From: Dendrophyllia cribrosa
Taxonomy: Eukaryota; Cnidaria; Anthozoa; Scleractinia; Dendrophylliidae
Length of the DNA: 64,000 bases
Reading direction: 5' to 3'
Assembly: GCA_024195265.1 (NCBI GenBank)
Contig: JAJLRJ010000003.1
Coordinates: forward strand, 31,684,143 to 31,748,142
Part shown: in pieces, positions 1 through 64,000 of the stretch
Layout: the number at the start of each line of letters is the position of its first letter
How positions within the stretch are numbered: position 1 is the stretch's first letter
Program-made: the position numbers and the translations under genes
The notes under the pieces: generated by a model
The model's database searches: none
What the model saw: only the letters and a program-made list of their open reading frames with translations
What the model was told of the DNA's origin: nothing

Positions 1-771
1 TTGTGAGGAAATAAGCCTTGGCACAGGGTGGCACAGGGTGTCACACGGGGGGTGGCAGTGGAGCGGTTAAGTAGACATGCTGACATTGTTGCATTTTTTA
101 AGCGAAAGACACGTTTGCTCTTGCGTGGGGCGCGTGGGTCATCCACGCGGAAAATATTCTCGTTATGTGATTGGCTATTGCCCAACCCTCTTGGGATCTC
201 TGAACGTGGGCGGTGATATAATCAAAGGGCTCTTAAAGCCATCTCGTTAATGCGTTAGAACGTGAGGTTAATAAAAAAAATAGAAGAATTGATAGTGAAT
301 ATGGTAAAGATGGCGTTGTAGCTAACCTTTACAATAAGTCTACTCAAAATACGTACATGAAAGCATCACATCATGCAAATCAGCCAATAGAAATTTATGT
401 TCGCGAAATGGGCGTAGTTTTATTTTAGTAGCCATTTGGGGTATTAAAAACAGGAAATCACCAATTTTCGATTACAAAGTTTACATTTTCACGCTAGTGA
501 CTAAAATGGGGTCTATAATTTGGTTATACAATAGACGTTCGTGTTTAGAAAATGTTATAGGCTGGGCCTTATCATTATTTTTTTTTTTGCAAAAGGAGGA
601 GAACCCGTGCCCCTCAGCTAACAACTTTCCTGTACAGCATTAGGGGATCTGTTCTTATCAGTGCTCCACTTTTTCAAGGCCAAAAGCCAGAATAATCCTC
701 AACTTCAACGACTAAGGAGAGCTTTTTTTCACAAGATTTGGTGCTGTTTTTTCACCACAAGCAAGAAAGCG
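1..771. other. no gene recognised
   Basis: I see no coding signal here. A short tandem GGCACAGGGT repeat lies near 19-40. The rest is AT-rich sequence that may include 5' untranslated sequence of the LINE that follows, but nothing shows this directly. Confidence 0.4.
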
Positions 772-871
772 TGTGGTAACCATCTGTCTTCGCTTTGGTG
801 AGTGCGTGCTTTTCAATTTTGTGGTTTTGGTTTTGGTCTCGCGAGTTTTCTCGCCCTCGCGTTACGTGGAG

Positions 872-1895
872 ATGGCCGCGCGTCCCGCGCACCAGCCGTT
901 CGCCCACACTAGAACTGTCCGCTTGATAGCGCAGGAAAACCTGGCTCTTGATTCGCTCAGTATAGCGCAGTCGTTACCGGACTTTAAGGAAGAAATCGTT
1001 TGGGTTGTACCCCTCTACGGAGGAAAGTGCTTCGACATCACCCTCGACCCGATCTACAGAATCGGCCACGCGGTTGGCGGCATCGGACTTTGACTACGAA
1101 AGCCGCGTTATCCCTTTACGCCTTTTAGGCAAAAAGCACTACACGACTACACGTGTCATGCGTTGAATTCCCCGATGAAAACCTGCTACAACTCCTGGAA
1201 CAATACGGCGACCTCAAAGCGCGAGCAGTCCGCCGGCTTTGCTTCAAAGCCCCGGGCTACGAGCATATCGCGAACGGTATCCGTGTCGTAGAATTCACAC
1301 GTTTAAAAAAGGCCCCGGGGGGTACTCTCTATAATGGGCTAAACGGGGATGCTCCGCCCGAAAGGGGTACCTTTTTGATGCTGGAGGTGTATGAAAGGGT
1401 CGGGATTTCACGAGTTGAAGTATGTGAAAGGATAGGGATTTCACGAAGAATAGGAAATGGTAGCGAAAACACGAGTTGAAGCATAAAAAAGGTAGGGAAA
1501 ACTGCAATTTAAGTAATATAAATAGGGCCTTTCAAAATATATCAAACAGACGCACGCAAAGGCTATATGAAAGGGGTACCATTTTCAACGAAAGGTATAT
1601 GAAAGGGGTACCATTTTCAATGAAAGGTATATGAAAGGGGTACCTTTTCTGTCAAAAACGGTATATGAAAGGGTAAGGGTTTGGACCTCGGGGCGGAGCA
1701 TCCCCGTACAAAGCTTTGTTGAGTACCCCCCCCCCCCCCCCCCGGGCAAAAGGCACGCAACTTAGTCACTCAAGGGCTCGAGTTTTTTTTTTTAAGTACA
1801 CGGGCCAGCCAATACTATGCTACCGGTGCCCGTCTTCCGAGCACGTTGTTAAAGACTGCCCCAGAGTCTCTGAGACTGCCCGAAAGCGAACGCCG
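872..1895 (+). pseudogene. L1/Tx1-type LINE ORF1 (broken, with a MITE inside)
   Basis: This is a remnant of the RNA-binding first ORF of a Tx1/L1-type LINE. The first good ATG is at 872. The frame runs to a TGA near 1093, picks up in another frame near 1083-1125 (FDYESRV...LRLLGKKHY) and in a third at 1153-1310 (GYEHIANGIRVVEF). After the inserted element at 1314-1747 it resumes at about 1755 and ends in a CX2CX4HX4C zinc knuckle (CYRCPSSEHVVKDC) near 1815-1860. The order of a basic RNA-binding part, the GIRVV...TRL strand and a single CCHC knuckle matches ORF1p of this LINE group. At least two frameshifts and an insertion make it non-functional. Similar host CCHC proteins are an unlikely alternative because a matching reverse transcriptase lies just downstream. 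Confidence 0.6.
1314..1747. mobile_element. MITE inserted in LINE ORF1 (tatgaaaggggtacc family)
   Basis: A 434 bp non-autonomous DNA element. Its ends are inverted repeats: CCCGGGGGGTACTC at the left and GAGTACCC...CCCGGGC at the right. Inside these lies a second inverted pair, GGGGATGCTCCGCCC near 1347 against GGGCGGAGCATCCCC near 1691. It is flanked by the direct repeat AAAAGGC (1307-1313 and 1748-1754), probably the target-site duplication. The interior carries five or more copies of the 15-mer TATGAAAGGGGTACC or close variants. Removing the element plus one duplication rejoins the ORF1 frame around it. A one-ended relative lies at 46376-46565. Superfamily unknown; a 7-8 bp duplication would suit hAT-like elements. 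Confidence 0.7.
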
Positions 1896-1934
1896 TGAGG
1901 CGAACCACGAGGCTCCAGCGCCCGGGGGAACACC

Positions 1935-2010
1935 AGAGCCCCCCCCCCCCCCCCCCCGGCCCCCACTACCACAACCAGCAACGACATCCTCCCCCCCCCC
2001 CCCCCCCCCT
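1935..2010. repeat. two long poly-C tracts
   Basis: Two C homopolymers (about 18-21 bases each) lie in a Pro-rich stretch that translates as polyproline. They are simple sequence, not evidence of a protein. The G-rich minus strand could form quadruplexes, and the length is likely to be unreliable in the assembly. Confidence 0.75.
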
Positions 2011-2104
2011 GTAACCAAAATAGGCCATTTGCACGATGGCGTCATTTGACTACAACTACCAGAATTCATTTAGTTTTTCCTTTCTTATTTAAATTTTGTA
2101 ATCC

Positions 2105-2960
2105 AAGGAGCCATCATTCGCAGTAAAGGACAGTGGATAGAGCTGGGGGAAAAACAGACCAAGTATTTCCACCAGCTTCAGCGACAGACACGCGACTCAA
2201 TTACAGAGTTACGTGCCAACAATTCAACCGTGACTTCCAATAAAAATATTCTTCGCGAATGTCGCGATTTTTATCGTAACCTCTATTCGGCTGAACAAGT
2301 TTATTTTCTAGCTAAGACTGGGTTTTAGTCCAACTGGATAAAACTCTGGCATCCGAAGACCACGAGAAATGCGAAGGTGACCTCACACTCTTCGAGTGTC
2401 AAGAGGCCCTTTCACAAATGCAATCAGGCAAATCGCTGGATTTCCGGTTGAATTTCATCGTCGCTTCTGGAGTAGATCAGACATGCTAAATTACTCTTTA
2501 ACACGGATCACTCTCTGACACACAACGTCAAGGAATTATCCGCCTGCTTTACAAGAAGGACGACAAGTTAGACTCGAAAAACTGGCAACCAATTTCTCTG
2601 TTAAACACATTATAAAATTTGTACTAAAGTACTAGCCAACCGACTACGTAAGGTTATACCGCTTATTTAAGCGAAGATCAAACATGCGGAATTCCTGACC
2701 ACAGTATTTTTGAAAACCTTTTTCAGATCTGGGATACAATCGACTATGTAAACCATAAACAGCTTTCGGCCGCTGTTATTAGCCTGGATCAGGAAAAGGC
2801 TTTCGACCGGGTTATTCACGGCTTTTTGCAATCCGTTTTAGAGCGCTTTAATTTCGGCCAAAATTTTCAGCGCTGGGTGAACATTGTTTACACGTTATAA
2901 ACAATGGATGGCTCTCGTCGGCCTTTTCGCTCGAACGGGGAGTTCAACAAGGTTGTCCGT
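2105..2960 (+). pseudogene. L1/Tx1-type LINE reverse transcriptase fragment (ORF2)
   Basis: This is a decayed piece of a LINE ORF2 in several frames. Near 2110-2290 lies the linker between endonuclease and RT (KGQWIELGEKQTKYF...ECRDFYRNLY). It is followed by RT blocks: KNWQPISLLNT at about 2575-2610, SLDQEKAFDRV at 2781-2813 (the first catalytic aspartate block) and ERGVQQGCP at about 2934-2959. The endonuclease that should precede it is missing, with only ~100 bp between ORF1 remains and RT. The copy stops before the YADD box, so it was both internally deleted and 3' truncated. Several stops and frameshifts are present. The family call rests on these conserved blocks and the CCHC ORF1 just upstream. 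Confidence 0.75.
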
Positions 2961-2965
2961 TGTTG

Positions 2966-3300
2966 CATTATTATTCAGTATTATTTTATTTTGTATTAAA
3001 TTTTCCACCGCAGAAATATACTCCCGCAGAAAAAAATTACTTGTTTTAATGATGTATATCGGCTTAACAGGAACTTTTTAACAGTGAACCTATAGAAACC
3101 TCTGGTCAGGAAGTAAAATTGCAGTTCAATACCGATGCCTTGGATTTCATTTATACTTGACCAGAAATCCGCAAACATTTCCTCCAAGCAGAAATTTTAG
3201 CTGTCTCGACCCGCAAAAATTTCCTCCCGCAAAACAAATTCAGCCCGGCAATCCGCAGAATTTTCCTTCCGCAAAAATTTGCTCGTGCACGGTAGCTAAA
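2966..3300. repeat. degenerate CCGCAAAAATTTCC repeats
   Basis: At least six imperfect copies of a CCGCAGAAAT/CCGCAAAAATTTCC motif are scattered here (near 3009, 3021, 3166, 3208, 3222, 3255, 3272). They resemble the CGCGAAAATT motifs in the ends of the element at 62982-63538. No gene is visible. Confidence 0.5.
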
Positions 3301-5420
3301 TCACCAAAACTATGACGTCTTTCCCATAGTATTGCATAATCAAACCATAATAGCAATTATTCAGTATTCCAAAATAGAACATACCCAAAGATCATGCTAT
3401 TTTGCTCTGCCATATCGCTCATCAGTAAAACACAAACTTTTAACTTCCTTAAAACGTTTCCATTCGTAAAAATACACCGTGACATTCTCAAACTGCGTTT
3501 CCCAAGGAAACGCATTTGACCTACTTTTTACCCTTCTAAAGCAGCTTTAATGACTTTACAACAAATGATTGAAAATTTGAAACATTGATATTTCTCGATA
3601 GGTAACGTGAGATATCGAAACTTTATAAGAACTTTAATACCTTTGCGGTGACGTAATGTGAGATATGACAAGTTCATGACAAGTTCTGACATTCTAATAC
3701 CCTAGGGAAATTAACAATAGGTCCGGGGGTGCTCCTCAAAAATTTTAGTGGCGGTATGTGACGCCCTTCTTGAAATCCTAACCGGTACCGGTTTAACCAA
3801 CCATATCCTCAATACCCTGATAGCTTCTATAAAGAAGAAAGAAGTAACCCCCCTGGACAAAAGTTAACAATGGCCTTTTGTTAACAACTTTTGTCCTTTT
3901 TGTATTCATTCCTAAATCTCGTTTATGCGCATGCGCATTAACGAGATAAAAATAACTTGAGACACATTTTCATTGGAATAGGGTATGTATGGGGGATTCG
4001 CTCTCTTCCTGTTATGTTCTCTTGCTGTCAAACAAGAAGTAAAAACAAAACAAGAAAAAACACAGGTCTGATGATGGGGAAGTCGGGGGTGGGGGAGGGG
4101 GTCCGAACACCCCGGACCCTCCCCTTGGATCCGCTTGGTCAAACGTCACGCGACAGCAATCACCCAGTGAGTTCTCGTTTGACTCTCAACTATTAGTGTA
4201 CGAAGAATACTGACAACTTTTTGGCTCGATATTTTCTTTGTTTTTAGGCCTCGACAGAATACTGTTGACTTTTTGCGACCATTATAGTGGTAAAGCTACA
4301 GCTGAGCCCACTACACTACTGGGTGGCAACAGCTGACTGAAAACTATCATTAACTATCATGCGCGTGATGAAACGATCAACACAAGCCTATCATAAAAAT
4401 TTTGAAAATGTTCTAAGTAAATGATAGCGCGTGACCTGAGTTGATGATAGCCGATAGTGGATGATAGCTGGCAGCCTGTGAACAAGTTCCTTTTTAGGGG
4501 TATTGGAATTTTTTTCCGCCACTTAATTTATAACATGCATGGCTTTAATGGGAGTATCTCGTTCACGTTTCAAGCAATCCAAAAACTCTATGCTCATCTC
4601 ATGAATGGGTGTTTCGTGAATTTTTGGGTATGTTTGGGAGGAAATGGTTCTTCTCTAAGGATTTGTAAAGTTAAGAGAAATAAGAAATATCAACCTGGGG
4701 TTCTCTTGTGTGGGTATCAACTGTCTGTAACTGTTCAAAAAATCATTTTCTCGCTTCTATCCCTTCTTTAAACCTCTCAAAATTCCATTTAAATTTAGGT
4801 TGAGTCCCGCTTTAACCATTTCATTTCCAAAGTTATTTATGGAGACATGTAGCCTGCGAATACAGCCGCCTCTCATCGCTCCCGGCCGCTAGGGGCGTTC
4901 GCGCACTCCGGCTAGGAGACATGTAGTGTAGTTCTAACTTTTGAGTCTGTCGACGAAATCCTATAGTGTGACCATTCAAATGAAACATCTTCGGCAGTAC
5001 TTAAGCATGGTACCATAGGTCTTTCAAGATTTTACAAAATAGAAGTTGGGGATTTTTCTTGAATTTTGATTTTGAGCACTCTTGGGAGTTAAAGGGTTTT
5101 AAAAAAATATACCCTCAAAAAGGAGCCCTGCCTTTCCTTTTTTGAAACTCCCGAAGACTTTTCGGGCCCGAAAGCTGTTTTAAATATAGTTTCTAACGAA
5201 ATGCGTTAAAGTTTTTAGCCCACAGATCAGCTAAAGTTGTGTCAGTAAACGTAAGATTTTATTGCTTAGCGTTCAAAATCAACAAAAATCTAATATCTAT
5301 TGGTAAACATTTTGCATGTAACACAGCTTTTCGTGACTTTCGAGAAACGCACTGCACGCCTGCATGCAGCATCACAGCATGCAGGGTTACAGCACCCGAC
5401 AGGTCCCGACAGCACGCCTC
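3301..5420. other. non-coding stretch with palindromes
   Basis: No gene recognised. Visible structures are an imperfect hairpin at about 3855-3896 (GGACAAAAGTTAACAA against its complement), a near-perfect 32 bp palindrome at 3916-3947 centred on GCGCATGCGC, a GATAG-rich inverted cluster at about 4345-4470, and a G-rich stretch at 4077-4130. Confidence 0.5.
3916..3947. repeat. near-perfect 32 bp palindrome
   Basis: ATCTCGTTTATGCGC pairs with GCGCATTAACGAGAT with one mismatch pair, giving a cruciform-capable site. Function unknown. Confidence 0.6.
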
Positions 5421-5447
5421 CCCCCCACCCCCCCCCCCCCCCCCCCT
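5421..5447. repeat. C-rich homopolymer tract
   Basis: A run of C interrupted by A and T directly upstream of the DED/Bcl-2-like exon. It creates spurious Pro- or Gly-rich ORFs on both strands. Confidence 0.7.
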
Positions 5448-5472
5448 CACCCCCCACGTCCCGTGAAAATTG

Positions 5473-5480
5473 TGACGTCA
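5473..5480. promoter_or_regulatory. CRE-type TGACGTCA site
   Basis: A perfect palindromic CRE/ATF octamer lies 40 bp upstream of the ATG at 5521, in the position expected for a proximal promoter or 5' UTR. Function is inferred from the motif and position only. Confidence 0.4.
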
Positions 5481-5520
5481 TTGATGTTGCGCAGTGAAAG
5501 TAACAACTTGTTTTCGCAAA

Positions 5521-6216
5521 ATGGCTTTGCGTTCTGGAACTTCGAGACTGAAACCGTTTGGTTTGCAGAACTATCATCATTCCATTGTGTTCAAGGAGTA
5601 TATTTTACATTTGGTGAAGTCGTTGGGTAAAGAAGATAGGTCGAGGTTTAGGTTTTGGTGTATTGATATAATTCCAAGGGCGAAATTGGATATAGACGTT
5701 GCGAGTGATGGGGATCTGTTGAAGTTGGTTGAATTTTTGCAGGATGATGATCAGCTGTCCTTTACTGATATGTCTTTGCTGAAAGGGTTTCTTTCAGCTG
5801 TTGAGCGTTTTGATTTGTTGGAAATTTTATATAAGGTTGAATTACGCATCGCAATTGGTATCATTTTGGAAAATTATACTTCGAATATCTTACATCAAGG
5901 AAGTAACATTGCTTATCATTTGTACGCGGACGTTGTGGAGTTTTTAGTTTCCACAAGAGAGAAAAATCAAGAACTGATTTCTCAAGCCTTGGAGCAGTTA
6001 CGACAAGCTGGCGATAACAGTGTAATCCTGTTCTTATTGAATGGTGTGATTCAAGAGTGGCAACTGAATCCTCAGTTATCCTGGCCGGAAGTGACAGCTT
6101 TATTTGTGATCATGGGCGAGCTGTGTTCCTCCGTCGGTTCAGATTCTGAAGTGAAAGAAGATTTTGAGACAACAATAACATTATTTGCAGAGTGGATGCT
6201 AAAACTTGGGGGTCTG
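5521..6216 (+). CDS. exon 1: death-effector-like domain plus Bcl-2-like region
   Basis: The start is ATG 5521 (context CAAAATGG); the frame is open further upstream only from a GTG. The exon ends at a GTAAGC donor at 6217 in phase 0 and gives 232 codons. Residues ~20-110 resemble a death effector domain of the caspase-8/FADD type: an F-CIDIIPRAK stretch, an FLQDDDQLS turn, then LLKGFLSAVERFDLLE, which contains the RxDL motif of DEDs. Residues ~150-232 resemble the Bcl-2 fold. A BH3-like core LRQAGD is at 5998-6015, and a BH1-like SWPEVTALFVIMGELC at 6079-6126. A helix AEWMLKLGGL at the exon end is completed as a BH2-like WYQIDDG in exon 2. Such proteins act as adaptors or regulators of caspase activation and mitochondrial integrity. 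DED is the surer call; the Bcl-2-like call rests on short motifs in the right order. Confidence 0.72.
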
Positions 6217-7483
6217 GTAAGCTTTGTAATGTTTTAGCACTTATTAATGTAAAATCATGGTACTAACTTATCAAAAGGCTTTGGGCAAATGCAGGAAACA
6301 AATTGCATCAATAGAGCATCAGTTGAATGTTGAAAGTAATTTCGTGATAGCTCTGGTTTTCCATTACTTTGCTCGCCGGGCCAGCAGCACGCAAAAAGCG
6401 GCCATTAGGGAACTACTTTTGTGTTTTTAATCCGATGGAGCTCAAACTTTGCAACATAACAGACATTGCAAGTCCAAACAATCGTATCGTTTTTGTTTTT
6501 CGATTTTAACGGTCTTTGGCGGGGAAATGGTGTCATACAACTAGAAACAAAATTTTATTTTCACCTTATGACTAAACTGATAAATGGTTTTAAAAGAACA
6601 TGTTGAGACAAATTAAAATATGAAAAAAATATTGAAAAAGCTCAATTGGTTTAAAAGATATAAAGATCTGAATTTTGAAATTCCTGCCATTTTGTTACTA
6701 TTTTTAGAAATTTGGCAAGTTTCGACATGCAATATCTTTTTAATCAACAATCATTTTAAAATTATTTTTTTCATATTTAAATTCGTGTCAACATATTCTT
6801 TCAAAATCATACATTAGTTTTATCACATGGTGAAAATAAAATTCTGCTGTTAGTTGTTTGACGCCATTTTCTCAGGGTCTCTCAGGAAACAGTGAATTTT
6901 GTTTCCCTTGAATCTCAATGTTTCGAGGGAAACAAAATTTACTATTTTCCTCGGGAGCCGTGATTAAGTGTTAATTATTGTAGGAGTAAAACATAATTTA
7001 TTTCTACACAATCTGCAGCCAACAATTTTTTAATGTGTGTTTAATGTGTGTTCACCATCTATATCACTGGCTGTAATCATGTGGTGCAAATATTTCCTGC
7101 CTCCACAACTGTGCTAAGTATTTGTCAGTGACTAAGTATGTTGTACCGTCACTCTTGCAGAATATTCTCTTAGAGCTCTGAGAGCAAAATATGACAAGTG
7201 ATTCCCCAAAGTGAGAATAAATCATAAATGAGATTTAATAATTGATTTTTCCAAAACACAAGGAAAGAACTTAAAAACAATTGGTCAATTTTTTCAAGTT
7301 GCAATCCATCTCCATCCCGGCCATCCACAGTCAATTAGTGACATTAAAAATAGGTGATAAATATTTCCCTCTTTAATCTGGCGTCAGTTTGTCTTCATAA
7401 CAGGTGGCCCCTTTCTTTATTAACGGTAACTTTTTTCTTGGTTATCTACCCTCACCATTTTAATCACATACACTTACAAGACT
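6217..7483. other. intron sequence with an inverted repeat
   Basis: No exon recognised. An imperfect ~50 bp inverted pair (GAAATGGTGTCATACAACTA at about 6525 against TAGTTGTTTGACGCCATTTT at about 6852) brackets AT-rich DNA. A hairpin with AGGGAAACAAAATT arms lies near 6880-6955. A stretch near 7285-7325 (TTTTTCAAGTTGCAATCCAT) is also found near 45046-45066. Confidence 0.5.
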
Positions 7484-8731
7484 TTAAAGTGTATATGACA
7501 GTGATTTTTTTATTTGCTTGATCAAATCTACATGATGTCCTGATAAGCAAATTAATGGAAAAAAATTTCGATATCGATTTTCCTGTTCTGCGGTTTAGCC
7601 GTCTAAAAACGTGAAATTTCACTTCCGGTCGGTTACAAAACCGCACAAGAAGCCTGAAGAAGGAAGACTGGGGATAGTCGGGCTGTGACGTCAATACAAG
7701 AACACCAGTTTCAATACCCGAGTTTCGCACAGTTGCCAAATTTGTTTTGCTTGTTGTCTTTCACGTTGTACGTTTCCATGCTGTACATGACCGCCAAAAT
7801 TATATCAAAAAACACGTCAACATGTAGTTAAAGAATAGACGCAGATTTCGGGAGCCATTCGGAATTCTCAGAAGTGGAATCGAATAATTCATCATCTGTT
7901 CACGACGAGCAACAAGCAGCTGGATCGCCGAATTGGTTCACTACCTGTGCATTTAATTTCAAAGACAAAGGTACCAAATTTTTTATTGCCACCAAAATCC
8001 ACATTTCGTGATTAACTTTGTCACCCTTCTTGAGTTCCTGCAGTGCATTACATGTAGCTGTTATTTTATGGGTATTGTTTTTTTGGTTTCACAAATATTT
8101 CTCTACATTCCTGTATTAGAAGATAATTGTGTACTTCACTGCATTTTATATGAAAATATATTCTTGATATATACATTCCTTAGTTAGCCATCAGTGGTGG
8201 ACTGTTTTGTGATCCTTTGATCCCACTCTTTTATTACGAAAGCTGAAATAAAAGTTACAATGATTCACTTCATTTTTTGCTTGGATCGATTTGTTGTTTT
8301 CTAACAAAGTGTATATGTTGTGGTTCAAATTTAATCTTTGGTTTGAAATTTTTAAACCAGTTTATGTTTTTTTTCAAACCAGTTTAAAATTTTGAACTGG
8401 TTTGAAATTTTCAAACTGGTTAGAAATTGTTAAACACATAGCTCATTCTCATTGATTTGTAACTCTGCCTGTAAACTGCTGTGTGTAAAATAAACTTGTG
8501 ACATTAAGGTGTCACACATTTCAGTAAGCACTCAGTTTTGTTGTATAGGGCTAAGCACTGATTTAAAATGGTTAGCTTTTATATAAGGTGAGTGTCACTG
8601 CTCACCAGTGCTAAAAGTGTACCCTTTGGGTTTAACCCCAGAGCGTCTCTTTAAAGGGCTATTTTGACAGGTTGGGGTTTGTATAAATCTGTAATCACTA
8701 AATTGAGTCACTACTTTGGCATAGTTTTACT

Positions 8732-9168
8732 CACCAAGACTGACATTCTTCCCTAGCAACATTTTGGGATGAAGCGATGTTACTTTATCACACTTTTCTA
8801 TTTGAATGGCTACCATATCTCCAACTTTGAAGATGTTTTTAGCCTGCTCTTTTTTGGTTATTTGCTGGACCATCTTTTCATTGTAAGTAGACTGGTTGGA
8901 GACAATCTTGCGTCTTTTTGCTTGCCGCTGATCGTTGAATTGACTCTCTGACTTTTCTTCCTGGTCTCCTTGGAGGCCTGGTTCTTCTGCATCAGGGTGC
9001 TGCTTGAGTTCTCTGTGATCTTTAAAGCTAAACACTGCTTCATATGGATTAGTTTGTATGGCTCTGTGATGTGTTATGTTCATGGTGTAGCTTGCTTCTG
9101 TTGTGAAATGGCACCACTTTGTAAGGTCTTTGTTTGCTTTGCTCATGATGAGTTTAAAAAAAATCTGT
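8732..9168 (-). CDS. integrase-like exon (Ginger/KRBA2-type), fragment
   Basis: Reading the minus strand, an open stretch begins after a possible acceptor (CCGTACAG) near 9168. It runs through the ATG at 9146 and ends at a GTGAGT donor just after 8733. The first part (MSKANKDLTKWCHF...YTMNITHHRAIQTNPYEAVF) resembles the end of a retroviral-type integrase core as found in Ginger transposons and host KRBA2/SCAND3-like proteins. The last part (FKVGDMVAIQI...CDKVTSLHPKMLLGK) resembles the small C-terminal beta-barrel. A charged linker of ~50 residues lies between. The catalytic residues are not in this piece, so a full protein would need upstream exons that I cannot see. It is probably a decayed transposon gene. 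A matching C-terminal piece on the + strand is at 12520-12823. Confidence 0.45.
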
Positions 9169-9269
9169 ACGGCAGATTTAGAAAAATGCTTATTTTTGAG
9201 AATTTCTCACTAAATGTTTTTTCTACCTACAGAATTTTTTAAAAATCGCAATAGAAATGCACCAAATTG

Positions 9270-9375
9270 ATCATAGGGGAGGGGGCAGGGCAGGTCAGGG
9301 GGGTAGGGGAGAGGGTAAGTGAGGTGAGGGGGATGCACAGAAATGATATGGGTGGGAAGGGCTTTTTTTTTTTTG
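9270..9375 (+). repeat. G-rich tract with quadruplex potential
   Basis: Repeated GGGGAGGGGGC/GGGTAGGGGAGAGGG-type runs followed by a T12 tract. It is non-coding and could form a G-quadruplex on the + strand. Confidence 0.5.
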
Positions 9376-10489
9376 GTGTATTATTCTTTTTAGACCCCCC
9401 AAAAAAACCCAAGCCCCTATTTTTTAAACCACACCCCATAAATAAAATCCCATTTTAGACAGTTGATAAACAAACCAGTTCAAAAATTTTAAACAGGTTT
9501 GAAAAAAATAAACTGGTTTAAAAATTTTAAACCAAAAAATATTTTGAACCACAACATATACATTGCAATTTATTTATTTTTATATAAGAGATATACTAAT
9601 GTGGTCAAGTCCAAAATGAAGCCTAAACTTTATATGGTTAAATTAGGGAATCAGAGGACTTTATTTGTTGTTATGCGTCGGTCAATTCCTGTATTGTAAT
9701 CCCTGAGATGGTCTCTTGATTTATCAAATTTAAAACAGTCTGCCCTACTTGGAGCAGCCCCCTCCCCCCTGGTGGTATTATGAAACCAGCCTGGCCTTTA
9801 CCTTTGTAGTTATATTGTCTTCCTTTGCCCAGGTGATAGATCCATTATATTTAATCATGAAAAGCTGACAAAATGCTAGGCACTAAGCCTTTTTACACAT
9901 TTGGATAGTGAGGAGATTAACGATACTCTTTCCTCAGTTTCCTTGCCTTTTTCTCTCCTCACAATTTTTCCTTCACATGAATCTCACTACATGTATTTGA
10001 GTGCCTGCATCGGGCTAAAGAACAACGCTGAGAGTCCCACTTAACATCACTTCAGCTCAGTTTCTGTTACACAAACTATATTAGGTGGATCATGGGTGTA
10101 TGTGTGTTACTTGTAGGGGGACCACCTGAATGCCCCTATTTGGTAATGAGGACAAGATGGCCTTCAAACAAAGCAAAAGTATAATATTGGTAATACAGTG
10201 TATTCTGTTTAAGGTTGGTCAAAAGCTCAATAGTTCTACATTAATTGTTCTATTCATTTCAACAACTGTGTCATTCAGAGTTTTTACATATGTTGGTGTA
10301 TGTCTAAGTACTCTTGGTTGCCAAAGTTTTAAAAAGAAAAGTATGAAACAAAACTGGAATATCCAGAGGGGTGGGGGTAGGGTCCAAACTAAAATACCTT
10401 TCATGGGAGGGGTATGGATATTTTCTGGAACACAATTTGTGAAAAAGCAAGAGGCTAACAGGGTTGCCATGGATACTTCCATGCTTGGA

Positions 10490-10565
10490 AGCAGGGATTT
10501 TGTAGTGGTGAGAGTGCTCGCCTCCCTCCAGTGTGGCCCCAGTTCGATTACCGGACTAGTTGTCA
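10490..10565 (+). mobile_element. tRNA-derived SINE fragment
   Basis: Contains an A-box-like TAGTGGTGAGAG and a B-box-like GTTCGATTACC ~40 bp apart, the internal Pol III promoter of tRNA-derived SINEs. Its wording (AGTGGTGAGAGTGCTCGCCTC) matches a SINE type common in cnidarians, from memory. The tRNA stems are too degraded for a gene. Confidence 0.5.
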
Positions 10566-12519
10566 TATACAGTAAACACCCGCTTGTAAGAACCAAGTGG
10601 ATTAAGAACCTACAGGCTGAAATTTGGAAATTAGACCCTCATTATAAGAACCCATTCAGCCTGACATTTGAAATAGGTTGTTTGTAAGATCAGTCAAAAA
10701 GCAGGCATTGTATCTAAAAATCCAGCTCCCATGTTGATTCATTAAGATGTGCTGTTTAGTGTGTACTGTAGTTCTTGTAATTCAAGCCAGACTCAGAGGT
10801 CCACTGTAAATAGTAGTACACTGTACTGTACACAACAGTTTCAGGGAAAGTATTGTACTGTAATTCCATTGTTGTACAAAATTATGTAGTTCCATTTAGT
10901 AGTTTCTGTGACACAACTGAAATAATGGGATTAAAGTACAAGCTCAAATGGAGCTTTCTGGATGTTAATAATCTGCCCAGAGTGAAGTACACTGTAACTG
11001 GTGCACATGCAAAACAGCAAAGAGAGAAGCTGGAACTCAATTGGCCTTCATGTCTTTTGCATCTGCACTCACCATGTTTACCGGTATCCAATTCCCCCTA
11101 ATGCCCTTTGAGCCTCCGTGGAGGATTAATAGGGCTAAAGGCAAAACAAATTTAGTTTTTTATGTTCACTGAGCTTGAGAACAGTGGCCTTCAGTAGCCA
11201 AATTTAATGCAAGTGATAACTGGTGATAATTCATTGGCAGTGGAATCTATCACTGATTGATTCACCTGCAAGCATCTTTGATCTTTGGCTACTTGTATAT
11301 TTCCCTTGACCTTTGTAATAAGAGTGGAAATACTTTGACCATGAGCAAGGAAGTCAATATAGATGTGATAATGCATCCAGAGTGATTCTATTAAAAAGCT
11401 GCACAGAAATCCACAACACATGTGTTCCCAGAGCTACTTGACCCTCATGCTCAGGCTCCGACGGTTAAGATGGCTGAGTGGCTCTGGGGACAAGAATGAC
11501 ATTGACTCAGAAAGTCCTTACCTATAGATGAGCCGCTTGCAGACAATGAGTGGTTGGAAAGTGAAGGAAGCTGAATAATGAATTATTCGATTCTGAGAGT
11601 TCCGATCGCTCCCGAAATCCACTTCTTTTCTTTAATTACATAAAATATTGACATGTCTTTTGATATCATTTTGACAGTCATGTACAGCAGGGACACGTAC
11701 AACATGGAAGACAAAACCCAAAACACTGAAAACAAACTCGGCAACTGAGCGAAGTCGGGAAACTGTCCTTCTTGTATTGACGTCACAACCCGACTATCCC
11801 CAATCTTCCTTCTTCAGGCTTCTTGCACGGTTTTGTAACCCACCGGAAGTGAAATGTCGCGTTTTTAGACGGCTAAAACGCGGAGAAGGAAAACCAATTA
11901 GACAAATATCGAACAAAAATTTTCCATTTTCTTATCAGGACATCATGTAGATTCGATCAAGCAAATAAAAAATCACTGTCATATACACTTTAATACAACA
12001 AAGCTTCAGTTGGGCAAAATATAATTTCTGACAAACTGTTCTTGAAAAACTGTACTACCACAGCTGAGGAAAAAAGCATAGAACAAACCTCAAATTCAAA
12101 AACCCTGTGTTTTAATTCTTATAGATTTTTACTCTGAAAACACTTTAATGATTTGATAACACTTCAATGATTTGATATTGACATCTCAACAAATATTATT
12201 TATTATTGACACAAAATTATATTGATTTGTTTGGTGCCAAATTAATGTGATTCGAGATGAAACGGTAGTCATGTAACCATGGTTTGTTTTTAAGCAAAAA
12301 AAAAAGCCGTCCGCTGACTATAATGATTTTAAAACAAAAAAGTAAACTTTGGCAAACATGTATCTGCCTGGGGAAGCAAACTTTGAGAGTTGCTTATCCA
12401 AAGGGCAAGCTGGAATCAAAGGTTTTTTTCAAGTGCTGTACATACATGTACATTCATGACATTTTTTATATATGTAATGAAAACTTGTATCTGTAATATT
12501 ATATTACAGTCAAATGAAA

Positions 12520-12823
12520 GAATCACGAAAAAAGAAGGAACCAAAATACAGGTCAATACAAAGTAGGCGATTTTGTTCGTATAAAGATAGATAAAGTAGA
12601 CAAAACTACGTCTCTCCAACCAAATGCATTACTTGGACAGGTGAAAAAAATACAAGATAATTACGCAAGAATAGCAACATTTGGAGTTATTTCAACTTTT
12701 ATTGCATTTAATCGGCTTAACGTGTGTCAAGAACTTAACTTAGATATTGATTATTCTAAAGAAATTCCATTTTCAACAGCCTGCAAAAGGGCAGTAGAAC
12801 AAATTGTAACAAAAGGTAATTGA
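12520..12823 (+). pseudogene. integrase C-terminal domain fragment
   Basis: An open stretch (KVGDFVRIKIDKVDKTTSL...ALLGQVKKI, then ARIATFGVISTFIAF) ends at a TGA near 12823. It aligns by eye with the C-terminal part of the integrase-like exon at 8732-9168 (KVGDMVAIQIEKCDKVTSL) but continues ~60 residues further, through a segment typical of the KRBA2/SCAND3/Ginger C-terminus. An in-frame stop lies a few codons upstream, so this is an isolated last exon or a broken copy. It sits just outside the TTAA-bounded element. Confidence 0.45.
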
Positions 12824-13356
12824 AAAAGTTACATGATTTAATAATGACATTGCAGTAAAATATAACATCAAAACACCTCAGTGTCATATTTATCTGTTCT
12901 CATGTCTTACTACTGCTGTTCCAAATCTTGCATGTGATCACCAATGCCTGTGCATTTTCAGGCACTTGTGATAAAAAATAATCCCTGTCTACAACCAGGA
13001 GGAACTTAGTTATCATTGCTGGCATATAGTATTACTGAAAACCCGAGTACGACTCGAGTTCTGACCACTGCATTTCTTAGTAGCCAAAGTTCGAAAAATA
13101 GACTCCACCCATATCTGCAAATTAGCATTATTGGAAAATTCTTAACAGTTACTTAAATCCCACATAGTAACCTGACTTGGTTACCATCAGTGTGGACAAA
13201 TAGCTGATGCATTAACTTGTACTCCACACTGTAACAATTAATGGCCCAGGAGCACTAAACTCTAAAACCATTAAAATAACTTTACATAACTGAGAAGAAC
13301 CCCAGACAGCAAAAATTTGGCCAAAGATTTCTGGAATCATACATTGCTGACGGTTA
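12824..13356. other. no gene recognised
   Basis: AT-rich intronic sequence between the integrase fragment and the first piggyBac-type element. I see nothing that I can assign. Confidence 0.5.
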
Positions 13357-14375
13357 TTAACCCATTGACACCTGAACCGCCCGTAACCGCCCGTACAAGA
13401 CTCCACTGCTTTAAAAAATTGTAACTTTCTCAATCGTGCGAACATTGCCTTAACTAGCAGTTGTGAGCATTGACTAGAAAGTCTTTCAAATTGAGATACC
13501 CAATAAACACAAAAAAGTCAGCGATTTTTGCAGAATATCAGCGTTTGAATTTGGACAATAACAAACATTACCGTTTTTAACGTCATAGAAAAACAACAAA
13601 AATCACGTTTTTGCCTTTAGTTTTTTTTATTCAAATCATCGTGGCAAACCCAAAAGTCAACATTTACAGCAAAATTCAGTCCTAGTCCTAGCTTAGCAGT
13701 GAATTTTTTTGCTCTTATTCGTTGCTCGGGCCTAGCTACAGCTTCTTATACTAGTGCATACTCACCTTGCCTCGATTTTCAACATCACCACCGCACTGCA
13801 TGCTGGGAAATAAACAGATTTTTCGACAGCGTCCATTCCGTCCTCCACAATTTTCATATATATACTAAGTCCACAGCCACTCTGACCCACCGCCGAAATT
13901 TCGCGCTTGTTGTGTTCTCCTGTGGTCGCAACTTCCAAAATATGCCGCGGTAGGTCGAGAAATTCATCCAGAGTCGAGTCCCAAAGCTACTTCGTTTCCA
14001 GGCGGCCATTTTTCCAGTTCAACGAGCAACGAGCCAAATTCGTAAACGAAGTACAACACCTAACTCGCTTCATTGAGAAGTGGACTCTGAACTACCTCCA
14101 AGCTTAATGATGCTCACCAGGCAGCTACTAAAGATTAAAAATGGCTGTGAACTTACCAAAAATCGTAGATAATTAATATTGGACCCTTTATTGCAAATCA
14201 ACCAAGCAAAATGAGATCGTCACAATGACGTTTCCAGTAAACTCGAGCCTTCGGTGTTTTACAACAGCAGCACTTTCAATGGTAACTCCAAATATGAAGT
14301 CACGAAATCCCATGGGGCGTGTGTATGCAGAAAATCACTCAAAAACGTAAAAATCCTCAGGTGTCAATGGGTTAA
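13357..14375. mobile_element. piggyBac-type non-autonomous element, copy 1
   Basis: An element of 1011 bp (13361-14371) with terminal inverted repeats CCCATTGACACCTGA...TCAGGTGTCAATGGG, flanked on both sides by TTAA. CC..GG ends plus a TTAA target are the signature of piggyBac-type elements. A nearly identical copy is at 33263-34274. Both copies keep the same 66-codon open frame (here 13907-14107), but it resembles no transposase I know. The element has no room for a piggyBac transposase and so depends on one supplied elsewhere. It is in a host intron. Confidence 0.8.
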
Positions 14376-14400
14376 TGAAGAAGATTAGCAAAACGGCAGG

Positions 14401-14961
14401 TTAAAGTGCCCCTGTGATCAAATTTTTGATTTTCATTTTTTTACATTTTCGTGTACAATTAGACATTCTTACTCGTCTTGCCAAATTTCAATTCATTACG
14501 AACATCAGAAGTCATTTTATTTTAACATTTTTTTCGAGAATTTTCGGCCGCCATTAATCAACCTTGTTCCAAGGCTTGGTTGCGAATGGGTGAAAATGAC
14601 GTCAAAGACTCAAACATACCTCACGGGTTGAAATTATAATAACAATAAGTATTGAAAATCACGCGAAAAGCAACAAAAACTTTGGACTTGTTCTTCGTGC
14701 CATTTTCTACGCTTATTGTTATTATAATTTCAACCCGTGAGGTATGTTTGAGTCTTTGACGTCACTTTCTCCCATTCGCAACTAAGCCTTGGAACAAGGT
14801 TGATTAATGGCGGCCGTAAATTCTCGGAAATAAATATTAAAATCAAATGACTTCTGATGTTCGTAATGCATTGAAATTTGGCAAGATGAGTAAGAAAGTC
14901 TAATAGTACACGAAAATGTAACAAAATCAAAATCAAAAATTTGATCACCGGGGCACTTTAA
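14401..14961. mobile_element. TTAA-bounded foldback MITE
   Basis: The element is 14405-14957 between two TTAA sites. Nearly the whole length is an inverted repeat (AGTGCCCCTGTGATCAAA... against ...TTTGATCACCGGGGCACT) with a ~90 bp spacer. Each arm has a TGACGTCA site (14597-14604, 14757-14764). The TTAA+AGTG start is shared with the 4.5 kb element at 7488 and the MITE at 44333, suggesting one transposase class. It lies 25 bp from the piggyBac-type element. Confidence 0.8.
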
Positions 14962-15755
14962 ATGAAACACCTTTGCTCATACATCAGTAATAAAACATCT
15001 TTACCCAACAGTTATTACTGGTAACTTGATGATGCTGTGGCTAATCCTGTCTTGTGCCACTTATCACAAGTTTAGTTTCAAAACGAAGTGTTTTCATTTC
15101 TGATCTGGTGCTAAGGATGATACAAAAATCCAGTTGTTAAGTTGAGGTTCTTCAAGAATGACTTGCACCAGCTATCCAATTTTGGGATACGCCTCTCTGG
15201 TATGAACATGCTTTAGCATGTGATGTTTCTTCCGAAGTGTGGAAACCATATCAACTGAAATAAGATCTCACAAAATAACAATACAACCATTACTGTTCTT
15301 GAACAATCGTAACAAATTCAACTACTCAGTACAGAAACAAACCATTTTCTATGTACTTTAAAAATTCATTAATAATTCATGAGCATATCAGCCAATCACA
15401 CGACGCAAATCGATCACGTGTATGAGCCTTTATACCTGGTAATCTACGGTCATTATGAAAAGCCTGGTGGCGGCTTTAATTTCAGTCACAGGGGAGTGCG
15501 GGGCTGAATGGGCAAACAATCAGATGCAATTATCGCTGAATTTTTAATGAGTGATTTTAAAATGACCACCGTGATATTTATATAAAGATCACACGTAATC
15601 TTTATATAAAGATAATATGGGTAGTAATTGTTCAGGATTCTTAGTGCAACAAATGGTGACTTTAATATTTTTATGCAGTACTGTTTTACGAAATCTGGTC
15701 TTTCGCCATTCTATTTGGAATCTTCTCAAGAAAATAAACAACCAACAGTTTAAAA
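14962..15755. other. no gene recognised
   Basis: Intronic sequence. The only structure noted is a small palindrome (TCTTTATATAAAGA) repeated near 15578-15612. Confidence 0.45.
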
Positions 15756-16022
15756 CCTGCCGCACACTTGAGGAAAGTGCTGAGCAAAATACCTCGCGAG
15801 GCAGTTAGCTCAGCTGTTTCCTCAAGTGTGCGCTGGAGTTTTTGTGAGTTTTTCGCCTCGCGAGGCTGTGAGGCCAATATCTGTCGTGTTTGATATTTTC
15901 TGCCTCGTGAGACAAATTCCTCATCGTGTGCGGGCGCCGCGAGAATCTGGCTGAGCCAAATTAATCGATTAGCCAATAAAATTGCATAGCGAGCTCACGT
16001 GATTTCAAGCTCGACATTCAAG

Positions 16023-16091
16023 ATGGCGGACAGGAGTGTGGTTAACGAAGTTATCCTAGAGGATAAACTTGTCAAGTTCTATGCAGCCTCG
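16023..16091 (+). pseudogene. short first-exon-like ORF in the Harbinger-like element
   Basis: ATG 16023 (AAGATGGCG context) opens MADRSVVNEVILEDKLVKFY, followed by a GTATGT donor-like site near 16092. It is too short for family assignment. By position it could be the start of the Myb-like accessory protein of a Harbinger element. Confidence 0.3.
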
Positions 16092-16439
16092 TATGTTGCA
16101 TGTTTACTGTATTAAAATCTAATAAAATGCTAAATTTAAATTACACCTAATTACAATAACGTTGTCATTGAAAAATGGAAAAAGGCCAATAGGAATTAAT
16201 TAGACACACAAATAACAATAGCCGCTGCACGCTTAATTTAAATTAACAATAGCCGCTGCACGCTTAATCGTGCCGCGTGTCGCTGTGAATGATGATTAAG
16301 CTAATTAATTCCTATTTGGCTTTTTTCATTTTTCATTTTCCTATGACAACATTACTGCAATTAGGTGTATATCCGCTAAGAATATTCTAAAAAAGTGGAT
16401 ATTAAAACTTTGTTTCAATATCAATTACAGCAATTGCAG

Positions 16440-16538
16440 TTATGCAAATGTAATATTACATTTTGTATACTCTAAGTGGACCACAAACAAACGGATAAGA
16501 AGAGCTACGAGAAGTTTTAACATCTCGTCGTGCGCCAT
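16440..16538 (-). pseudogene. possible N-terminus of Harbinger transposase
   Basis: On the minus strand ATG at 16538 opens MAHDEMLKLLVALLIRLFVV, then runs on for about a dozen more residues. Harbinger transposases often start with a short acidic Met segment followed by a Leu-rich helix, so the match is suggestive only. The DDE core is absent; the element has lost it. Confidence 0.3.
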
Positions 16539-17309
16539 CTTGAATGTCGAGCTTGAAATCACGTGAGCTTGCCATGCAATTTTATTGGCTAATCGATTAA
16601 TTTGGCTCAGCCAGATTCTCGCGGCGCCCGCACACGATGAGGAATTTGTCTCGTGAGGCAAAAAATATCAAACACGTCAGATATTTGCCTCACGACCTCG
16701 CGAGGCGAAAAACTCACCACAAATCCAGCGCACACTTGCGGAAACAGCTGAGCTAACTGCCTCGCGAGGAATTTTGCTCAGCACTTTCCTCAAGTGTGCG
16801 GCAGGCTTAACAAGTGAGCCGTTATTTGAATGACACCAGCGCCCTCGTGTAAATAGCAAAGCGCACAAATGACGTCAGTACTCATGTTTGTCTGAGTTTA
16901 TAATTTATTCTTGTTTATTCTTGCATTTCTGACAATAGACATTCGTTATTAGGAATCCCCTGAGAGTCACTTTTGGTTTGTTTGTCTGAGTTTTAGTTCT
17001 ATAAATAGTAATTGTGCGCTTCGCTATTGCCAGGTAAGCGACTGGTTCGCAGATGCAAGCTGCTTATTTCTACTCGTTCTCTTAACCACTGAAAAAAAAA
17101 AATTGTCAGCCGTTTTATCTACCAAACCTGACAACTTTGGTAAAGCATTTTTCAGTAGATGTTTTTTTCCTCAGAACTTTAAAATCCCAAAACTTTCGAC
17201 AGGAGCCGGGAAGCGATGGTCACTTCGTCGAAGACGTGGCACATGTGTTGTATGCTAATCAGTCTACTTGTTTTTCTTGTATGCTAATTTCCTATTTGCA
17301 CAAAAGCGC

Positions 17310-18365
17310 AATTGTTTTAGCCTGTGAACAGGCTTCATTTTGGGGAATTGGGTTAGGTTAAAATCGGCGAGCGAAGCGAGCCGAGCGCGGACTAGGGAAG
17401 AGGGAAGGGGCGGCGAAGCCTGTGGACTCGCCTTTGATGCCGCCGTTCCATGATACCAGAGTCTGGTATCATGAGCTGATTGGTCAGATCACTTGGTGTT
17501 GACAGGCATGTGGTGATCGACGACACATGTTGACATCTCAGATGCCTGGCGCCCTACATTTGCATAATTATTCCATTTGCTGGCCAAATGATAAACAAAC
17601 ACGGCGACTCGTTGCATGCAATTTTCAGATCTCGATTTGGAGAAAGCTTTGAACGATTCGTTGCGAAATTTTTCGCATATACCGAGACTTAAAGAAGAGC
17701 AAAAGCTGTGTCTAAAGTCTGTGGCAAAAAAGCAAGATGATTTTGGAATTTTGCCGACTGGATTTACAAAACAGTCACCATGTGCAGATTATCTGTTGGA
17801 TGCCAAATCAAACGCCATTACAAAACAACAGAGGTTTATCCTAGCTCCACTGAGACACACTACTCAACTACAGAACTTACTAAGGAGCTAAATTAATAAT
17901 TCATGATTTCATTGCAGTGGAATTATAGACTACGGCTTTTTGAGACTCGGATCTATACGCCTATTATACCGTGTGGCCGAAAAATCCGCCGAGATCAAAA
18001 GGTCAATATCATCGAAGAGAACAAATTCATAACTGCGATCTAAAGGCGCGATTCTCTCTGAATTCTTACTGGGTAAGCTTTATACTTTAGGCTTTTTGAA
18101 TACTTTTTAGCGAAGAGTGGGAGTCGTCTTAGCCTGTCTATTTTTATACTACAACCGATGCATTCAACCGAATAAAAACATGACAACTTGTTGACATATT
18201 AATTAACTTGTTCACAATTATAATAACAGGATAATTACTTGGGGGCGGAACGGCGGCCGGCATCAAAGGCGAGTCCACAGGCTTCGCCGCCCCTTCCCTC
18301 TTCCCCAGTCTTTTAACCTAACCCAATTCCCCAAAAAGAAGCCTGTTCACAGGCTAAATTGTTTT
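17310..18365. mobile_element. Mutator-like element with 9-bp target duplications
   Basis: The element is 17319-18356. The direct repeat AATTGTTTT flanks it (17310-17318 and 18357-18365), a 9-bp duplication typical of Mutator-like elements. The ends carry AGCCTGTGAACAGGCTTC and its complement, and the inverted repeats extend ~130 bp through a GGGGCGGCGAAGCCTGTGGA block. The interior holds a helicase-like reading frame, so this looks like a gene-fragment carrier (Pack-type) element. Confidence 0.75.
17616..17891 (+). pseudogene. RecQ-like helicase N-terminal fragment inside a transposon
   Basis: The frame from ATG 17616 reads FSHIPRLKEEQKLCLKSVAK then KKQDDFGILPTGFTKQ. This matches the Q-motif and Walker A region of RecQ-type helicases (x-EQ...DVF..LPTGxGKS), but the Gly-Lys-Ser core is degraded to T-K-Q, so ATP binding would be lost. 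After this the frame no longer resembles a helicase. The piece is ~90 residues of a protein that should exceed 500. It is bounded by the Mutator-like inverted repeats, which suggests capture of a helicase exon. Confidence 0.55.
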
Positions 18366-18427
18366 AATTCCGAAGGGACACGCTTTTGAAAGAATGTTTT
18401 TGAAACCGTTCAAAAAACTCGCAGTAC

Positions 18428-18490
18428 GTGTATTATCAGGTGTAAAAACTCTCGGCTTCGCATCGAGTTTTTAAACCTGATAATACACTA
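18428..18490. repeat. hairpin
   Basis: GTGTATTATCAGG-TGTAAAAACTC pairs with GAGTTTTTAAACCTGATAATACAC around a 13-base loop. It lies just outside the Mutator-like element. Confidence 0.6.
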
Positions 18491-18815
18491 CTGCTCGTTT
18501 TTTAAACTATACTTAATACATTTTCACATCACAGAATTGCTGAGAAATAACCGTTATAAGTACATTACCATATGTACAGCTGTAGATTAAATAGAAACTC
18601 AAACACCAAAACAAAACCACCTTAAGACTGTCAAGAAATTTTCTTATCAAGTAGTTGTAATGGGTTGACCATGACAAATGCTGCAGACACAAAGTCATTC
18701 AACACTATGTCCTGATAAACAACAGCAGTATATCAGTCAAAACATTGGAATCCGCATCAAAGTGACTAAATCGTACCACAAAGCAGTAGATAAAAAAAAA
18801 GAAAACTAATCTCTA

Positions 18816-18914
18816 CAAGTTGGAGCAAATTAACCTAGGTTGGAACAAATTGATCTAGGTTGAAACAAATTCACCTAGATAAAAACAAAATAACCTAGGT
18901 TGGAACAATTTAAC
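18816..18914. repeat. tandem ~20 bp repeat (aacctaggttggaacaaatt)
   Basis: Four to five diverged copies of AACCTAGGTTGGAACAAATT in a row. The unit contains the palindrome AACCTAGGTT. Function unknown. Confidence 0.65.
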
Positions 18915-19086
18915 CTGAAAGACAAAGTTACCTGCAACATAGCCACTGGCACTTTATTTCACCTGATGGTACATTCTTCCTATGTAATACCAAGGCATTT
19001 AATATTTAAAACTTGATTGACCTTGTCAACCAGGTATTTACTTGAATCTACAGTTCTATTAATTTTACTCAATAATTATTGTACAG

Positions 19087-19212
19087 TCTGACAGATGGTA
19101 TCAAATTGATGATGGTTCACTGTTTGAAACTCTGCCACACCTTATTGACTGTTACAGTAGATGTGCTGGAATCCAGTCGACACGAGGTCTTCTGGAACGA
19201 GCAGAATCAGCG
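19087..19212 (+). CDS. exon 2: completion of the BH2-like segment
   Basis: A 126 bp open exon between an acceptor (TTATTGTACAG, ends 19086) and a strong GTAAGT donor at 19213, phase 0 on both sides. It reads SDRWYQIDDGSLFETLPHLI and continues with Cys and charged residues (42 codons). Joined to exon 1 it gives EWMLKLGGL-SDRWYQIDDG, which resembles the BH2 region of Bcl-2 proteins (W...L...W-x-DNGGW). Many Bcl-2 family genes also carry an intron within BH2. The intron between exons 1 and 2 would be 12.9 kb and is nearly all transposons. No transmembrane tail follows, unlike canonical Bcl-2 proteins. Confidence 0.6.
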
Positions 19213-19500
19213 GTAAGTATTGCTCTGTTAACCCGTTATAAATTAGTCCAGATAGTGATCAGCATCAAATTTCTCTTTATAATATCAATGCATAATCAAG
19301 CATACAGGTCATGAGAATTAAGAAAATGGTCATCAAAGATGAACTGCCTTGATTATTAAACAACTTCTCCTAACAATTACTATATGAAATGTAAGGAGAC
19401 CAGTAAGGAGAATTCAAACAAATGGTACCATGCAAAAGCACTTCCGAAGACATCTCATTTGAATAGTCACATCACAGTATTCATATTCTCTATTTTCGTA

Positions 19501-19647
19501 TTGCCCATAATACACTTTGTTTGCCCCCCAAATTTTGCATTAACTATTGTTTTGAAATGCTCTTGGGAATATTCAGTCCTCCCAAGAGCATTTACAAACA
19601 ATAGTTTATGCAAAATTTGGGGGGCAAACAAAGTGTATTATGGGCAA
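19501..19647. mobile_element. 147 bp hairpin MITE
   Basis: An almost perfect inverted repeat with ~70 bp arms (TTGCCCATAATACACTTTGT... against its complement) and a ~10 bp loop. It is probably a MITE; superfamily not evident. Confidence 0.7.
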
Positions 19648-19817
19648 TTCAAAAATAGAGAATTGAATAACGATAGTACCGATTGTTTCATGTTTCGTTC
19701 TTCAAAGAGTTCCGACACATATTGTTACGCATATCAACTCCACTCACGACGTGTAGTTTCTATTGTATGATCTCAAGTCACGTGTAGTTCAAACAAAGAT
19801 TGGATCATGAATTAGAG

Positions 19818-20381
19818 ATGAAGAGGTTAGAATTAGGAGGGAAATCAGGATCAAGCTATCATTCTGGGACCACTTCAAGCGATAATTTTGAAATAACTAA
19901 GCACATCAGGTTAGTTCCACCCTTTCAGGAAACTGATGTTGACAAGTATTTTTTACATTTTGAAAAGGTTGCTGAGAATCTTAAATGGCCCAAACAGTAC
20001 TGGACCATGTTATTGCAAAGTAGTCTAATAGGTAGAGCTCGTGAAATTTATACTCAGTTAACAGTTTCTCAAACTTCAGATTATGATTCTGTTAAGGAGC
20101 TAATTCTTAAGGGGTACGAGTTAGTGCCAGAAGCATATCGTCAAAAATTTCGTAATTGTGAGAAAGAAACTAACAAGACTTATGTAGAATTTGCTAGGAC
20201 AAAGGAACAGCTATTTAATCGTTGGTGTTCTTCTCAGAAGATTGGTGAAGATTATGATAAGTTAAGACAGCTAATCTTAATCGAGGAATTTAAGAGGTGT
20301 ATTCACAGTGATGTCCGAACTTTTATCGACGAACAAAAAGCGGAAACCCTCGATATTGATGACTGTCTTTCCAGGGTGTAA
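19818..20381 (+). CDS. Gag-like protein of the LTR element
   Basis: The ATG at 19818 is the first in frame; the frame is open to an upstream TTG at 19800. About 188 residues follow. The region from IRLVPPFQETDVDKYFLHF to KLRQLILIEEFKRC is the alpha-helical capsid/SCAN-like core found in Ty3/gypsy Gags. It contains a W-P-x2-W segment and an AYRQKFRN..K segment near residue 115. Gag would form the particle that packages the element RNA. A zinc knuckle is lacking and a stop comes at 20381, so the protein is shorter than a full Gag-Pol. It may still be intact enough to be mobilised in trans. Confidence 0.65.
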   Translation: MKRLELGGKSGSSYHSGTTSSDNFEITKHIRLVPPFQETDVDKYFLHFEKVAENLKWPKQYWTMLLQSSLIGRAREIYTQLTVSQTSDYDSVKELILKGYELVPEAYRQKFRNCEKETNKTYVEFARTKEQLFNRWCSSQKIGEDYDKLRQLILIEEFKRCIHSDVRTFIDEQKAETLDIDDCLSRV

Positions 20382-20473
20382 CTCACAAGTTGACTTTACA
20401 ATTCAAGTTTATTAGACTTCAACACTCAAAGAAAGTTGTGTTTCCAAAACTTTCTTTTCTTCAAGAGGGGGAG

Positions 20474-20894
20474 TGTTACGCATATCAACTCCACTCACGA
20501 CGTGTAGTTTCTATTGTATGATCTCAAGTCACGTGTAGTTCATATTACATAACCTGTTCAAGTCACGTGTAAGATGTGACATAACGAGAATACCTCGTGT
20601 ACGGACGCGAGGAGGTTTTCGCTTGAGAGTTTGAGAGGGCAGTTGTTGTTTGGTTGGTTCTACGAGTTTATGGATTGTGTGGATCAAATCATGGAATTGA
20701 CTTATGAACTCTGACTTCAAGTTTTGGACGAGTGCTATAGACATTCCAAGGCTGTGTCAGCAGATAAGAACGATTACTTGTATTGTTATATTTCTATTAA
20801 CTTTCGCTCACTGTAATGTTGATATTTATATTTGCATCTTGCATTAAATGTGTTGAGTTCGCTGGATTCGCTTTTTGATACCAAGTTCGTAACA
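20474..20894 (+). repeat. 3' LTR
   Basis: A 421 bp repeat starting TGTTACG and ending CGTAACA, preceded by a polypurine tract. Its first ~68 bp are repeated at 19723-19790. Confidence 0.75.
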
Positions 20895-20898
20895 ATAT

Positions 20899-23157
20899 AC
20901 ATAACACGAATCTAATTTGCGGGGTATTCTGCAATTGCTCCGCACTGACGTCAAATGCATCACGTGGGGCGTCACGTGGCTGCGCATGTTCGATGGAAAA
21001 GCTAACGGATGCTCTCAGTGGTTTCTCTCTCGTTCGGCGTAGCTAGCTCGGCGTAGGAGAATCCACTGCTTGCAGGGTACTCGCTTACATCTTAGGCATT
21101 CAAACATTGGGAGAGTTAAACCTTCTTTTATAGGCCAAGTTTTAGCATCTCACTCTGAACCTGTTTGGTGTAAAGGCTGATCGGCTGTTCTCCATAAAAT
21201 TTATCCTTTGATTAGATTCTGTCCCTGAAAGCACAATTAGCGCTAACCAAGGGATAAAATAATGGTTAAATTTAATCCACCTAGCGAGGTAGATTAACTC
21301 ACTAATCGACGAATAAACTGTTCGTTAAGTTGGTCCGGGAAATATAGAAAGTAACTTATACCAGAGAAAGTTCCTCTTGGTGACTTTCATGATAGCTGAA
21401 CTTGCTATCTTTACAGATTCCGGAGAGAATGAACCGAGTTTTCGGCAGAAAAATGTAATTTACAGTGAATGGTGATCGAGCCAAGGCGGAGTATTAAACA
21501 CCCGCAAACACGCAAATCTTGTAGTCTTGGCAATTACTCAAAATAATAAAGCTCTTGCTAAGCTTACAGCAATCATACTCTAACTTTTTTGAACAGTATG
21601 ATTCAAGAGATGTAGTTTTTGTATTTGGCAGGGCTTTCACGAAGCAGAATAAGGATGAAGTTTTTTTTTTTTTCAGTTATTTTATTGAAAAGCAAGATAA
21701 AAGCAACACGCCATGAAATATTCTTAAAGCGCTCGCAATAGCGTAAATTTTAAAATGTCATATAAACTCTTTACATACATGTATCGTTTTACCGATTTGG
21801 GGATTCTATCCAAGAATACTTGAATTGAGCTTAAATAACTTTTTTTGCAGCAAATTGCAGTAGAAAAGGGTGGGGAAAGATCGCAAAAAGCTTAAATTGA
21901 TGTCAAAGAGAAGATGATGAAAGACAAGTTGATTTTTCAGCGTGAACTTTTTACACAATCAAAGCTACGATGTTGGTATAAAACTATGAAAGCTCTTTCT
22001 CTGAAATCACTGCTTTATTATTCAGATTTAATCAAAAGGTTACATGGCTGACAATTTTAGCTAATTTGACAAATGAAATAAGGGTTAGGGGTTAGGGTTA
22101 TAAATGGACCGATAGCAGCAGCCAGCGGCGCCCTTTGTATGCTGACGTCCAAGCCTACTGCAAAATATATTGTAAACGAGGACATGTATCTTTGTCCTCT
22201 TATCCACTACATTACCATTACCATTGTCACATTTGAGTTACATGTAGATTCATGCCAGAAATGCACGCATGGTTGACAGTACAAATTAAATCGAAACGCT
22301 ACCCAGCGGTAAAAACATACCTGCAAAGATGCGTGGGTTCTTTTTCATTCTTTTAGGGCATTTTGTATTAAGATTTCCACTGAATAAAGCCGTTTTAAGG
22401 TCCGACGCCTCGCCAGTAGTCAAACTCGACCGCCATTCGCTGTTGAAAATATCCCGCCTTCGGGTCAGCGGCCATCATTATTCAGCGGTGGATGCGTCAT
22501 GTATAGGGACTTATAATTCAACGCTTTGATACACTGCCCAAATATGGTCAAAAAGTTATCGATATACGTCATGTCTACATGACGTATAACCAAATAGATG
22601 AATAGATTGTACCCTTTCATCCGCCCTAAGTTGCATGGATCCTGCATGTTTTAGCTTAAATTACTGGAAAGATTTTGGAGAATTAACTTCCCCTGTTTCC
22701 AAGGAGTCAGTGAGGAGAATCTAGCTGCTTCTTGTGTAATTTTGCTCCTAGAATAACTGAAAATTTTATTGTTATATTTCCCCATGATCCTCGTAAAGGG
22801 TAAACGTTTTCAGGTGCTCACGGGGTACTAGCCATTTACTCAACACTAAACCTGAACATCTGGAATAGACTACGCAACTTTTACGAATCTCACTTTGCAA
22901 TTTAAAGTTGGCCTACTTTATTATTTTATTTTTGACTTTATCAGTGCTGGAACAATTTATATAACGGGACTGGCCTTGTTTTACATGAGAGTTCTGACGC
23001 GCGTCGCGCGTCACATGCGCGACATCATTTTCAAGGAAATTCTTCGTAATTTTATTATACCGGTAGGCTATTCTACCAATACCGAACGCTAAGTAATCTT
23101 GACGTTGGCTCTGTCTGTTGTTGCAGTTTTATTTCCCGAATGCTGCAGGCAATCAAT
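20899..23157. other. no gene recognised
   Basis: Intronic sequence of the main locus if the single-gene model holds. It contains a TGACGTCA site (20946-20953), a short GGGTTAGGGGTTAGGG stretch near 22083, and a ~90 bp segment (about 22500-22590) with a TACGTCATG-CTACATGACGTA hairpin. A related copy of that segment lies near 36855-36945. Confidence 0.45.
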
Positions 23158-24171
23158 AGTGTGTGCGCTCACGTGACCCTTGAATTACCGTCCGCCATGT
23201 TGGAGGACCACTTTGATGGGTTTACCCTGTGTTAACCTTCTTGAGAGCAGGCAGGGCGAGCGCTTTTGAAATCATAACTCGCGTTTCCTTTAATGTTGTG
23301 AATTAAAATCGAAAAGGTAGCTAATGTACAGTGCTTTTTTGTCATTTGTGCTAATTTAAATCCCAAAACCCCTTTTCTTTCGATAATTAGGGCCGTATTT
23401 GTTTCGATCAATTCGATTTGCCGATTTGCCGGCTCAATTTTTTTAAAACCTTGAAAACATTATCACAGAGTAGAAAATCAGCCATTCTTATAAAATCGGT
23501 TTTACGTCAACAATATTTGTTATAAAATGGAATCATTTTCATATCATGGTCGCAACAAATCGTACAATCAGTCTTGTAGCGTCTCTTTAGCTACAGTTTG
23601 TCGGTTCCTTGATTGCACGCTGCAATTTGTCTGCACGAAATTTTGTTTCGAAGTGGTTTCTGTGGGGAACTTGTTCCCCGGGTGCTTACTATTTTAGCCA
23701 AAAAACCGGTATTTTCTGTTGGAAAGCAAAAGGTACGGTTGATTTTCAGGGAATTTGGGTTGAACTAGTGGAAAAGCTTCAGCGATTAGAAGCGCGAGCT
23801 AGCCCGGCAGCCGGGCAAGGTCTTCAAAAGAGTCTTCGCCAAGCGCTTCGAAAAGTTATTTTGGTTTTGTAGTTGACGAATTCTCCGAGCTTGTGCATAC
23901 TATAAAATCGCTGTGTTCTTGATTTTATAGTATGCACAAGCTCGGAGAATTCGTTAACTACAAAAAAAACTAAAATAATTTTTCGAAGCGCTTGGCATTT
24001 CCAAACAAAGATAGAATACTCACAGGATGTTTCTGAATGAGGCCTTCGAGATTTTAGCATATTTGACAGCATCGGAGGCTCAAGTTATGTTGTTTCAGTC
24101 ACCATTTTGATTACGTCAGTCCTCCAACATGGCCGCCGGTGAGTTTGTGACGTCATCCGCACACACACTAT
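23158..24171. mobile_element. ~1 kb element with AGTGTGTGCG ends and a central hairpin
   Basis: Imperfect inverted ends: AGTGTGTGCGCTCACGTGAC with CGCCATGTTGGAGGAC at the left, and GTCCTCCAACATGGC with ATCCGCACACACACT at the right. The interior holds a long hairpin at 23837-23996. A TGACGTCA site is in the right arm (24148-24155). Superfamily unknown. Confidence 0.6.
23837..23996. repeat. 160 bp near-perfect hairpin
   Basis: Arms of ~70 bp (CCAAGCGCTTCGAAAAGTTA... against its complement) around an 11 bp loop, inside the 1 kb element. It may be a nested MITE or a precursor-like RNA hairpin if transcribed. Confidence 0.7.
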
Positions 24172-24654
24172 AATATGCCCGAGTGCACGTTCAAGCGTTT
24201 CTTTTACAGGGAGTTATCAGTCTCGCTATTTTCATTTACACGACTTTTAAGGGGTTATTGATTGTTACAGAGTGTCTAGAGTCAATGAAAGTTGGAAGTT
24301 TCGATGAAATCCGATGGTATGGTGGAAGTCCCATGTAATTTATCAGTGTTCATGTATTTCACAGCCTCCTATTTCCATTTAGCTTCCGGTTCTGATCGAT
24401 TTCAGTGTTTCAACGGCACCAGTATTTTAGCAAGAGTTTTTTGAATCTTCATAACTCGAGCCGTCAGAGGAAACTTAAAACAGTTCGAGTTAATAAAATT
24501 TCAAGTTATTGGGGGTAATGAAAAATTGTAATAGAGTGAAGCAGGGGAAACTGCTTTTAGTTGTAGTTATCGAGAAGTTCGATACTGTGACTCAACTGTA
24601 CACAGTTTCAGTAGCCCTCTTTTTCTGTCTTACATAAATCACTATTCAGTAACT

Positions 24655-25038
24655 ATTTACGTTACATTTGCATGATCCACTGAAACAATGTAAATTTAAT
24701 TTACAGGGTTGAAACAGCCACATTTGTGGTAAGGACATTTACATGTTAATTACAGCATAATTTTCAAATATTTACATGTTATTTACAAAATACGATACTG
24801 TAAATCTACCTAAAACAATTTACATGTTATTTACATGTTCTTCAAATTATAATCCCAGAAAACGACCCTGTAAATCACTATTTACAGTACATTTACATGA
24901 TCTATTGAAAATGTAAATTCAATGTAAATTATATTTTACAAATCCTTAACATGTAAATTACATTACAATTTGCAAATCATGTAAATCCAGATTTACATTT
25001 TGTAAATTGGATTTACATGTGCATGTAAATTTTCAACT
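24655..25038. repeat. dense TTTACATG/CATGTAAA cluster
   Basis: Within ~380 bp the hexamer TTTACA or its complement TGTAAA occurs more than 25 times at irregular spacing on both strands, often as TTTACATG or CATGTAAA. There is no fixed unit length, so it is not an ordinary satellite. Confidence 0.65.
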
Positions 25039-25064
25039 TTTCCAGTGAAACAAGACCTTGCAAA

Positions 25065-25215
25065 ACGCCTTTTTCCCACGCATTTTCATTTTCGCGCGCG
25101 CCTGCATGTGAATAACTGGTCAAACCGGTTTTTCTGAGTTTAATCGAGGGATAGTTAATCGAGGGTTAAATCTGTTTTCAGGAACGCCTTTTTATCCCTC
25201 GATTAGTTATCCTAG
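25065..25215. repeat. dispersed repeat shared with 45235-45345
   Basis: AACGCCTTTTTCCCACGCAT...GGTCAAACCGGTTT...TTAATCGAGGGATAGTTAAT here reappears inverted at about 45235-45345. A further inverted TATCCCTCGATTAGTTATCC lies at 25191-25211. Confidence 0.55.
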
Positions 25216-25499
25216 GCAGGCGCGTACCTGCCTTTAAGCAAATATGCACGGGCTTACAAGTCGTTCGGACAATATAATGACTTTGAAAAAAAGTTGTATA
25301 AGAACGATTCACAAGCTCAGCTGCTCGAGTCAGCGGTAATCCAACTGTAGACTTATTGTAGACTTGTACACAGAGTGAATATCCTAGCGGAAAGGCCATA
25401 GATGTACTGGCAAAGAGTCGTGTATTTTCCTTTGGTTGATCACCTCGTACCAGCAAAACTGAACGCCTTTAGCTGATTACAAGATAGTATTGATGAAAC

Positions 25500-25640
25500 C
25501 TACAAAACCTTTCTTTCAGAGAAAAAAGACTTTGACAATGAAATTTGGAGGTGGCAAACAAAGTGGTCTCACTGTTTACATTGTAACTGATGAAACTAAA
25601 TGGCCAGTGGCACTTACAGAGACACTCCAGCACGGTAAAA
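25500..25640 (+). pseudogene. hAT-type transposase fragment (tentative)
   Basis: In one frame KDFDNEIWRWQTKWS and in the next ETKWPVALTETLQH can be read. Together they resemble the stretch just before the C-terminal dimerisation domain of hAT-derived proteins of the THAP12/ZMYM type (F-x-E-x2-W-x-x-KW ... L-x-ETL-x-H). A frameshift separates the two parts and the rest is missing. Confidence 0.35.
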
Positions 25641-25814
25641 GAAATAACATTTTTCGATGGGAATTTATGTTGATATCAATTTGTGATTGACTTTTTCTTT
25701 GTGTTCTCGTTAGTTTTGGAGAAATGTTTAAAACGTGCTCAAATTCAGTCATATTGATATATTGAATTTCATCGAGAACAGCTCCTCGATGCGCTAATTG
25801 AACGCGTTTTGCTT

Positions 25815-25955
25815 TTAAACAGAAACTAATGGATATTGAATAATATTTTTTAAAAGAAGATTCTGTCCTTTTTTATGTGTTTGTTCATTCATTACATAGG
25901 CTGAAAAGCGATTTTATGTAAACAAAACAAGACTTGCATTTTATAGTTCCAACTT
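25815..25955 (+). repeat. dispersed repeat shared with 41030-41175
   Basis: About 140 bp (from TTTTAAACAGAAACTAA to TGCATTTTATAGTTC) recurs in the same orientation at 41030-41175 with scattered differences. Unclassified. Confidence 0.6.
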
Positions 25956-26469
25956 CACTCGCATCGCCTTGTGCAAAAATGTCTGTATTTTGGCAATTTT
26001 GATTTCCAAATAAGTTTTTCTCGGGCAATTTTCGATATTTTCGAGAAATTAGTCATACTAGTTATTCTATACCGAGAAAAAGTTGTTTTTGCAAGCATTT
26101 TTGCACTCTAAATCTACTGCGCAGACGGTCGCGTAAAACTGTTTTTGAGAATTGCTAAAATTGAAAAATAGCCTGGTCGTTAAACTAATATATACGCACT
26201 GGAAAGCCATGTCATAAATTTTCGTACGGAAATAAGTTCTGGCCAATCAGTGGGGCGAACGACATTTTTCACGTGTGAGAAACATCGTTCGTCCAATCGG
26301 AGGCCACGAACTATATTTCTTCACTGCAGCGGATTTCCCGCCACCTGTGTCGTTTCTCGGCGGCCGCTGGCTTCATCCATTCATTCAATGAGAAGATTTG
26401 TTTCGAGGAAAGTTGTTGTTGGACCAAAGAGAGGTTTTCCGGACCGAAAGTGATATAAAAATTCGGAAA

Positions 26470-26860
26470 ATGGAAGAGAATCGATTCGCCAACTTCAATA
26501 TTTCAGTGGAGGATTAAGTGGAGAGTCTTGAAAACAAATCAGGATGTCAAATTGTTCAAAGAATGTTTGGCAAATGAAAAACACAGCGAGCGAGATGTTT
26601 ATTTTGTCTTCCTCTAAAGATGAGTGAAAAACGCTTTGTTGCCCATGATTCTTCGGTACAAAACTACGTGGAAAACATGGAGAATTAGAACACAAAAAAA
26701 GCCATTCGGGATATCGAATTGTTAAAACAATTTTTGACAAACGAAAACACGACAAGCGAAAGTTGTATACCGTACTCACAGAAATCATTCCCTTCTTGGA
26801 CGCAAAGATGCATGAGATGATTATGAGCCGTCCAGAGAAGTTTCATAGCGAGCATTGAGG
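26470..26860 (+). pseudogene. possible Crypton/DUF3504-type N-terminal fragment
   Basis: Pieces in different frames read MEENRFANFNISVED near 26470, a short FK-x-LANEKHSE-like piece near 26560, NTKKAIRDIELLKQFL near 26691 and IIPFLDAKMHEMIMSR near 26786. Their order resembles the N-terminal part of ZMYM2/KIAA1958-like tyrosine-recombinase-derived proteins, which are abundant in corals. Every piece is short and broken, so the call is weak. Confidence 0.3.
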
Positions 26861-27744
26861 CATGTAAATAATATTTTTGCTTGATATTTTGTCATATGAT
26901 TCATTTTTTCCTATTTTTTTTCTTCACGTTGATTGAGTTTATTTAAGCTTGTATAAAATACAGCAACGAGCAACGGTATTTATATTTAGTTATTCGTCCT
27001 ATTGTTTTAGTAATTTTAGTTTAGCTAGATATATATTTTCTTGTAACAAAAAAATGTCATGGAAATGTGAAAATAAAGTATTGTATTGTATTGAGCTTTT
27101 AGATAGGTTCATTGCTTGCAACTTGGATTTGTCTAATAAAAATTGTTGTGGCTGAACACAGTTTGAGCGCGCTCTTCAATTTCAGCTGCTTACGTGAGTC
27201 GGCACGTGCAGAGTTTTGAGAAAAACAAACGTGGTGCCTATTCAGCGATCATTTTATTTTGCTCAGTATATTTTTTAACAGGGCTCTACTGAAAACCGCT
27301 TTACGCGGATACGGTGATGTACGTAGGCATCCACCTGCTTAAAGATCTATAATAATGATTATTAACCAAGCTAAGGTTAATTAAGTTCTGTGTAGTTGAA
27401 GGCTTGTTTTGGTTTCTATACTTTTCCAACCACTTTTGAAATCAGTTGAACTGATTATGTAATATATACTAGAAATACGTGTCTCGCAGAACCCCGCGAA
27501 GCTCGGGGGAGGGTGCACCGCGAGTTGAAACTCTCGATTTGCGTATGAGGCTTTTCGCCATTTCACTTGTCTTCTTTGCAACCAAAAACGTTGGTAAAAG
27601 GTCCTTTCGGTGGTTCGCGTACCGTTTACCGTCCGCCATCTTTGTTTACCATGCTCCTATATAGGCTTACATGAAGTAGTACCACATTGTTGCCAGGAAA
27701 CTACAGGACACCATCAATCACCAACAATCAAATCACCATCAATC
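26861..27744. other. no gene recognised
   Basis: AT-rich sequence with an AATAAAGT near 27073. I see no exon that I can support. Confidence 0.4.
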
Positions 27745-27821
27745 ACCACCAATTTTTAGGGTTTTCACTTTGTGTTTATATATATATATATAAAAACACA
27801 AAGTGAAAACCCTAAAAACTG

Positions 27822-27891
27822 TCCTGATCGGGATTCGAACCCGCGTCCCCTACTTTCTAACGTCGATGTGTTAACCATTACACCACCAGGA
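27822..27891 (-). tRNA. tRNA-like SINE head (probable pseudo-tRNA)
   Basis: The acceptor stem TCCTGGT pairs with ATCAGGA. A-box TGGTGTAATGG and B-box GGTTCGAATCC are perfect Pol III promoter matches. The anticodon arm gives an 8-base loop in the sister copy, so no anticodon can be assigned. Repetition with a common tail marks it as a SINE head. Confidence 0.5.
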
Positions 27892-28044
27892 CGACCACGC
27901 AACAACGCAGCCGAACTTTAGGCTTTATGGCTCACAGGCCTCTCGAACAATTTTCAGTGTTTTCACAGGAGCTGACTGGAAGGCTTCTAGGCCTTTTTGA
28001 CGAATATAAATAACACAAATGAACTTAGAAAACCCTAAAAATTG

Positions 28045-28114
28045 TCGTGATCGGGATTCGAACCCGCGTCCCCGACTTTCTAGCGTCGATGTGTTAACCA
28101 TTACACCACCAGGA
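28045..28114 (-). tRNA. tRNA-like SINE head, second copy
   Basis: Same A and B boxes as the copy at 27822-27891. The anticodon stem (TCGAC/GTCGG) is better paired here but encloses an 8-base loop. Not considered a functional tRNA gene. Confidence 0.5.
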
Positions 28115-28439
28115 CGACCACGCAACAACGCAGCCGAACTTTAGGCTTTATGGTTCACGGGCCTCCCGAACAATTTTCAGTGTTTTCACAGGAGCTGACT
28201 GGAAGGCTTCTAGGCCTTTTTGACGAATATAAATAACACAAATGAACTTAAACCAGTCAAATAAAGAATAAATAAACACAAAGTGAAAACCCTAAAAATT
28301 ATCCTGATCGGGATTCGAACCCGAATTCAAAAAGGCCTAGAAGCCTTCCAGTGAGTGTTGATAAATTAGTAATATTAGTAATATTCTTTTGACAATTTCA
28401 TCTGCATCTAAAGTTCTCCTCTTTATTTTGCTTCAACAG

Positions 28440-28560
28440 TCAGTTCTTCAGTTCTTCAGTCCTTCAGATGCTCAGAGCTCAACAAAAACAGAAGACGTAA
28501 TGTATCCATCCACCGGCCAAACTTCTGAGCGGACTGAAGGCATGACTGAGCACCATACAG
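28440..28560 (+). CDS. exon 3: Ser/Thr-rich linker
   Basis: 121 bp between a polypyrimidine-rich acceptor (TTTTGCTTCAACAG, ends 28439) and a GTACCC donor at 28561. It starts in phase 0, matching the end of exon 2, and ends in phase 1, matching the Roc exon. The 40 residues (SVLQFFSPSDAQSSTKTEDV...GMTEHHT) are Ser/Thr-rich and probably disordered. Several AG dinucleotides follow the acceptor, so the exact start could shift by one or more codons. Confidence 0.5.
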
Positions 28561-28846
28561 GTACCCTCTAACAAATAATCAGTGTTGTCAAAATTGACCC
28601 ATTCAGGCTTTGTGCCACTTGCTTGAAAACTAATTATTTATCTTTGCCTTTAATTCCAATTCAAAACGAATGAAATGATTCTGGGCATAAATTTGGCCAT
28701 ACCAGCATATTTCTCGTAAAATAGTACGTTAGTACGTTAGAATTCCTAAAAAAAACAAACAAGCAATAAACAAAAGGAACAACGTTACGGTTTTGATGTC
28801 TTCATGAGATCTATGTCAAGTTCAATGGTTTGAAAAACTATATGAA

Positions 28847-29210
28847 ACACTCGAAAGGGTGTTTCATTAAGCATCCCTCGAAGGTGATTAAAAACTTGGC
28901 TGCACCTCAGGTTTCAATCTTCTTCTCGGTGTTTGGATATCTACGAGGTCAATGGATACCTGATGAAACACTCTTTCGAATGTTTGATATAAGTTCTCAA
29001 ACGGATGTTAAATACAGAGAAAAGGAAGCAATAAAAACACCAGGATCTTTTCTTTGTTCAAACTTGATGAAAAGTAGTATATGAATCACGATGAAGAGTA
29101 TTTCATAAGGCATCTTAACACCTCGTAGTCGTCTAAGAAAACTCTGCTGCGCCTCGTTTTTTCAACCCACTTCTTGGTGTTTGGAAATCCTGATGAAACA
29201 CTGATTGATA
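28847..29210. repeat. two diverged repeats with TGTTTCATC/GATGAAACA ends
   Basis: Two units (about 28847-28985 and 29087-29210) share CTTGG/CTCTG-CTGC-CCTC, TTCTTCTCGGTGTTTGGA-like and CTGATGAAACACT segments. The first is bounded by inverted GAAACACTCGAAAG and TGTTTCATTA motifs. Likely old MITE copies. Confidence 0.5.
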
Positions 29211-29883
29211 TTTTACATCGATCGCTTGTTTTTCTTCCAATAAGTTATTCAGAATCTATATATATTACATAATTTAAAATTGCTATATTAACTAATATAA
29301 CTTATATAATTTATACTAACGGTAACAAGAGGAACAGAGGGTAAGAAAAAATCAGGTATAATAATAGTGGTGCATTCTTCTGAGCCGATCATTAATAGCC
29401 CCTTTGTGTAAGAGGATATGGTATTGTTTCTGGTAGAAGTGGTAGAAGTGACAGAAGTGGCTGAAGTCGAATTTTATGTTCGGTAAGTCTGAAAAGTAAG
29501 TCTGAGAAGCTATGAATTTAGTCAAAAGGGCCGTTTATACCAAAAGAAAGGAAAAATTCATATCATCAATAATAGTTGGAACGGTTCTGGTCATTTATTT
29601 TAATTTAAGACGCTCTTACCCAAGCTTCATCTATGCCGTTCTAATAACAGAGGCGTCTTTGGTCGCGTAAAACTTTGGTGAGTATCCCTCACATAAAAAT
29701 GAAAATGAATTATCGAAACAGTTTTTTTTATGTCGTGCCACGTTTCTTATTGTCGTGTACTGTATACTGAGCCCAAGGTGTCTATCCCTACTTAATTATA
29801 TACAAATTTTGCAAACTTTCTGAACAAAACAGAAAAGTGCAGTACCGGGCATTCTATTTATTTAATGTTTCTTACCTACACAG
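29211..29883. other. intron sequence, nothing recognised
   Basis: AT-rich, with a short GGTAGAAGTGG-type tandem near 29430-29465. It ends in the acceptor CTTACCTACACAG. Confidence 0.5.
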
Positions 29884-32177
29884 TGGTTCCTTCAGAGATA
29901 AACTTACGTGGACCCTTGGCCTTGGAAGCCTACAACAAGGCCCTCGCTGAAGGAAAAGCTTGTATCAAAAGGGTGCCAGTCATGTTGATTGGACAAGACC
30001 ACTCAGGAAAGACAAGCCTCAAGAATTCTCTCATGGGAAAACCCTTCAACGAGGATGAAGACAGCACTGTGGGTATAGATGTTGATCCCTCATATTTCAA
30101 AGTCTCAAGTGAGATTTGGAGGCCAGGAGAGAACGATCAAGCAACAAATGACATAGAAGACACTTCCTTTGAGCACCACACCGCTCGTTTAGTCGCTGAA
30201 GAATTGAAGGAGGAAAAGAGGGCTACAAAGTCTATGCAATCCGAAAACAGCGCATCTGAATTACCCGTGGATAGCAGAAAAAGTGCACCATCTAGTGAGA
30301 CATCAAAAGATGCCACAGAATCTATTCACACATCAAAAGATCCAAACGTCGATGTCAGGAAACACATTCCAAAAACCTCCTCTGGGCCAATGCAGAGAAG
30401 GAATGAATGCTCGTTGCTCCCCTTACCTAATATACCAGACGAGATAGCAATTTTGATTAAAAAAATGATAAAAGAAGTCGAGAAATTGCAAGATGAAGAA
30501 GAAATATATTCAGTTTTGTGGGATTTTGGTGGACAATCTGTCTACTATACAACCCATCCACTTTTCATCACTACAAAAGCAATGTACCTTTTGGTTTTTG
30601 ATCTCAGCCGCGATCCTTACGCCATGGCTGAACCCGTTGAGAAGCAAGGAAAGTACCGGAAGATTTTACACAACCACGGCGCAAAATCTAATCTGGACTA
30701 TCTTAATTTTTGGATGACATCCGTTGCTTCTCTAGCTAGTCAAGATGAAGACCAGCATGTACGTTCAGGTCGAGTGCAATTAATTATTCCTCCTGTGTTC
30801 CTAGTTTGTACACATGCCGATGAACCCTATGGTGGGACAAATCCACTTGAACTTGCTCGTGAGTTACTTGGTTTTCTAAAGACCAAGCCCTACAGAAACC
30901 AGCTGTATAACGACGTTTTTGTCGTGAATAACAAAATGTCAGGCACTGAATCTGAGTGTCCAGAGGTTATTCGCTTGCGGGAAAACGTACTTGCTGTTGC
31001 TAAGGAGCTGCCACAGATGAAAGAACCTATCCCCATCAAGTGGTTAAAGTATGAAAAGGCTCTTCAAGTCACAGTGAAAGAGGGGCATAAGTGGATTGAT
31101 TTCAAAATGGCAAAACAAATTGCATCTGAAGTGTGCCAAATTGATGATGATAAAGAGCTTTCGACATTGCTAGACTTTCTTCATGATCAAAGAATCTTGA
31201 TTCACTTTGATGACACTCCAGTGTTGAACAATTTGGTTGTCTTGGACCCTCAGTGGTTGGTGGATGTGTTTAAGATGGTGATAACTGTTGCGCGTTATGA
31301 CCAACAGGAAGCAGAATTTGAAGAATTGTGGTGGAGGCTCGAGTCAAAAGGCATCCTGGATGAAAAACTGTTAGAGCATGTGTGGGGTTCTTTATTAGAC
31401 GAGCAAGAGACCTCTGCGAGCCTTACTGAAATAATGGAGAAATTCAGCTTGTTGTGTCCTTTGCCTTCATCAGATGCTTCATGTGGCAAGCAGTACCTGG
31501 TGCCATCCATGTTGAATTGTCATCCGCCGAAGGGCACCATCGAATTGGTTGACTCTGTACAGATTCCGTCTCTTTTCTTCAAGTTTGAATCTGGACAAGT
31601 TCCACCAGGCTTGTTTCCCCGACTTGTGTTGCAATTCTTTCAGTGGGGCCAAGATGAATTTTGGAGCTCAGAGAATCCTGATTTGTACCACAGTTTTGCC
31701 CGATTTTACACCTCAGCAGACGACGACTGCTCTGTAATCCTTCTGTGCCATTCCTCGTCCATCGAAGTTGCTGTTCACAGAGGAAATGTCAATGCTGACG
31801 TGACAGAAAGTTTACAGTCCAAGCTGAACATTTCTTCAAGTTTCAACTGTGATGCATTTGAAGTGGCCTGTGCTCGTGCTGTGCGTAAGAAGCTGGGACT
31901 GATGCTTGAGTGCATGCGTGAGGAGTTCCGTTGGTTGAAGAATATGAAGTATGAAGTAGGTGTCATCTGCCCGATCTGTTGCCAAGGACGTGTAGCTAAA
32001 TACAACTGCATGCATCCCAAGCAGGGTTGTGAGCAAGAAGAGTGTCTGCACTTCTGGTCTGAGTCGGAGTTGCTCAGCGTCAAGCATTCCATCAGGTGCT
32101 GCAGGTTAGCTACTGCCCAGATTAACAAAGTTCCAGTCAACCAAATTGCGCCTTGGATTGAAACTCCAAGTGAACAG
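29884..32177 (+). CDS. exon 4: Roc-COR GTPase with Cys/His tail
   Basis: One large exon of ~765 codons from an acceptor at 29881-29883 (phase 1) to a GTAAAT donor at 32178 (phase 0). The Roc GTPase has G1/P-loop GQDHSGKTS (29991-30017), a G3 motif WDFGGQ (about 30519-30536) and a G4-like THAD (30810-30821). A Ser/Thr- and Glu-rich insertion of ~130 residues separates G1 from G3. The COR dimerisation domain follows from about 31030 (WLKYEKALQ...LDPQWLVDVFK). Near the end a Cys/His cluster (CPICC...CMHPKQGCEQEECLHF) could bind zinc. ROCO-type proteins act as GTP-dependent switches in stress and death signalling, as in DAPK1, LRRK and MFHAS1. The last exon adds a death domain. No kinase or LRR is seen in this window. 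Confidence 0.85.
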
Positions 32178-32219
32178 GTAAATTAATATTAACTATCATA
32201 CCAAAATAAATTGTAACTT

Positions 32220-33258
32220 AAAGAAGCTCGCGATGTTTCGTGTTTCTCCATGGGGTGTTTCTTTTGAAATCCAAACTTCACATGTACATGCTTCGATTTA
32301 TTACATACTTAACGAAATTTTGTTTACCGATTTCCATGCAACAGTAATTGCCGTAGCAACAACAGTATGTAGCCCTTTGCTCCAATGTCATTTGTCTCAA
32401 AATCTAGTAAGACATCTAATTGTATTTCTGAAACTTTTTCCTCTCATTTCAAAATTAAAAGTTGTTTTTCGGGATTCTTCTGAGGTTAAAAGCGATTTCA
32501 AATTGACGTTTCGGCCAGTTTAAAAGAAAATAAAAAAGTCTATATGACGGACTGATGTTTTTGTTTTTTATCCGCATTTTGAGGCATATTGTAACAATTA
32601 CGTGAAATGTCAATTGTCATGGTAAAATGCGCGGGAAATTGGATAGCAATCTCATCCGTGGCACCAAGGCCTATTGGTCCACTGTTCAACACAAAAAATA
32701 CCTAACTCTTGGTCCTGATTTAACCCTAACCCTAAGCCCCAACAAGGGTACTCTATGAAAAAGTCATTGCTGAAACTGAAAAGATGTGTTCAGTGATCAA
32801 GGAGGATTGAAGAAAGAAAGGGGTAGGTGAAGACGAAATGGAAACAAAACTTTTACTGAGTCAATTGCTCAAGTATCATTAAAAGACGACACAGTTTCCA
32901 TGCGGCTGTGGTCACCATAGCAACAACAGTAGGTAGCCCTTTGTTCCAAACAATGTCGTTTTTGTCAAAATCTAGTAAGGCGCTTTATCACAGACTTTTG
33001 AGTTTTAAATTGCTCAAGTTATAATAATACAATTATACTTCCTCAAGTAAATCAAAAATCCATTTTTTTTTTGCGGCATGGTTTTGGTCATTCCCAAAAC
33101 ATTTTTCACACCTGAAATTAATAGAGTTATAACTGTCTTGTTATTAAAAGGTCTTTAATAATAGCAAAAACTTTGAAAAGTACATTGAACTCTTCAGGTA
33201 GCCGCGATTGTAAACACGTGAAACTTTTTGTTTTTCATTAAGTATCTTAGAGAGCATT
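32220..33258. other. intron sequence with a repeated ~90 bp segment
   Basis: Segments at about 32325-32415 and 32895-32985 share GTAGCAACAACAGTA-like and GTAGCCCTTTG-TCCAA sequences and an AAAATCTAGTAAG tail. A TTTAACCCTAACCCTAAGC stretch lies at about 32720. No exon seen. Confidence 0.5.
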
Positions 33259-34278
33259 TTAACCAATTGACACCTGAACCGCCCGTAACCGCCCGTACAA
33301 GACTCCACTGCTTTAAAAAATTGTCACTTTCTCAATCGTGCGAACATTGCCTTAACTAGCAGTTGTGAGCATTGACTAGAAAGTCTTTCAAATTGAGATA
33401 CCCAATAAACACAAAAAAGTCAGCGATTTTTGCAGAATATCAGCGTTTGAATTTGGACAATAACAAAAATTACCGTTTTTAACGTCATAGAAAAACAACA
33501 AAAATCACGTTTTTGCCTTTAGTTTTTTTTATTCAAATCATCGTGGCAAACCCAAAAGTCAACATTTACAGCAAAATTCAGTCCTAGTCCTAGCTTAGCA
33601 GTGATTTTTTTTGCTCTTATTCGTTGCTCGGGTCTAGCTACAGCTTCTTATACTAGTGCATACTCAACTTGCCTCGATTTTCAACATCACCACCGCACTG
33701 CATGCTGGGAAATAAACAGATTTTTTTGACAGCGTCCATTCCGTCCTCCACAATTTTCATATATATACTAAGTCCACAGCCACTCTGACCCACCGCCGAA
33801 ATTTCGCGCTTGTTGTGTTCTCCTGTGGTCGCAACTTCCAAAATATGCCGCGGTAGGTCGAGAAATTCATCCAGAGTCGAGTCCCAAAGCTACTTCGTTT
33901 CCAGGCGGCCATTTTTCCAGTTCAACGAGCAACGAGCCAAATTCGTAAACGAAGTACAACACCTAACTCGCTTCATTGAGAAGTGGACTCTGAACTACCT
34001 CCAAGCTTAATGATGCTCATCAGGCAGCTACTAAAGATGAAAAATGGCTGTGAACTTACCAAAAATCGTAGATAATTCATATTGGACCCTTTATTGCAAA
34101 TCAACCAAGCAAAATGAGATCGTCACAATGACGTTTCCAGTAAACTCGAGCCTTCAGTGTTTTAGAACAGCAGCACTTTCAATGGTAACTCCAAATATGA
34201 AGTCACGAAATCCTATGGGGCGTGTGTATGCAGAAAATCACTCAAAGACGTAAAAATCCTCAGGTGTCAATGGGTTAA
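33259..34278. mobile_element. piggyBac-type non-autonomous element, copy 2
   Basis: The element is 33263-34274 (1012 bp) between TTAA sites, collinear and almost identical with copy 1 at 13361-14371. The left end reads CCAATTGACACC instead of CCCATTGACACC; the right end is intact. The same 66-codon open frame is kept at 33810-34010. The low divergence points to recent activity. It sits in the intron between the Roc-COR exon and exon 5. Confidence 0.8.
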
Positions 34279-34314
34279 TATATTGTTTATCTTTTATATC
34301 ATTGTTTATTACAG

Positions 34315-34360
34315 CTTACAATTGTTGAACGTGATGGAAGGCTTTTAACTCCCGAGGAAG
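34315..34360 (+). CDS. exon 5: short linker exon
   Basis: 46 bp between ATTGTTTATTACAG (ends 34314) and GTAAGA at 34361. Phase 0 in, phase 1 out. It reads LTIVERDGRLLTPEE. Small, but both splice sites are strong and the phases fit the flanking exons. Confidence 0.6.
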
Positions 34361-34648
34361 GTAAGATTGTGGTTTAGATAGGTGTTGCAAGCTGAGTAGT
34401 TGCATCAAAAAGCCAATTTTGTCTACTGTTTTGCCCAAGCTGTAAACTTCACTCAACACATGTGAGGAACGACTTCAAGTCTGCAGATGTCTGTTATAGT
34501 GTTTCAAACCTCAAAGGGAAATCAGTTAGATGCATTACTCGAATATAGATAATGCTATAAGTCATCAGTATGGGATTGTTCTCTTTCAACATACTTTTCT
34601 TCCACAGGAAAATGTCATGTCGTGAAATGTTGGCAATTTCTTTTACAG

Positions 34649-34895
34649 AAAATGATGAAAAATTGCTTGCACTACCTAGTAAGGATCTCGAATCACTGTT
34701 GTCGCAGCCGTGTGATTCCAAAGAAGTTGTACTTCAACTGAAAGACTGTCTGCAGTTGGATCAGGCTTCCTTGGAGCAGCCATCCAGACCCCGGAACCAA
34801 AAGATTGATCCGCTGCCTGGCAAGAAAAGCAAAACAGTCAAACAGGCTTGACGTGTTTGAACACCTCAGAGAAATAACACCAGCTGGGACGACAG
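34649..34895 (+). CDS. exon 6: linker ahead of the death domain, frame-disrupted
   Basis: From an acceptor TTTCTTTTACAG (ends 34648) to a GTGAGT donor at 34896. The upstream part, in phase with exon 5, reads [18 protein letters not shown] through SLEQPSRP. The downstream part, in phase with exon 7, reads [20 protein letters not shown] then [11 protein letters not shown]. The two are one frame apart, and the upstream frame hits TGA at 34849. So a one-base indel lies around 34775-34800, or the exon is really two. An alternative acceptor ending at 34607 keeps the end phase but runs into a TGA near 34739. Either the allele is broken or the assembly has a one-base error here. Confidence 0.55.
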
Positions 34896-35044
34896 GTGAG
34901 TTTGTTATCATTGTCTTTACAGTAATCACTCAGAGTGAATAACTATCTAATTTCATTTTTCCACTTTACAGCGGTTACCAAGTTGAGTTTTGGTGGACGC
35001 CATTCAAAGAAAAGCCATTAACGTTTTTTTTGTTACATTCATGC

Positions 35045-35155
35045 GACATGCATTCATTCATTCTTTCATTCATTCATTCATTCATTCATTCACTCATTTA
35101 TTCGCTCATTTATTCACTCACTCGCTCATTCATTCATTCATTCATTCATTCATTC
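35045..35155. repeat. (ATTC)n microsatellite
   Basis: An interrupted run of ATTC units with CTCATTT variants over ~110 bp. Confidence 0.9.
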
Positions 35156-35187
35156 ATACCTAGCAACAGAAATAAATCTCGAATACT

Positions 35188-35261
35188 AATCTTCATTTGT
35201 GAATGAATATGTGTACATGGTATCCTCATAATAAAAATATGTCATTCACAAATGAAGATTA
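35188..35261. repeat. inverted repeat
   Basis: TAATCTTCATTTGTGAATGA pairs with TCATTCACAAATGAAGATTA around a ~34 bp spacer. Possibly a small MITE. Confidence 0.65.
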
Positions 35262-35269
35262 CCTTGATT

Positions 35270-36070
35270 TGATTCACTCTGAAAATGCCCGACTAGTGCA
35301 GTAAATAGTACAAATGTAGGTATTAAAAACATTTGTGTCTATGTATAAATTTTTTAAATTTTTAGTGATATTTTGGAATAAAATTAATGTTGGCAAGCTG
35401 TGGCCATGTGAGCCCGCAGTTACCCTTGTGGTCTGCTACAGTGTATAACACGTGGTGTCCACATTCGGCATATGTCAATCAAGCGCTTAGTTTACCATGT
35501 GAGGCCCCTTTCAATCGACCCATTCTCAGAAGGCTGCATGAGGCACCCCCTCGGCGTGGTGCCTTGTGTCCGATGCCCCTCATCCACCCATCTGGTCGGT
35601 AGGTCCTATCCCCTCCGAGACTTTGCCAGTATATTCCTCGCCCCATTTGGCCCACATATGAGTTTATTGTTGTGTTTTCCTGTGCAACAGAACGTTAAAC
35701 CTTTTTTTATATCAAAGGTTGTCCGCCTTTGGTTTTTTTTAACTACTTTTGTTATTAACTTGGTAAAGCTTACTGGGATCCCTTTGATATGGTTTTCTTC
35801 GTTGGCCCAAGTAGCAACCTTCTATTTTAGTTTACACGCGCTTAGCATTTTCTTGGCAACGATCCTTTGGCTCTGTTGCCTTGAAATCCCTTCCAAGTTC
35901 AAAGAATTTTAACGACTTTTCTTTGCTTGGTGTCCTCCAAAACCCAACTTTGTCCACCTTGATATGACGTACAGTGGGTCGGGTGTGATTAAGAGGTCCT
36001 CAGAGCCTATTCATAAAGTGCAACTGGTCAAACATTTTATGTTTGGTTCGTTCTGACCACGCCCATTTTT
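35270..36070. other. intron sequence with unassigned ORFs
   Basis: Overlapping open frames at 35387-35602 and 35472-35912 have no recognisable domain and no splice signals that I would trust. They are regarded as non-coding. Confidence 0.4.
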
Positions 36071-36075
36071 CCCAG

Positions 36076-36153
36076 GTCCTCTCTTGCCTGAGTGTCGTGA
36101 TATCCGACAGATTCCTTTTCAACAGATGAGAGAACTTACAGTTATGTTGAGCG
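36076..36153 (+). CDS. exon 7: linker to the death domain
   Basis: 78 bp between TTTTTCCCAG (ends 36075) and GTGAGT at 36154, phase 1 on both sides. It reads PLLPECRDIRQIPFQQMREL then TVMLSG, continuing smoothly from exon 6 ([10 protein letters not shown]) into exon 8 (GDEWKMLA). The final LTVMLSG is the start of death-domain helix 1. Confidence 0.65.
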
Positions 36154-36259
36154 GTGAGTTTCACTTGCAGTTGGTTAAATATATTTTTCGTTTTACAAAG
36201 TTAAGTGCTGCGAGGTCTTGTGAGCGTTACATTGGCTTTATTGTCATTGTATAAACATG

Positions 36260-36300
36260 ACATAAATGAATAAATAAATAAATAAATAAATAAATAGACT
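36260..36300. repeat. (AAAT)n microsatellite
   Basis: Ten or so AAAT units. Confidence 0.9.
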
Positions 36301-36499
36301 CCTAATCAATGTTGAGCAGATAAACTAAAACGCACGGATATTTTCGAGTTGCATAGTATTTTTCGTAACCCTGCAAGCAATGTCTGTAATACCATCAGAT
36401 AATGGATTTATTAATTCCAAAGTTATTCTTCAAGTTTTAAAAACCTTTGTGTTTGATGAAACACCTATTTACGTAAGATCTTTTAAAATTCTCATCCAG

Positions 36500-37125
36500 T
36501 GTTGCAGAAACGCACGCACATATAAAGAGCCAGACACACGGTGCAACATCGCATGAAACTTTTGCCACATGATGCAACATTGCACGCAACATCGCATGCA
36601 ACTGTTTCCAACATAACATGGAACATTTCGTGCAACAACTTACGGATTACTATTTAACTATTATAGCGCGAAAGCGCGCGTGATATCACCTATAATTCTT
36701 AGCCGACGAGGCCGTAGGCCAAGTCGGCTAAAATTAGGCGATATCACGCACACGTTTTATAATTCAACACATTGATAACAAAGCACAGTTTGAAGAAAAA
36801 ATATCGAGGCCGGTCCGTCATTTTTGTATTCTTTTGTCAAAATGCGAAATTTACCGCCATCGTTGGATATACGTCATGTACACATAGCGTATATCGATAA
36901 CTTTTTGATCATATTTTGGCAGTGTATCAATGTGTTTAATTATAATTACGGATATAAGTAAGGAGTATTTATGTAGTGGACATGCGATGAGATTGTTGCT
37001 CGCAATGTTGCAGGAGAACATGTAATATTGTATGCAACAATTCAGAGATGGACACACGGTGCAATTTTGTAGTTGCGTGCAATTTTCCACTCATTGTTGC
37101 ATCGTGTGCCGGGGCCTTAAATTGC
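36500..37125. mobile_element. diverged element with GCAACA-rich ends
   Basis: A left part rich in GCAACATCGCATG motifs (36510-36640) faces a right part rich in TGTTGC motifs ending TTGCATCGTGTGCCGGGGCC. CACACGGTGCAA/TTGCATCGTGTG form the outer inverted pair. Between them lies a GCGATATCACGC/GCGTGATATCACC hairpin (36665-36755) and a copy of the segment also seen near 22500-22590. Probably nested old elements; boundaries uncertain. Confidence 0.45.
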
Positions 37126-37760
37126 GCATTTCTTTCCTTATTATGGTAAAACGAATAAAAAAGCCACCAACAAGGAACTCTTATCTTCGACTGTAGTAAC
37201 CAACTGTAGGGAAAAACGCAATATGTAAGCGATAGAAAACTTTGGTAGGTTAACAACAACGGGTTAGCTTAGCAGGTCCAATCTACAACTAAAAATCAGT
37301 CTGAAAATAAGACGCGACTCAAATTGCACAACTCTTTATCCGTTATGCGAAATAATTTGAATTCAGCGTGCGCGCGCAACACTCAGTACAAACAGAAACA
37401 TAGTGCACACTAACTAAACATTTTTTTATATAAAGTTAATGTTACGCGAGGTCGATTTTTAATGCAACATTTTGTTGCGGTAACATGTTGCAAGTCTTTG
37501 AAGCTGATTAACAAACTCGCAATGTGTTGGTAACGGCAGCATGCAAGCGTCATCACAGCAAGGAGTCATCATAAAGAGACAAAATGAGTCTACCCAACTT
37601 ACAATCTTAACGCACAGGGCGCAGGCTTCTCAAGGAAGACCACAGACTGAACGGACTGTTCGGAATGTTCGAACATCTTCCTACTTGATTACTAAAAATA
37701 GGGTTTTAAGTATTTTTTAAGTATACCTTTTTAAAATAAATGAATGTCTCTATGCATGTT
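37126..37760. other. intron sequence, nothing recognised
   Basis: More GTTGCAACA-like motifs near 37460-37540. No exon seen before the acceptor at 37761-37764. Confidence 0.45.
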
Positions 37761-37764
37761 GCAG

Positions 37765-37961
37765 GTGGAGATGAGTGGAAGATGCTTGCTGCAGAATTGG
37801 GCTTGAAACAACACGAGATTCGTTACCTTGACAACCACCGATTTCGGAACCCATGTGATGCTTTGCTGGCGCATATCGCTAATCAGGGCTACAGAAGTGT
37901 GGGATTTCTGTACAATATACTGATCAAATGTAAATTTCCCCTGGTAGCTGACCTTCTGTGA
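37765..37961 (+). CDS. exon 8: death domain and stop
   Basis: After an acceptor CATGTTGCAG (ends 37764) in phase 1, the exon reads GDEWKMLAAELGLKQHEIRY ... VGFLYNILIKCKF-PLVADLL and stops at 37959-37961. This is a death domain: the W near the start of helix 2, the LA..LGL..-EI pattern and a helix 5 ending LY..L are characteristic. Death domains pair with partner death domains to build signalling platforms. A death domain after Roc-COR also occurs in DAPK1. This is a last exon; a clear AATAAA is not seen within the next 200 bp. Confidence 0.8.
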
Positions 37962-38027
37962 GTATTTAAGAGGCAAAGTTTTTAGAATTTTAAAAATGCA
38001 TGTAAGTGAACGGAGAGTGTCATAAGA

Positions 38028-38194
38028 TATATGTTGTGGTTCAAATTTTTCTTTGGTTTAAAAATTTTCAAACCAGTTTTATTTTTGTTTTTCTTTGTCG
38101 CAGATTATGCTAATGAATCTGAGACAAAGAAAAAATTAAATTAAACTGGTTTGAAAATTTTTAAACCAAAGAAAAATTTGAACCACAACATATA
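38028..38194. mobile_element. 167 bp palindromic MITE (ATATGTTGTGGTTCAAAT family)
   Basis: The ends TATATGTTGTGGTTCAAATT and complement match those of the 1.25 kb element at 8310-9562. The AAACCAGTTT/AAACTGGTTT blocks and a central CTTTGTC...GACAAAG pair make almost the whole element one hairpin. TA adjoins each end. It lies ~70 bp after the death-domain stop codon. Confidence 0.75.
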
Positions 38195-38617
38195 CAATGA
38201 CAACTGTATTTTTCTATTTTTTGTACATTGGTAGCCATTGCTATGTATAAAAAAGTTTATCGATTCTTGACTTGGGTTAGTTCTTCCATTTTCCATTTTA
38301 GGTCATAGTAGTAATAAAGGGTCATTTTACGCCTGTTTACTAGATAGGTACGGGATAGTATAAGGGATAGGTATTGGTATTGGTAAATCATTAATTATGT
38401 ATTAACCATGACATCATTTTGAATACTGGTAAGCAATTAACTACCCTTCGCTTTATACCAACATAAACTTGCCCGCTTTATACTAACACTGAAAGAAATG
38501 GAAGGAACCGGAAGTGAGGGAAAAAGAGATAATTAGTCGGGCTACTTGACTGTAAGCCAAGTACGAGAATTTAGTTTTATCGACTGAGTCGATAAGGTAA
38601 ATTGACCACCGTAAAAA

Positions 38618-38666
38618 GATTCAAATAGCTGACGTTTCGAGCGCTAGCCCTTCGTCGGAGCGAATC
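38618..38666 (-). ncRNA. hammerhead-like motif in the short Penelope insertion (1)
   Basis: Same 49 bp motif as at 58891-58939, minus strand. Confidence 0.3.
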
Positions 38667-38868
38667 CTATCGTTGTCTTCGGTTCGTTCGGTGAGAAAGC
38701 TGTTGAGTAAGAAATATTGATGTAAAAAGTTAATGGTCGCAGCGAATAAACAACAAATGAATGGGGTTAGTTTCTAGAGAAACTGTGGTGCTGCGTCGGT
38801 GGGGGGATGAAACACGAGAATTTAGTTTTATCGACTGAGTCGATAAGGTAAATTGACCACCGTAAAAA

Positions 38869-38917
38869 GATTCAAATAGCTGACGTTTCGAGCGCTAGCC
38901 CTTCGTCGGAGCGAATC
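38869..38917 (-). ncRNA. hammerhead-like motif in the short Penelope insertion (2)
   Basis: Second minus-strand copy of the motif, ~250 bp from the first. Confidence 0.3.
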
Positions 38918-39039
38918 CGGTGGTCAATTTACCTTATCGACTCAGTCGATAAAACTAAATTCTCGTGTTTCATCCCCCCACCGACGCAGCACCACAGTTT
39001 CTCTAGAAACTAACCCCATTCATTTGTAAGCCAAGTAGC

Positions 39040-40384
39040 CCGACTTATAAAATGAGTTGTGTACCTTTTTTTAAGAAAAGTTGTGCTTTTCAAGTGGTTT
39101 GTAGCCTGCGGCAAAATGTTAGTGATGTCATATTAGTTGATTTAGCAATATCAATCAAGGTTATGGATGAATTCACGTTTTTGGCGTTAGATTTTATGTG
39201 TAGTGTGACAATAGAATTAATTATTGTACCTTAGGGGCACTTACAAGACCCTTTGAACCACGGTCGATATTTGTCAAAATCGCTTTAGCGTTTACCGAAG
39301 TCTTTTTTATAATTAAAAAACTTTGTGATTTAACCTTATACATGTCTGCTCAACGAAAAAAGAACCATGTAGGGGAATTATTTTGCATAATATTTTATTG
39401 CTGTACGTGATTCAATTGCTGAAAACTATTACACAAAATAAAAGTTACAAATTTGGTTCAATGAGCGGGTAAAAAAAATATACCTATGAACATGAGAAAA
39501 ATACAATAATGAGAATGAACCGATCGAAAACTTACATCTGATGTTAGACTCCGAGGATAAAGCGAACAGAAAGGTAAAATTGACAATTTGATGTGGTGAG
39601 ATAATTGAGACTAAAAAAGAAGGATTTTGAAGTGTATTTAAGGGATACTAAATGTGCATTCCGCACATAGAGGAAATACCGGTATTACAAAAGTAACACA
39701 AGGATAAAAAATATCGTTAGCGTGACAACGTCACAGATGATACAGCATTCATCCCCTGTTGCCTGTTCTTCTGATCTGAGAGAGAGTTTTGTCTGACCTT
39801 AACGTCCAGTGGACGTTAAGCGGGGAACTTGTGAATATGTCGACGGCCCCTTACTTTTTTAATAATTAAATATGAGCAAGGATTTCCGAAAACAGCCTCA
39901 AATAATAAATTTATTGGATGATAAACGTAAAAGGCGAAATCGGTTTATTGCGTTCGACGAAGGAGAACGCATACTATTTCGGTCCCTTTTCCCGCGGGTA
40001 TCGATCTTGATGCCATATGATTTCAGGGTTTGGATGCCATCTTGGACTGGCTGGCTGGCTGGCACAAATGGGAACTGGTATTTACAAGTGCAGTGAAATT
40101 ACTTTCGACGACAACCATGTTTTTCTGTTGTTGTTATATTTCGTGCTGTCCTTCGTGTTTTCTTCTGCCTTTGCTGTTTTTCGCAGTTCTTTCCCAAGGT
40201 AAGTGAAGTTTTATAGATTTATTCGAACTTCCCCTTGAAAATATGACTAAAGCTACTTATCAGAAAACTGTGCAGTGGTTTCTAGGAAACACGCTGCGAT
40301 TCGCCCCGACTACGATAGCGAGTTGTGATGTGTCAATTCAGCTGCTTTTCTTAGGAGATTCAACTTCTCTCTGCGCTCAGACTC
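39040..40384. other. interior of the 4.1 kb element, no gene recognised
   Basis: Small ORFs at 39872-40096 and 40017-40202 show no family resemblance that I trust. Confidence 0.4.
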
Positions 40385-40567
40385 GTGAGACTCGATCAAT
40401 ATAAAACTCCAGGAGTCTCATATGTAGGTCTTAGCAGGAATAAAACATTATCATCATATGTTATTGAGCCAATTACCTATGAGCGGTTAACAAGTTTAAA
40501 ATCATCAAATACTTTGCGGTATCGACTGACTGAGGAAGACAGACTGGACCGAATGGCATTAGCACAA
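40385..40567 (+). pseudogene. Pif1-like helicase C-terminal fragment
   Basis: Reads YKTPGVSYVGLSRNKTLSSY, then IEPITYERL and RYRLTEEDRLDRMAL. The pattern GVxYVALSRV..L..L..EP.....RL is the C-terminal helicase motif VI region of Pif1/Helitron-type helicases, with the motif VI arginine in SR kept. It is about 60 residues of a >500-residue domain. Confidence 0.55.
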
Positions 40568-40787
40568 TAGATTTCATAACACTGAACACCATCATTCGTT
40601 CTGTTATAATCCAACCAAAGTGTTTAGACATGGTTTTACAGCTAGGGGAATGTATGTGCTTCCCCCGATTAATAGTTATCATTTATTACATAAGACTTGC
40701 AATAATATAATTTGTCAATTAGGTAAGTAGGACAAACATGTGTTTAAGTAATTTACTCTTAGTTTAATTTTCCCTCACTTCAAGTTT

Positions 40788-40989
40788 TTTTGTTCTTATC
40801 TTCTTTTCTCAGGTTATCTACCCATGCCTTAGGTAAGGTAAGTCCTTGACTTTTGTAAATTGTTATTGCCCATGCAAGTGCAAGTTGGAAGTCATCTGAT
40901 AATTGATAATTGAGCTGAGGCAGTGACTGGGCATATGGGTACACAAGATGGAAGACTGTGACTGAGAGATGGACCTTTGTAGGCGTCAA
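40788..40989 (-). pseudogene. Pif1-like helicase motif V fragment
   Basis: On the minus strand LALAWAITIYKSQGLTLPKA matches the AYAITIHKSQGLTL block of Pif1-like helicases. In a normal protein it comes shortly before the fragment at 40385-40567, but here it lies ~220 bp away on the other strand, so an inversion or two separate copies must be assumed. Confidence 0.55.
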
Positions 40990-41029
40990 ATTTTACAATA
41001 ACTGCTATTGCCAAATCAGGTTATTTATT

Positions 41030-41175
41030 TTTGCTTTTAAACATAAACTAACGAATATTTGAATAATTTTTTTCAAAAGAAGATTTTGTTGTCCATTTTT
41101 ATGTGTTTGTTCATTAATTTCATGGGTTGAAAAGCGATTTTATGTAAACGAAACAAGACTTGGATTTTATAGTTC
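41030..41175 (+). repeat. dispersed repeat shared with 25815-25955
   Basis: Same unit as at 25815-25955, from TTTTAAACATAAACTAA to TGGATTTTATAGTTC. Confidence 0.6.
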
Positions 41176-41225
41176 TAAACTGAAAATATCCAGAGAATAT
41201 GACAACGATATAATAACTGCCACTC

Positions 41226-41236
41226 CTTGTCCAGCC

Positions 41237-41275
<39 letters not shown>

Positions 41276-41340
41276 CACCACCACCACCACCACCACCACC
41301 ACCACCACTTTTGGCCCTCACCTCCACCTCCCACTTCCTC
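41226..41340. repeat. poly-C tract followed by (CCA)n
   Basis: A C run of over 40 bases passes into about ten CCA units and a CCTCACCTCCACCTCCC tail. It creates Gly- and Trp-rich ORFs on the minus strand that are spurious. The G-rich strand is a strong quadruplex candidate. Confidence 0.85.
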
Positions 41341-41869
41341 ACCCCCTCGTACCATCACCCCACCCTGTCGAACGCACTCCCCTAATTTCCAATTACTACA
41401 AGTTTATAGAAATACAGCCCAACGTTATAAGTATTTCAAGAGAGAAGACGATCGGTTACATCGTAAAGATTGATTTCCTTATCATTTGTGCTGTACATGG
41501 ATTTGAGTAGTTTGTACTGAGTTAAATAAAAACCGCTTTTGTTGTCACAATGATTTGCTATAACTTTAATGCGTTTTGTTATCATTAAATGTATTTTGAA
41601 CTTAATAAAGTGTGGTTTTATTTAGCACTCGCGCGTAATTTCGAGGTGTTAATTTTTCATGCAAATTTAGTTCAGTGTAAGTTCGTCTAATTAAACTGTG
41701 CGTAAAAGTTTGAACTTTGAACATTCAGTTTGTTTTCCTCCGCCGGTAAAGTCGTGTAATCAAAACTTATAGTGGGTGATAGGTGGGGAACTCAAAATCG
41801 ACATAGAGTCTAGCGATGAATGATGTGGTAAATAAGAATAAGAAACGGTTTAAAAATATAGGATGGAAA

Positions 41870-41940
41870 AAACAATGGAGCGAAGCGGACTCGAACCGCT
41901 ATCTCTCGCTATTTGCAAGGTGAGTACTCTACCCTACCCC
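41870..41940 (-). mobile_element. tRNA-like SINE fragment
   Basis: On the minus strand GGTAGAGTACTCACCTTGCAA and AGCGGTTCGAGTCCGCT form an A-box-like arm, an anticodon-like arm with TGC, and a T-arm. This resembles a tRNA-Ala(UGC)-type head, but the acceptor stem is not evident. It lies inside the 4.1 kb element. Confidence 0.4.
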
Positions 41941-42461
41941 TTTTCGTTAAACCATTACAAAAAGTATGTTCTTAAAAAATTATCTCTTTTTCCCTCACTT
42001 CTGGTTCCTTACATTCCTTTCAGTGTTAGTATAAAGCCGGCAAGTTTGGGCAAGCCTATTGTGTTGGTATAAGTTAATTGTTAACCTATCCACTTTTCAG
42101 TAATTAAATGTATAGGCACACAGCCCACAGCTCATTTTATAAGTCGGGCTAATTATCTCTTTTCCCTCACTTCCGGTTCCTTCCATTCCTTTCAGTGTTA
42201 GTATAAAGCGGGCAAGTTTAGCGGAAGGTAGTTAATTGCTTACCTATCCAAAATGAAATAAGGTAGTTAATTGCTTAACTATCTACTTTTCACTAATTAA
42301 ATGGATAGTTGTTTTCTGAAAAGAATATTAACAAAGGGAATGCAGAATAACACAAAAGGTATAGGTAGCTGACGTCATGGTTAATACACAATTAATGATT
42401 TACCTATACCTATCCCTTATACTATCCCTAACCTATCCAGTAAACAGGCGTAAAATGATCC

Positions 42462-43039
42462 TATATAACTACTGGTCATATATAGTTTATCGATTCCATT
42501 ATAAATTTGTAAGACAAACACGAAACGTTCCAGAAAAACGATTATGTTACATGTAGTAATACTAAATAATCAAATAACAATAAAACATTTATTAATGTGT
42601 CAAGAAGATTTAGCATTTCTGGTAATTGTGGACACTCACATAGTTACTTAGTCTTAGAAATCTATTTGCAATTCAAATTTAAGAAGTAAAAAAAAAACTG
42701 AAATATGAAATAATTACATTATAAATGGCGAATGACATTACTGTTACATTACTAAATGGCGACTATGCAACAAGTTTTCTTGTCTGACTGCAATATAGTT
42801 TTGTAAAGCTGGCATGTGAAAAAACACTTTAGCTCGCATGAGAAGCTTTGTTGTTTAGCTAAACAATACAAAAGCGCTTTAAATTTTCCTTTCGGAAACG
42901 ATCGATGCCATTTTAACGACACAGATCATTTTTCACCAGTCAAATAATTTTTTTTTCTATAAGAAAAGGAAGAATACAATTAACTACCTAGAATCGAACT
43001 CGGAACCGCTTGCATGCTAATTGTAGTTAGACGTTACTA
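42462..43039. other. no gene recognised
   Basis: AT-rich. A weak tRNA T-arm-like GAATCGAACTC occurs near 42990. Confidence 0.45.
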
Positions 43040-43316
43040 TAGAGCGGTTTTGCAATGGAGTGTCATAAAACCATTACTTTGTCCAATCACAACAGACGCA
43101 GACAATTCAAAGAATCAATCAGAACTCAAACCAAACACTTTAATTATAGCCGGCGCGAAGCGCGGTAAAACACGTGCAATCCAGTTACGATTGATTTTGG
43201 TTTTACTTCTGATTGGTTGAGAAAGTGGCGTGGGATTTTTTAGCCAATCACAAGCTGTAGCAATGCAAAACTAAAGCAATCGCGATACTTATGACACCCA
43301 ATTGAAAACTGCTCCA
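43040..43316. mobile_element. MITE (tagagcggttttcaattgagtg family), copy 1
   Basis: Ends TAGAGCGGTTTTGCAATGGA and CCCAATTGAAAACTGCTCC. The interior has CCAATCACAACAGACGC, GGCGCGAAGCGCGG and GATTGGTT-TTAGCCAATCAC blocks shared with copies at 47283-47764 and 59860-60140. Confidence 0.75.
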
Positions 43317-44328
43317 ATATAATTGTAAATAGGTACATTACTGTTATACTGTTTTTAGATTTGGTGGCTCCAATTATTGTCCTGGCCCCGGTTCCTGGAA
43401 AGCCGATTAAGTAATGCTCCACATAAGAACTATAGTAAACTTCATTGTTCTGCGGCATTGGCTCTTTCCCACATAGAATATCTTTGGTTTCAAGAATAGA
43501 GGAGGAGCTGATGGTTCATAATTATATTTCATTATAAAAATAAAGAAAACCATTTGCGTCAAATAAACTTTAGGAAATGTTCGTGCTTAACCAATCAGAA
43601 TAGCGGAAGACAATAGCTAATAATTTTGCTTCTTTGATGAAGTTTCCAAATACAATATCTTTTAAAACTTGCACGTTGTGCGATTGGGTCTCAAATTACT
43701 TGAAACCTTAAAAAATTAGACAAAATGCACCTTGAATCTTAACTTTTTAGCAGGTTTTGAGTCTAGGCCAATGAGATCACTAGTTGTAACAATGAAAAAA
43801 GTTGACATTCTATCGTGCATTGCCGTTCAGCGCTATCCTTCTTATGCGGATCATTACTTAAACTATCCCTCGATCCATATAGCTAGCTATATCCAAATAG
43901 CTAGTTTTAAGTTGTTGCCTTGTATTGTTAGTTTTATGTAACGTTTCTGTTATATTTATGTATTTTGTAGATTGTAAAGAGTTATTAACGCTAATAAAGT
44001 GAAAAAAAACTAAAAACGTAGGGTTTTTCTTTTTGTTTCTATTTTTCTTTATTTCTATTCTTTTTCTAACCATGTAGGCACTACTAATTTTTTAGATCAC
44101 TTCATGTTAGTATAGTATTACAAAATAATTTTTATATATGGTTCAAACTTTAGTTACTTTGTAATGTAATGTAATGTAATGTAATGCGAAAAATAATAAT
44201 TAAATACTGATATAAAATTAAAAAAAAATAAATAAAAAAAGATCCGTCGATTAACGGTTAATCCACGGTTAAATTTCTTATTCCTAAGATAACTAATCAA
44301 GGGATAAAAAGCGTCCCTGAAAACGGAT
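43317..44328. other. no gene recognised
   Basis: AT-rich; a TAATG tandem lies at 44162-44185. Confidence 0.45.
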
Positions 44329-44843
44329 TTAAAGTGCACCTAAACCCAAAATTGTTTTTTCGCTTAATCAACTCTATGTACGTTGAAAAGTTGAATAGTT
44401 AAATATTTCTTGTTTTTAACGTTGCGTTAGTGAATTATAGAGGTTTGAATTTACAAAATGTTGATAAAAAGTGTTAAAGGTCAATTGATTTGTAAAAAAT
44501 ATTACTTGGAGGTGGAAACAAGTAGTTGTATAATAAACGTATTATACAACTACTTGTTTCCACCTCCAAGTAATATTTTTTTTTTACAAATCAATTGACT
44601 ATTAACAGTTTTATTTAGTATTTCTTACATTGATTATCCTTAAGCTGTGAACTGCGTATTGTAAATTGAAGTAGAAATAATGGTAAAGTCTTGATTTGAC
44701 GTCATCTAATTAGCATTTTGTTAATTCAAATCTCTATAACTCACTAACGCGACGTTAAAAACAAGAAATATTTCACTATTCGACCTTTCAACGTACATTG
44801 AGTTGATTAAAAGAAAAAACATTGGGGGTTAGGTGCACTTTAA
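44329..44843. mobile_element. TTAA-bounded foldback MITE with central palindrome
   Basis: The element is 44333-44839 between TTAA sites: AGTGCACCTAAACCCAA...GGTTAGGTGCACT. The arms run ~130 bp (AACTCTATGTACGTTGAAA and complement). The centre is a ~85 bp palindrome at 44497-44583 (AATATTACTTGGAGGTGGAA...). A TGACGTCA site lies at 44698-44705. Confidence 0.8.
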
Positions 44844-45229
44844 AGGAGTATGTCATTGTAATTTTCAGGTTTTTGGGTCAAAACTGCATCATATTAAAAC
44901 TAAGTACCTTTGCCGTACACTAAATGCTTATAGAACACTAAGAGGAAGATATCAAGTGAATTTTCGAAAATAAAATAAACCATAATCAGAGTTTTAGCGA
45001 GTTTTCCAAGACAGAAGCGGTACACTTGAAAAAATTAGCTTAATTTTTTCAAGATGCAATCCATTTCCATCCTGACCAACTGCAGCCCAAGACACTTAAG
45101 TTTGTTCTTAGAGCACTTGTAGAATAATTTTAAACAAAACTGGACCCTTATTTTTGGGTTTCCTCTGATATAAAGATGTCTTTTGGGCTTTTTAAAGTAA
45201 AACTAAAATTGGTGACATAGCCCCTTTAA
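44840..45229. mobile_element. TTAA-bounded MITE abutting the previous one
   Basis: The element is 44844-45225. Left TTAA (44840-44843) is shared with the preceding MITE and right TTAA is 45226-45229. Ends AGGAGTATGTC and GACATAGCCCCT are a short imperfect inverted pair. The TTAA-AGG start resembles Kolobok/T2-type MITEs. The inner segment TTTTTCAAGATGCAATCCAT is also found at about 7290. Confidence 0.65.
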
Positions 45230-45345
45230 CCCTCGATTAACTATCCCTCGATTAAACTCAAAATAAACCGGTTTGACCAGATATTCACATGCAAGCGCGC
45301 GAAAATGACAATGCGCAGGAAAAAGGCGTTTTACACGAAGCTTAC
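45230..45345. repeat. dispersed repeat, inverted copy of 25065-25160
   Basis: CCTCGATTAACTATCCCTCG, CCGGTTTGACCAGATATTCA and CAGGAAAAAGGCGTTTT match the complement of 25065-25160. Confidence 0.55.
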
Positions 45346-45694
45346 AATTCTCAAACCTTGATATTTGTCGTTTTTAATAGTCGAGAAAAAAAAGTAATCT
45401 CTTGCAATTTGGTCAAAGGAAAGGGAATGAAAAGGATTGATTCAATTCAAAGCGATGTTGACTCAGTGAAGGAAATGTAAGTAAAAACTGATAAAGCTGT
45501 ATTAAAACCGCACCCGTCTCACATTTTCTCAAAGGGTAACACCCATTATTTCTCAATTGAGAATATGGATAGTACCCAAGTGAAATGATCGTCTGAGCCG
45601 TCTCATGCCGTACGCTGTGGTACGCTGTACAAAGGCCGCCATTTTGTTTGGTGGCCATTTCAAAGTTTCCCTCTTTTGTTACATTTCGTGAATT

Positions 45695-45780
45695 ATGAAG
45701 AAGTTCAAGCCAGTTTCCTGGAAAACGATTGTCCTCGGAAGAACTAGGAAGACCGTTATTCATACCCCGTTAGCGGTACG
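45695..45780 (+). pseudogene. first exon of the KDZ-like gene
   Basis: ATG 45695 opens MKKFKPVSWKTIVLGRTRKT (basic), ending at a GTAAGC donor at 45781. The exon after a CTGATTCTCAG acceptor continues with AEPRNFFLSDDHDVLQFSP and then meets a TAA near 45887. Confidence 0.4.
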
Positions 45781-45914
45781 GTAAGCTCAAATGCTGCTGA
45801 TTCTCAGCCGAACCAGTCGCCGAACCAAGAAACTTCTTCCTCAGTGATGACCACGATGTTCTCCAATTTTCTCCTGATGAGGCTTAACAGTCTGCAGCTT
45901 CAGAAGAAACTACA

Positions 45915-46126
45915 GCTCTGTATTTAATTGGGAAAAAATACGGGATAAACTGTTCACAACAGCAGTAGAGGAAGAAACTCTACCGGAGAAATGTGTTTGT
46001 GCCGTATGCAAACGAGAGTCGAATGTGAGATGTCGGTACTGCGGCCCAAGGCAGTTATTTTGTTCGACTTGTGCTCATGATCTGCACGCCGAGAGAAATC
46101 AATTCCATGTTCTGGAGCAATGGAAG
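45915..46126 (+). pseudogene. Cys-cluster exon of a KDZ-like transposase
   Basis: Reads TLPEKCVCAVCKRESNVRCR, then CGPRQLFCSTCAHDLHAERN and FHVLEQWK, with a GTATTA donor-like end at 46127. The pattern CxC..C...RC..C....FC..C...LH...NxFH..E.W is the CxC-type zinc cluster found N-terminal to KDZ (Kyakuja-Dileera-Zisupton) transposase domains. The transposase core is missing. It is out of frame with the preceding exon, which also has a stop. Confidence 0.5.
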
Positions 46127-46375
46127 GTATTAAGCAATCAGTGTTTGCATATATTACAAATGTATGTAGAATTCATATATGGAAATACAGCAGTAAACCT
46201 CAATAATGAGCTGATTAAGTTAGACAGGGGCTCTGACAGGGTGCGCGGGTGCGGGATCGCACAATTCGGTCAAACCCGCACAATTCCTAAAAATGCGCAC
46301 AATCCCGCACAATACTGAAATTTTAATTAAATCAGGTATTTCTATTGATTACCAAGATTTCGAGAAACGTTTTAG

Positions 46376-46565
46376 CCCGGGGGGGGGGGTACTAAACAAA
46401 GTTTTGTATGGGGATACTTCACCCCGAGGTCCAAACCCTTACCCTTTCATATACCGTTTTTGACAGAAAAGGTACCCCTTTCGTATACCTTTCATGGAAA
46501 ATGGTATCTCTTTCATACAGCCTTTACGTGTGTCTGTTTGATATATTTTTAAGGCCCTATCTATC
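46376..46565. mobile_element. half copy of the tatgaaaggggtacc MITE
   Basis: Starts with a G run and GTACTAAACAAAG, then GTCCAAACCCTTACCCTTTC and GGTACCCCTTTCGTATACCT: the complement of the right half of the MITE at 1314-1747. The other terminal half is absent. Confidence 0.6.
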
Positions 46566-46735
46566 AATCGAACAAAATATTTACTTGCCTCGACTTGTGC
46601 CTTCGTCAAACCAGTGTCGGTTGTCGCTTTTACAACCATTTCCTTGTACATGGTTCCCGTTCCAATCATCCCTCCTTCGTAAAACCGCGCCAAAATACCT
46701 CTCTTTACATCGAAGATTATGGTACGTTTCGCCAT
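46560..46735 (-). pseudogene. HTH/homeodomain-like N-terminal fragment
   Basis: On the minus strand ATG 46735 opens MAKRTIIFDVKRGILARFYE, followed by GGMIGTGTMYKEMVVKATTD and TGLTKAQVE. This resembles the first two helices of a homeodomain-like fold (FY..GM..T...Y.......TGL...QV..W), a form seen in some coral proteins. Helix 3 is missing: the frame then runs into the MITE half copy. Tentative. Confidence 0.3.
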
Positions 46736-46984
46736 TGTTTTTCCTCACGAAGAAAAGCTATTATCTCGCGATAAAAGCTTATTAAATTGCACGTGGTGGA
46801 ATTTGTCACTCGCGGGCGAACGCGGATTACTCGATAAAGCGATTTCATTGGCTGTTCTACACAATGCTTCTTATCAGCAGCATGAGAGGGCTCAGACGAT
46901 CATTTCACTTGGGTACTATCCATATTCTCAATTGAGAAATAATGGGTGTTACCCTTTGAGAAAATGTGAGACGTACAAGGCTAA

Positions 46985-47282
46985 CAGTTGGAATAGATAG
47001 GAATCGTTAGGAATCGTTTATTAAAATCAATACTTGCAATCCGTAGATTGAATTACTATCTACAAAAAGAAAAAAGCGAACAACGTTTTTTGTTATATTT
47101 CTACGCATTATCGTGTTGATGTTGGATGTCTATAATAAGTTGTACCAAAAGAGCGTCCAATCTTAAAACCAACCATCAGTAGATTGAAAATTCTAATGAC
47201 AATAAACTGGTTTACAATCGAACCTCCCTAATACGGACACCAAACGGACAAACCCAATTATGGGCATCATAGAGGTGTAGAT
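46985..47282. other. no gene recognised
   Basis: AT-rich; a TAGGAATCGT tandem pair lies at about 46998-47020. Confidence 0.5.
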
Positions 47283-47764
47283 ATGGAGCAGTTTTCAATT
47301 GAGTGTCGTAAAACCAAAACCAAAGTAATTACTCTGACCAATCACAGCAGTCGTAAACAATCCAATGAACTAATCAGAGCTCGAAGCAATAGGCCATTTC
47401 CGAGTTGCCTTTAGCCTCTCTATCAAAGCGAGGCTAGGTGCGAAACCTTTCATATGAAAATGAGTTTTCATTCACATGCAAATAAGTTTTATTTGCATGT
47501 GAATGAATACTCATTTTCATATGAAAGGTTTAGCACCTAGCCTCGCATTGATAGAGAGGCAAAAGGCAACTCGGAAATGGCCGATTACATGTCGGCGGCG
47601 CCAAGCGCGGGAAAACGCGTGCGAGCAAGTCACGATTGGTTTTGGTTTTACTTCTGATTGGTCGAGAATGTAGCGCGAGATGTTTTAGCCAATCACAAAG
47701 CGTAGCAATGCAAAACCAAAGCAATTGTGTAATTACTTTCGATACTCAATTGAAAACTGCTCTA
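47283..47764. mobile_element. MITE (tagagcggttttcaattgagtg family), copy 2, with a nested MITE
   Basis: Ends ATGGAGCAGTTTTCAATTGAGTGTC-like and ACTCAATTGAAAACTGCTCT. It is interrupted at 47392-47582 by a separate hairpin MITE; without it the length matches the ~280 bp of the other copies. Confidence 0.75.
47392..47582. mobile_element. 190 bp hairpin MITE nested in copy 2
   Basis: Almost perfect inverted repeat with ~93 bp arms (GGCCATTTCCGAGTTGCC... against ...GGCAACTCGGAAATGGCC), nearly no loop. Confidence 0.8.
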
Positions 47765-50290
47765 TTAAAAAATAGGAAGGGATTGTGTTGTATCGGGGAC
47801 CAAGACAGGTGCCACATTATGGAATTGTCCGTAATGACCGGTTCGACTACTTTGTATATTTTGTTGTTTCTGACGAGCGGCATTATTGTGTTTTTCAAAT
47901 GTCACAAAACCAGTTAAAGGGGCAGTGTTTCGGGAATTTTGACCTGTTTTGGTCAAATGCTACGCTACGTTTACCTATACAAAAACATTTTTATGTGTTT
48001 GAAATGACACAAAATGACCTTGAACAAATGATAATGATAATGATAATGATAATAATTAAGCAAAAAGGAATTGACGACTTTGGCCAACTTCTCGGTGACA
48101 GCATTGCACCGGCATCAGAAACCACGCTCTGAAAGCCTTGCGTGCTTAGTGTTTCTTTGCATGATACAATTTAACCCGGCAGAATTTCAACCTGCCTCTA
48201 ATGAGTGGAGGTGTATACTGCACTCCTAACTCCTCTTCGGGGACATGTGCCTGTCACCAGCATCACATCACATAACGTGAACTGTGAATCAGTTATCAAT
48301 CTTGTCTCGTATACCTCTTAGCTTATATACTTTTTAATACCTAAGCCTACATACTTCTTAGTGTTTTTCAGTAAAAATATAAGTTACGTTCCTGTTTTCT
48401 CTCTCTTTCTCTCACCTTCCTCTCCCTTCCTCCTGACAATGTCAAAAGTCGTGTCAAAGGGGTGTGGGAGTCAGACTGTAAAGGCGAAGGAGGGTAGAGG
48501 AAAGAAACCGCAAATTTCTCCTTTGACAAAAGAGGCAATTCAAATATTGCCTTGGTGATTCTATTTTCATAAAGAAAACTGCATTGAAACTATAAAAAGC
48601 TTCCTTTGAAACTAAAAAGTATGGAAGTATGGCCATTTTGCACGATTCTGCGCGAACTATGCGTCGCTGGGGACAAAAAATGCGGATCAAATGAATTTAA
48701 AAGGGGTGGGGGGGGGAGAGGGGAGAGTTCCCTGAGTCACAGCCATTACAGGTTTTGTTCTTTGTTCCCACCCTCTTTCACTCCTCCCAGCCCCCGACGT
48801 TTTTCAAACCAAAATTGCGGTCACCCACCCGTTAAAACGCCAGCATTGCAGGCTGGTCATTTATAGTGGCAGCACTCATTTGTAATTAATTTTTTTACTG
48901 AAGTTATGCCATCCTTCCGGTAATCCGGTTATCGAACAACAAAACTGTCAGAATTTGAACAGTCTGAATGGGTCAAAGGTTTATACTGGACGCTCTATTA
49001 ACATTTCTATTTTTAAGCAGCGATCATCCGAGCGTGGCGGTCGGAATATATACATTTGTATGTTACAGAGTTTTCGTAAGAAAGTTTTAAGTGCTCTCAG
49101 ATTCGAAGTAGTTGGTTAAAGATTCGAATCAGTATAACAGTGGTAGGTGGTTTATGAAGTAATCGTAACTTAAAAAAGCCCTGCAAATGTTCAGATTCTT
49201 GGATAACTTGGTGAGTGTAGAGACATAGCTATGGCACAAGTGTCGTCTTGGTTGACTGTTCACATTTTTTAAAATATTATGCGCTATTATAGATATAGGC
49301 AATCCATAGCTCCCGTGTATCAATACCATTTTGTGTTGTACCCAGTATTAAGTGACATCGAAGGAACAGATCATTGACAGCTTTGACTGAGGTGTTCGCA
49401 AAGTTTCCGCAGCTCTTAAGCCAAATGAACTGTCGGTAATCAAAGGGACTGTTATTTTTTTTTAACGCGCATGGATCTGTCCGCAGGCTTTACTTTAAAA
49501 ATATCAATATTTATTTTCCCTAATCCGGCAAAGGATTTAGTTGCTCGATTGACTTGTTTTATCAGTAAGATAATTGGCTTCATGAGCTGTTTACATCGTT
49601 TAACTGGTTTGTTGCGGTTAGTAAAGTGAACAGTTGAATTCCCGTCTTTGTATTACAAAGCGGCAACATAAATCTGCTAACACTATGTGTTCCTATATGA
49701 CCCATACATCCGAGGAGAATCGTTTACCATGACTCTAAGTAGGTAAAATTTGAATTCGTAGAGAAAGCTTGAGCACACTAAAATTATGGATTGTTTGGCT
49801 AAGTTACGCATGAGGTGCGCAAGGACCATGACTTGTATGATTTGTATCTTCTGTAGTTATTAAAGGGGGGAGGGTGCGAGTTGAATTATTTGTTGACTTC
49901 GAAGGTTTCTATAGCCAGTTCGGTCTCAAGGATACCGTATTCGTAGCATCGTACCTAAGTTGCTATTTATATTATGCCATACCGCTCAGCTCAGTACATC
50001 ACAAAAGGTACGTTATTGAGACTGTATTTGCCAATTGAAGCATAAAATTACCAAAAACCTTAAACAAACACCGACTTCATATTTCGTCCCAGCCTCCACT
50101 CGATGATTATAAACTGAGAAATAGGAGAATAATCATAGTAGCGCTAATTTTTTTGGGGGGTTAGAGACGATGAGAAACGCTTCTTTATGATCTAAAACGT
50201 GGCTCCGGCTCCAATTTGTGCGCGGCCAAAAATCAGTGTCATATTACACTGTCTGTGATGCAAAGAAGTTTGCAAACTGCGGCGGCAATC
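47765..50290. other. no gene recognised
   Basis: Low-information sequence. An (ATGATA)n run lies at 48028-48055 and a G run at 48705-48715. Short ORFs (e.g. 47785-48132, 48361-48558) show no domain. Confidence 0.45.
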
Positions 50291-50299
50291 ATGGCGAAC

Positions 50300-50610
50300 A
50301 AGACTCAAAACTTAAAACCACCTTGTTCTGCATAATAAACCGAGTACTACAAGAAAGTACTGCTCAGTACCTTTCATTTAAATGATCACACTTTAAGATT
50401 TCTTCCACAGGCTCAAAAGTTAGAACCACCTTGTACAGCATAACAAACAGTACCACAGTTAGCTCTGTAGCTTTGATTTAAACGGTCACACTTTCATCCA
50501 TAGACTCAAAAGACGGAACCACCTTACACAGTAAGCTTTCATTTGCATAGCAACACTCATCCCGTGACAGACTCAAAAGGTCGAACCACCTTACACATTG
50601 GCTCCCATTT
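50300..50610. repeat. tandem ~85 bp repeats
   Basis: Four diverged units, each with an AGACTCAAAA-like start, an AACCACCTT core, and in the first two a long GGTCACACTTT-type end. Confidence 0.6.
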
Positions 50611-50634
50611 CAGCCAAGACTTGCAGCCTTCTTA

Positions 50635-50860
50635 CGGGGAGTCTTAAAAAGCAGCGTTTTTTAGACTCTCAAAACGCAGCCTTTTTGGGGAGTCTTAAAG
50701 GAGTCTTAAAAAGTAGCCATTTTTATACAGGGTCTTTTAAAAGGCGTGTTTTTAAAAAAAGCAGCCTTTTTAGGGAGTCTTCAGGCAGCGTTTTAATTAA
50801 AAATAGCGTTTTTAAGAATTCTTAAAAAGCGACGATTTGATGGAGTCTTAAAAAGCGCGC
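50635..50860. repeat. ggagtcttaaaaagcagc mini-repeats
   Basis: About nine imperfect copies of GGAGTCTTAAAAAGCAGC with variable T/A runs. Confidence 0.6.
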
Positions 50861-51210
50861 ATTAATTTAATCGCATTTAAACCTATACTTAAGAAGAGAC
50901 TTATGCAATTGTGGTTAATTATATAAGGCCCATTCTCTGACAAAAATTACATGATAGCGCCATTCATTAGTCCGGGTATACATAGAGTGGTTTATGATTA
51001 TTTGTGAGAGCTGTATGTATACGGCGCCCTGTGATAAGTTCCTGATAATGATCCGACAAAAGTTTGTGATCACGAAATAACTTATCAAAGAAACACTGTA
51101 GTTTATAATGACATGCATTTTCACTTTTATTTCATTGTTTTATTTGATCGGTTTCTTTCTAATGTTATCAGCACTTTAACTGAATCAAACTTTTACCTCT
51201 CAGTTTAGCC

Positions 51211-51276
51211 ATGGAAAGATGCACAGGAAGAACATTCTTCATAGTTATCTTCCTTTTGGCGTTTCTCTTGTCTCTG
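51211..51276 (+). CDS. signal-peptide exon of the Ly6-like gene
   Basis: ATG 51211 (GCCATGG context) opens MERCTGRTFFIVIFLLAFLL then SL, a hydrophobic signal peptide, ending at a GTAAGT donor at 51277 in phase 0. The Cys-rich exon at 52635 needs phase 1, so a small exon between them is probably missing from this model. Confidence 0.55.
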
Positions 51277-51519
51277 GTAAGTGGGTAGCCTGTGCAGCAA
51301 CTGCTTCACAGGCTTGTAAAAAAGTTAAAATCGCACATGAGCCACAGGTGACCCATTCGGCCGGAGCTTCACTCAGTTTCGGTAGCATAAAGCGAGTATT
51401 GCTACTCCCCCTGGATGGGATACTAGTCCATCGCAGGGTTTCCCCCATCGGCATTTTGTCGCCGGTACCCATTTTTTCACCTGGGTGGAGAGAGACAATG
51501 TGGAGTAAAGATTACTAAA

Positions 51520-52080
51520 AATTAGTAAATCAAAACAATTCGTTTGCAGCCACATAATTTCATACACGACTATCTATTCTCAGAGTTTTTTAGCTTCCAC
51601 ATTTTAAGCAGTTTAATCGGATTACCACTTGTCGAGGCTCTTCGAAACTTCAACCATCTCATGAGTTGCTCACGAATTTTGTTGCTTGTTTGGTACAGTC
51701 TCCGCGGATCTACTACAACTACCAGAAATCTTTTGCACGTACGAGGTCATAACGCCAACGTTCAATAGCCCTTATGCATAATAGTTGTAACATATAATAA
51801 AGATAGATAACTTAACAGTAAAATATAGTACCGGGTCAAACTACTCTAAACTATAAAACTACATATTTCGATTAAAAGACAACGATAGTAATAAAATTCC
51901 CTTTTAGTACATTCCAGTCTTATTGACGGCAGTCTTTGATAGTTGCTCTACCTTGTCATTCTACATATTACTTCCCTCAGTAGGCTTGAAATAATCTATT
52001 TAAAATTGTGGGAAGCACTTATTTAAAAAATTTCTTAACTAACTTTAAGACATGCTTCTGGCACCTACGTTCTAGTGTTC
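51520..52080. other. intron sequence, nothing recognised
   Basis: AT-rich. A missing small exon of the Ly6-like gene may lie between 51277 and 52634, but I cannot place it. Confidence 0.4.
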
Positions 52081-52560
52081 CGTATCCTAAATATTGCGCT
52101 TCATTACTGCTGTCCATCCGCATAACGATGTGTGTTGCGCGCCTCCATCACTGACAGTTATCAAGAATAGGGACAATGGTATTCTAGATATTTTAGCGCT
52201 TCCTCGCTGATGACCATCCGCATAACGATATGTGTTGCACGCCTCGATCTGTAACATCTGTAACTTATCTGCGCTGCATTTACTGCTTTCCATCCTTATT
52301 TAACGATGTGTGCTGCACTCCTCTGTAACTTCTCAAACGTATCTGTATTGGCACTCCCACTATAGTTCCATACAGCATCACAGTTATCAAGAATTGGGAC
52401 AATGATATTCTCGATATAACGATACCTGCTACGCTCCTCTATAACTTCTCTAACTTATCGTAATGACACTCCCATAAAACATCACAGTATTCATGAGTAG
52501 GGACAATGATTAACGAGTTGTAGATGGTACTAGCTGTATGCATACTGATGTTCTTCCTCA
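52080..52560. repeat. degenerate repeats (taacgatgtgtgttgcacgcctc)
   Basis: Units with TCCATCCGCATAACGAT, TGTGTTGCACGCCTC, CAGTTATCAAGAAT and GGGACAATG recur at ~110-150 bp intervals in partial form. Origin unknown. Confidence 0.5.
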
Positions 52561-52634
52561 TTCGGCCGAACATACTTATTCTCTTGCCAGCTTTACTAAT
52601 TGACTAATTGAAAACCGCTGTATTTTGTGTTTAG

Positions 52635-52969
52635 GAAGGATTTGCTATCACTGTGACTCTCGTTACGGTGATTGTCCAGAGGATTCAGTTAACGGCACGA
52701 CGAAGACAACCTGCGCCGAAGGAAACGACTTCTGCGAGGTGGTCAAGGATGGAAGACACGCTGGCGGGCCCCGGTTCATTCGAGACTGCGTGAGTGAATG
52801 TGACAAGGAATACGTGAACTGGAGCAAGGATGACGAAGAATATTGCCACATGTGTTGTGACGAAGATGCCTGTAATGTCGGTCGCTGTGGCGCGACTACT
52901 TTTCCACTAACACGATTGCTTTCTGTATTCAGTGTTATCATTACATTTGGAATGATTGCTTTTCCTTAG
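52635..52969 (+). CDS. Ly6/uPAR-type Cys-rich domain with hydrophobic tail
   Basis: Follows an acceptor TTTTGTGTTTAG (ends 52634) in phase 1. The mature region starts RICYHCDSRYGDC (the CxxC start of a Ly6/three-finger fold) and has ten or more cysteines. It ends CHMCCDEDACNVGRC, where CC-x3-DACN is the typical closing motif (CCxxDxCN). A hydrophobic C-terminus (LLSVFSVIITFGMIAF) fits a GPI-anchor signal. The protein is therefore probably displayed at the cell surface; ligand unknown. With the signal exon at 51211 it would be ~135 residues, normal for the family. The six to ten Cys pattern is unlike venom toxins in having the GPI tail. Confidence 0.75.
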
Positions 52970-53003
52970 ATACAAAGATTATAAGTTACACTTTAAAATT
53001 AAC

Positions 53004-53461
53004 TACAGTCAAACCTCTATGAAGCGGTCACCCTCATGAAATTGCCATCTGACTGCTTTATAGAAGTTGGCCGCTTAATTAATAGAGGTGTTTTAAAATG
53101 TAGCATGTAATATGGCAAAGATTGAATTAGAATGCGATATTGCTCACATGATGTATGTATCTTACTGTTAACAGCAACAGTAACTCTAGAAATTAAGTAA
53201 TTGCATGTTCAAGGAAGTTTATCCCTGGTTATCGGATTTCATAATGTTGTTCGTAAGGCAAGTCTTTTTTAAAAACCACATCATCAACAGTTTTGCTATC
53301 GCATTGAAGATAAAACGAAAAAAAATCAGTTATGGTCGTTTGTCATTTAGGCCGAGTAGCGTAATTTCGTGAAGCAAGTCATTTTTAAAAGAGTTTACAG
53401 CTAATATTTTGTTACTGAGTGATCGCTTAATAAAGGGCCGCTCAATTGAGGTTTGACTGTG
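53004..53461. mobile_element. pogo/Tigger-like MITE
   Basis: Ends CAGTCAAACCTCTATGAAGC (53006) and GAGGTTTGACTG (to 53459). CAGT-x-AACCTC ends with a TA at the left are typical of pogo-group Tc1/mariner elements. The interior also has GTCACCCTCATG and GGCCGCTTAATT motifs. 450 bp, no transposase. Confidence 0.65.
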
Positions 53462-53484
53462 TACTCTCTAAAATGTCTAAACCC

Positions 53485-53770
53485 AATGATACACGGTTCA
53501 ACATTTGTTGAGCAACAAATGTTGCAGCCGCTGTTCAACAAATGTTGACAGTGTATCATTTGATGTTGAATGTTGAAATATGCCGTTCAACATGTTGAAA
53601 GTTGTTGAACGTTGTTGAACGAAAATAGAACTTGGCTCCATTCCGTTCAACAAGTTGCAACTTGTTGAACGGCGTCAGTCAATCGTTTTAAAATGTTGAA
53701 TGTGTTTGTTACTCATTCAACAAGTTGCAACATAGTACAACATTTGTTGAGCAACCAATGTTGTACGTTG
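53485..53770. mobile_element. TTCAACA-rich repeat, possible MITE
   Basis: About 18 copies of the motif CAACAAATGTTG or TTCAACA/TGTTGAA on both strands. CAACATTTGTTGAGCAACAAA near the left and CAACATTTGTTGAGCAACCAA near the right are direct, and multiple arms can fold. Unclassified. Confidence 0.5.
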
Positions 53771-54135
53771 ACATCATGAGCCAACGTAGCGAATCAACTT
53801 TTACTTTACTAGTATGGTGGCCATGCTGGCTCCATCAAAACGAAGACTCCTGCTAGTAAAAATCGCAAGTAACCTGAGTACGAGACCTTCGTTAGGGGAG
53901 ACCTGATACGAATATTCTCAGGTTAAACAAATTAACAGTTGCTAGAGAAACTGGGAGGTGAAATAGCCAGCAGTAAATCACCGTATAACAGTGTTTTGTT
54001 GGGAAACGGGTTTCGAATAGCCAGTGTTCAAAAGAGTGGAATTTACGGTCAAATTTTCAGACTCATTAGTAACCAGATTTAGAAATTTTATTTCATAAAT
54101 CGGTACATTTTAATGTTAATTGACCACCGTAAAAA

Positions 54136-54184
54136 GATTCAAATAGCTGACGTTTCGAGCGCTAGCCCTTCGTCGGAGCGAATC
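54136..54184 (-). ncRNA. hammerhead-like motif in Penelope end (minus copy)
   Basis: Complement of the motif at 58891-58939, in the sense of the minus-strand copy. Confidence 0.35.
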
Positions 54185-54274
54185 AAGGAATTGTGGGTAG
54201 TGTGTGGTTTTATATAGTAAGCGGTGGAGCTACGCTATTGGTGGAAATTTGGTGACGTGAAAAACAAATGTAGA

Positions 54275-56107
54275 TTAGTTGAATGAAAAGCGTTCGTTGA
54301 TTCCGTGGGGTTTGAGAGTGCCGATTTGAAAGATGATTTTTTGTTCTAGGTTTTTACGGCTTTCTGTGTTACCCTGGTGTAGGGAAAGGCCGCAGATTGT
54401 CATGTGTTGTTTAGAATGGTTAGTAAGATTAAAATGGCGCGCGACTGGTTTGGATGCGTCTTTGTCATTTTTTTCAACGTCTCGGAGATGTTCACGAAAA
54501 CGGTCGCCCAGTCTTCTCCCTGTTTCGCCAATGTATATCTTTTTGCAAAAAGTACATGTTATGCAGTAGATAACATTTACGGAGGTGCATGTAAAACGAT
54601 CAGTGATTTTAATAGATCGTTTGGGTCCTGTTATTTTGTCCGCGTTGTGAATGAAAGGACAAGTGTTACATCGTGTGCGTGTGCATTTGAAAGTTCCCGG
54701 TACATCGTCAGATTTCAGTGCGCTCGTAACTAGAAAGTTGCCAATGTTTTTGTCACGTTTGAATGAAATTAGTGGGGGTTGTGAAAAAATTCTGCCTGTT
54801 TCGGGGTCGTTTTGGAGTAATTTGAAATTTTTTAAAATGATGCTTTTGACTGTGTTGTTGTGTGGGTGGAAAGTGAGGGTGAATGGAATTCTCTCGTTCT
54901 CTTCCTTCTGTGGCGTTTGTAGTGCTGATTGTCTGTCGATTTGTTGTGCACGTTGTTGGCCTGTATTAACAACAGAGTCAGGGTACCCACGTTTCTTGAA
55001 AAACTGGCACATTTCTTCTGATTTGTTGGAAAAATCAGAGTCATCACTACATAGACGTCGAAGTCTGAGAAATTGAGAATACGGAATGGCGTTTTTAACG
55101 TGCGATGGATGTGAGGATGAATGTAACAGATAACTGTGGGAATCTGTAGGTTTGTAGTGCACACTTGTGGATAAACTGTTACCGTTGATTGAAATATTAA
55201 TGTCAAGAAAAGCGACTGAGGTTTCGGAAATTTCCCAGGTATATTTTAGAGCGGGATGAAAAGTATTGACAGAAGTTATGAATTGATTAAGTTCCTCTTT
55301 ACTGGAAGAGGTAGCGCCAATGCAATCATCGATGTAGCGGCCGTAGAGTTCGGGTTTGGTTCCGTGGTACTGATTAAAAAATTTGTCTTCGATGTGGCCT
55401 ACAAAAAGGTTAGCGTAGCTTGGTCCCATTTTGGTGCCCATGGCGACTCCATTTACTTGTTTGTAGTAGTTTTGGGAAAATGAAAAACAGTTAAGTGTCA
55501 AAACTAATTCGGCTAAGCGGAGCAGTGTTTCTGAGCTTGGGTTTTGAATGGAGCGCTGGTCGAAAAAATATTTTAGTGCTTGAAGTCCTTCGTCATTGGG
55601 GATGACGGTATATAAAGAGGTAATGTCCATAGTGAAAATTAATTTGTTTTCGCTGGGAAAACTGAAATCCCGGAAAATTTCGAGTGCGTGATTGGTGTCC
55701 TTAATGTACGAGGGTAGTGATTTGACAATGGGGGCCATGATTTTGTCTAAATAGCTAGAAATTAGTTCGGTAGGACAGCTACAAGCGGAAACAATTGGTC
55801 GGCCCGGATTGTTTGGTTTATGAATTTTAGGTTTGAAATAAACGCGTGAGGTTCTAGGAGTAGTGATGATGAGATTGTTGGCGGTAACTGGTAATTGTTG
55901 TTTAGTAATGAGGTCTTGGATAGTTTCTTTGACAATTTTTTGGTTGGTAGAAGTGAGATCTTTATCAACTTTGGCATAGAAAGCGGTGTCAGAAAGTTGC
56001 CGAAAAGCCTCTTGTCGGTAAAGGTCGGTCTGCCAAACAACTACCGCCCCGCCTTTGTCGGCCGCTTTGATAACAATGTCGCGTCGTTTGCTAAGACTTT
56101 TGAGCGC
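54275..56107 (-). pseudogene. Penelope-like RT/endonuclease, 5'-truncated inverted copy
   Basis: Open on the minus strand from the dimer junction near 56107 to the stop at 54275, ~610 codons; the first ATG is at 55738. It contains the RT blocks from KGGAVVVW onward (W-Q-T against W-R-T in the plus copy, one of very few differences), YIDD, and the whole GIY-YIG domain. The N-terminal ~200 residues and all 5' sequence are missing, so it is a dead copy despite the open frame. Confidence 0.8.
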
Positions 56108-56109
56108 TC

Positions 56110-58800
56110 ACCAAGGAGCTACGCCAGGAAATCGTAAGTTATCTTATTCCTTTTCCCCCCATTTCCACTAATTTAGCCTTTCGTTTAGCCACTCACATCT
56201 TTACCAAAACTAGGTTTTGTAGTCACATCAATTTCATCGGCCGTTGCCTCCAATCCAAAGTCATTCCTAAAGGGTTTCGTTCAAATTTTCACGCTTCTAC
56301 ATTCTCTGATTCCAATCAACAATATTTTCACGAAATTCACCATGCCCAAAATTCTTTCTCGCGTAATATTATGAGGATCACCATCAGAGCTATGTGCCTT
56401 AAACGTAACAATCTCGAAAAGGAAATTATCCAATACCGTTCCGAACTTTCCAAAATTTGTCCAGCTGTCTTAGTAAAATCAATTCGCGCTAAAATTCAAG
56501 AACTCAATGCTAAACTGTTCAACAGCCTTAACCAAATCAAGACCCAAAAACTTGAACAGTTAATAGGTCCTCAATTATCCGGCGACCATTCATTCGATAG
56601 TCACAATGGCGTCGTTACCATTCCGGAAAATTTGCCGCTTTCTAACCCAGAGAGGTCTGTTCTTAGTAAAGGTTTAAACTTTGTTCCTATAGCGAAACAA
56701 ACCGACGAATTTTCAGTCAAACAAGATGTTGAAAAATTCCTTCGCCGCGTGCAATTAAGAGCTTTTTTCCACGACAAAGAAGACAATTCTAACACCTCGG
56801 AAAAAGATGTTTTTGAAACACTCAACGTTCGCAAATCAAAATGGACTCCCCCAGAGGGCCAGTTTTCTTCTCTAGATTTTTTCGTCAAAAAATGTCGTCA
56901 CGATGTCCAAAAACTTAAATTTAACCGCCACACCAAAATTTCAAACCTTTCAACAGGAGAATGGGCAGCGCTCAAAAGTCTTAGCAAACGACGCGACATT
57001 GTTATCAAAGCGGCCGACAAAGGCGGGGCGGTAGTTGTTTGGCGGACCGACCTTTACCGACAAGAGGCTTTTCGGCAACTTTCTGACACCGCTTTCTATG
57101 CCAAAGTTGATAAAGATCTCACTTCTACCAACCAAAAAATTGTCAAAGAAACTATCCAAGACCTCATTACTAAACAACAATTACCAGTTACCGCCAACAA
57201 TCTCATCATCACTACTCCTAGAACCTCACGCGTTTATTTCAAACCTAAAATTCATAAACCAAACAATCCGGGCCGACCAATTGTTTCCGCTTGTAGCTGT
57301 CCTACCGAACTAATTTCTAGCTATTTAGACAAAATCATGGCCCCCATTGTCAAATCACTACCCTCGTACATTAAGGACACCAATCACGCACTCGAAATTT
57401 TCCGGGATTTCAGTTTTCCCAGCGAAAACAAATTAATTTTCACTATGGACATTACCTCTTTATATACCGTCATCCCCAATGACGAAGGACTTCAAGCACT
57501 AAAATATTTTTTCGACCAGCGCTCCATTCAAAACCCAAGCTCAGAAACACTGCTCCGCTTAGCCGAATTAGTTTTGACACTTAACTGTTTTTCATTTTCC
57601 CAAAACTACTACAAACAAGTAAATGGAGTCGCCATGGGCACCAAAATGGGACCAAGCTACGCTAACCTTTTTGTAGGCCACATCGAAGACAAATTTTTTA
57701 ATCAGTACCACGGAACCAAACCCGAACTCTACGGCCGCTACATCGATGATTGCATTGGCGCTACCTCTTCCAGTAAAGAGGAACTTAATCAATTCATAAC
57801 TTCTGTCAATACTTTTCATCCCGCTCTAAAATATACCTGGGAAATTTCCGAAACCTCAGTCGCTTTTCTTGACATTAATATTTCAATCAACGGTAACAGT
57901 TTATCCACAAGTGTGCACTACAAACCTACAGATTCCCACAGTTATCTGTTACATTCATCCTCACATCCATCGCACGTTAAAAACGCCATTCCGTATTCTC
58001 AATTTCTCAGACTTCGACGTCTATGTAGTGATGACTCTGATTTTTCCAACAAATCAGAAGAAATGTGCCAGTTTTTCAAGAAACGTGGGTACCCTGACTC
58101 TGTTGTTAATACAGGCCAACAACGTGCACAACAAATCGACAGACAATCAGCACTACAAACGCCACAGAAGGAAGAGAACGAGAGAATTCCATTCACCCTC
58201 ACTTTCCACCCACACAACAACACAGTCAAAAGCATCATTTTAAAAAATTTCAAATTACTCCAAAACGACCCCGAAACAGGCAGAATTTTTTCACAACCCC
58301 CACTAATTTCATTCAAACGTGACAAAAACATTGGCAACTTTCTAGTTACGAGCGCACTGAAATCTGACGATGTACCGGGAACTTTCAAATGCACACGCAC
58401 ACGATGTAACACTTGTCCTTTCATTCACAACGCGGACAAAATAACAGGACCCAAACGATCTATTAAAATCACTGATCGTTTTACATGCACCTCCGTAAAT
58501 GTTATCTACTGCATAACATGTACTTTTTGCAAAAAGATATACATTGGCGAAACAGGGAGAAGACTGGGCGACCGTTTTCGTGAACATCTCCGAGACGTTG
58601 AAAAAAATGACAAAGACGCATCCAAACCAGTCGCGCGCCATTTTAATCTTACTAACCATTCTAAACAACACATGACAATCTGCGGCCTTTCCCTACACCA
58701 GGGTAACACAGAAAGCCGTAAAAACCTAGAACAAAAAATCATCTTTCAAATCGGCACTCTCAAACCCCACGGAATCAACGAACGCTTTTCATTCAACTAA
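56110..58800 (+). CDS. Penelope-like reverse transcriptase with GIY-YIG endonuclease
   Basis: The first ATG is at 56371 (809 codons), but the frame is open and protein-like back to the dimer junction near 56107 (e.g. HINFIGRCLQSKVIPKGF), so the true start may be lost at the junction. RT blocks follow: KAADKGGAVVVW, FKPKIHKPNNPGRPI, MDITSLYTVIP, GVAMGTKMGPSYANLF, catalytic YIDD within RYIDDCIGA, and VAFLDINIS. A CxxxxCNTC cluster then precedes the GIY-YIG nuclease (IYCITCTFCKKIYIGETGRR, then DRFREHL). Penelope-like elements use the endonuclease to nick target DNA and prime reverse transcription there. All catalytic motifs look intact, so the protein could be active if a start codon and promoter exist. 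Confidence 0.9.
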   Translation, partial: TKELRQEIVSYLIPFPPISTNLAFRLATHIFTKTRFCSHINFIGRCLQSKVIPKGFRSNFHASTFSDSNQQYFHEIHHAQNSFSRNIMRITIRAMCLKRNNLEKEIIQYRSELSKICPAVLVKSIRAKIQELNAKLFNSLNQIKTQKLEQLIGPQLSGDHSFDSHNGVVTIPENLPLSNPERSVLSKGLNFVPIAKQTDEFSVKQDVEKFLRRVQLRAFFHDKEDNSNTSEKDVFETLNVRKSKWTPPEGQFSSLDFFVKKCRHDVQKLKFNRHTKISNLSTGEWAALKSLSKRRDIVIKAADKGGAVVVWRTDLYRQEAFRQLSDTAFYAKVDKDLTSTNQKIVKETIQDLITKQQLPVTANNLIITTPRTSRVYFKPKIHKPNNPGRPIVSACSCPTELISSYLDKIMAPIVKSLPSYIKDTNHALEIFRDFSFPSENKLIFTMDITSLYTVIPNDEGLQALKYFFDQRSIQNPSSETLLRLAELVLTLNCFSFSQNYYKQVNGVAMGTKMGPSYANLFVGHIEDKFFNQYHGTKPELYGRYIDDCIGATSSSKEELNQFITSVNTFHPALKYTWEISETSVAFLDINISINGNSLSTSVHYKPTDSHSYLLHSSSHPSHVKNAIPYSQFLRLRRLCSDDSDFSNKSEEMCQFFKKRGYPDSVVNTGQQRAQQIDRQSALQTPQKEENERIPFTLTFHPHNNTVKSIILKNFKLLQNDPETGRIFSQPPLISFKRDKNIGNFLVTSALKSDDVPGTFKCTRTRCNTCPFIHNADKITGPKRSIKITDRFTCTSVNVIYCITCTFCKKIYIGETGRRLGDRFREHLRDVEKNDKDASKPVARHFNLTNHSKQHMTICGLSLHQGNTESRKNLEQKIIFQIGTLKPHGINERFSFN

Positions 58801-58890
58801 TCTACATTTGTTTTTCACGTCACCAAATTTCCACCAATAGCGTAGCTCCACCGCTTACTATATAAAACCACACACTACCCACAATTCCTT

Positions 58891-58939
58891 GATTCGCTCC
58901 GACGAAGGGCTAGCGCTCGAAACGTCAGCTATTTGAATC
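58891..58939 (+). ncRNA. possible hammerhead ribozyme-like motif in Penelope end
   Basis: In element sense: outer GATTC/GAATC arms enclose CCGACGA, then a GGGC-UAGC-GCUC stem-loop, then GAAAC and GUC. This is the order of a hammerhead core (CUGANGA - stem II - GAAA - UH), and Penelope-like elements are known to carry hammerheads in their terminal repeats. One core base differs (C for U at position 4) and stem III would be very short, so activity is uncertain. Confidence 0.4.
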
Positions 58940-59007
58940 TTTTTACGGTGGTCAATTTACCTTATCGACTCAGTCGATAAAACTAAATTCTCGTCATTTT
59001 AATGTTA

Positions 59008-59859
59008 GCTTTACCCATCATATCTGACTTGCAAAGTTGGTATTTGCAGGCTTTCTGCTAGCAAGTTCAATGTCTTGGCTCGTCCAATGTCGTTCGTCCT
59101 ACCATTTTAATCACAGAGAAAGCTTTGCAGAGGCAGCCAATATCAAACCATGTACTGAATTACAAGTTTTGTCCAGCATATTCTAGATCTGTTGTACATT
59201 TTTTGATGTGATTATTATAAAAAAAAAACACACGGATTATTGTCATTTAAAGTAACAGGTAATTACTTTTACAGACTATACCTGTCACTCTTTCGAGTAG
59301 TCTAGCGTTTAACTACCTAGTTACGTTCTCCATATAAAAAGCAATAACATGTTTGTCCTACATCCCGGTAGTATCAAAATACCACATTTTGTGGATTAAA
59401 GTTGATAGCTATCAGACAACTACAAAAACACACGGTTGGCAGACCGAAAAAACGTTTTCATCGCCTCCTCATAGTCCTTGATCTATTAACAAAAAACAAT
59501 ATCCCTTTTCTGAATATCTTGAATAAGACGAATGAAGACGTTTACTCGTGGAGCCTGATTGGCTTTGTATAAAACCATTTTAAACTAACAACTCCATTAT
59601 TATAAAGCAAGAATCACTCACTCACGAATAAAAAAATATTCGTTTATCGGGGTTCTGCTGATTAAAATATAAAAAAAAAAACATAAAAATAACACTTCGA
59701 TTATAATGTTGTTACAACAGTGATCACCTGGTTTCAAAAACCACTTGTTGTTTATCGTTAGGCTATATTTTACACCAAAGGGTAGCGGTTAAAAAAGCTA
59801 CCAGTGTTTTTGTCCTTAAAGATAACACTGTAAGTGTTACCAAACGGGCAAGCATTCTT
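59008..59859. other. no gene recognised
   Basis: AT-rich intergenic sequence. I see nothing assignable. Confidence 0.45.
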
Positions 59860-60140
59860 ACAGCGGTTTTTCAGTTGAGAAATCAAAGTAATTACTCTGA
59901 CCAATCACAACAGACGCAGCCAATCCAATGAACCAATCAGAACTTAAAGCAAATACAGGTAACCGGCGCCAAGCGCGGGAAAATTAAAACGCGTGCGAAC
60001 AAGTCACGATTGGTTTTGGTTTTACTTTTGATTTGTTGAGAAAGTGGCGCGAGATTTTTTTAGCCAATCACAAAACGTAGCAATGCAAAACCAAAGCAAT
60101 CGCGAAATTATTTTCGACACTCAATTGAAAACCGCTCTAA
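59860..60140. mobile_element. MITE (tagagcggttttcaattgagtg family), copy 3
   Basis: Ends ACAGCGGTTTTTCAGTTGAG and ACTCAATTGAAAACCGCTCT; shares GACCAATCACAACAGACGCA, GGCGCCAAGCGCGGG and TTAGCCAATCACAAA blocks with the copies at 43040 and 47283. Confidence 0.75.
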
Positions 60141-60640
60141 AAAAATATACTAACCATGTTATGATATGAATTGTTACTAAAACGTAAGTCATATCGAAGG
60201 CCTTATCAGGAGATTTCTGTGGCGGATCTACAGGAGGAGCCCAGGCCCCCTCCCCCTCCTCATTATTTCGTAAATAAAATAAGGCCCAAAGATCCGAATT
60301 TTTTTTTTTTCATCTCGATCCATTTTCACTCCTGGCCTCCACTCAATAAGTACATGTAAGACTGGATCAGCCAGTGCTTCGTCAAGATTCAGAGATATAT
60401 TTGATCGTTACTAAAGTTGCTTTCCTTCTTTAAGTGTGATCATCACATTTGATGTGATACAAGGCTGTGTAGCACTCGTATTATGTGAAAATTACATTAG
60501 TGTTAGAAACTAAGCTATACGCCTTGAACCACTAGTCTTAGAAAGGAAATTGGGTCGCAAGAATAAAAAAAATACGTTTGAAGTCATAGGCTTTGGATCA
60601 GTTCACTGTCAAGAGGATTTCTTTCTAAGGGCCTTAACAG
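60141..60640. other. no gene recognised
   Basis: Contains a C/T-rich stretch (GCCCCCTCCCCCTCC-like) near 60245. No coding support. Confidence 0.45.
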
Positions 60641-61086
60641 ACTAGACCAATTGTTATCGATAACTACTTAGTTGTCGATCATAAAAGTTGTCGACAACAA
60701 AAAATATAATCTGTGAAGCAAGTTAACGATAACAAACTTTAAAAAATTCAGTCATCGACAACCAGAAAGTTTTCCTCTGTAGTTATCGAAAACAAACGCG
60801 GCAGTTTTATCGTCAACAACTCGCTTTTCCTTGGTGTGTGAGACAGTTGTTGACAAAGTCATGTTGCCAAACAAATTAGCACATGTGTAACCGCGCGGTT
60901 AGCACTAGAAACGAAGTTGACATGTGCAGTGAACGCTAGTTACAAATGTCTCGCATAAAACAATTAATTATCGACGATGTGGTGGTGGAAAAGCTGTATC
61001 GAAAACTAATAGTGGACGACTCATTTTAGTTGTCGAAGACGGCACAAAGTTGTGGACAATTTCTCTAGTCTGTCGAAGCTCTTAGG
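60641..61086. mobile_element. MITE with TTAACAGACTAGA ends
   Basis: Ends GGGCCTTAACAGACTAGAC and CTCTAGTCTGTCGAAGCTCTTAGGGC. The interior is rich in GTTGTCGA/TCGACAAC and GTTATCGATAAC motifs on both strands. A 27-codon ORF (MSRIKQLIIDDVVVEKLYRK...) begins at about 60946; its start resembles the one at 16023 in a general way only. A Harbinger-like origin is possible. Confidence 0.6.
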
Positions 61087-61239
61087 GCGTATCGCTCAGT
61101 TTTTAGCACTTTCCTAAACGCTAAATATAACTCCTAGTCACATTTAACACAAGTCGACTTTTGATTATCATAAAGCAGTTGTCAGCTATCGAACAATCGA
61201 GTTGAACTATGCTAAAGGGTAAGTTCTTCCAAGGCTTAA

Positions 61240-61623
61240 TAGAAAAAAAGTACGGGGATGCTCTTCGTAAATGTTGAATTAAACCCCTAAATGCGACCAA
61301 TCTCGGCGTGGTTCAAACTTTGTTTGACGCTTAAAAAATAGCATTCTAAAACATACAGAAAAACAAGAGTTATAGTGACTTTAATCACGAGAAAGACTTT
61401 GCCATCAAATCCTTTTATCAGTATTAATAGATTACGTTTAGAATGACGATGGTTTTTTTTTTTAATTCTTTGCGGATCACCCTAAACGACACTTTGATGG
61501 TTAAAAATATTAGCGTTCCTTCCTGAACACGTGATACCGAAAACCGTAATTTTCACCCTTAAACTAGACGAAGAGCATCCCTGTACTTTCCATATGGGAG
61601 TTCCCCCCCCCCCCCCCCCCCCG
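61240..61623. mobile_element. possible MITE with GGGGATGCTCTTCGT ends and poly-C
   Basis: TACGGGGATGCTCTTCGT near 61250 and ACGAAGAGCATCCCTGTA near 61568 form an inverted pair; a C20 run and CCGGG close the right side. The layout is like the MITE at 1314-1747 (GGGGATGCTCC, poly-C end), so they may be related. Confidence 0.5.
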
Positions 61624-61995
61624 GGAAAAAGTGTCTATCTGAGAAAAAAGATAAACTTTTCTGAAAAAAGACGGCCGCAATTACAATACGTAAAATTGAT
61701 GCCAGCATCAGAAATAGAATCTTTTTACCTTAAGAATTTTTATTAGTCGGGTGCAAATTAATGTTTGAAAAATGTCTGGTCACTATCTAAGCTATGCTGT
61801 CATTTATCCAGTTCCAGATTGATTTGAAATTTCGTCGCCATTTTAGAGATTGTCAATTCTAACTAGTCGTTTTTTTCTCACAACTAACGGCATGCACTTT
61901 TAAATGCACTGTGATTAGTTAACTGAACAACTTATCCTTCTTAAAAGTTGCCTTGTCTATACCTATCAGTCATCGTGCTTTTTCAAATCGCCTGG

Positions 61996-62623
61996 CTAAG
62001 ATTCGGAATCTCCAACTGGCTTGTCGTTGTCTTCCAGAACCAGTACCGTTTGCCCTTTTTCTCGGCGATCGGATTGTACTCCGTCTGCAGTGGCGAGCGA
62101 CGCATACTGAGATTCATCTTGCGATTTTTCAGCATCACCCAGGATATCAATATTTACTTCCTCGCTCTTTACTGTCTTACTGTCATGTGGAAACAACGAC
62201 AGGTAACGCTCTTCTTCCCCTGCCTCGGGCTCTGTCTTCATAATGATTGTCAGGTAATCGGGCTCTTCCTTCATCTCCTCCTTTACAAAAGGTTCCGTTT
62301 TGGGCAGGGCGCCTGCAGCATCTTCTTGGCTGGCTTTCGTGGCATAAGATTCATCGTTTGCTCCTTCTTTGTTCATGCTTTCGGAAGACGAAATCCTTGT
62401 CATGCCTATCTCAGAAAACCGCGGATTGGTAGCTGCACTGCCTTCTGGAAGTTCTTCATAGGGAGAAAATTCCACTGGTCCGATGTCATCGTAATTCCCT
62501 TCACCACCGCCTTCAAACGCACCGGCACTGTCGTATCCGGGATTTTCAAAGGCAGAAACCTGTCTTGTATTTGTTGCCTCCTCATCCTTTTCCTTTTCAT
62601 AACTTAAGTTGCCTCGTTTCACC
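61996..62623 (-). CDS. last exon: acidic cytoplasmic tail of a probable receptor
   Basis: On the minus strand it follows the acceptor CATGTCTGTTTACAG (ends at 62624) in phase 2 and stops at 61996, ~208 residues. The upstream in-frame Met at 62706 lies in the intron. The exon starts basic (VKRGNLSYEKEKDEE), as after a membrane segment, then is acidic and Ser/Glu-rich. It carries tyrosine motifs: AFENPGYDS (an NPxY-type endocytic/PTB site), NYDDIGPVEFSPYEEL, EEPDYLTIIM and ERYLSLF (YxxL/I sites). No enzyme domain. It fits a single-pass receptor tail; membrane segment and ectodomain would lie beyond 62.7 kb and are not recognised here. Gene family unknown. Confidence 0.6.
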
Positions 62624-62981
62624 CTGTAAACAGACATGATAACGTGGTTACAAAGGAGAAAGAAACACGACAACAAAGCTAGCAAATATTCCCAATCAAC
62701 ATTCAATGCAGGTCAGCGTGCTATAACTAGTTGTTAAACATGATAAGGGAGCACAATGACTGACAGTTAGCAAATCTGCTATCGATTCACATTCAAAGGA
62801 ATTATTTTGTCGCGATAAAGAAGAAAGTCCCATTAATGGGCGAGAAAGAGTCCGGTTGGAGTGTTTTAGTCAACGCTCAGACTTTGTAGTCTTTGTCCCA
62901 AAAACAAACAAACAAAAAAACAAAACAAAAAATGACAAGCAAAACGGTGACCATCGGTTAAGATTCACCGGGCATAATAAG

Positions 62982-63538
62982 TTACCGTGTGGCGTGAAAT
63001 TGCCAATTTTTTACGTTTCGCGGGAACAATTTAATTTTCGCGAATTAGGATTTTAGACCATACCACTGAGAACAAATTTTCGCGGATCTCGCTTTTCACG
63101 TATATGTACGGTGCTTTTTTATAACAACAAGGAAATAAACCGCTGTCTTGTTTATTTTACATTAAATTTTCTATGTTTTTACCACTTTAAAAACTGCAAA
63201 CCTTCCATTATCTTTAATGTATACGGGTGGCGTAAATGTGGCATCACCAGTGCCCTTTAGAATGGTGTCCCTTCCCTTACCTTCTATAGGTTTTATCAAA
63301 TTTACCCAGATGCCACAGAGACTCTTCGTTGTGTTGCATTTGTAAAGGAACAGGTCGTAATATTGTTTGATAGTCGATTCAGTTTAATTCGGCATTGATC
63401 TAAATAAATGGAATAATGATTTTCACAGATTTTTTTTCGCTGAAGTTAATTTACTTGGGATCTTGTTTTCGCGACTCGTTAGAAAACCGCGAATTGGCGC
63501 GAAAATTAGATCCCGCGAAAATTTCATGCCACACGATA
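62982..63538. mobile_element. MITE with CCGTGTGGC ends
   Basis: Ends TACCGTGTGGCGTGAAATT and AATTTCATGCCACACGATA (imperfect). Both arms contain TTTCGCGGG, AATTTTCGCGAAT-like motifs. ~555 bp, no ORF of note. Confidence 0.65.
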
Positions 63539-64000
63539 TGTCAATGACAAAAACGGATTATGCTTTCGTGCACCCTAAGGCAAGGGTCATTGCTCTTAAC
63601 TATAACCTCAAGCACCTCTTACGCTTCTCTCATGTTATTTTCATTTCCCACGTGCATCCTTGACTAAGCATGAACTGTTTGAAATAGCAACTTTAGCTTC
63701 GAAATCCAAAAATTCGCTCCAAATGGTCGACATATTGCAAAACCTTGATTGTTTTCACATCAGAATACTTCTCGTTTAGCTCATTTCCTTGCGTAAATCT
63801 GCCAAAATCGTCCTTTAAACTCTCCCATTTTTTTCATATACATGTAAAAGCACAGAAGTCGGAGAAATCGGGCTCTCTGCGACGTCACAAGGAGTTTATC
63901 TGGTAAGTAGTTCATGTATAGTCCAAGTATGGAGGAACGAAAATTTGTAATGGCGGATGCTCCAAATCGTGATTTCAGAGCGTAAAAGTTTTACGTTAAC
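63539..64000. other. no gene recognised
   Basis: No coding support. ATGGCGGATGC near 63951 resembles an AAGATGGCGG-type start but runs off the window. Confidence 0.4.

Follow-up and report, generated by a model that had tools for sequence, protein, structure and literature searches.

The exon for a death effector domain and a predicted Bcl-2 fold

The window, which is the whole stretch of 64,000 nt from Dendrophyllia cribrosa analysed here, contains an open exon of 232 codons (exon 1) and, downstream on the same strand, candidate exons for a Roc-COR GTPase and a Death domain (Table 1). The ATG of exon 1 lies within AAAATGG and its Met is aligned with the first Met of many relatives; the exon ends in phase 0 at the donor GTAAGC at position 6217. 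According to Pfam, it encodes a death effector domain (DED, PF01335) with 38.4 bits against a curated cut-off of 35.9 (E 1.5e-9). This domain has the six helices of the death fold and an RxDL motif, RFDL, at residues 96-99; a death-effector-like domain with RxDL had been proposed in a previous sequence-only reading of this DNA. A caspase domain was not detected by Pfam in the window frames searched.

In all likelihood, exon 1 is the first exon of a gene belonging to a family in which a DED is fused to a divergent Bcl-2 fold. The central claim of the sequence-only reading, a DED and a Bcl-2-like region in one chain, draws support from the predicted structure, from profile comparisons and from the position of the intron. 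Its exon 1, DED, RxDL and BH1 stand as well, while its BH3, its BH2 and its joint between exon 1 and a second exon are not supported.

Table 1. Features of the locus (positions in the window)
Feature	Position	Strand	Remark
Exon 1	5521..6216	+	entire DED and predicted Bcl-2-fold module, 232 aa
Death effector domain	5581..5847	+	residues ~21-109
Predicted Bcl-2-fold domain	5809..6216	+	residues ~97-232
LRQAGD, proposed earlier as BH3	5998..6015	+	present; not at BH3 in the Pfam alignment and not conserved
BH1-equivalent	6076..6123	+	LSWPEVTALFVIMGEL; W188, no GR after W
BH2 first half, WMLKLGGL	6193..6216	+	intron after GGL, phase 0
Exon 2 proposed earlier	19087..19212	+	in-frame, stop-free, between AG and GTAAGT; weakly supported
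Candidate linker exon	28440..28560	+	phase 0 in, phase 1 out; fits the Roc-COR exon
Roc-COR GTPase exon	29884..32177	+	neighbour gene or C-terminal part
Death domain, last part with stop	37765..37961	+	first helix probably 34842-34895

Relatives, paralogs and the 3' end of the gene

Exon 1 matched 17 database proteins with 43-79% identity; in one of the searches for relatives, scoring was limited to the 8000 candidates with the most words in common. In the own genome, four further loci were found in addition to the self match, at a distance of 3.7-4.0 Mb from the window copy, and the nearest paralog is 75% identical to exon 1. Three paralogs are followed by another short terminal exon, which reads [KR]xF[EK]... 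and then stops. This exon would complete BH2, yielding a stand-alone DED-Bcl-2 protein. Inspected by eye, the terminal exons contain no long hydrophobic run and no obvious membrane anchor. P0010, probably a spliced relative, continues into an exon of the same kind. A terminal exon of the paralog type was found neither in the window nor in the next 60 kb, of which 5000 bases are N.

The sequence-only reading had joined exon 1 to the exon 2 listed in Table 1. The acceptor of this exon is poor (-2.3 on a home-made matrix), and 6.5% of the intron stretches without stops have a codon score at least as high, in a weak test in which the value for the Death-domain exon is only 4.1%. In the fetched paralog regions, exon 2 had no tblastn match at E <= 0.05, and a different exon follows there, which speaks against the joint. 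Exon 2 follows GGL in none of the 17 relatives; 16 of them appear to be unspliced and therefore its lack there says little.

The distance of the window copy from the other four matches, together with the terminal exon not found in the window and the next 60 kb, would be in line with a decaying duplicate that has lost its terminal exon. Such a copy could give at most a DED-Bcl-2 core ending in the intron (GGLVSFVMF, then stop), or nothing. We regard this as possible, but rather doubtful: exon 1 is fully open and similar to its relatives and to the nearest paralog at the above identities, and the Met, the donor and the family-invariant residues are all retained. Moreover, a terminal exon could be located far away, as exemplified by the paralog L004, which is separated from its best terminal-exon candidate by ~36.8 kb.

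The downstream exons offer another explanation, namely that the window copy was rewired and exon 1 is spliced over ~23 kb to the Roc-COR and Death exons. The product would be a DED-Bcl-2-Roc-COR-Death protein, a GTPase-switched death scaffold. The Roc-COR exon is well recognized by Pfam (Roc 2e-16, COR-A 6.9e-19) and its Roc motifs are intact (GQDHSGKT, DFGGQ, THAD). Downstream of it, Pfam detected the Death domain with E 9.6e-8 for the frame 37740-37961 alone and 8.4e-8 when joined to the earlier stretch. All these exons are on the same strand; exon 2 and the linker exon are phase-compatible with exon 1 and the Roc-COR exon; the family terminal exon was not found in the window or the next 60 kb; and L021, located downstream of the paralog L004, has a Death-like match of 30 residues (E 0.005, 53%). 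DAPK1 and other ROCO proteins have the order Roc-COR followed by Death, the same as downstream in the window, where the link to exon 1 is a candidate only. ROCO proteins are not known to contain a DED or a Bcl-2 fold.

We consider the rewired copy unlikely. Three paralogs are succeeded by exons having their own stop, and a Roc-COR query found no match at E <= 0.05 in the fetched paralog regions. With the Roc-COR-joined query, a search of 2639 candidates gave no relative of the DED-Bcl-2 part (region 1-274) at E <= 0.001; the length range of these candidates was set by the joined model of 1040 residues. The linking exons are weak in codon score; for the linker exon, 7.8% of the intron stretches without stops score as high or higher. 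There is also a change of frame ahead of the Death domain: the stretch 34651-34848, which codes well, and the first Death helix lie in different frames. Finally, the 5000 N in the next 60 kb weaken the argument from the missing terminal exon. The same low probability applies to the origin that such a four-part GTP-switched scaffold would have had, with loss of the terminal exon from a DED-Bcl-2 copy and capture of an adjacent ROCO gene.

The second domain resembles Bcl-2 folds in predicted structure and in profile comparisons

Two AlphaFold models were calculated. The first was based on the alignment A1 with 11 sequences (pLDDT 68) and comprises 238 residues, the last six of which are intron codons; the second was based on the alignment A3 with 18 sequences (pLDDT 73) and comprises exon 1 alone. 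Compared with known structures, both models revealed DED and Bcl-2 folds among the 50 matches listed for each, which by entry title are 29 Bcl-2 and 21 DED entries for the first model and 26 Bcl-2 and 24 DED entries for the second. According to the sequence-only reading, its claim would fall if residues 120-260 matched no Bcl-2 fold; this did not happen for residues ~96-232, the predicted structure of which matches Bcl-2 folds. In the predicted model, a long helix spans residues 97-124, in which the last DED helix runs into the first helix of the Bcl-2 fold, suggesting that the two domains may be coupled via this helix.

Profile comparisons point in the same direction. The family profile scored 38.5 against the own-genome set of 11 Bcl-2 loci (maximum of 200 shuffles 20.8), and against six human proteins, with sequences entered by hand, 31.4 (maximum of 200 shuffles 20.9; reversed 22.7). 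With the profile A4, which consists of 8 of the 18 sequences picked for diversity, the top match in the PDB was a Bak with E 0.03, and NRZ followed with 0.75 among seven rows in total. Three of the eight A4 members matched Pfam Bcl-2, which was the only family matched by more than one of them. One of two joined paralogs reached a Pfam Bcl-2 E value of 0.0012; the other gave no Bcl-2 row at E <= 1.

The sequence signal is low. The curated Pfam Bcl-2 cut-off of 31.4 bits was not reached by the window copy (17.0) or by the best sequence, a joined paralog (19.8). No Bcl-2 entry was present in the 19 rows of the PDB search with profile A2 (10 of the 11 A1 sequences, trimmed) or in the three rows of a single-sequence search with residues 107-274. 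In P0004, a PRANC match (E 0.0074) is stronger than its own Bcl-2 match (E 0.012). The score of L005 was not above that of its own shuffles, which counts against the Bcl-2 reading.

BH motifs and the exon boundary

The residue counts given here refer to the window copy and its 17 relatives. In line with the sequence-only reading, a BH1-like motif, W188PEVTALFVIMGEL, is located at the BH1 position, with W conserved in 18/18 and G199 in 17/18 sequences. In the hhalign register, W188 corresponds to the BH1 W in Bcl-xL as well as in the own-genome Bcl-2 loci. The GR of the canonical NWGR is missing, since G at 189 and R at 190 are found in 0/18 each; of the own-genome Bcl-2 loci, 9/11 have WGR, L015 has WAR and L016 neither.

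BH2 was expected in WYQIDDG of exon 2. We found it already in exon 1 as W225MLKLGGL, in hhalign register with WIQENGG. W225 is present in 16/18 sequences and G230, G231 and L232 in all 18, so that the pattern W-x4-GG[W] is found with L replacing the last W. L016, an own-genome Bcl-2 locus at the Pfam cut-off, likewise carries GGL. The W-to-GG span is 50 in P0014-P0017, equal to that of Bcl-xL. When exon 2 was added, the Pfam Bcl-2 score was no higher than before (16.6 bits, compared with 17.0).

According to excerpts of PMC8998228, the core exon in the Bcl-2 family ends at the BH2 GGW in phase 0. The end of exon 1, GGL/GTAAGC in phase 0, agrees with this boundary. GGLVS is present in 16 of the 17 relatives, and the remaining one (P0010) departs from the shared sequence at GGL. 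In 10/11 own-genome Bcl-2 loci, GG[WL] is followed by V (a GTN codon) at this boundary, as read from the sequence and not from splicing. Thus, an exon join in BH2 indeed fits the Bcl-2 family by the type of boundary, at GGL of exon 1 and not at WYQIDDG.

LRQAGD had been proposed as BH3. The Pfam alignment, which places residues 147-222 on profile positions 10-82, puts LRQAGD after the BH3 position. A pattern L...[GAS]D before BH1 is found in 4/18 sequences at varying places, so that the BH3 pattern LxxxGD has no single place in the family. The nearest paralog, L002, reads LQQAGD.

An all-helical bundle of another kind that merely resembles Bcl-2, for example a second DED, would fit the low sequence scores, the moderate model confidence and the fact that arrangement alone can give helical bundles high scores. 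We regard this as very improbable, since every non-DED match listed for both models is a Bcl-2 entry, the listed DED matches end by residue 121, and independent agreement comes from the GG/phase-0 intron and from the BH1/BH2 register. The hhalign match to the family's own DED (score 33.8) is confined to the 13 residues that the two cuts have in common.

Comparison with known proteins and possible function

In textbook accounts, extrinsic (DED/caspase-8) and intrinsic (Bcl-2) control of cell death form two distinct modules, which are connected via Bid cleavage. The bifunctional apoptosis regulator BFAR/BAR is regarded as a bridge between the caspase-8 and Bcl-2 arms, but it binds Bcl-2 and is not known to contain a Bcl-2 fold. 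In contrast to FADD, caspase-8, c-FLIP, viral FLIPs and PEA-15, exon 1 encodes a single DED followed by a predicted Bcl-2 fold, and no caspase domain was seen in the window frames searched. With the Bcl-2 family (NRZ, Bcl-xL, MCL-1, Bak) the second domain shares the predicted fold, the positions of the BH1 W and of the BH2 W-x4-GG, and the core exon ending with GG[W/L] in phase 0, followed in the paralogs by a short last coding exon. It differs by the N-terminal DED, the lack of GR after the BH1 W, the lack of a conserved BH3 and a score far below the Pfam cut-off, and the paralogs have no obvious C-terminal membrane anchor. Because the Bcl-2 part scores so low, the DED-Bcl-2 family is easily overlooked.

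Going by titles and the opening lines of abstracts, none of the literature matches listed in full-text searches described a DED-Bcl-2 protein, and none was found in excerpts of PMC4715348, PMC2246300, PMC8195603, PMC8998228, PMC10192318 and PMC11251625. Excerpts of PMC8195603 deal with the DED-TRADD-N proteins found in cnidarians and further marine invertebrates. These are similar in that they form multi-copy families in which an N-terminal DED precedes another signalling domain. This source characterizes TRADD-N as RRM-like, whereas the second domain of our family is predicted to be all-helical and Bcl-2-like; TRADD-N (PF09034) gave no row in the Pfam scans of exon 1 and the 17 relatives.

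Based on these observations, it is tempting to speculate that the ancestral DED-Bcl-2 protein, with a length of ~270 residues, would be a regulator in the cytosol. Through its DED, which in the window copy has RxDL, it would join DED assemblies of the caspase-8/FADD type. The Bcl-2 fold, having neither the BH1 arginine nor a conserved BH3, would not grip BH3 helices in the usual way and might bind another partner instead. The whole protein may be a decoy or an adaptor that ties regulation of the Bcl-2 type to the extrinsic arm, with its DED, a mechanism we put forward tentatively. Since the BH1 arginine is absent in 18/18 sequences, an adaptor or decoy guided by the DED seems to us more likely than a classic Bcl-2 guardian.

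If a DED and a Bcl-2 fold form one rigid unit, extrinsic and intrinsic control would be directly fused in an animal, and the family would exemplify the use of a Bcl-2 fold lacking the arginine that grips BH3. The four-part protein, if true, would be a GTP-switched scaffold joining four parts of the cell-death machinery. The idea of the DED-Bcl-2 fusion can be tested with small proteins.

A DED ahead of a predicted divergent Bcl-2 fold

The window corresponds to C16:31684143-31748142 of the genome. Exon 1 encodes a DED at residues 24-106 (Pfam E 1.5e-9, above the cut-off), and the region behind it points to a divergent Bcl-2 fold. Two of three protein searches together yielded 17 relatives with 43-79% identity to the window's protein, while the third yielded none. 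The DED was matched at E <= 2.7e-4 in 16 of the 17; the sequence of the remaining one, P0004, starts past most of this domain.

The Pfam match to Bcl-2 at residues 147-222 is sub-threshold (E 0.009). Within the 18 sequences Bcl-2 was matched at E <= 1 in four (window copy, P0004, P0014 and P0015), none above the cut-off, and in the divergent members P0014 and P0015 the match extends to profile position 99 of 100. In profile comparisons, the family scored 31.4 against a set of six human Bcl-2 proteins, one of which was verified as Bcl-xL. Controls against this set stayed lower, with no more than 20.9 for 200 column shuffles, 22.7 for the alignment in reverse and 8.7 for the DED of the family. 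Against the 11 Bcl-2 loci (PF00452) of the same genome the score was 38.5 (probability 82%; 200 shuffles <= 20.8). Both alignments place W188 at the BH1 tryptophan and W225MLKLGG at the BH2 W-x4-GG. With a profile of eight members hand-picked for diversity, Bak (5vmn) was top of seven PDB rows (E 0.03) and NRZ followed at 0.75; an earlier profile of ten sequences gave no Bcl-2 among 19 PDB rows. The span from the BH1 tryptophan to the BH2 GG is 36-44 residues in 14 of the 18 members and 50 in P0014-P0017, the same as in Bcl-xL.

Exon boundary at BH2

A review of the family (PMC8998228) places the exon boundary of pro-survival Bcl-2 genes at the BH2 GGW in mouse, with the same position in sponges and placozoans. 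In the window, the phase-0 end of exon 1 falls at GGL. In 16 of 17 relatives GGL is followed by VS, which is what a GT donor at this point would give, and the 17th, P0010, departs from the shared sequence exactly at GGL. As read from genomic frames, GG[W/L] is followed by V (GTN codon) at ten of the 11 own-genome Bcl-2 loci; a locus at the Pfam cut-off (L016) has GGL too, and the exception, L013, continues as a single frame.

The open frame of L013 (487-1908; C17:8411234) has 474 aa and combines DUF4559 (E 2.1e-24), where Swt1-like HEPN also matches weakly, with a complete Bcl-2 domain (E 1.5e-26); by eye, its tail is hydrophobic. Judged from this frame, L013 is predicted to be this genome's second multidomain fusion involving Bcl-2.

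Paralogs with a probable terminal exon

The genome search (627 Mb, 22 contigs) revealed at least four further loci, with 75, 59, 57 and 27% identity. Downstream of each of the first three, tblastn detected an exon similar to the tail of P0010 (see table), which in the DNA read by eye is preceded by AG and reaches a stop after 41-45 codons. Bcl-2 has DAFVEL after GGW, and the starts of the three exons stand at this place. With the AG, start position and stop, each of the three loci has the look of a stand-alone DED-Bcl-2 gene, built from two exons that are arranged as in Bcl-2. The pairing of L004 with the exon in L023 is the least sure, because of the distance and the N stretches between them. 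The joined product of L002, the nearest paralog, matched Pfam Bcl-2 with E 0.0012 over profile positions 9-96; that of L003 had no Pfam Bcl-2 row at E <= 1. The 27% paralog, L005, whose frame ends in GSWVS, is similar to the family (hhalign 43.8), but its score against Bcl-2 fails to exceed that of its own shuffles.

Between two of the paralogs (regions L018 and L019) lies a block of long frames, by eye a Polinton/Maverick-like DNA element with packaging-ATPase-like and integrase-like frames.

Exon 1 of the window copy, a candidate linker exon and probable terminal exons of the paralogs
Feature	Position	Strand	Distance from paralog	Remarks
Exon 1	5521-6216	+		232 residues, ATG in good context, GTAAGC donor, phase 0
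Candidate linker exon	28440-28560	+		phase-compatible
P0010-like terminal exon	L017:4408-4292		~5.6 kb	tblastn, starts KDFES
P0010-like terminal exon	L024:8831-8715		~1.2 kb	tblastn, starts KVFKE
P0010-like terminal exon	L023:3232-3116		~36.8 kb	tblastn, starts KAFEV

Continuation of the window copy

Neither the window nor the 60 kb beyond it, which include 5 kb of N, yielded a terminal exon of the P0010 type. The sequence-only reading had completed BH2 by a second exon at 19087-19212. This stretch is indeed in frame with exon 1, but its acceptor is poor, 6.5% of the stop-free stretches in introns reach its codon score, and the paralog regions gave no counterpart at E <= 0.05. Support for this proposed exon is weak. 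Beyond the candidate linker exon lie a Roc-COR exon, its GTPase motifs intact, and a Death domain. These may form a ROCO gene of their own or be a C-terminus that the window copy has captured. Across the paralog regions, no match to the Roc-COR query reached E <= 0.05; for the Death query there was a single match of 30 residues (E 0.005; L021, downstream of L004).

At 34651-34895, a well-coding frame gives way to a different one shortly ahead of the first helix of the Death domain, which may reflect an indel, a missed intron or decay.

Possible function

DED contacts of the family protein are plausible, since the window copy contains RxDL. All 18 sequences lack the glycine-arginine pair that should follow the BH1 tryptophan, and BH3 is without conservation among them, which makes classic BH3 capture unlikely. 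In the predicted model, one continuous helix serves as both the last of the DED and the first of the Bcl-2 part, which would join the two domains rigidly. Taken together, these features lead us to favour, tentatively and at somewhat less than even odds, a decoy or adaptor guided by its DED. Among known designs, the DED-TRADD-N families come closest. As described in PMC8195603, they are expanded in marine invertebrates and have a DED, then a second signalling domain, with variable flanking regions; in the family studied here, a predicted Bcl-2 fold takes the second place.

Repeats and other elements in the window

Directly past 19087-19212, a SCAN/Retrotrans_gag frame (19788-20381; SCAN E 3e-10) is probably a retroelement in the intron. 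The Roc-COR exon is flanked by a dispersed direct repeat (13357-14118 and 33259-34021, ~19.9 kb apart, 99% identical over compared stretches). A tandem duplication of 223 nt (27805-28250, 97%) contains two minus-strand tRNA matches (27820-27892 and 28043-28115). A perfect inverted repeat of 2003 nt (54111-56113 and 56962-58964, 848 nt apart) harbours a reverse transcriptase frame in both orientations; this frame matches GIY-YIG weakly and we take it to be Penelope-like. The repeat is either a very recent element or an assembly artefact. Finally, 52604-52969 contains a Ly6/CD59/Quiver-like frame (E 0.001-0.002, under cut-offs).
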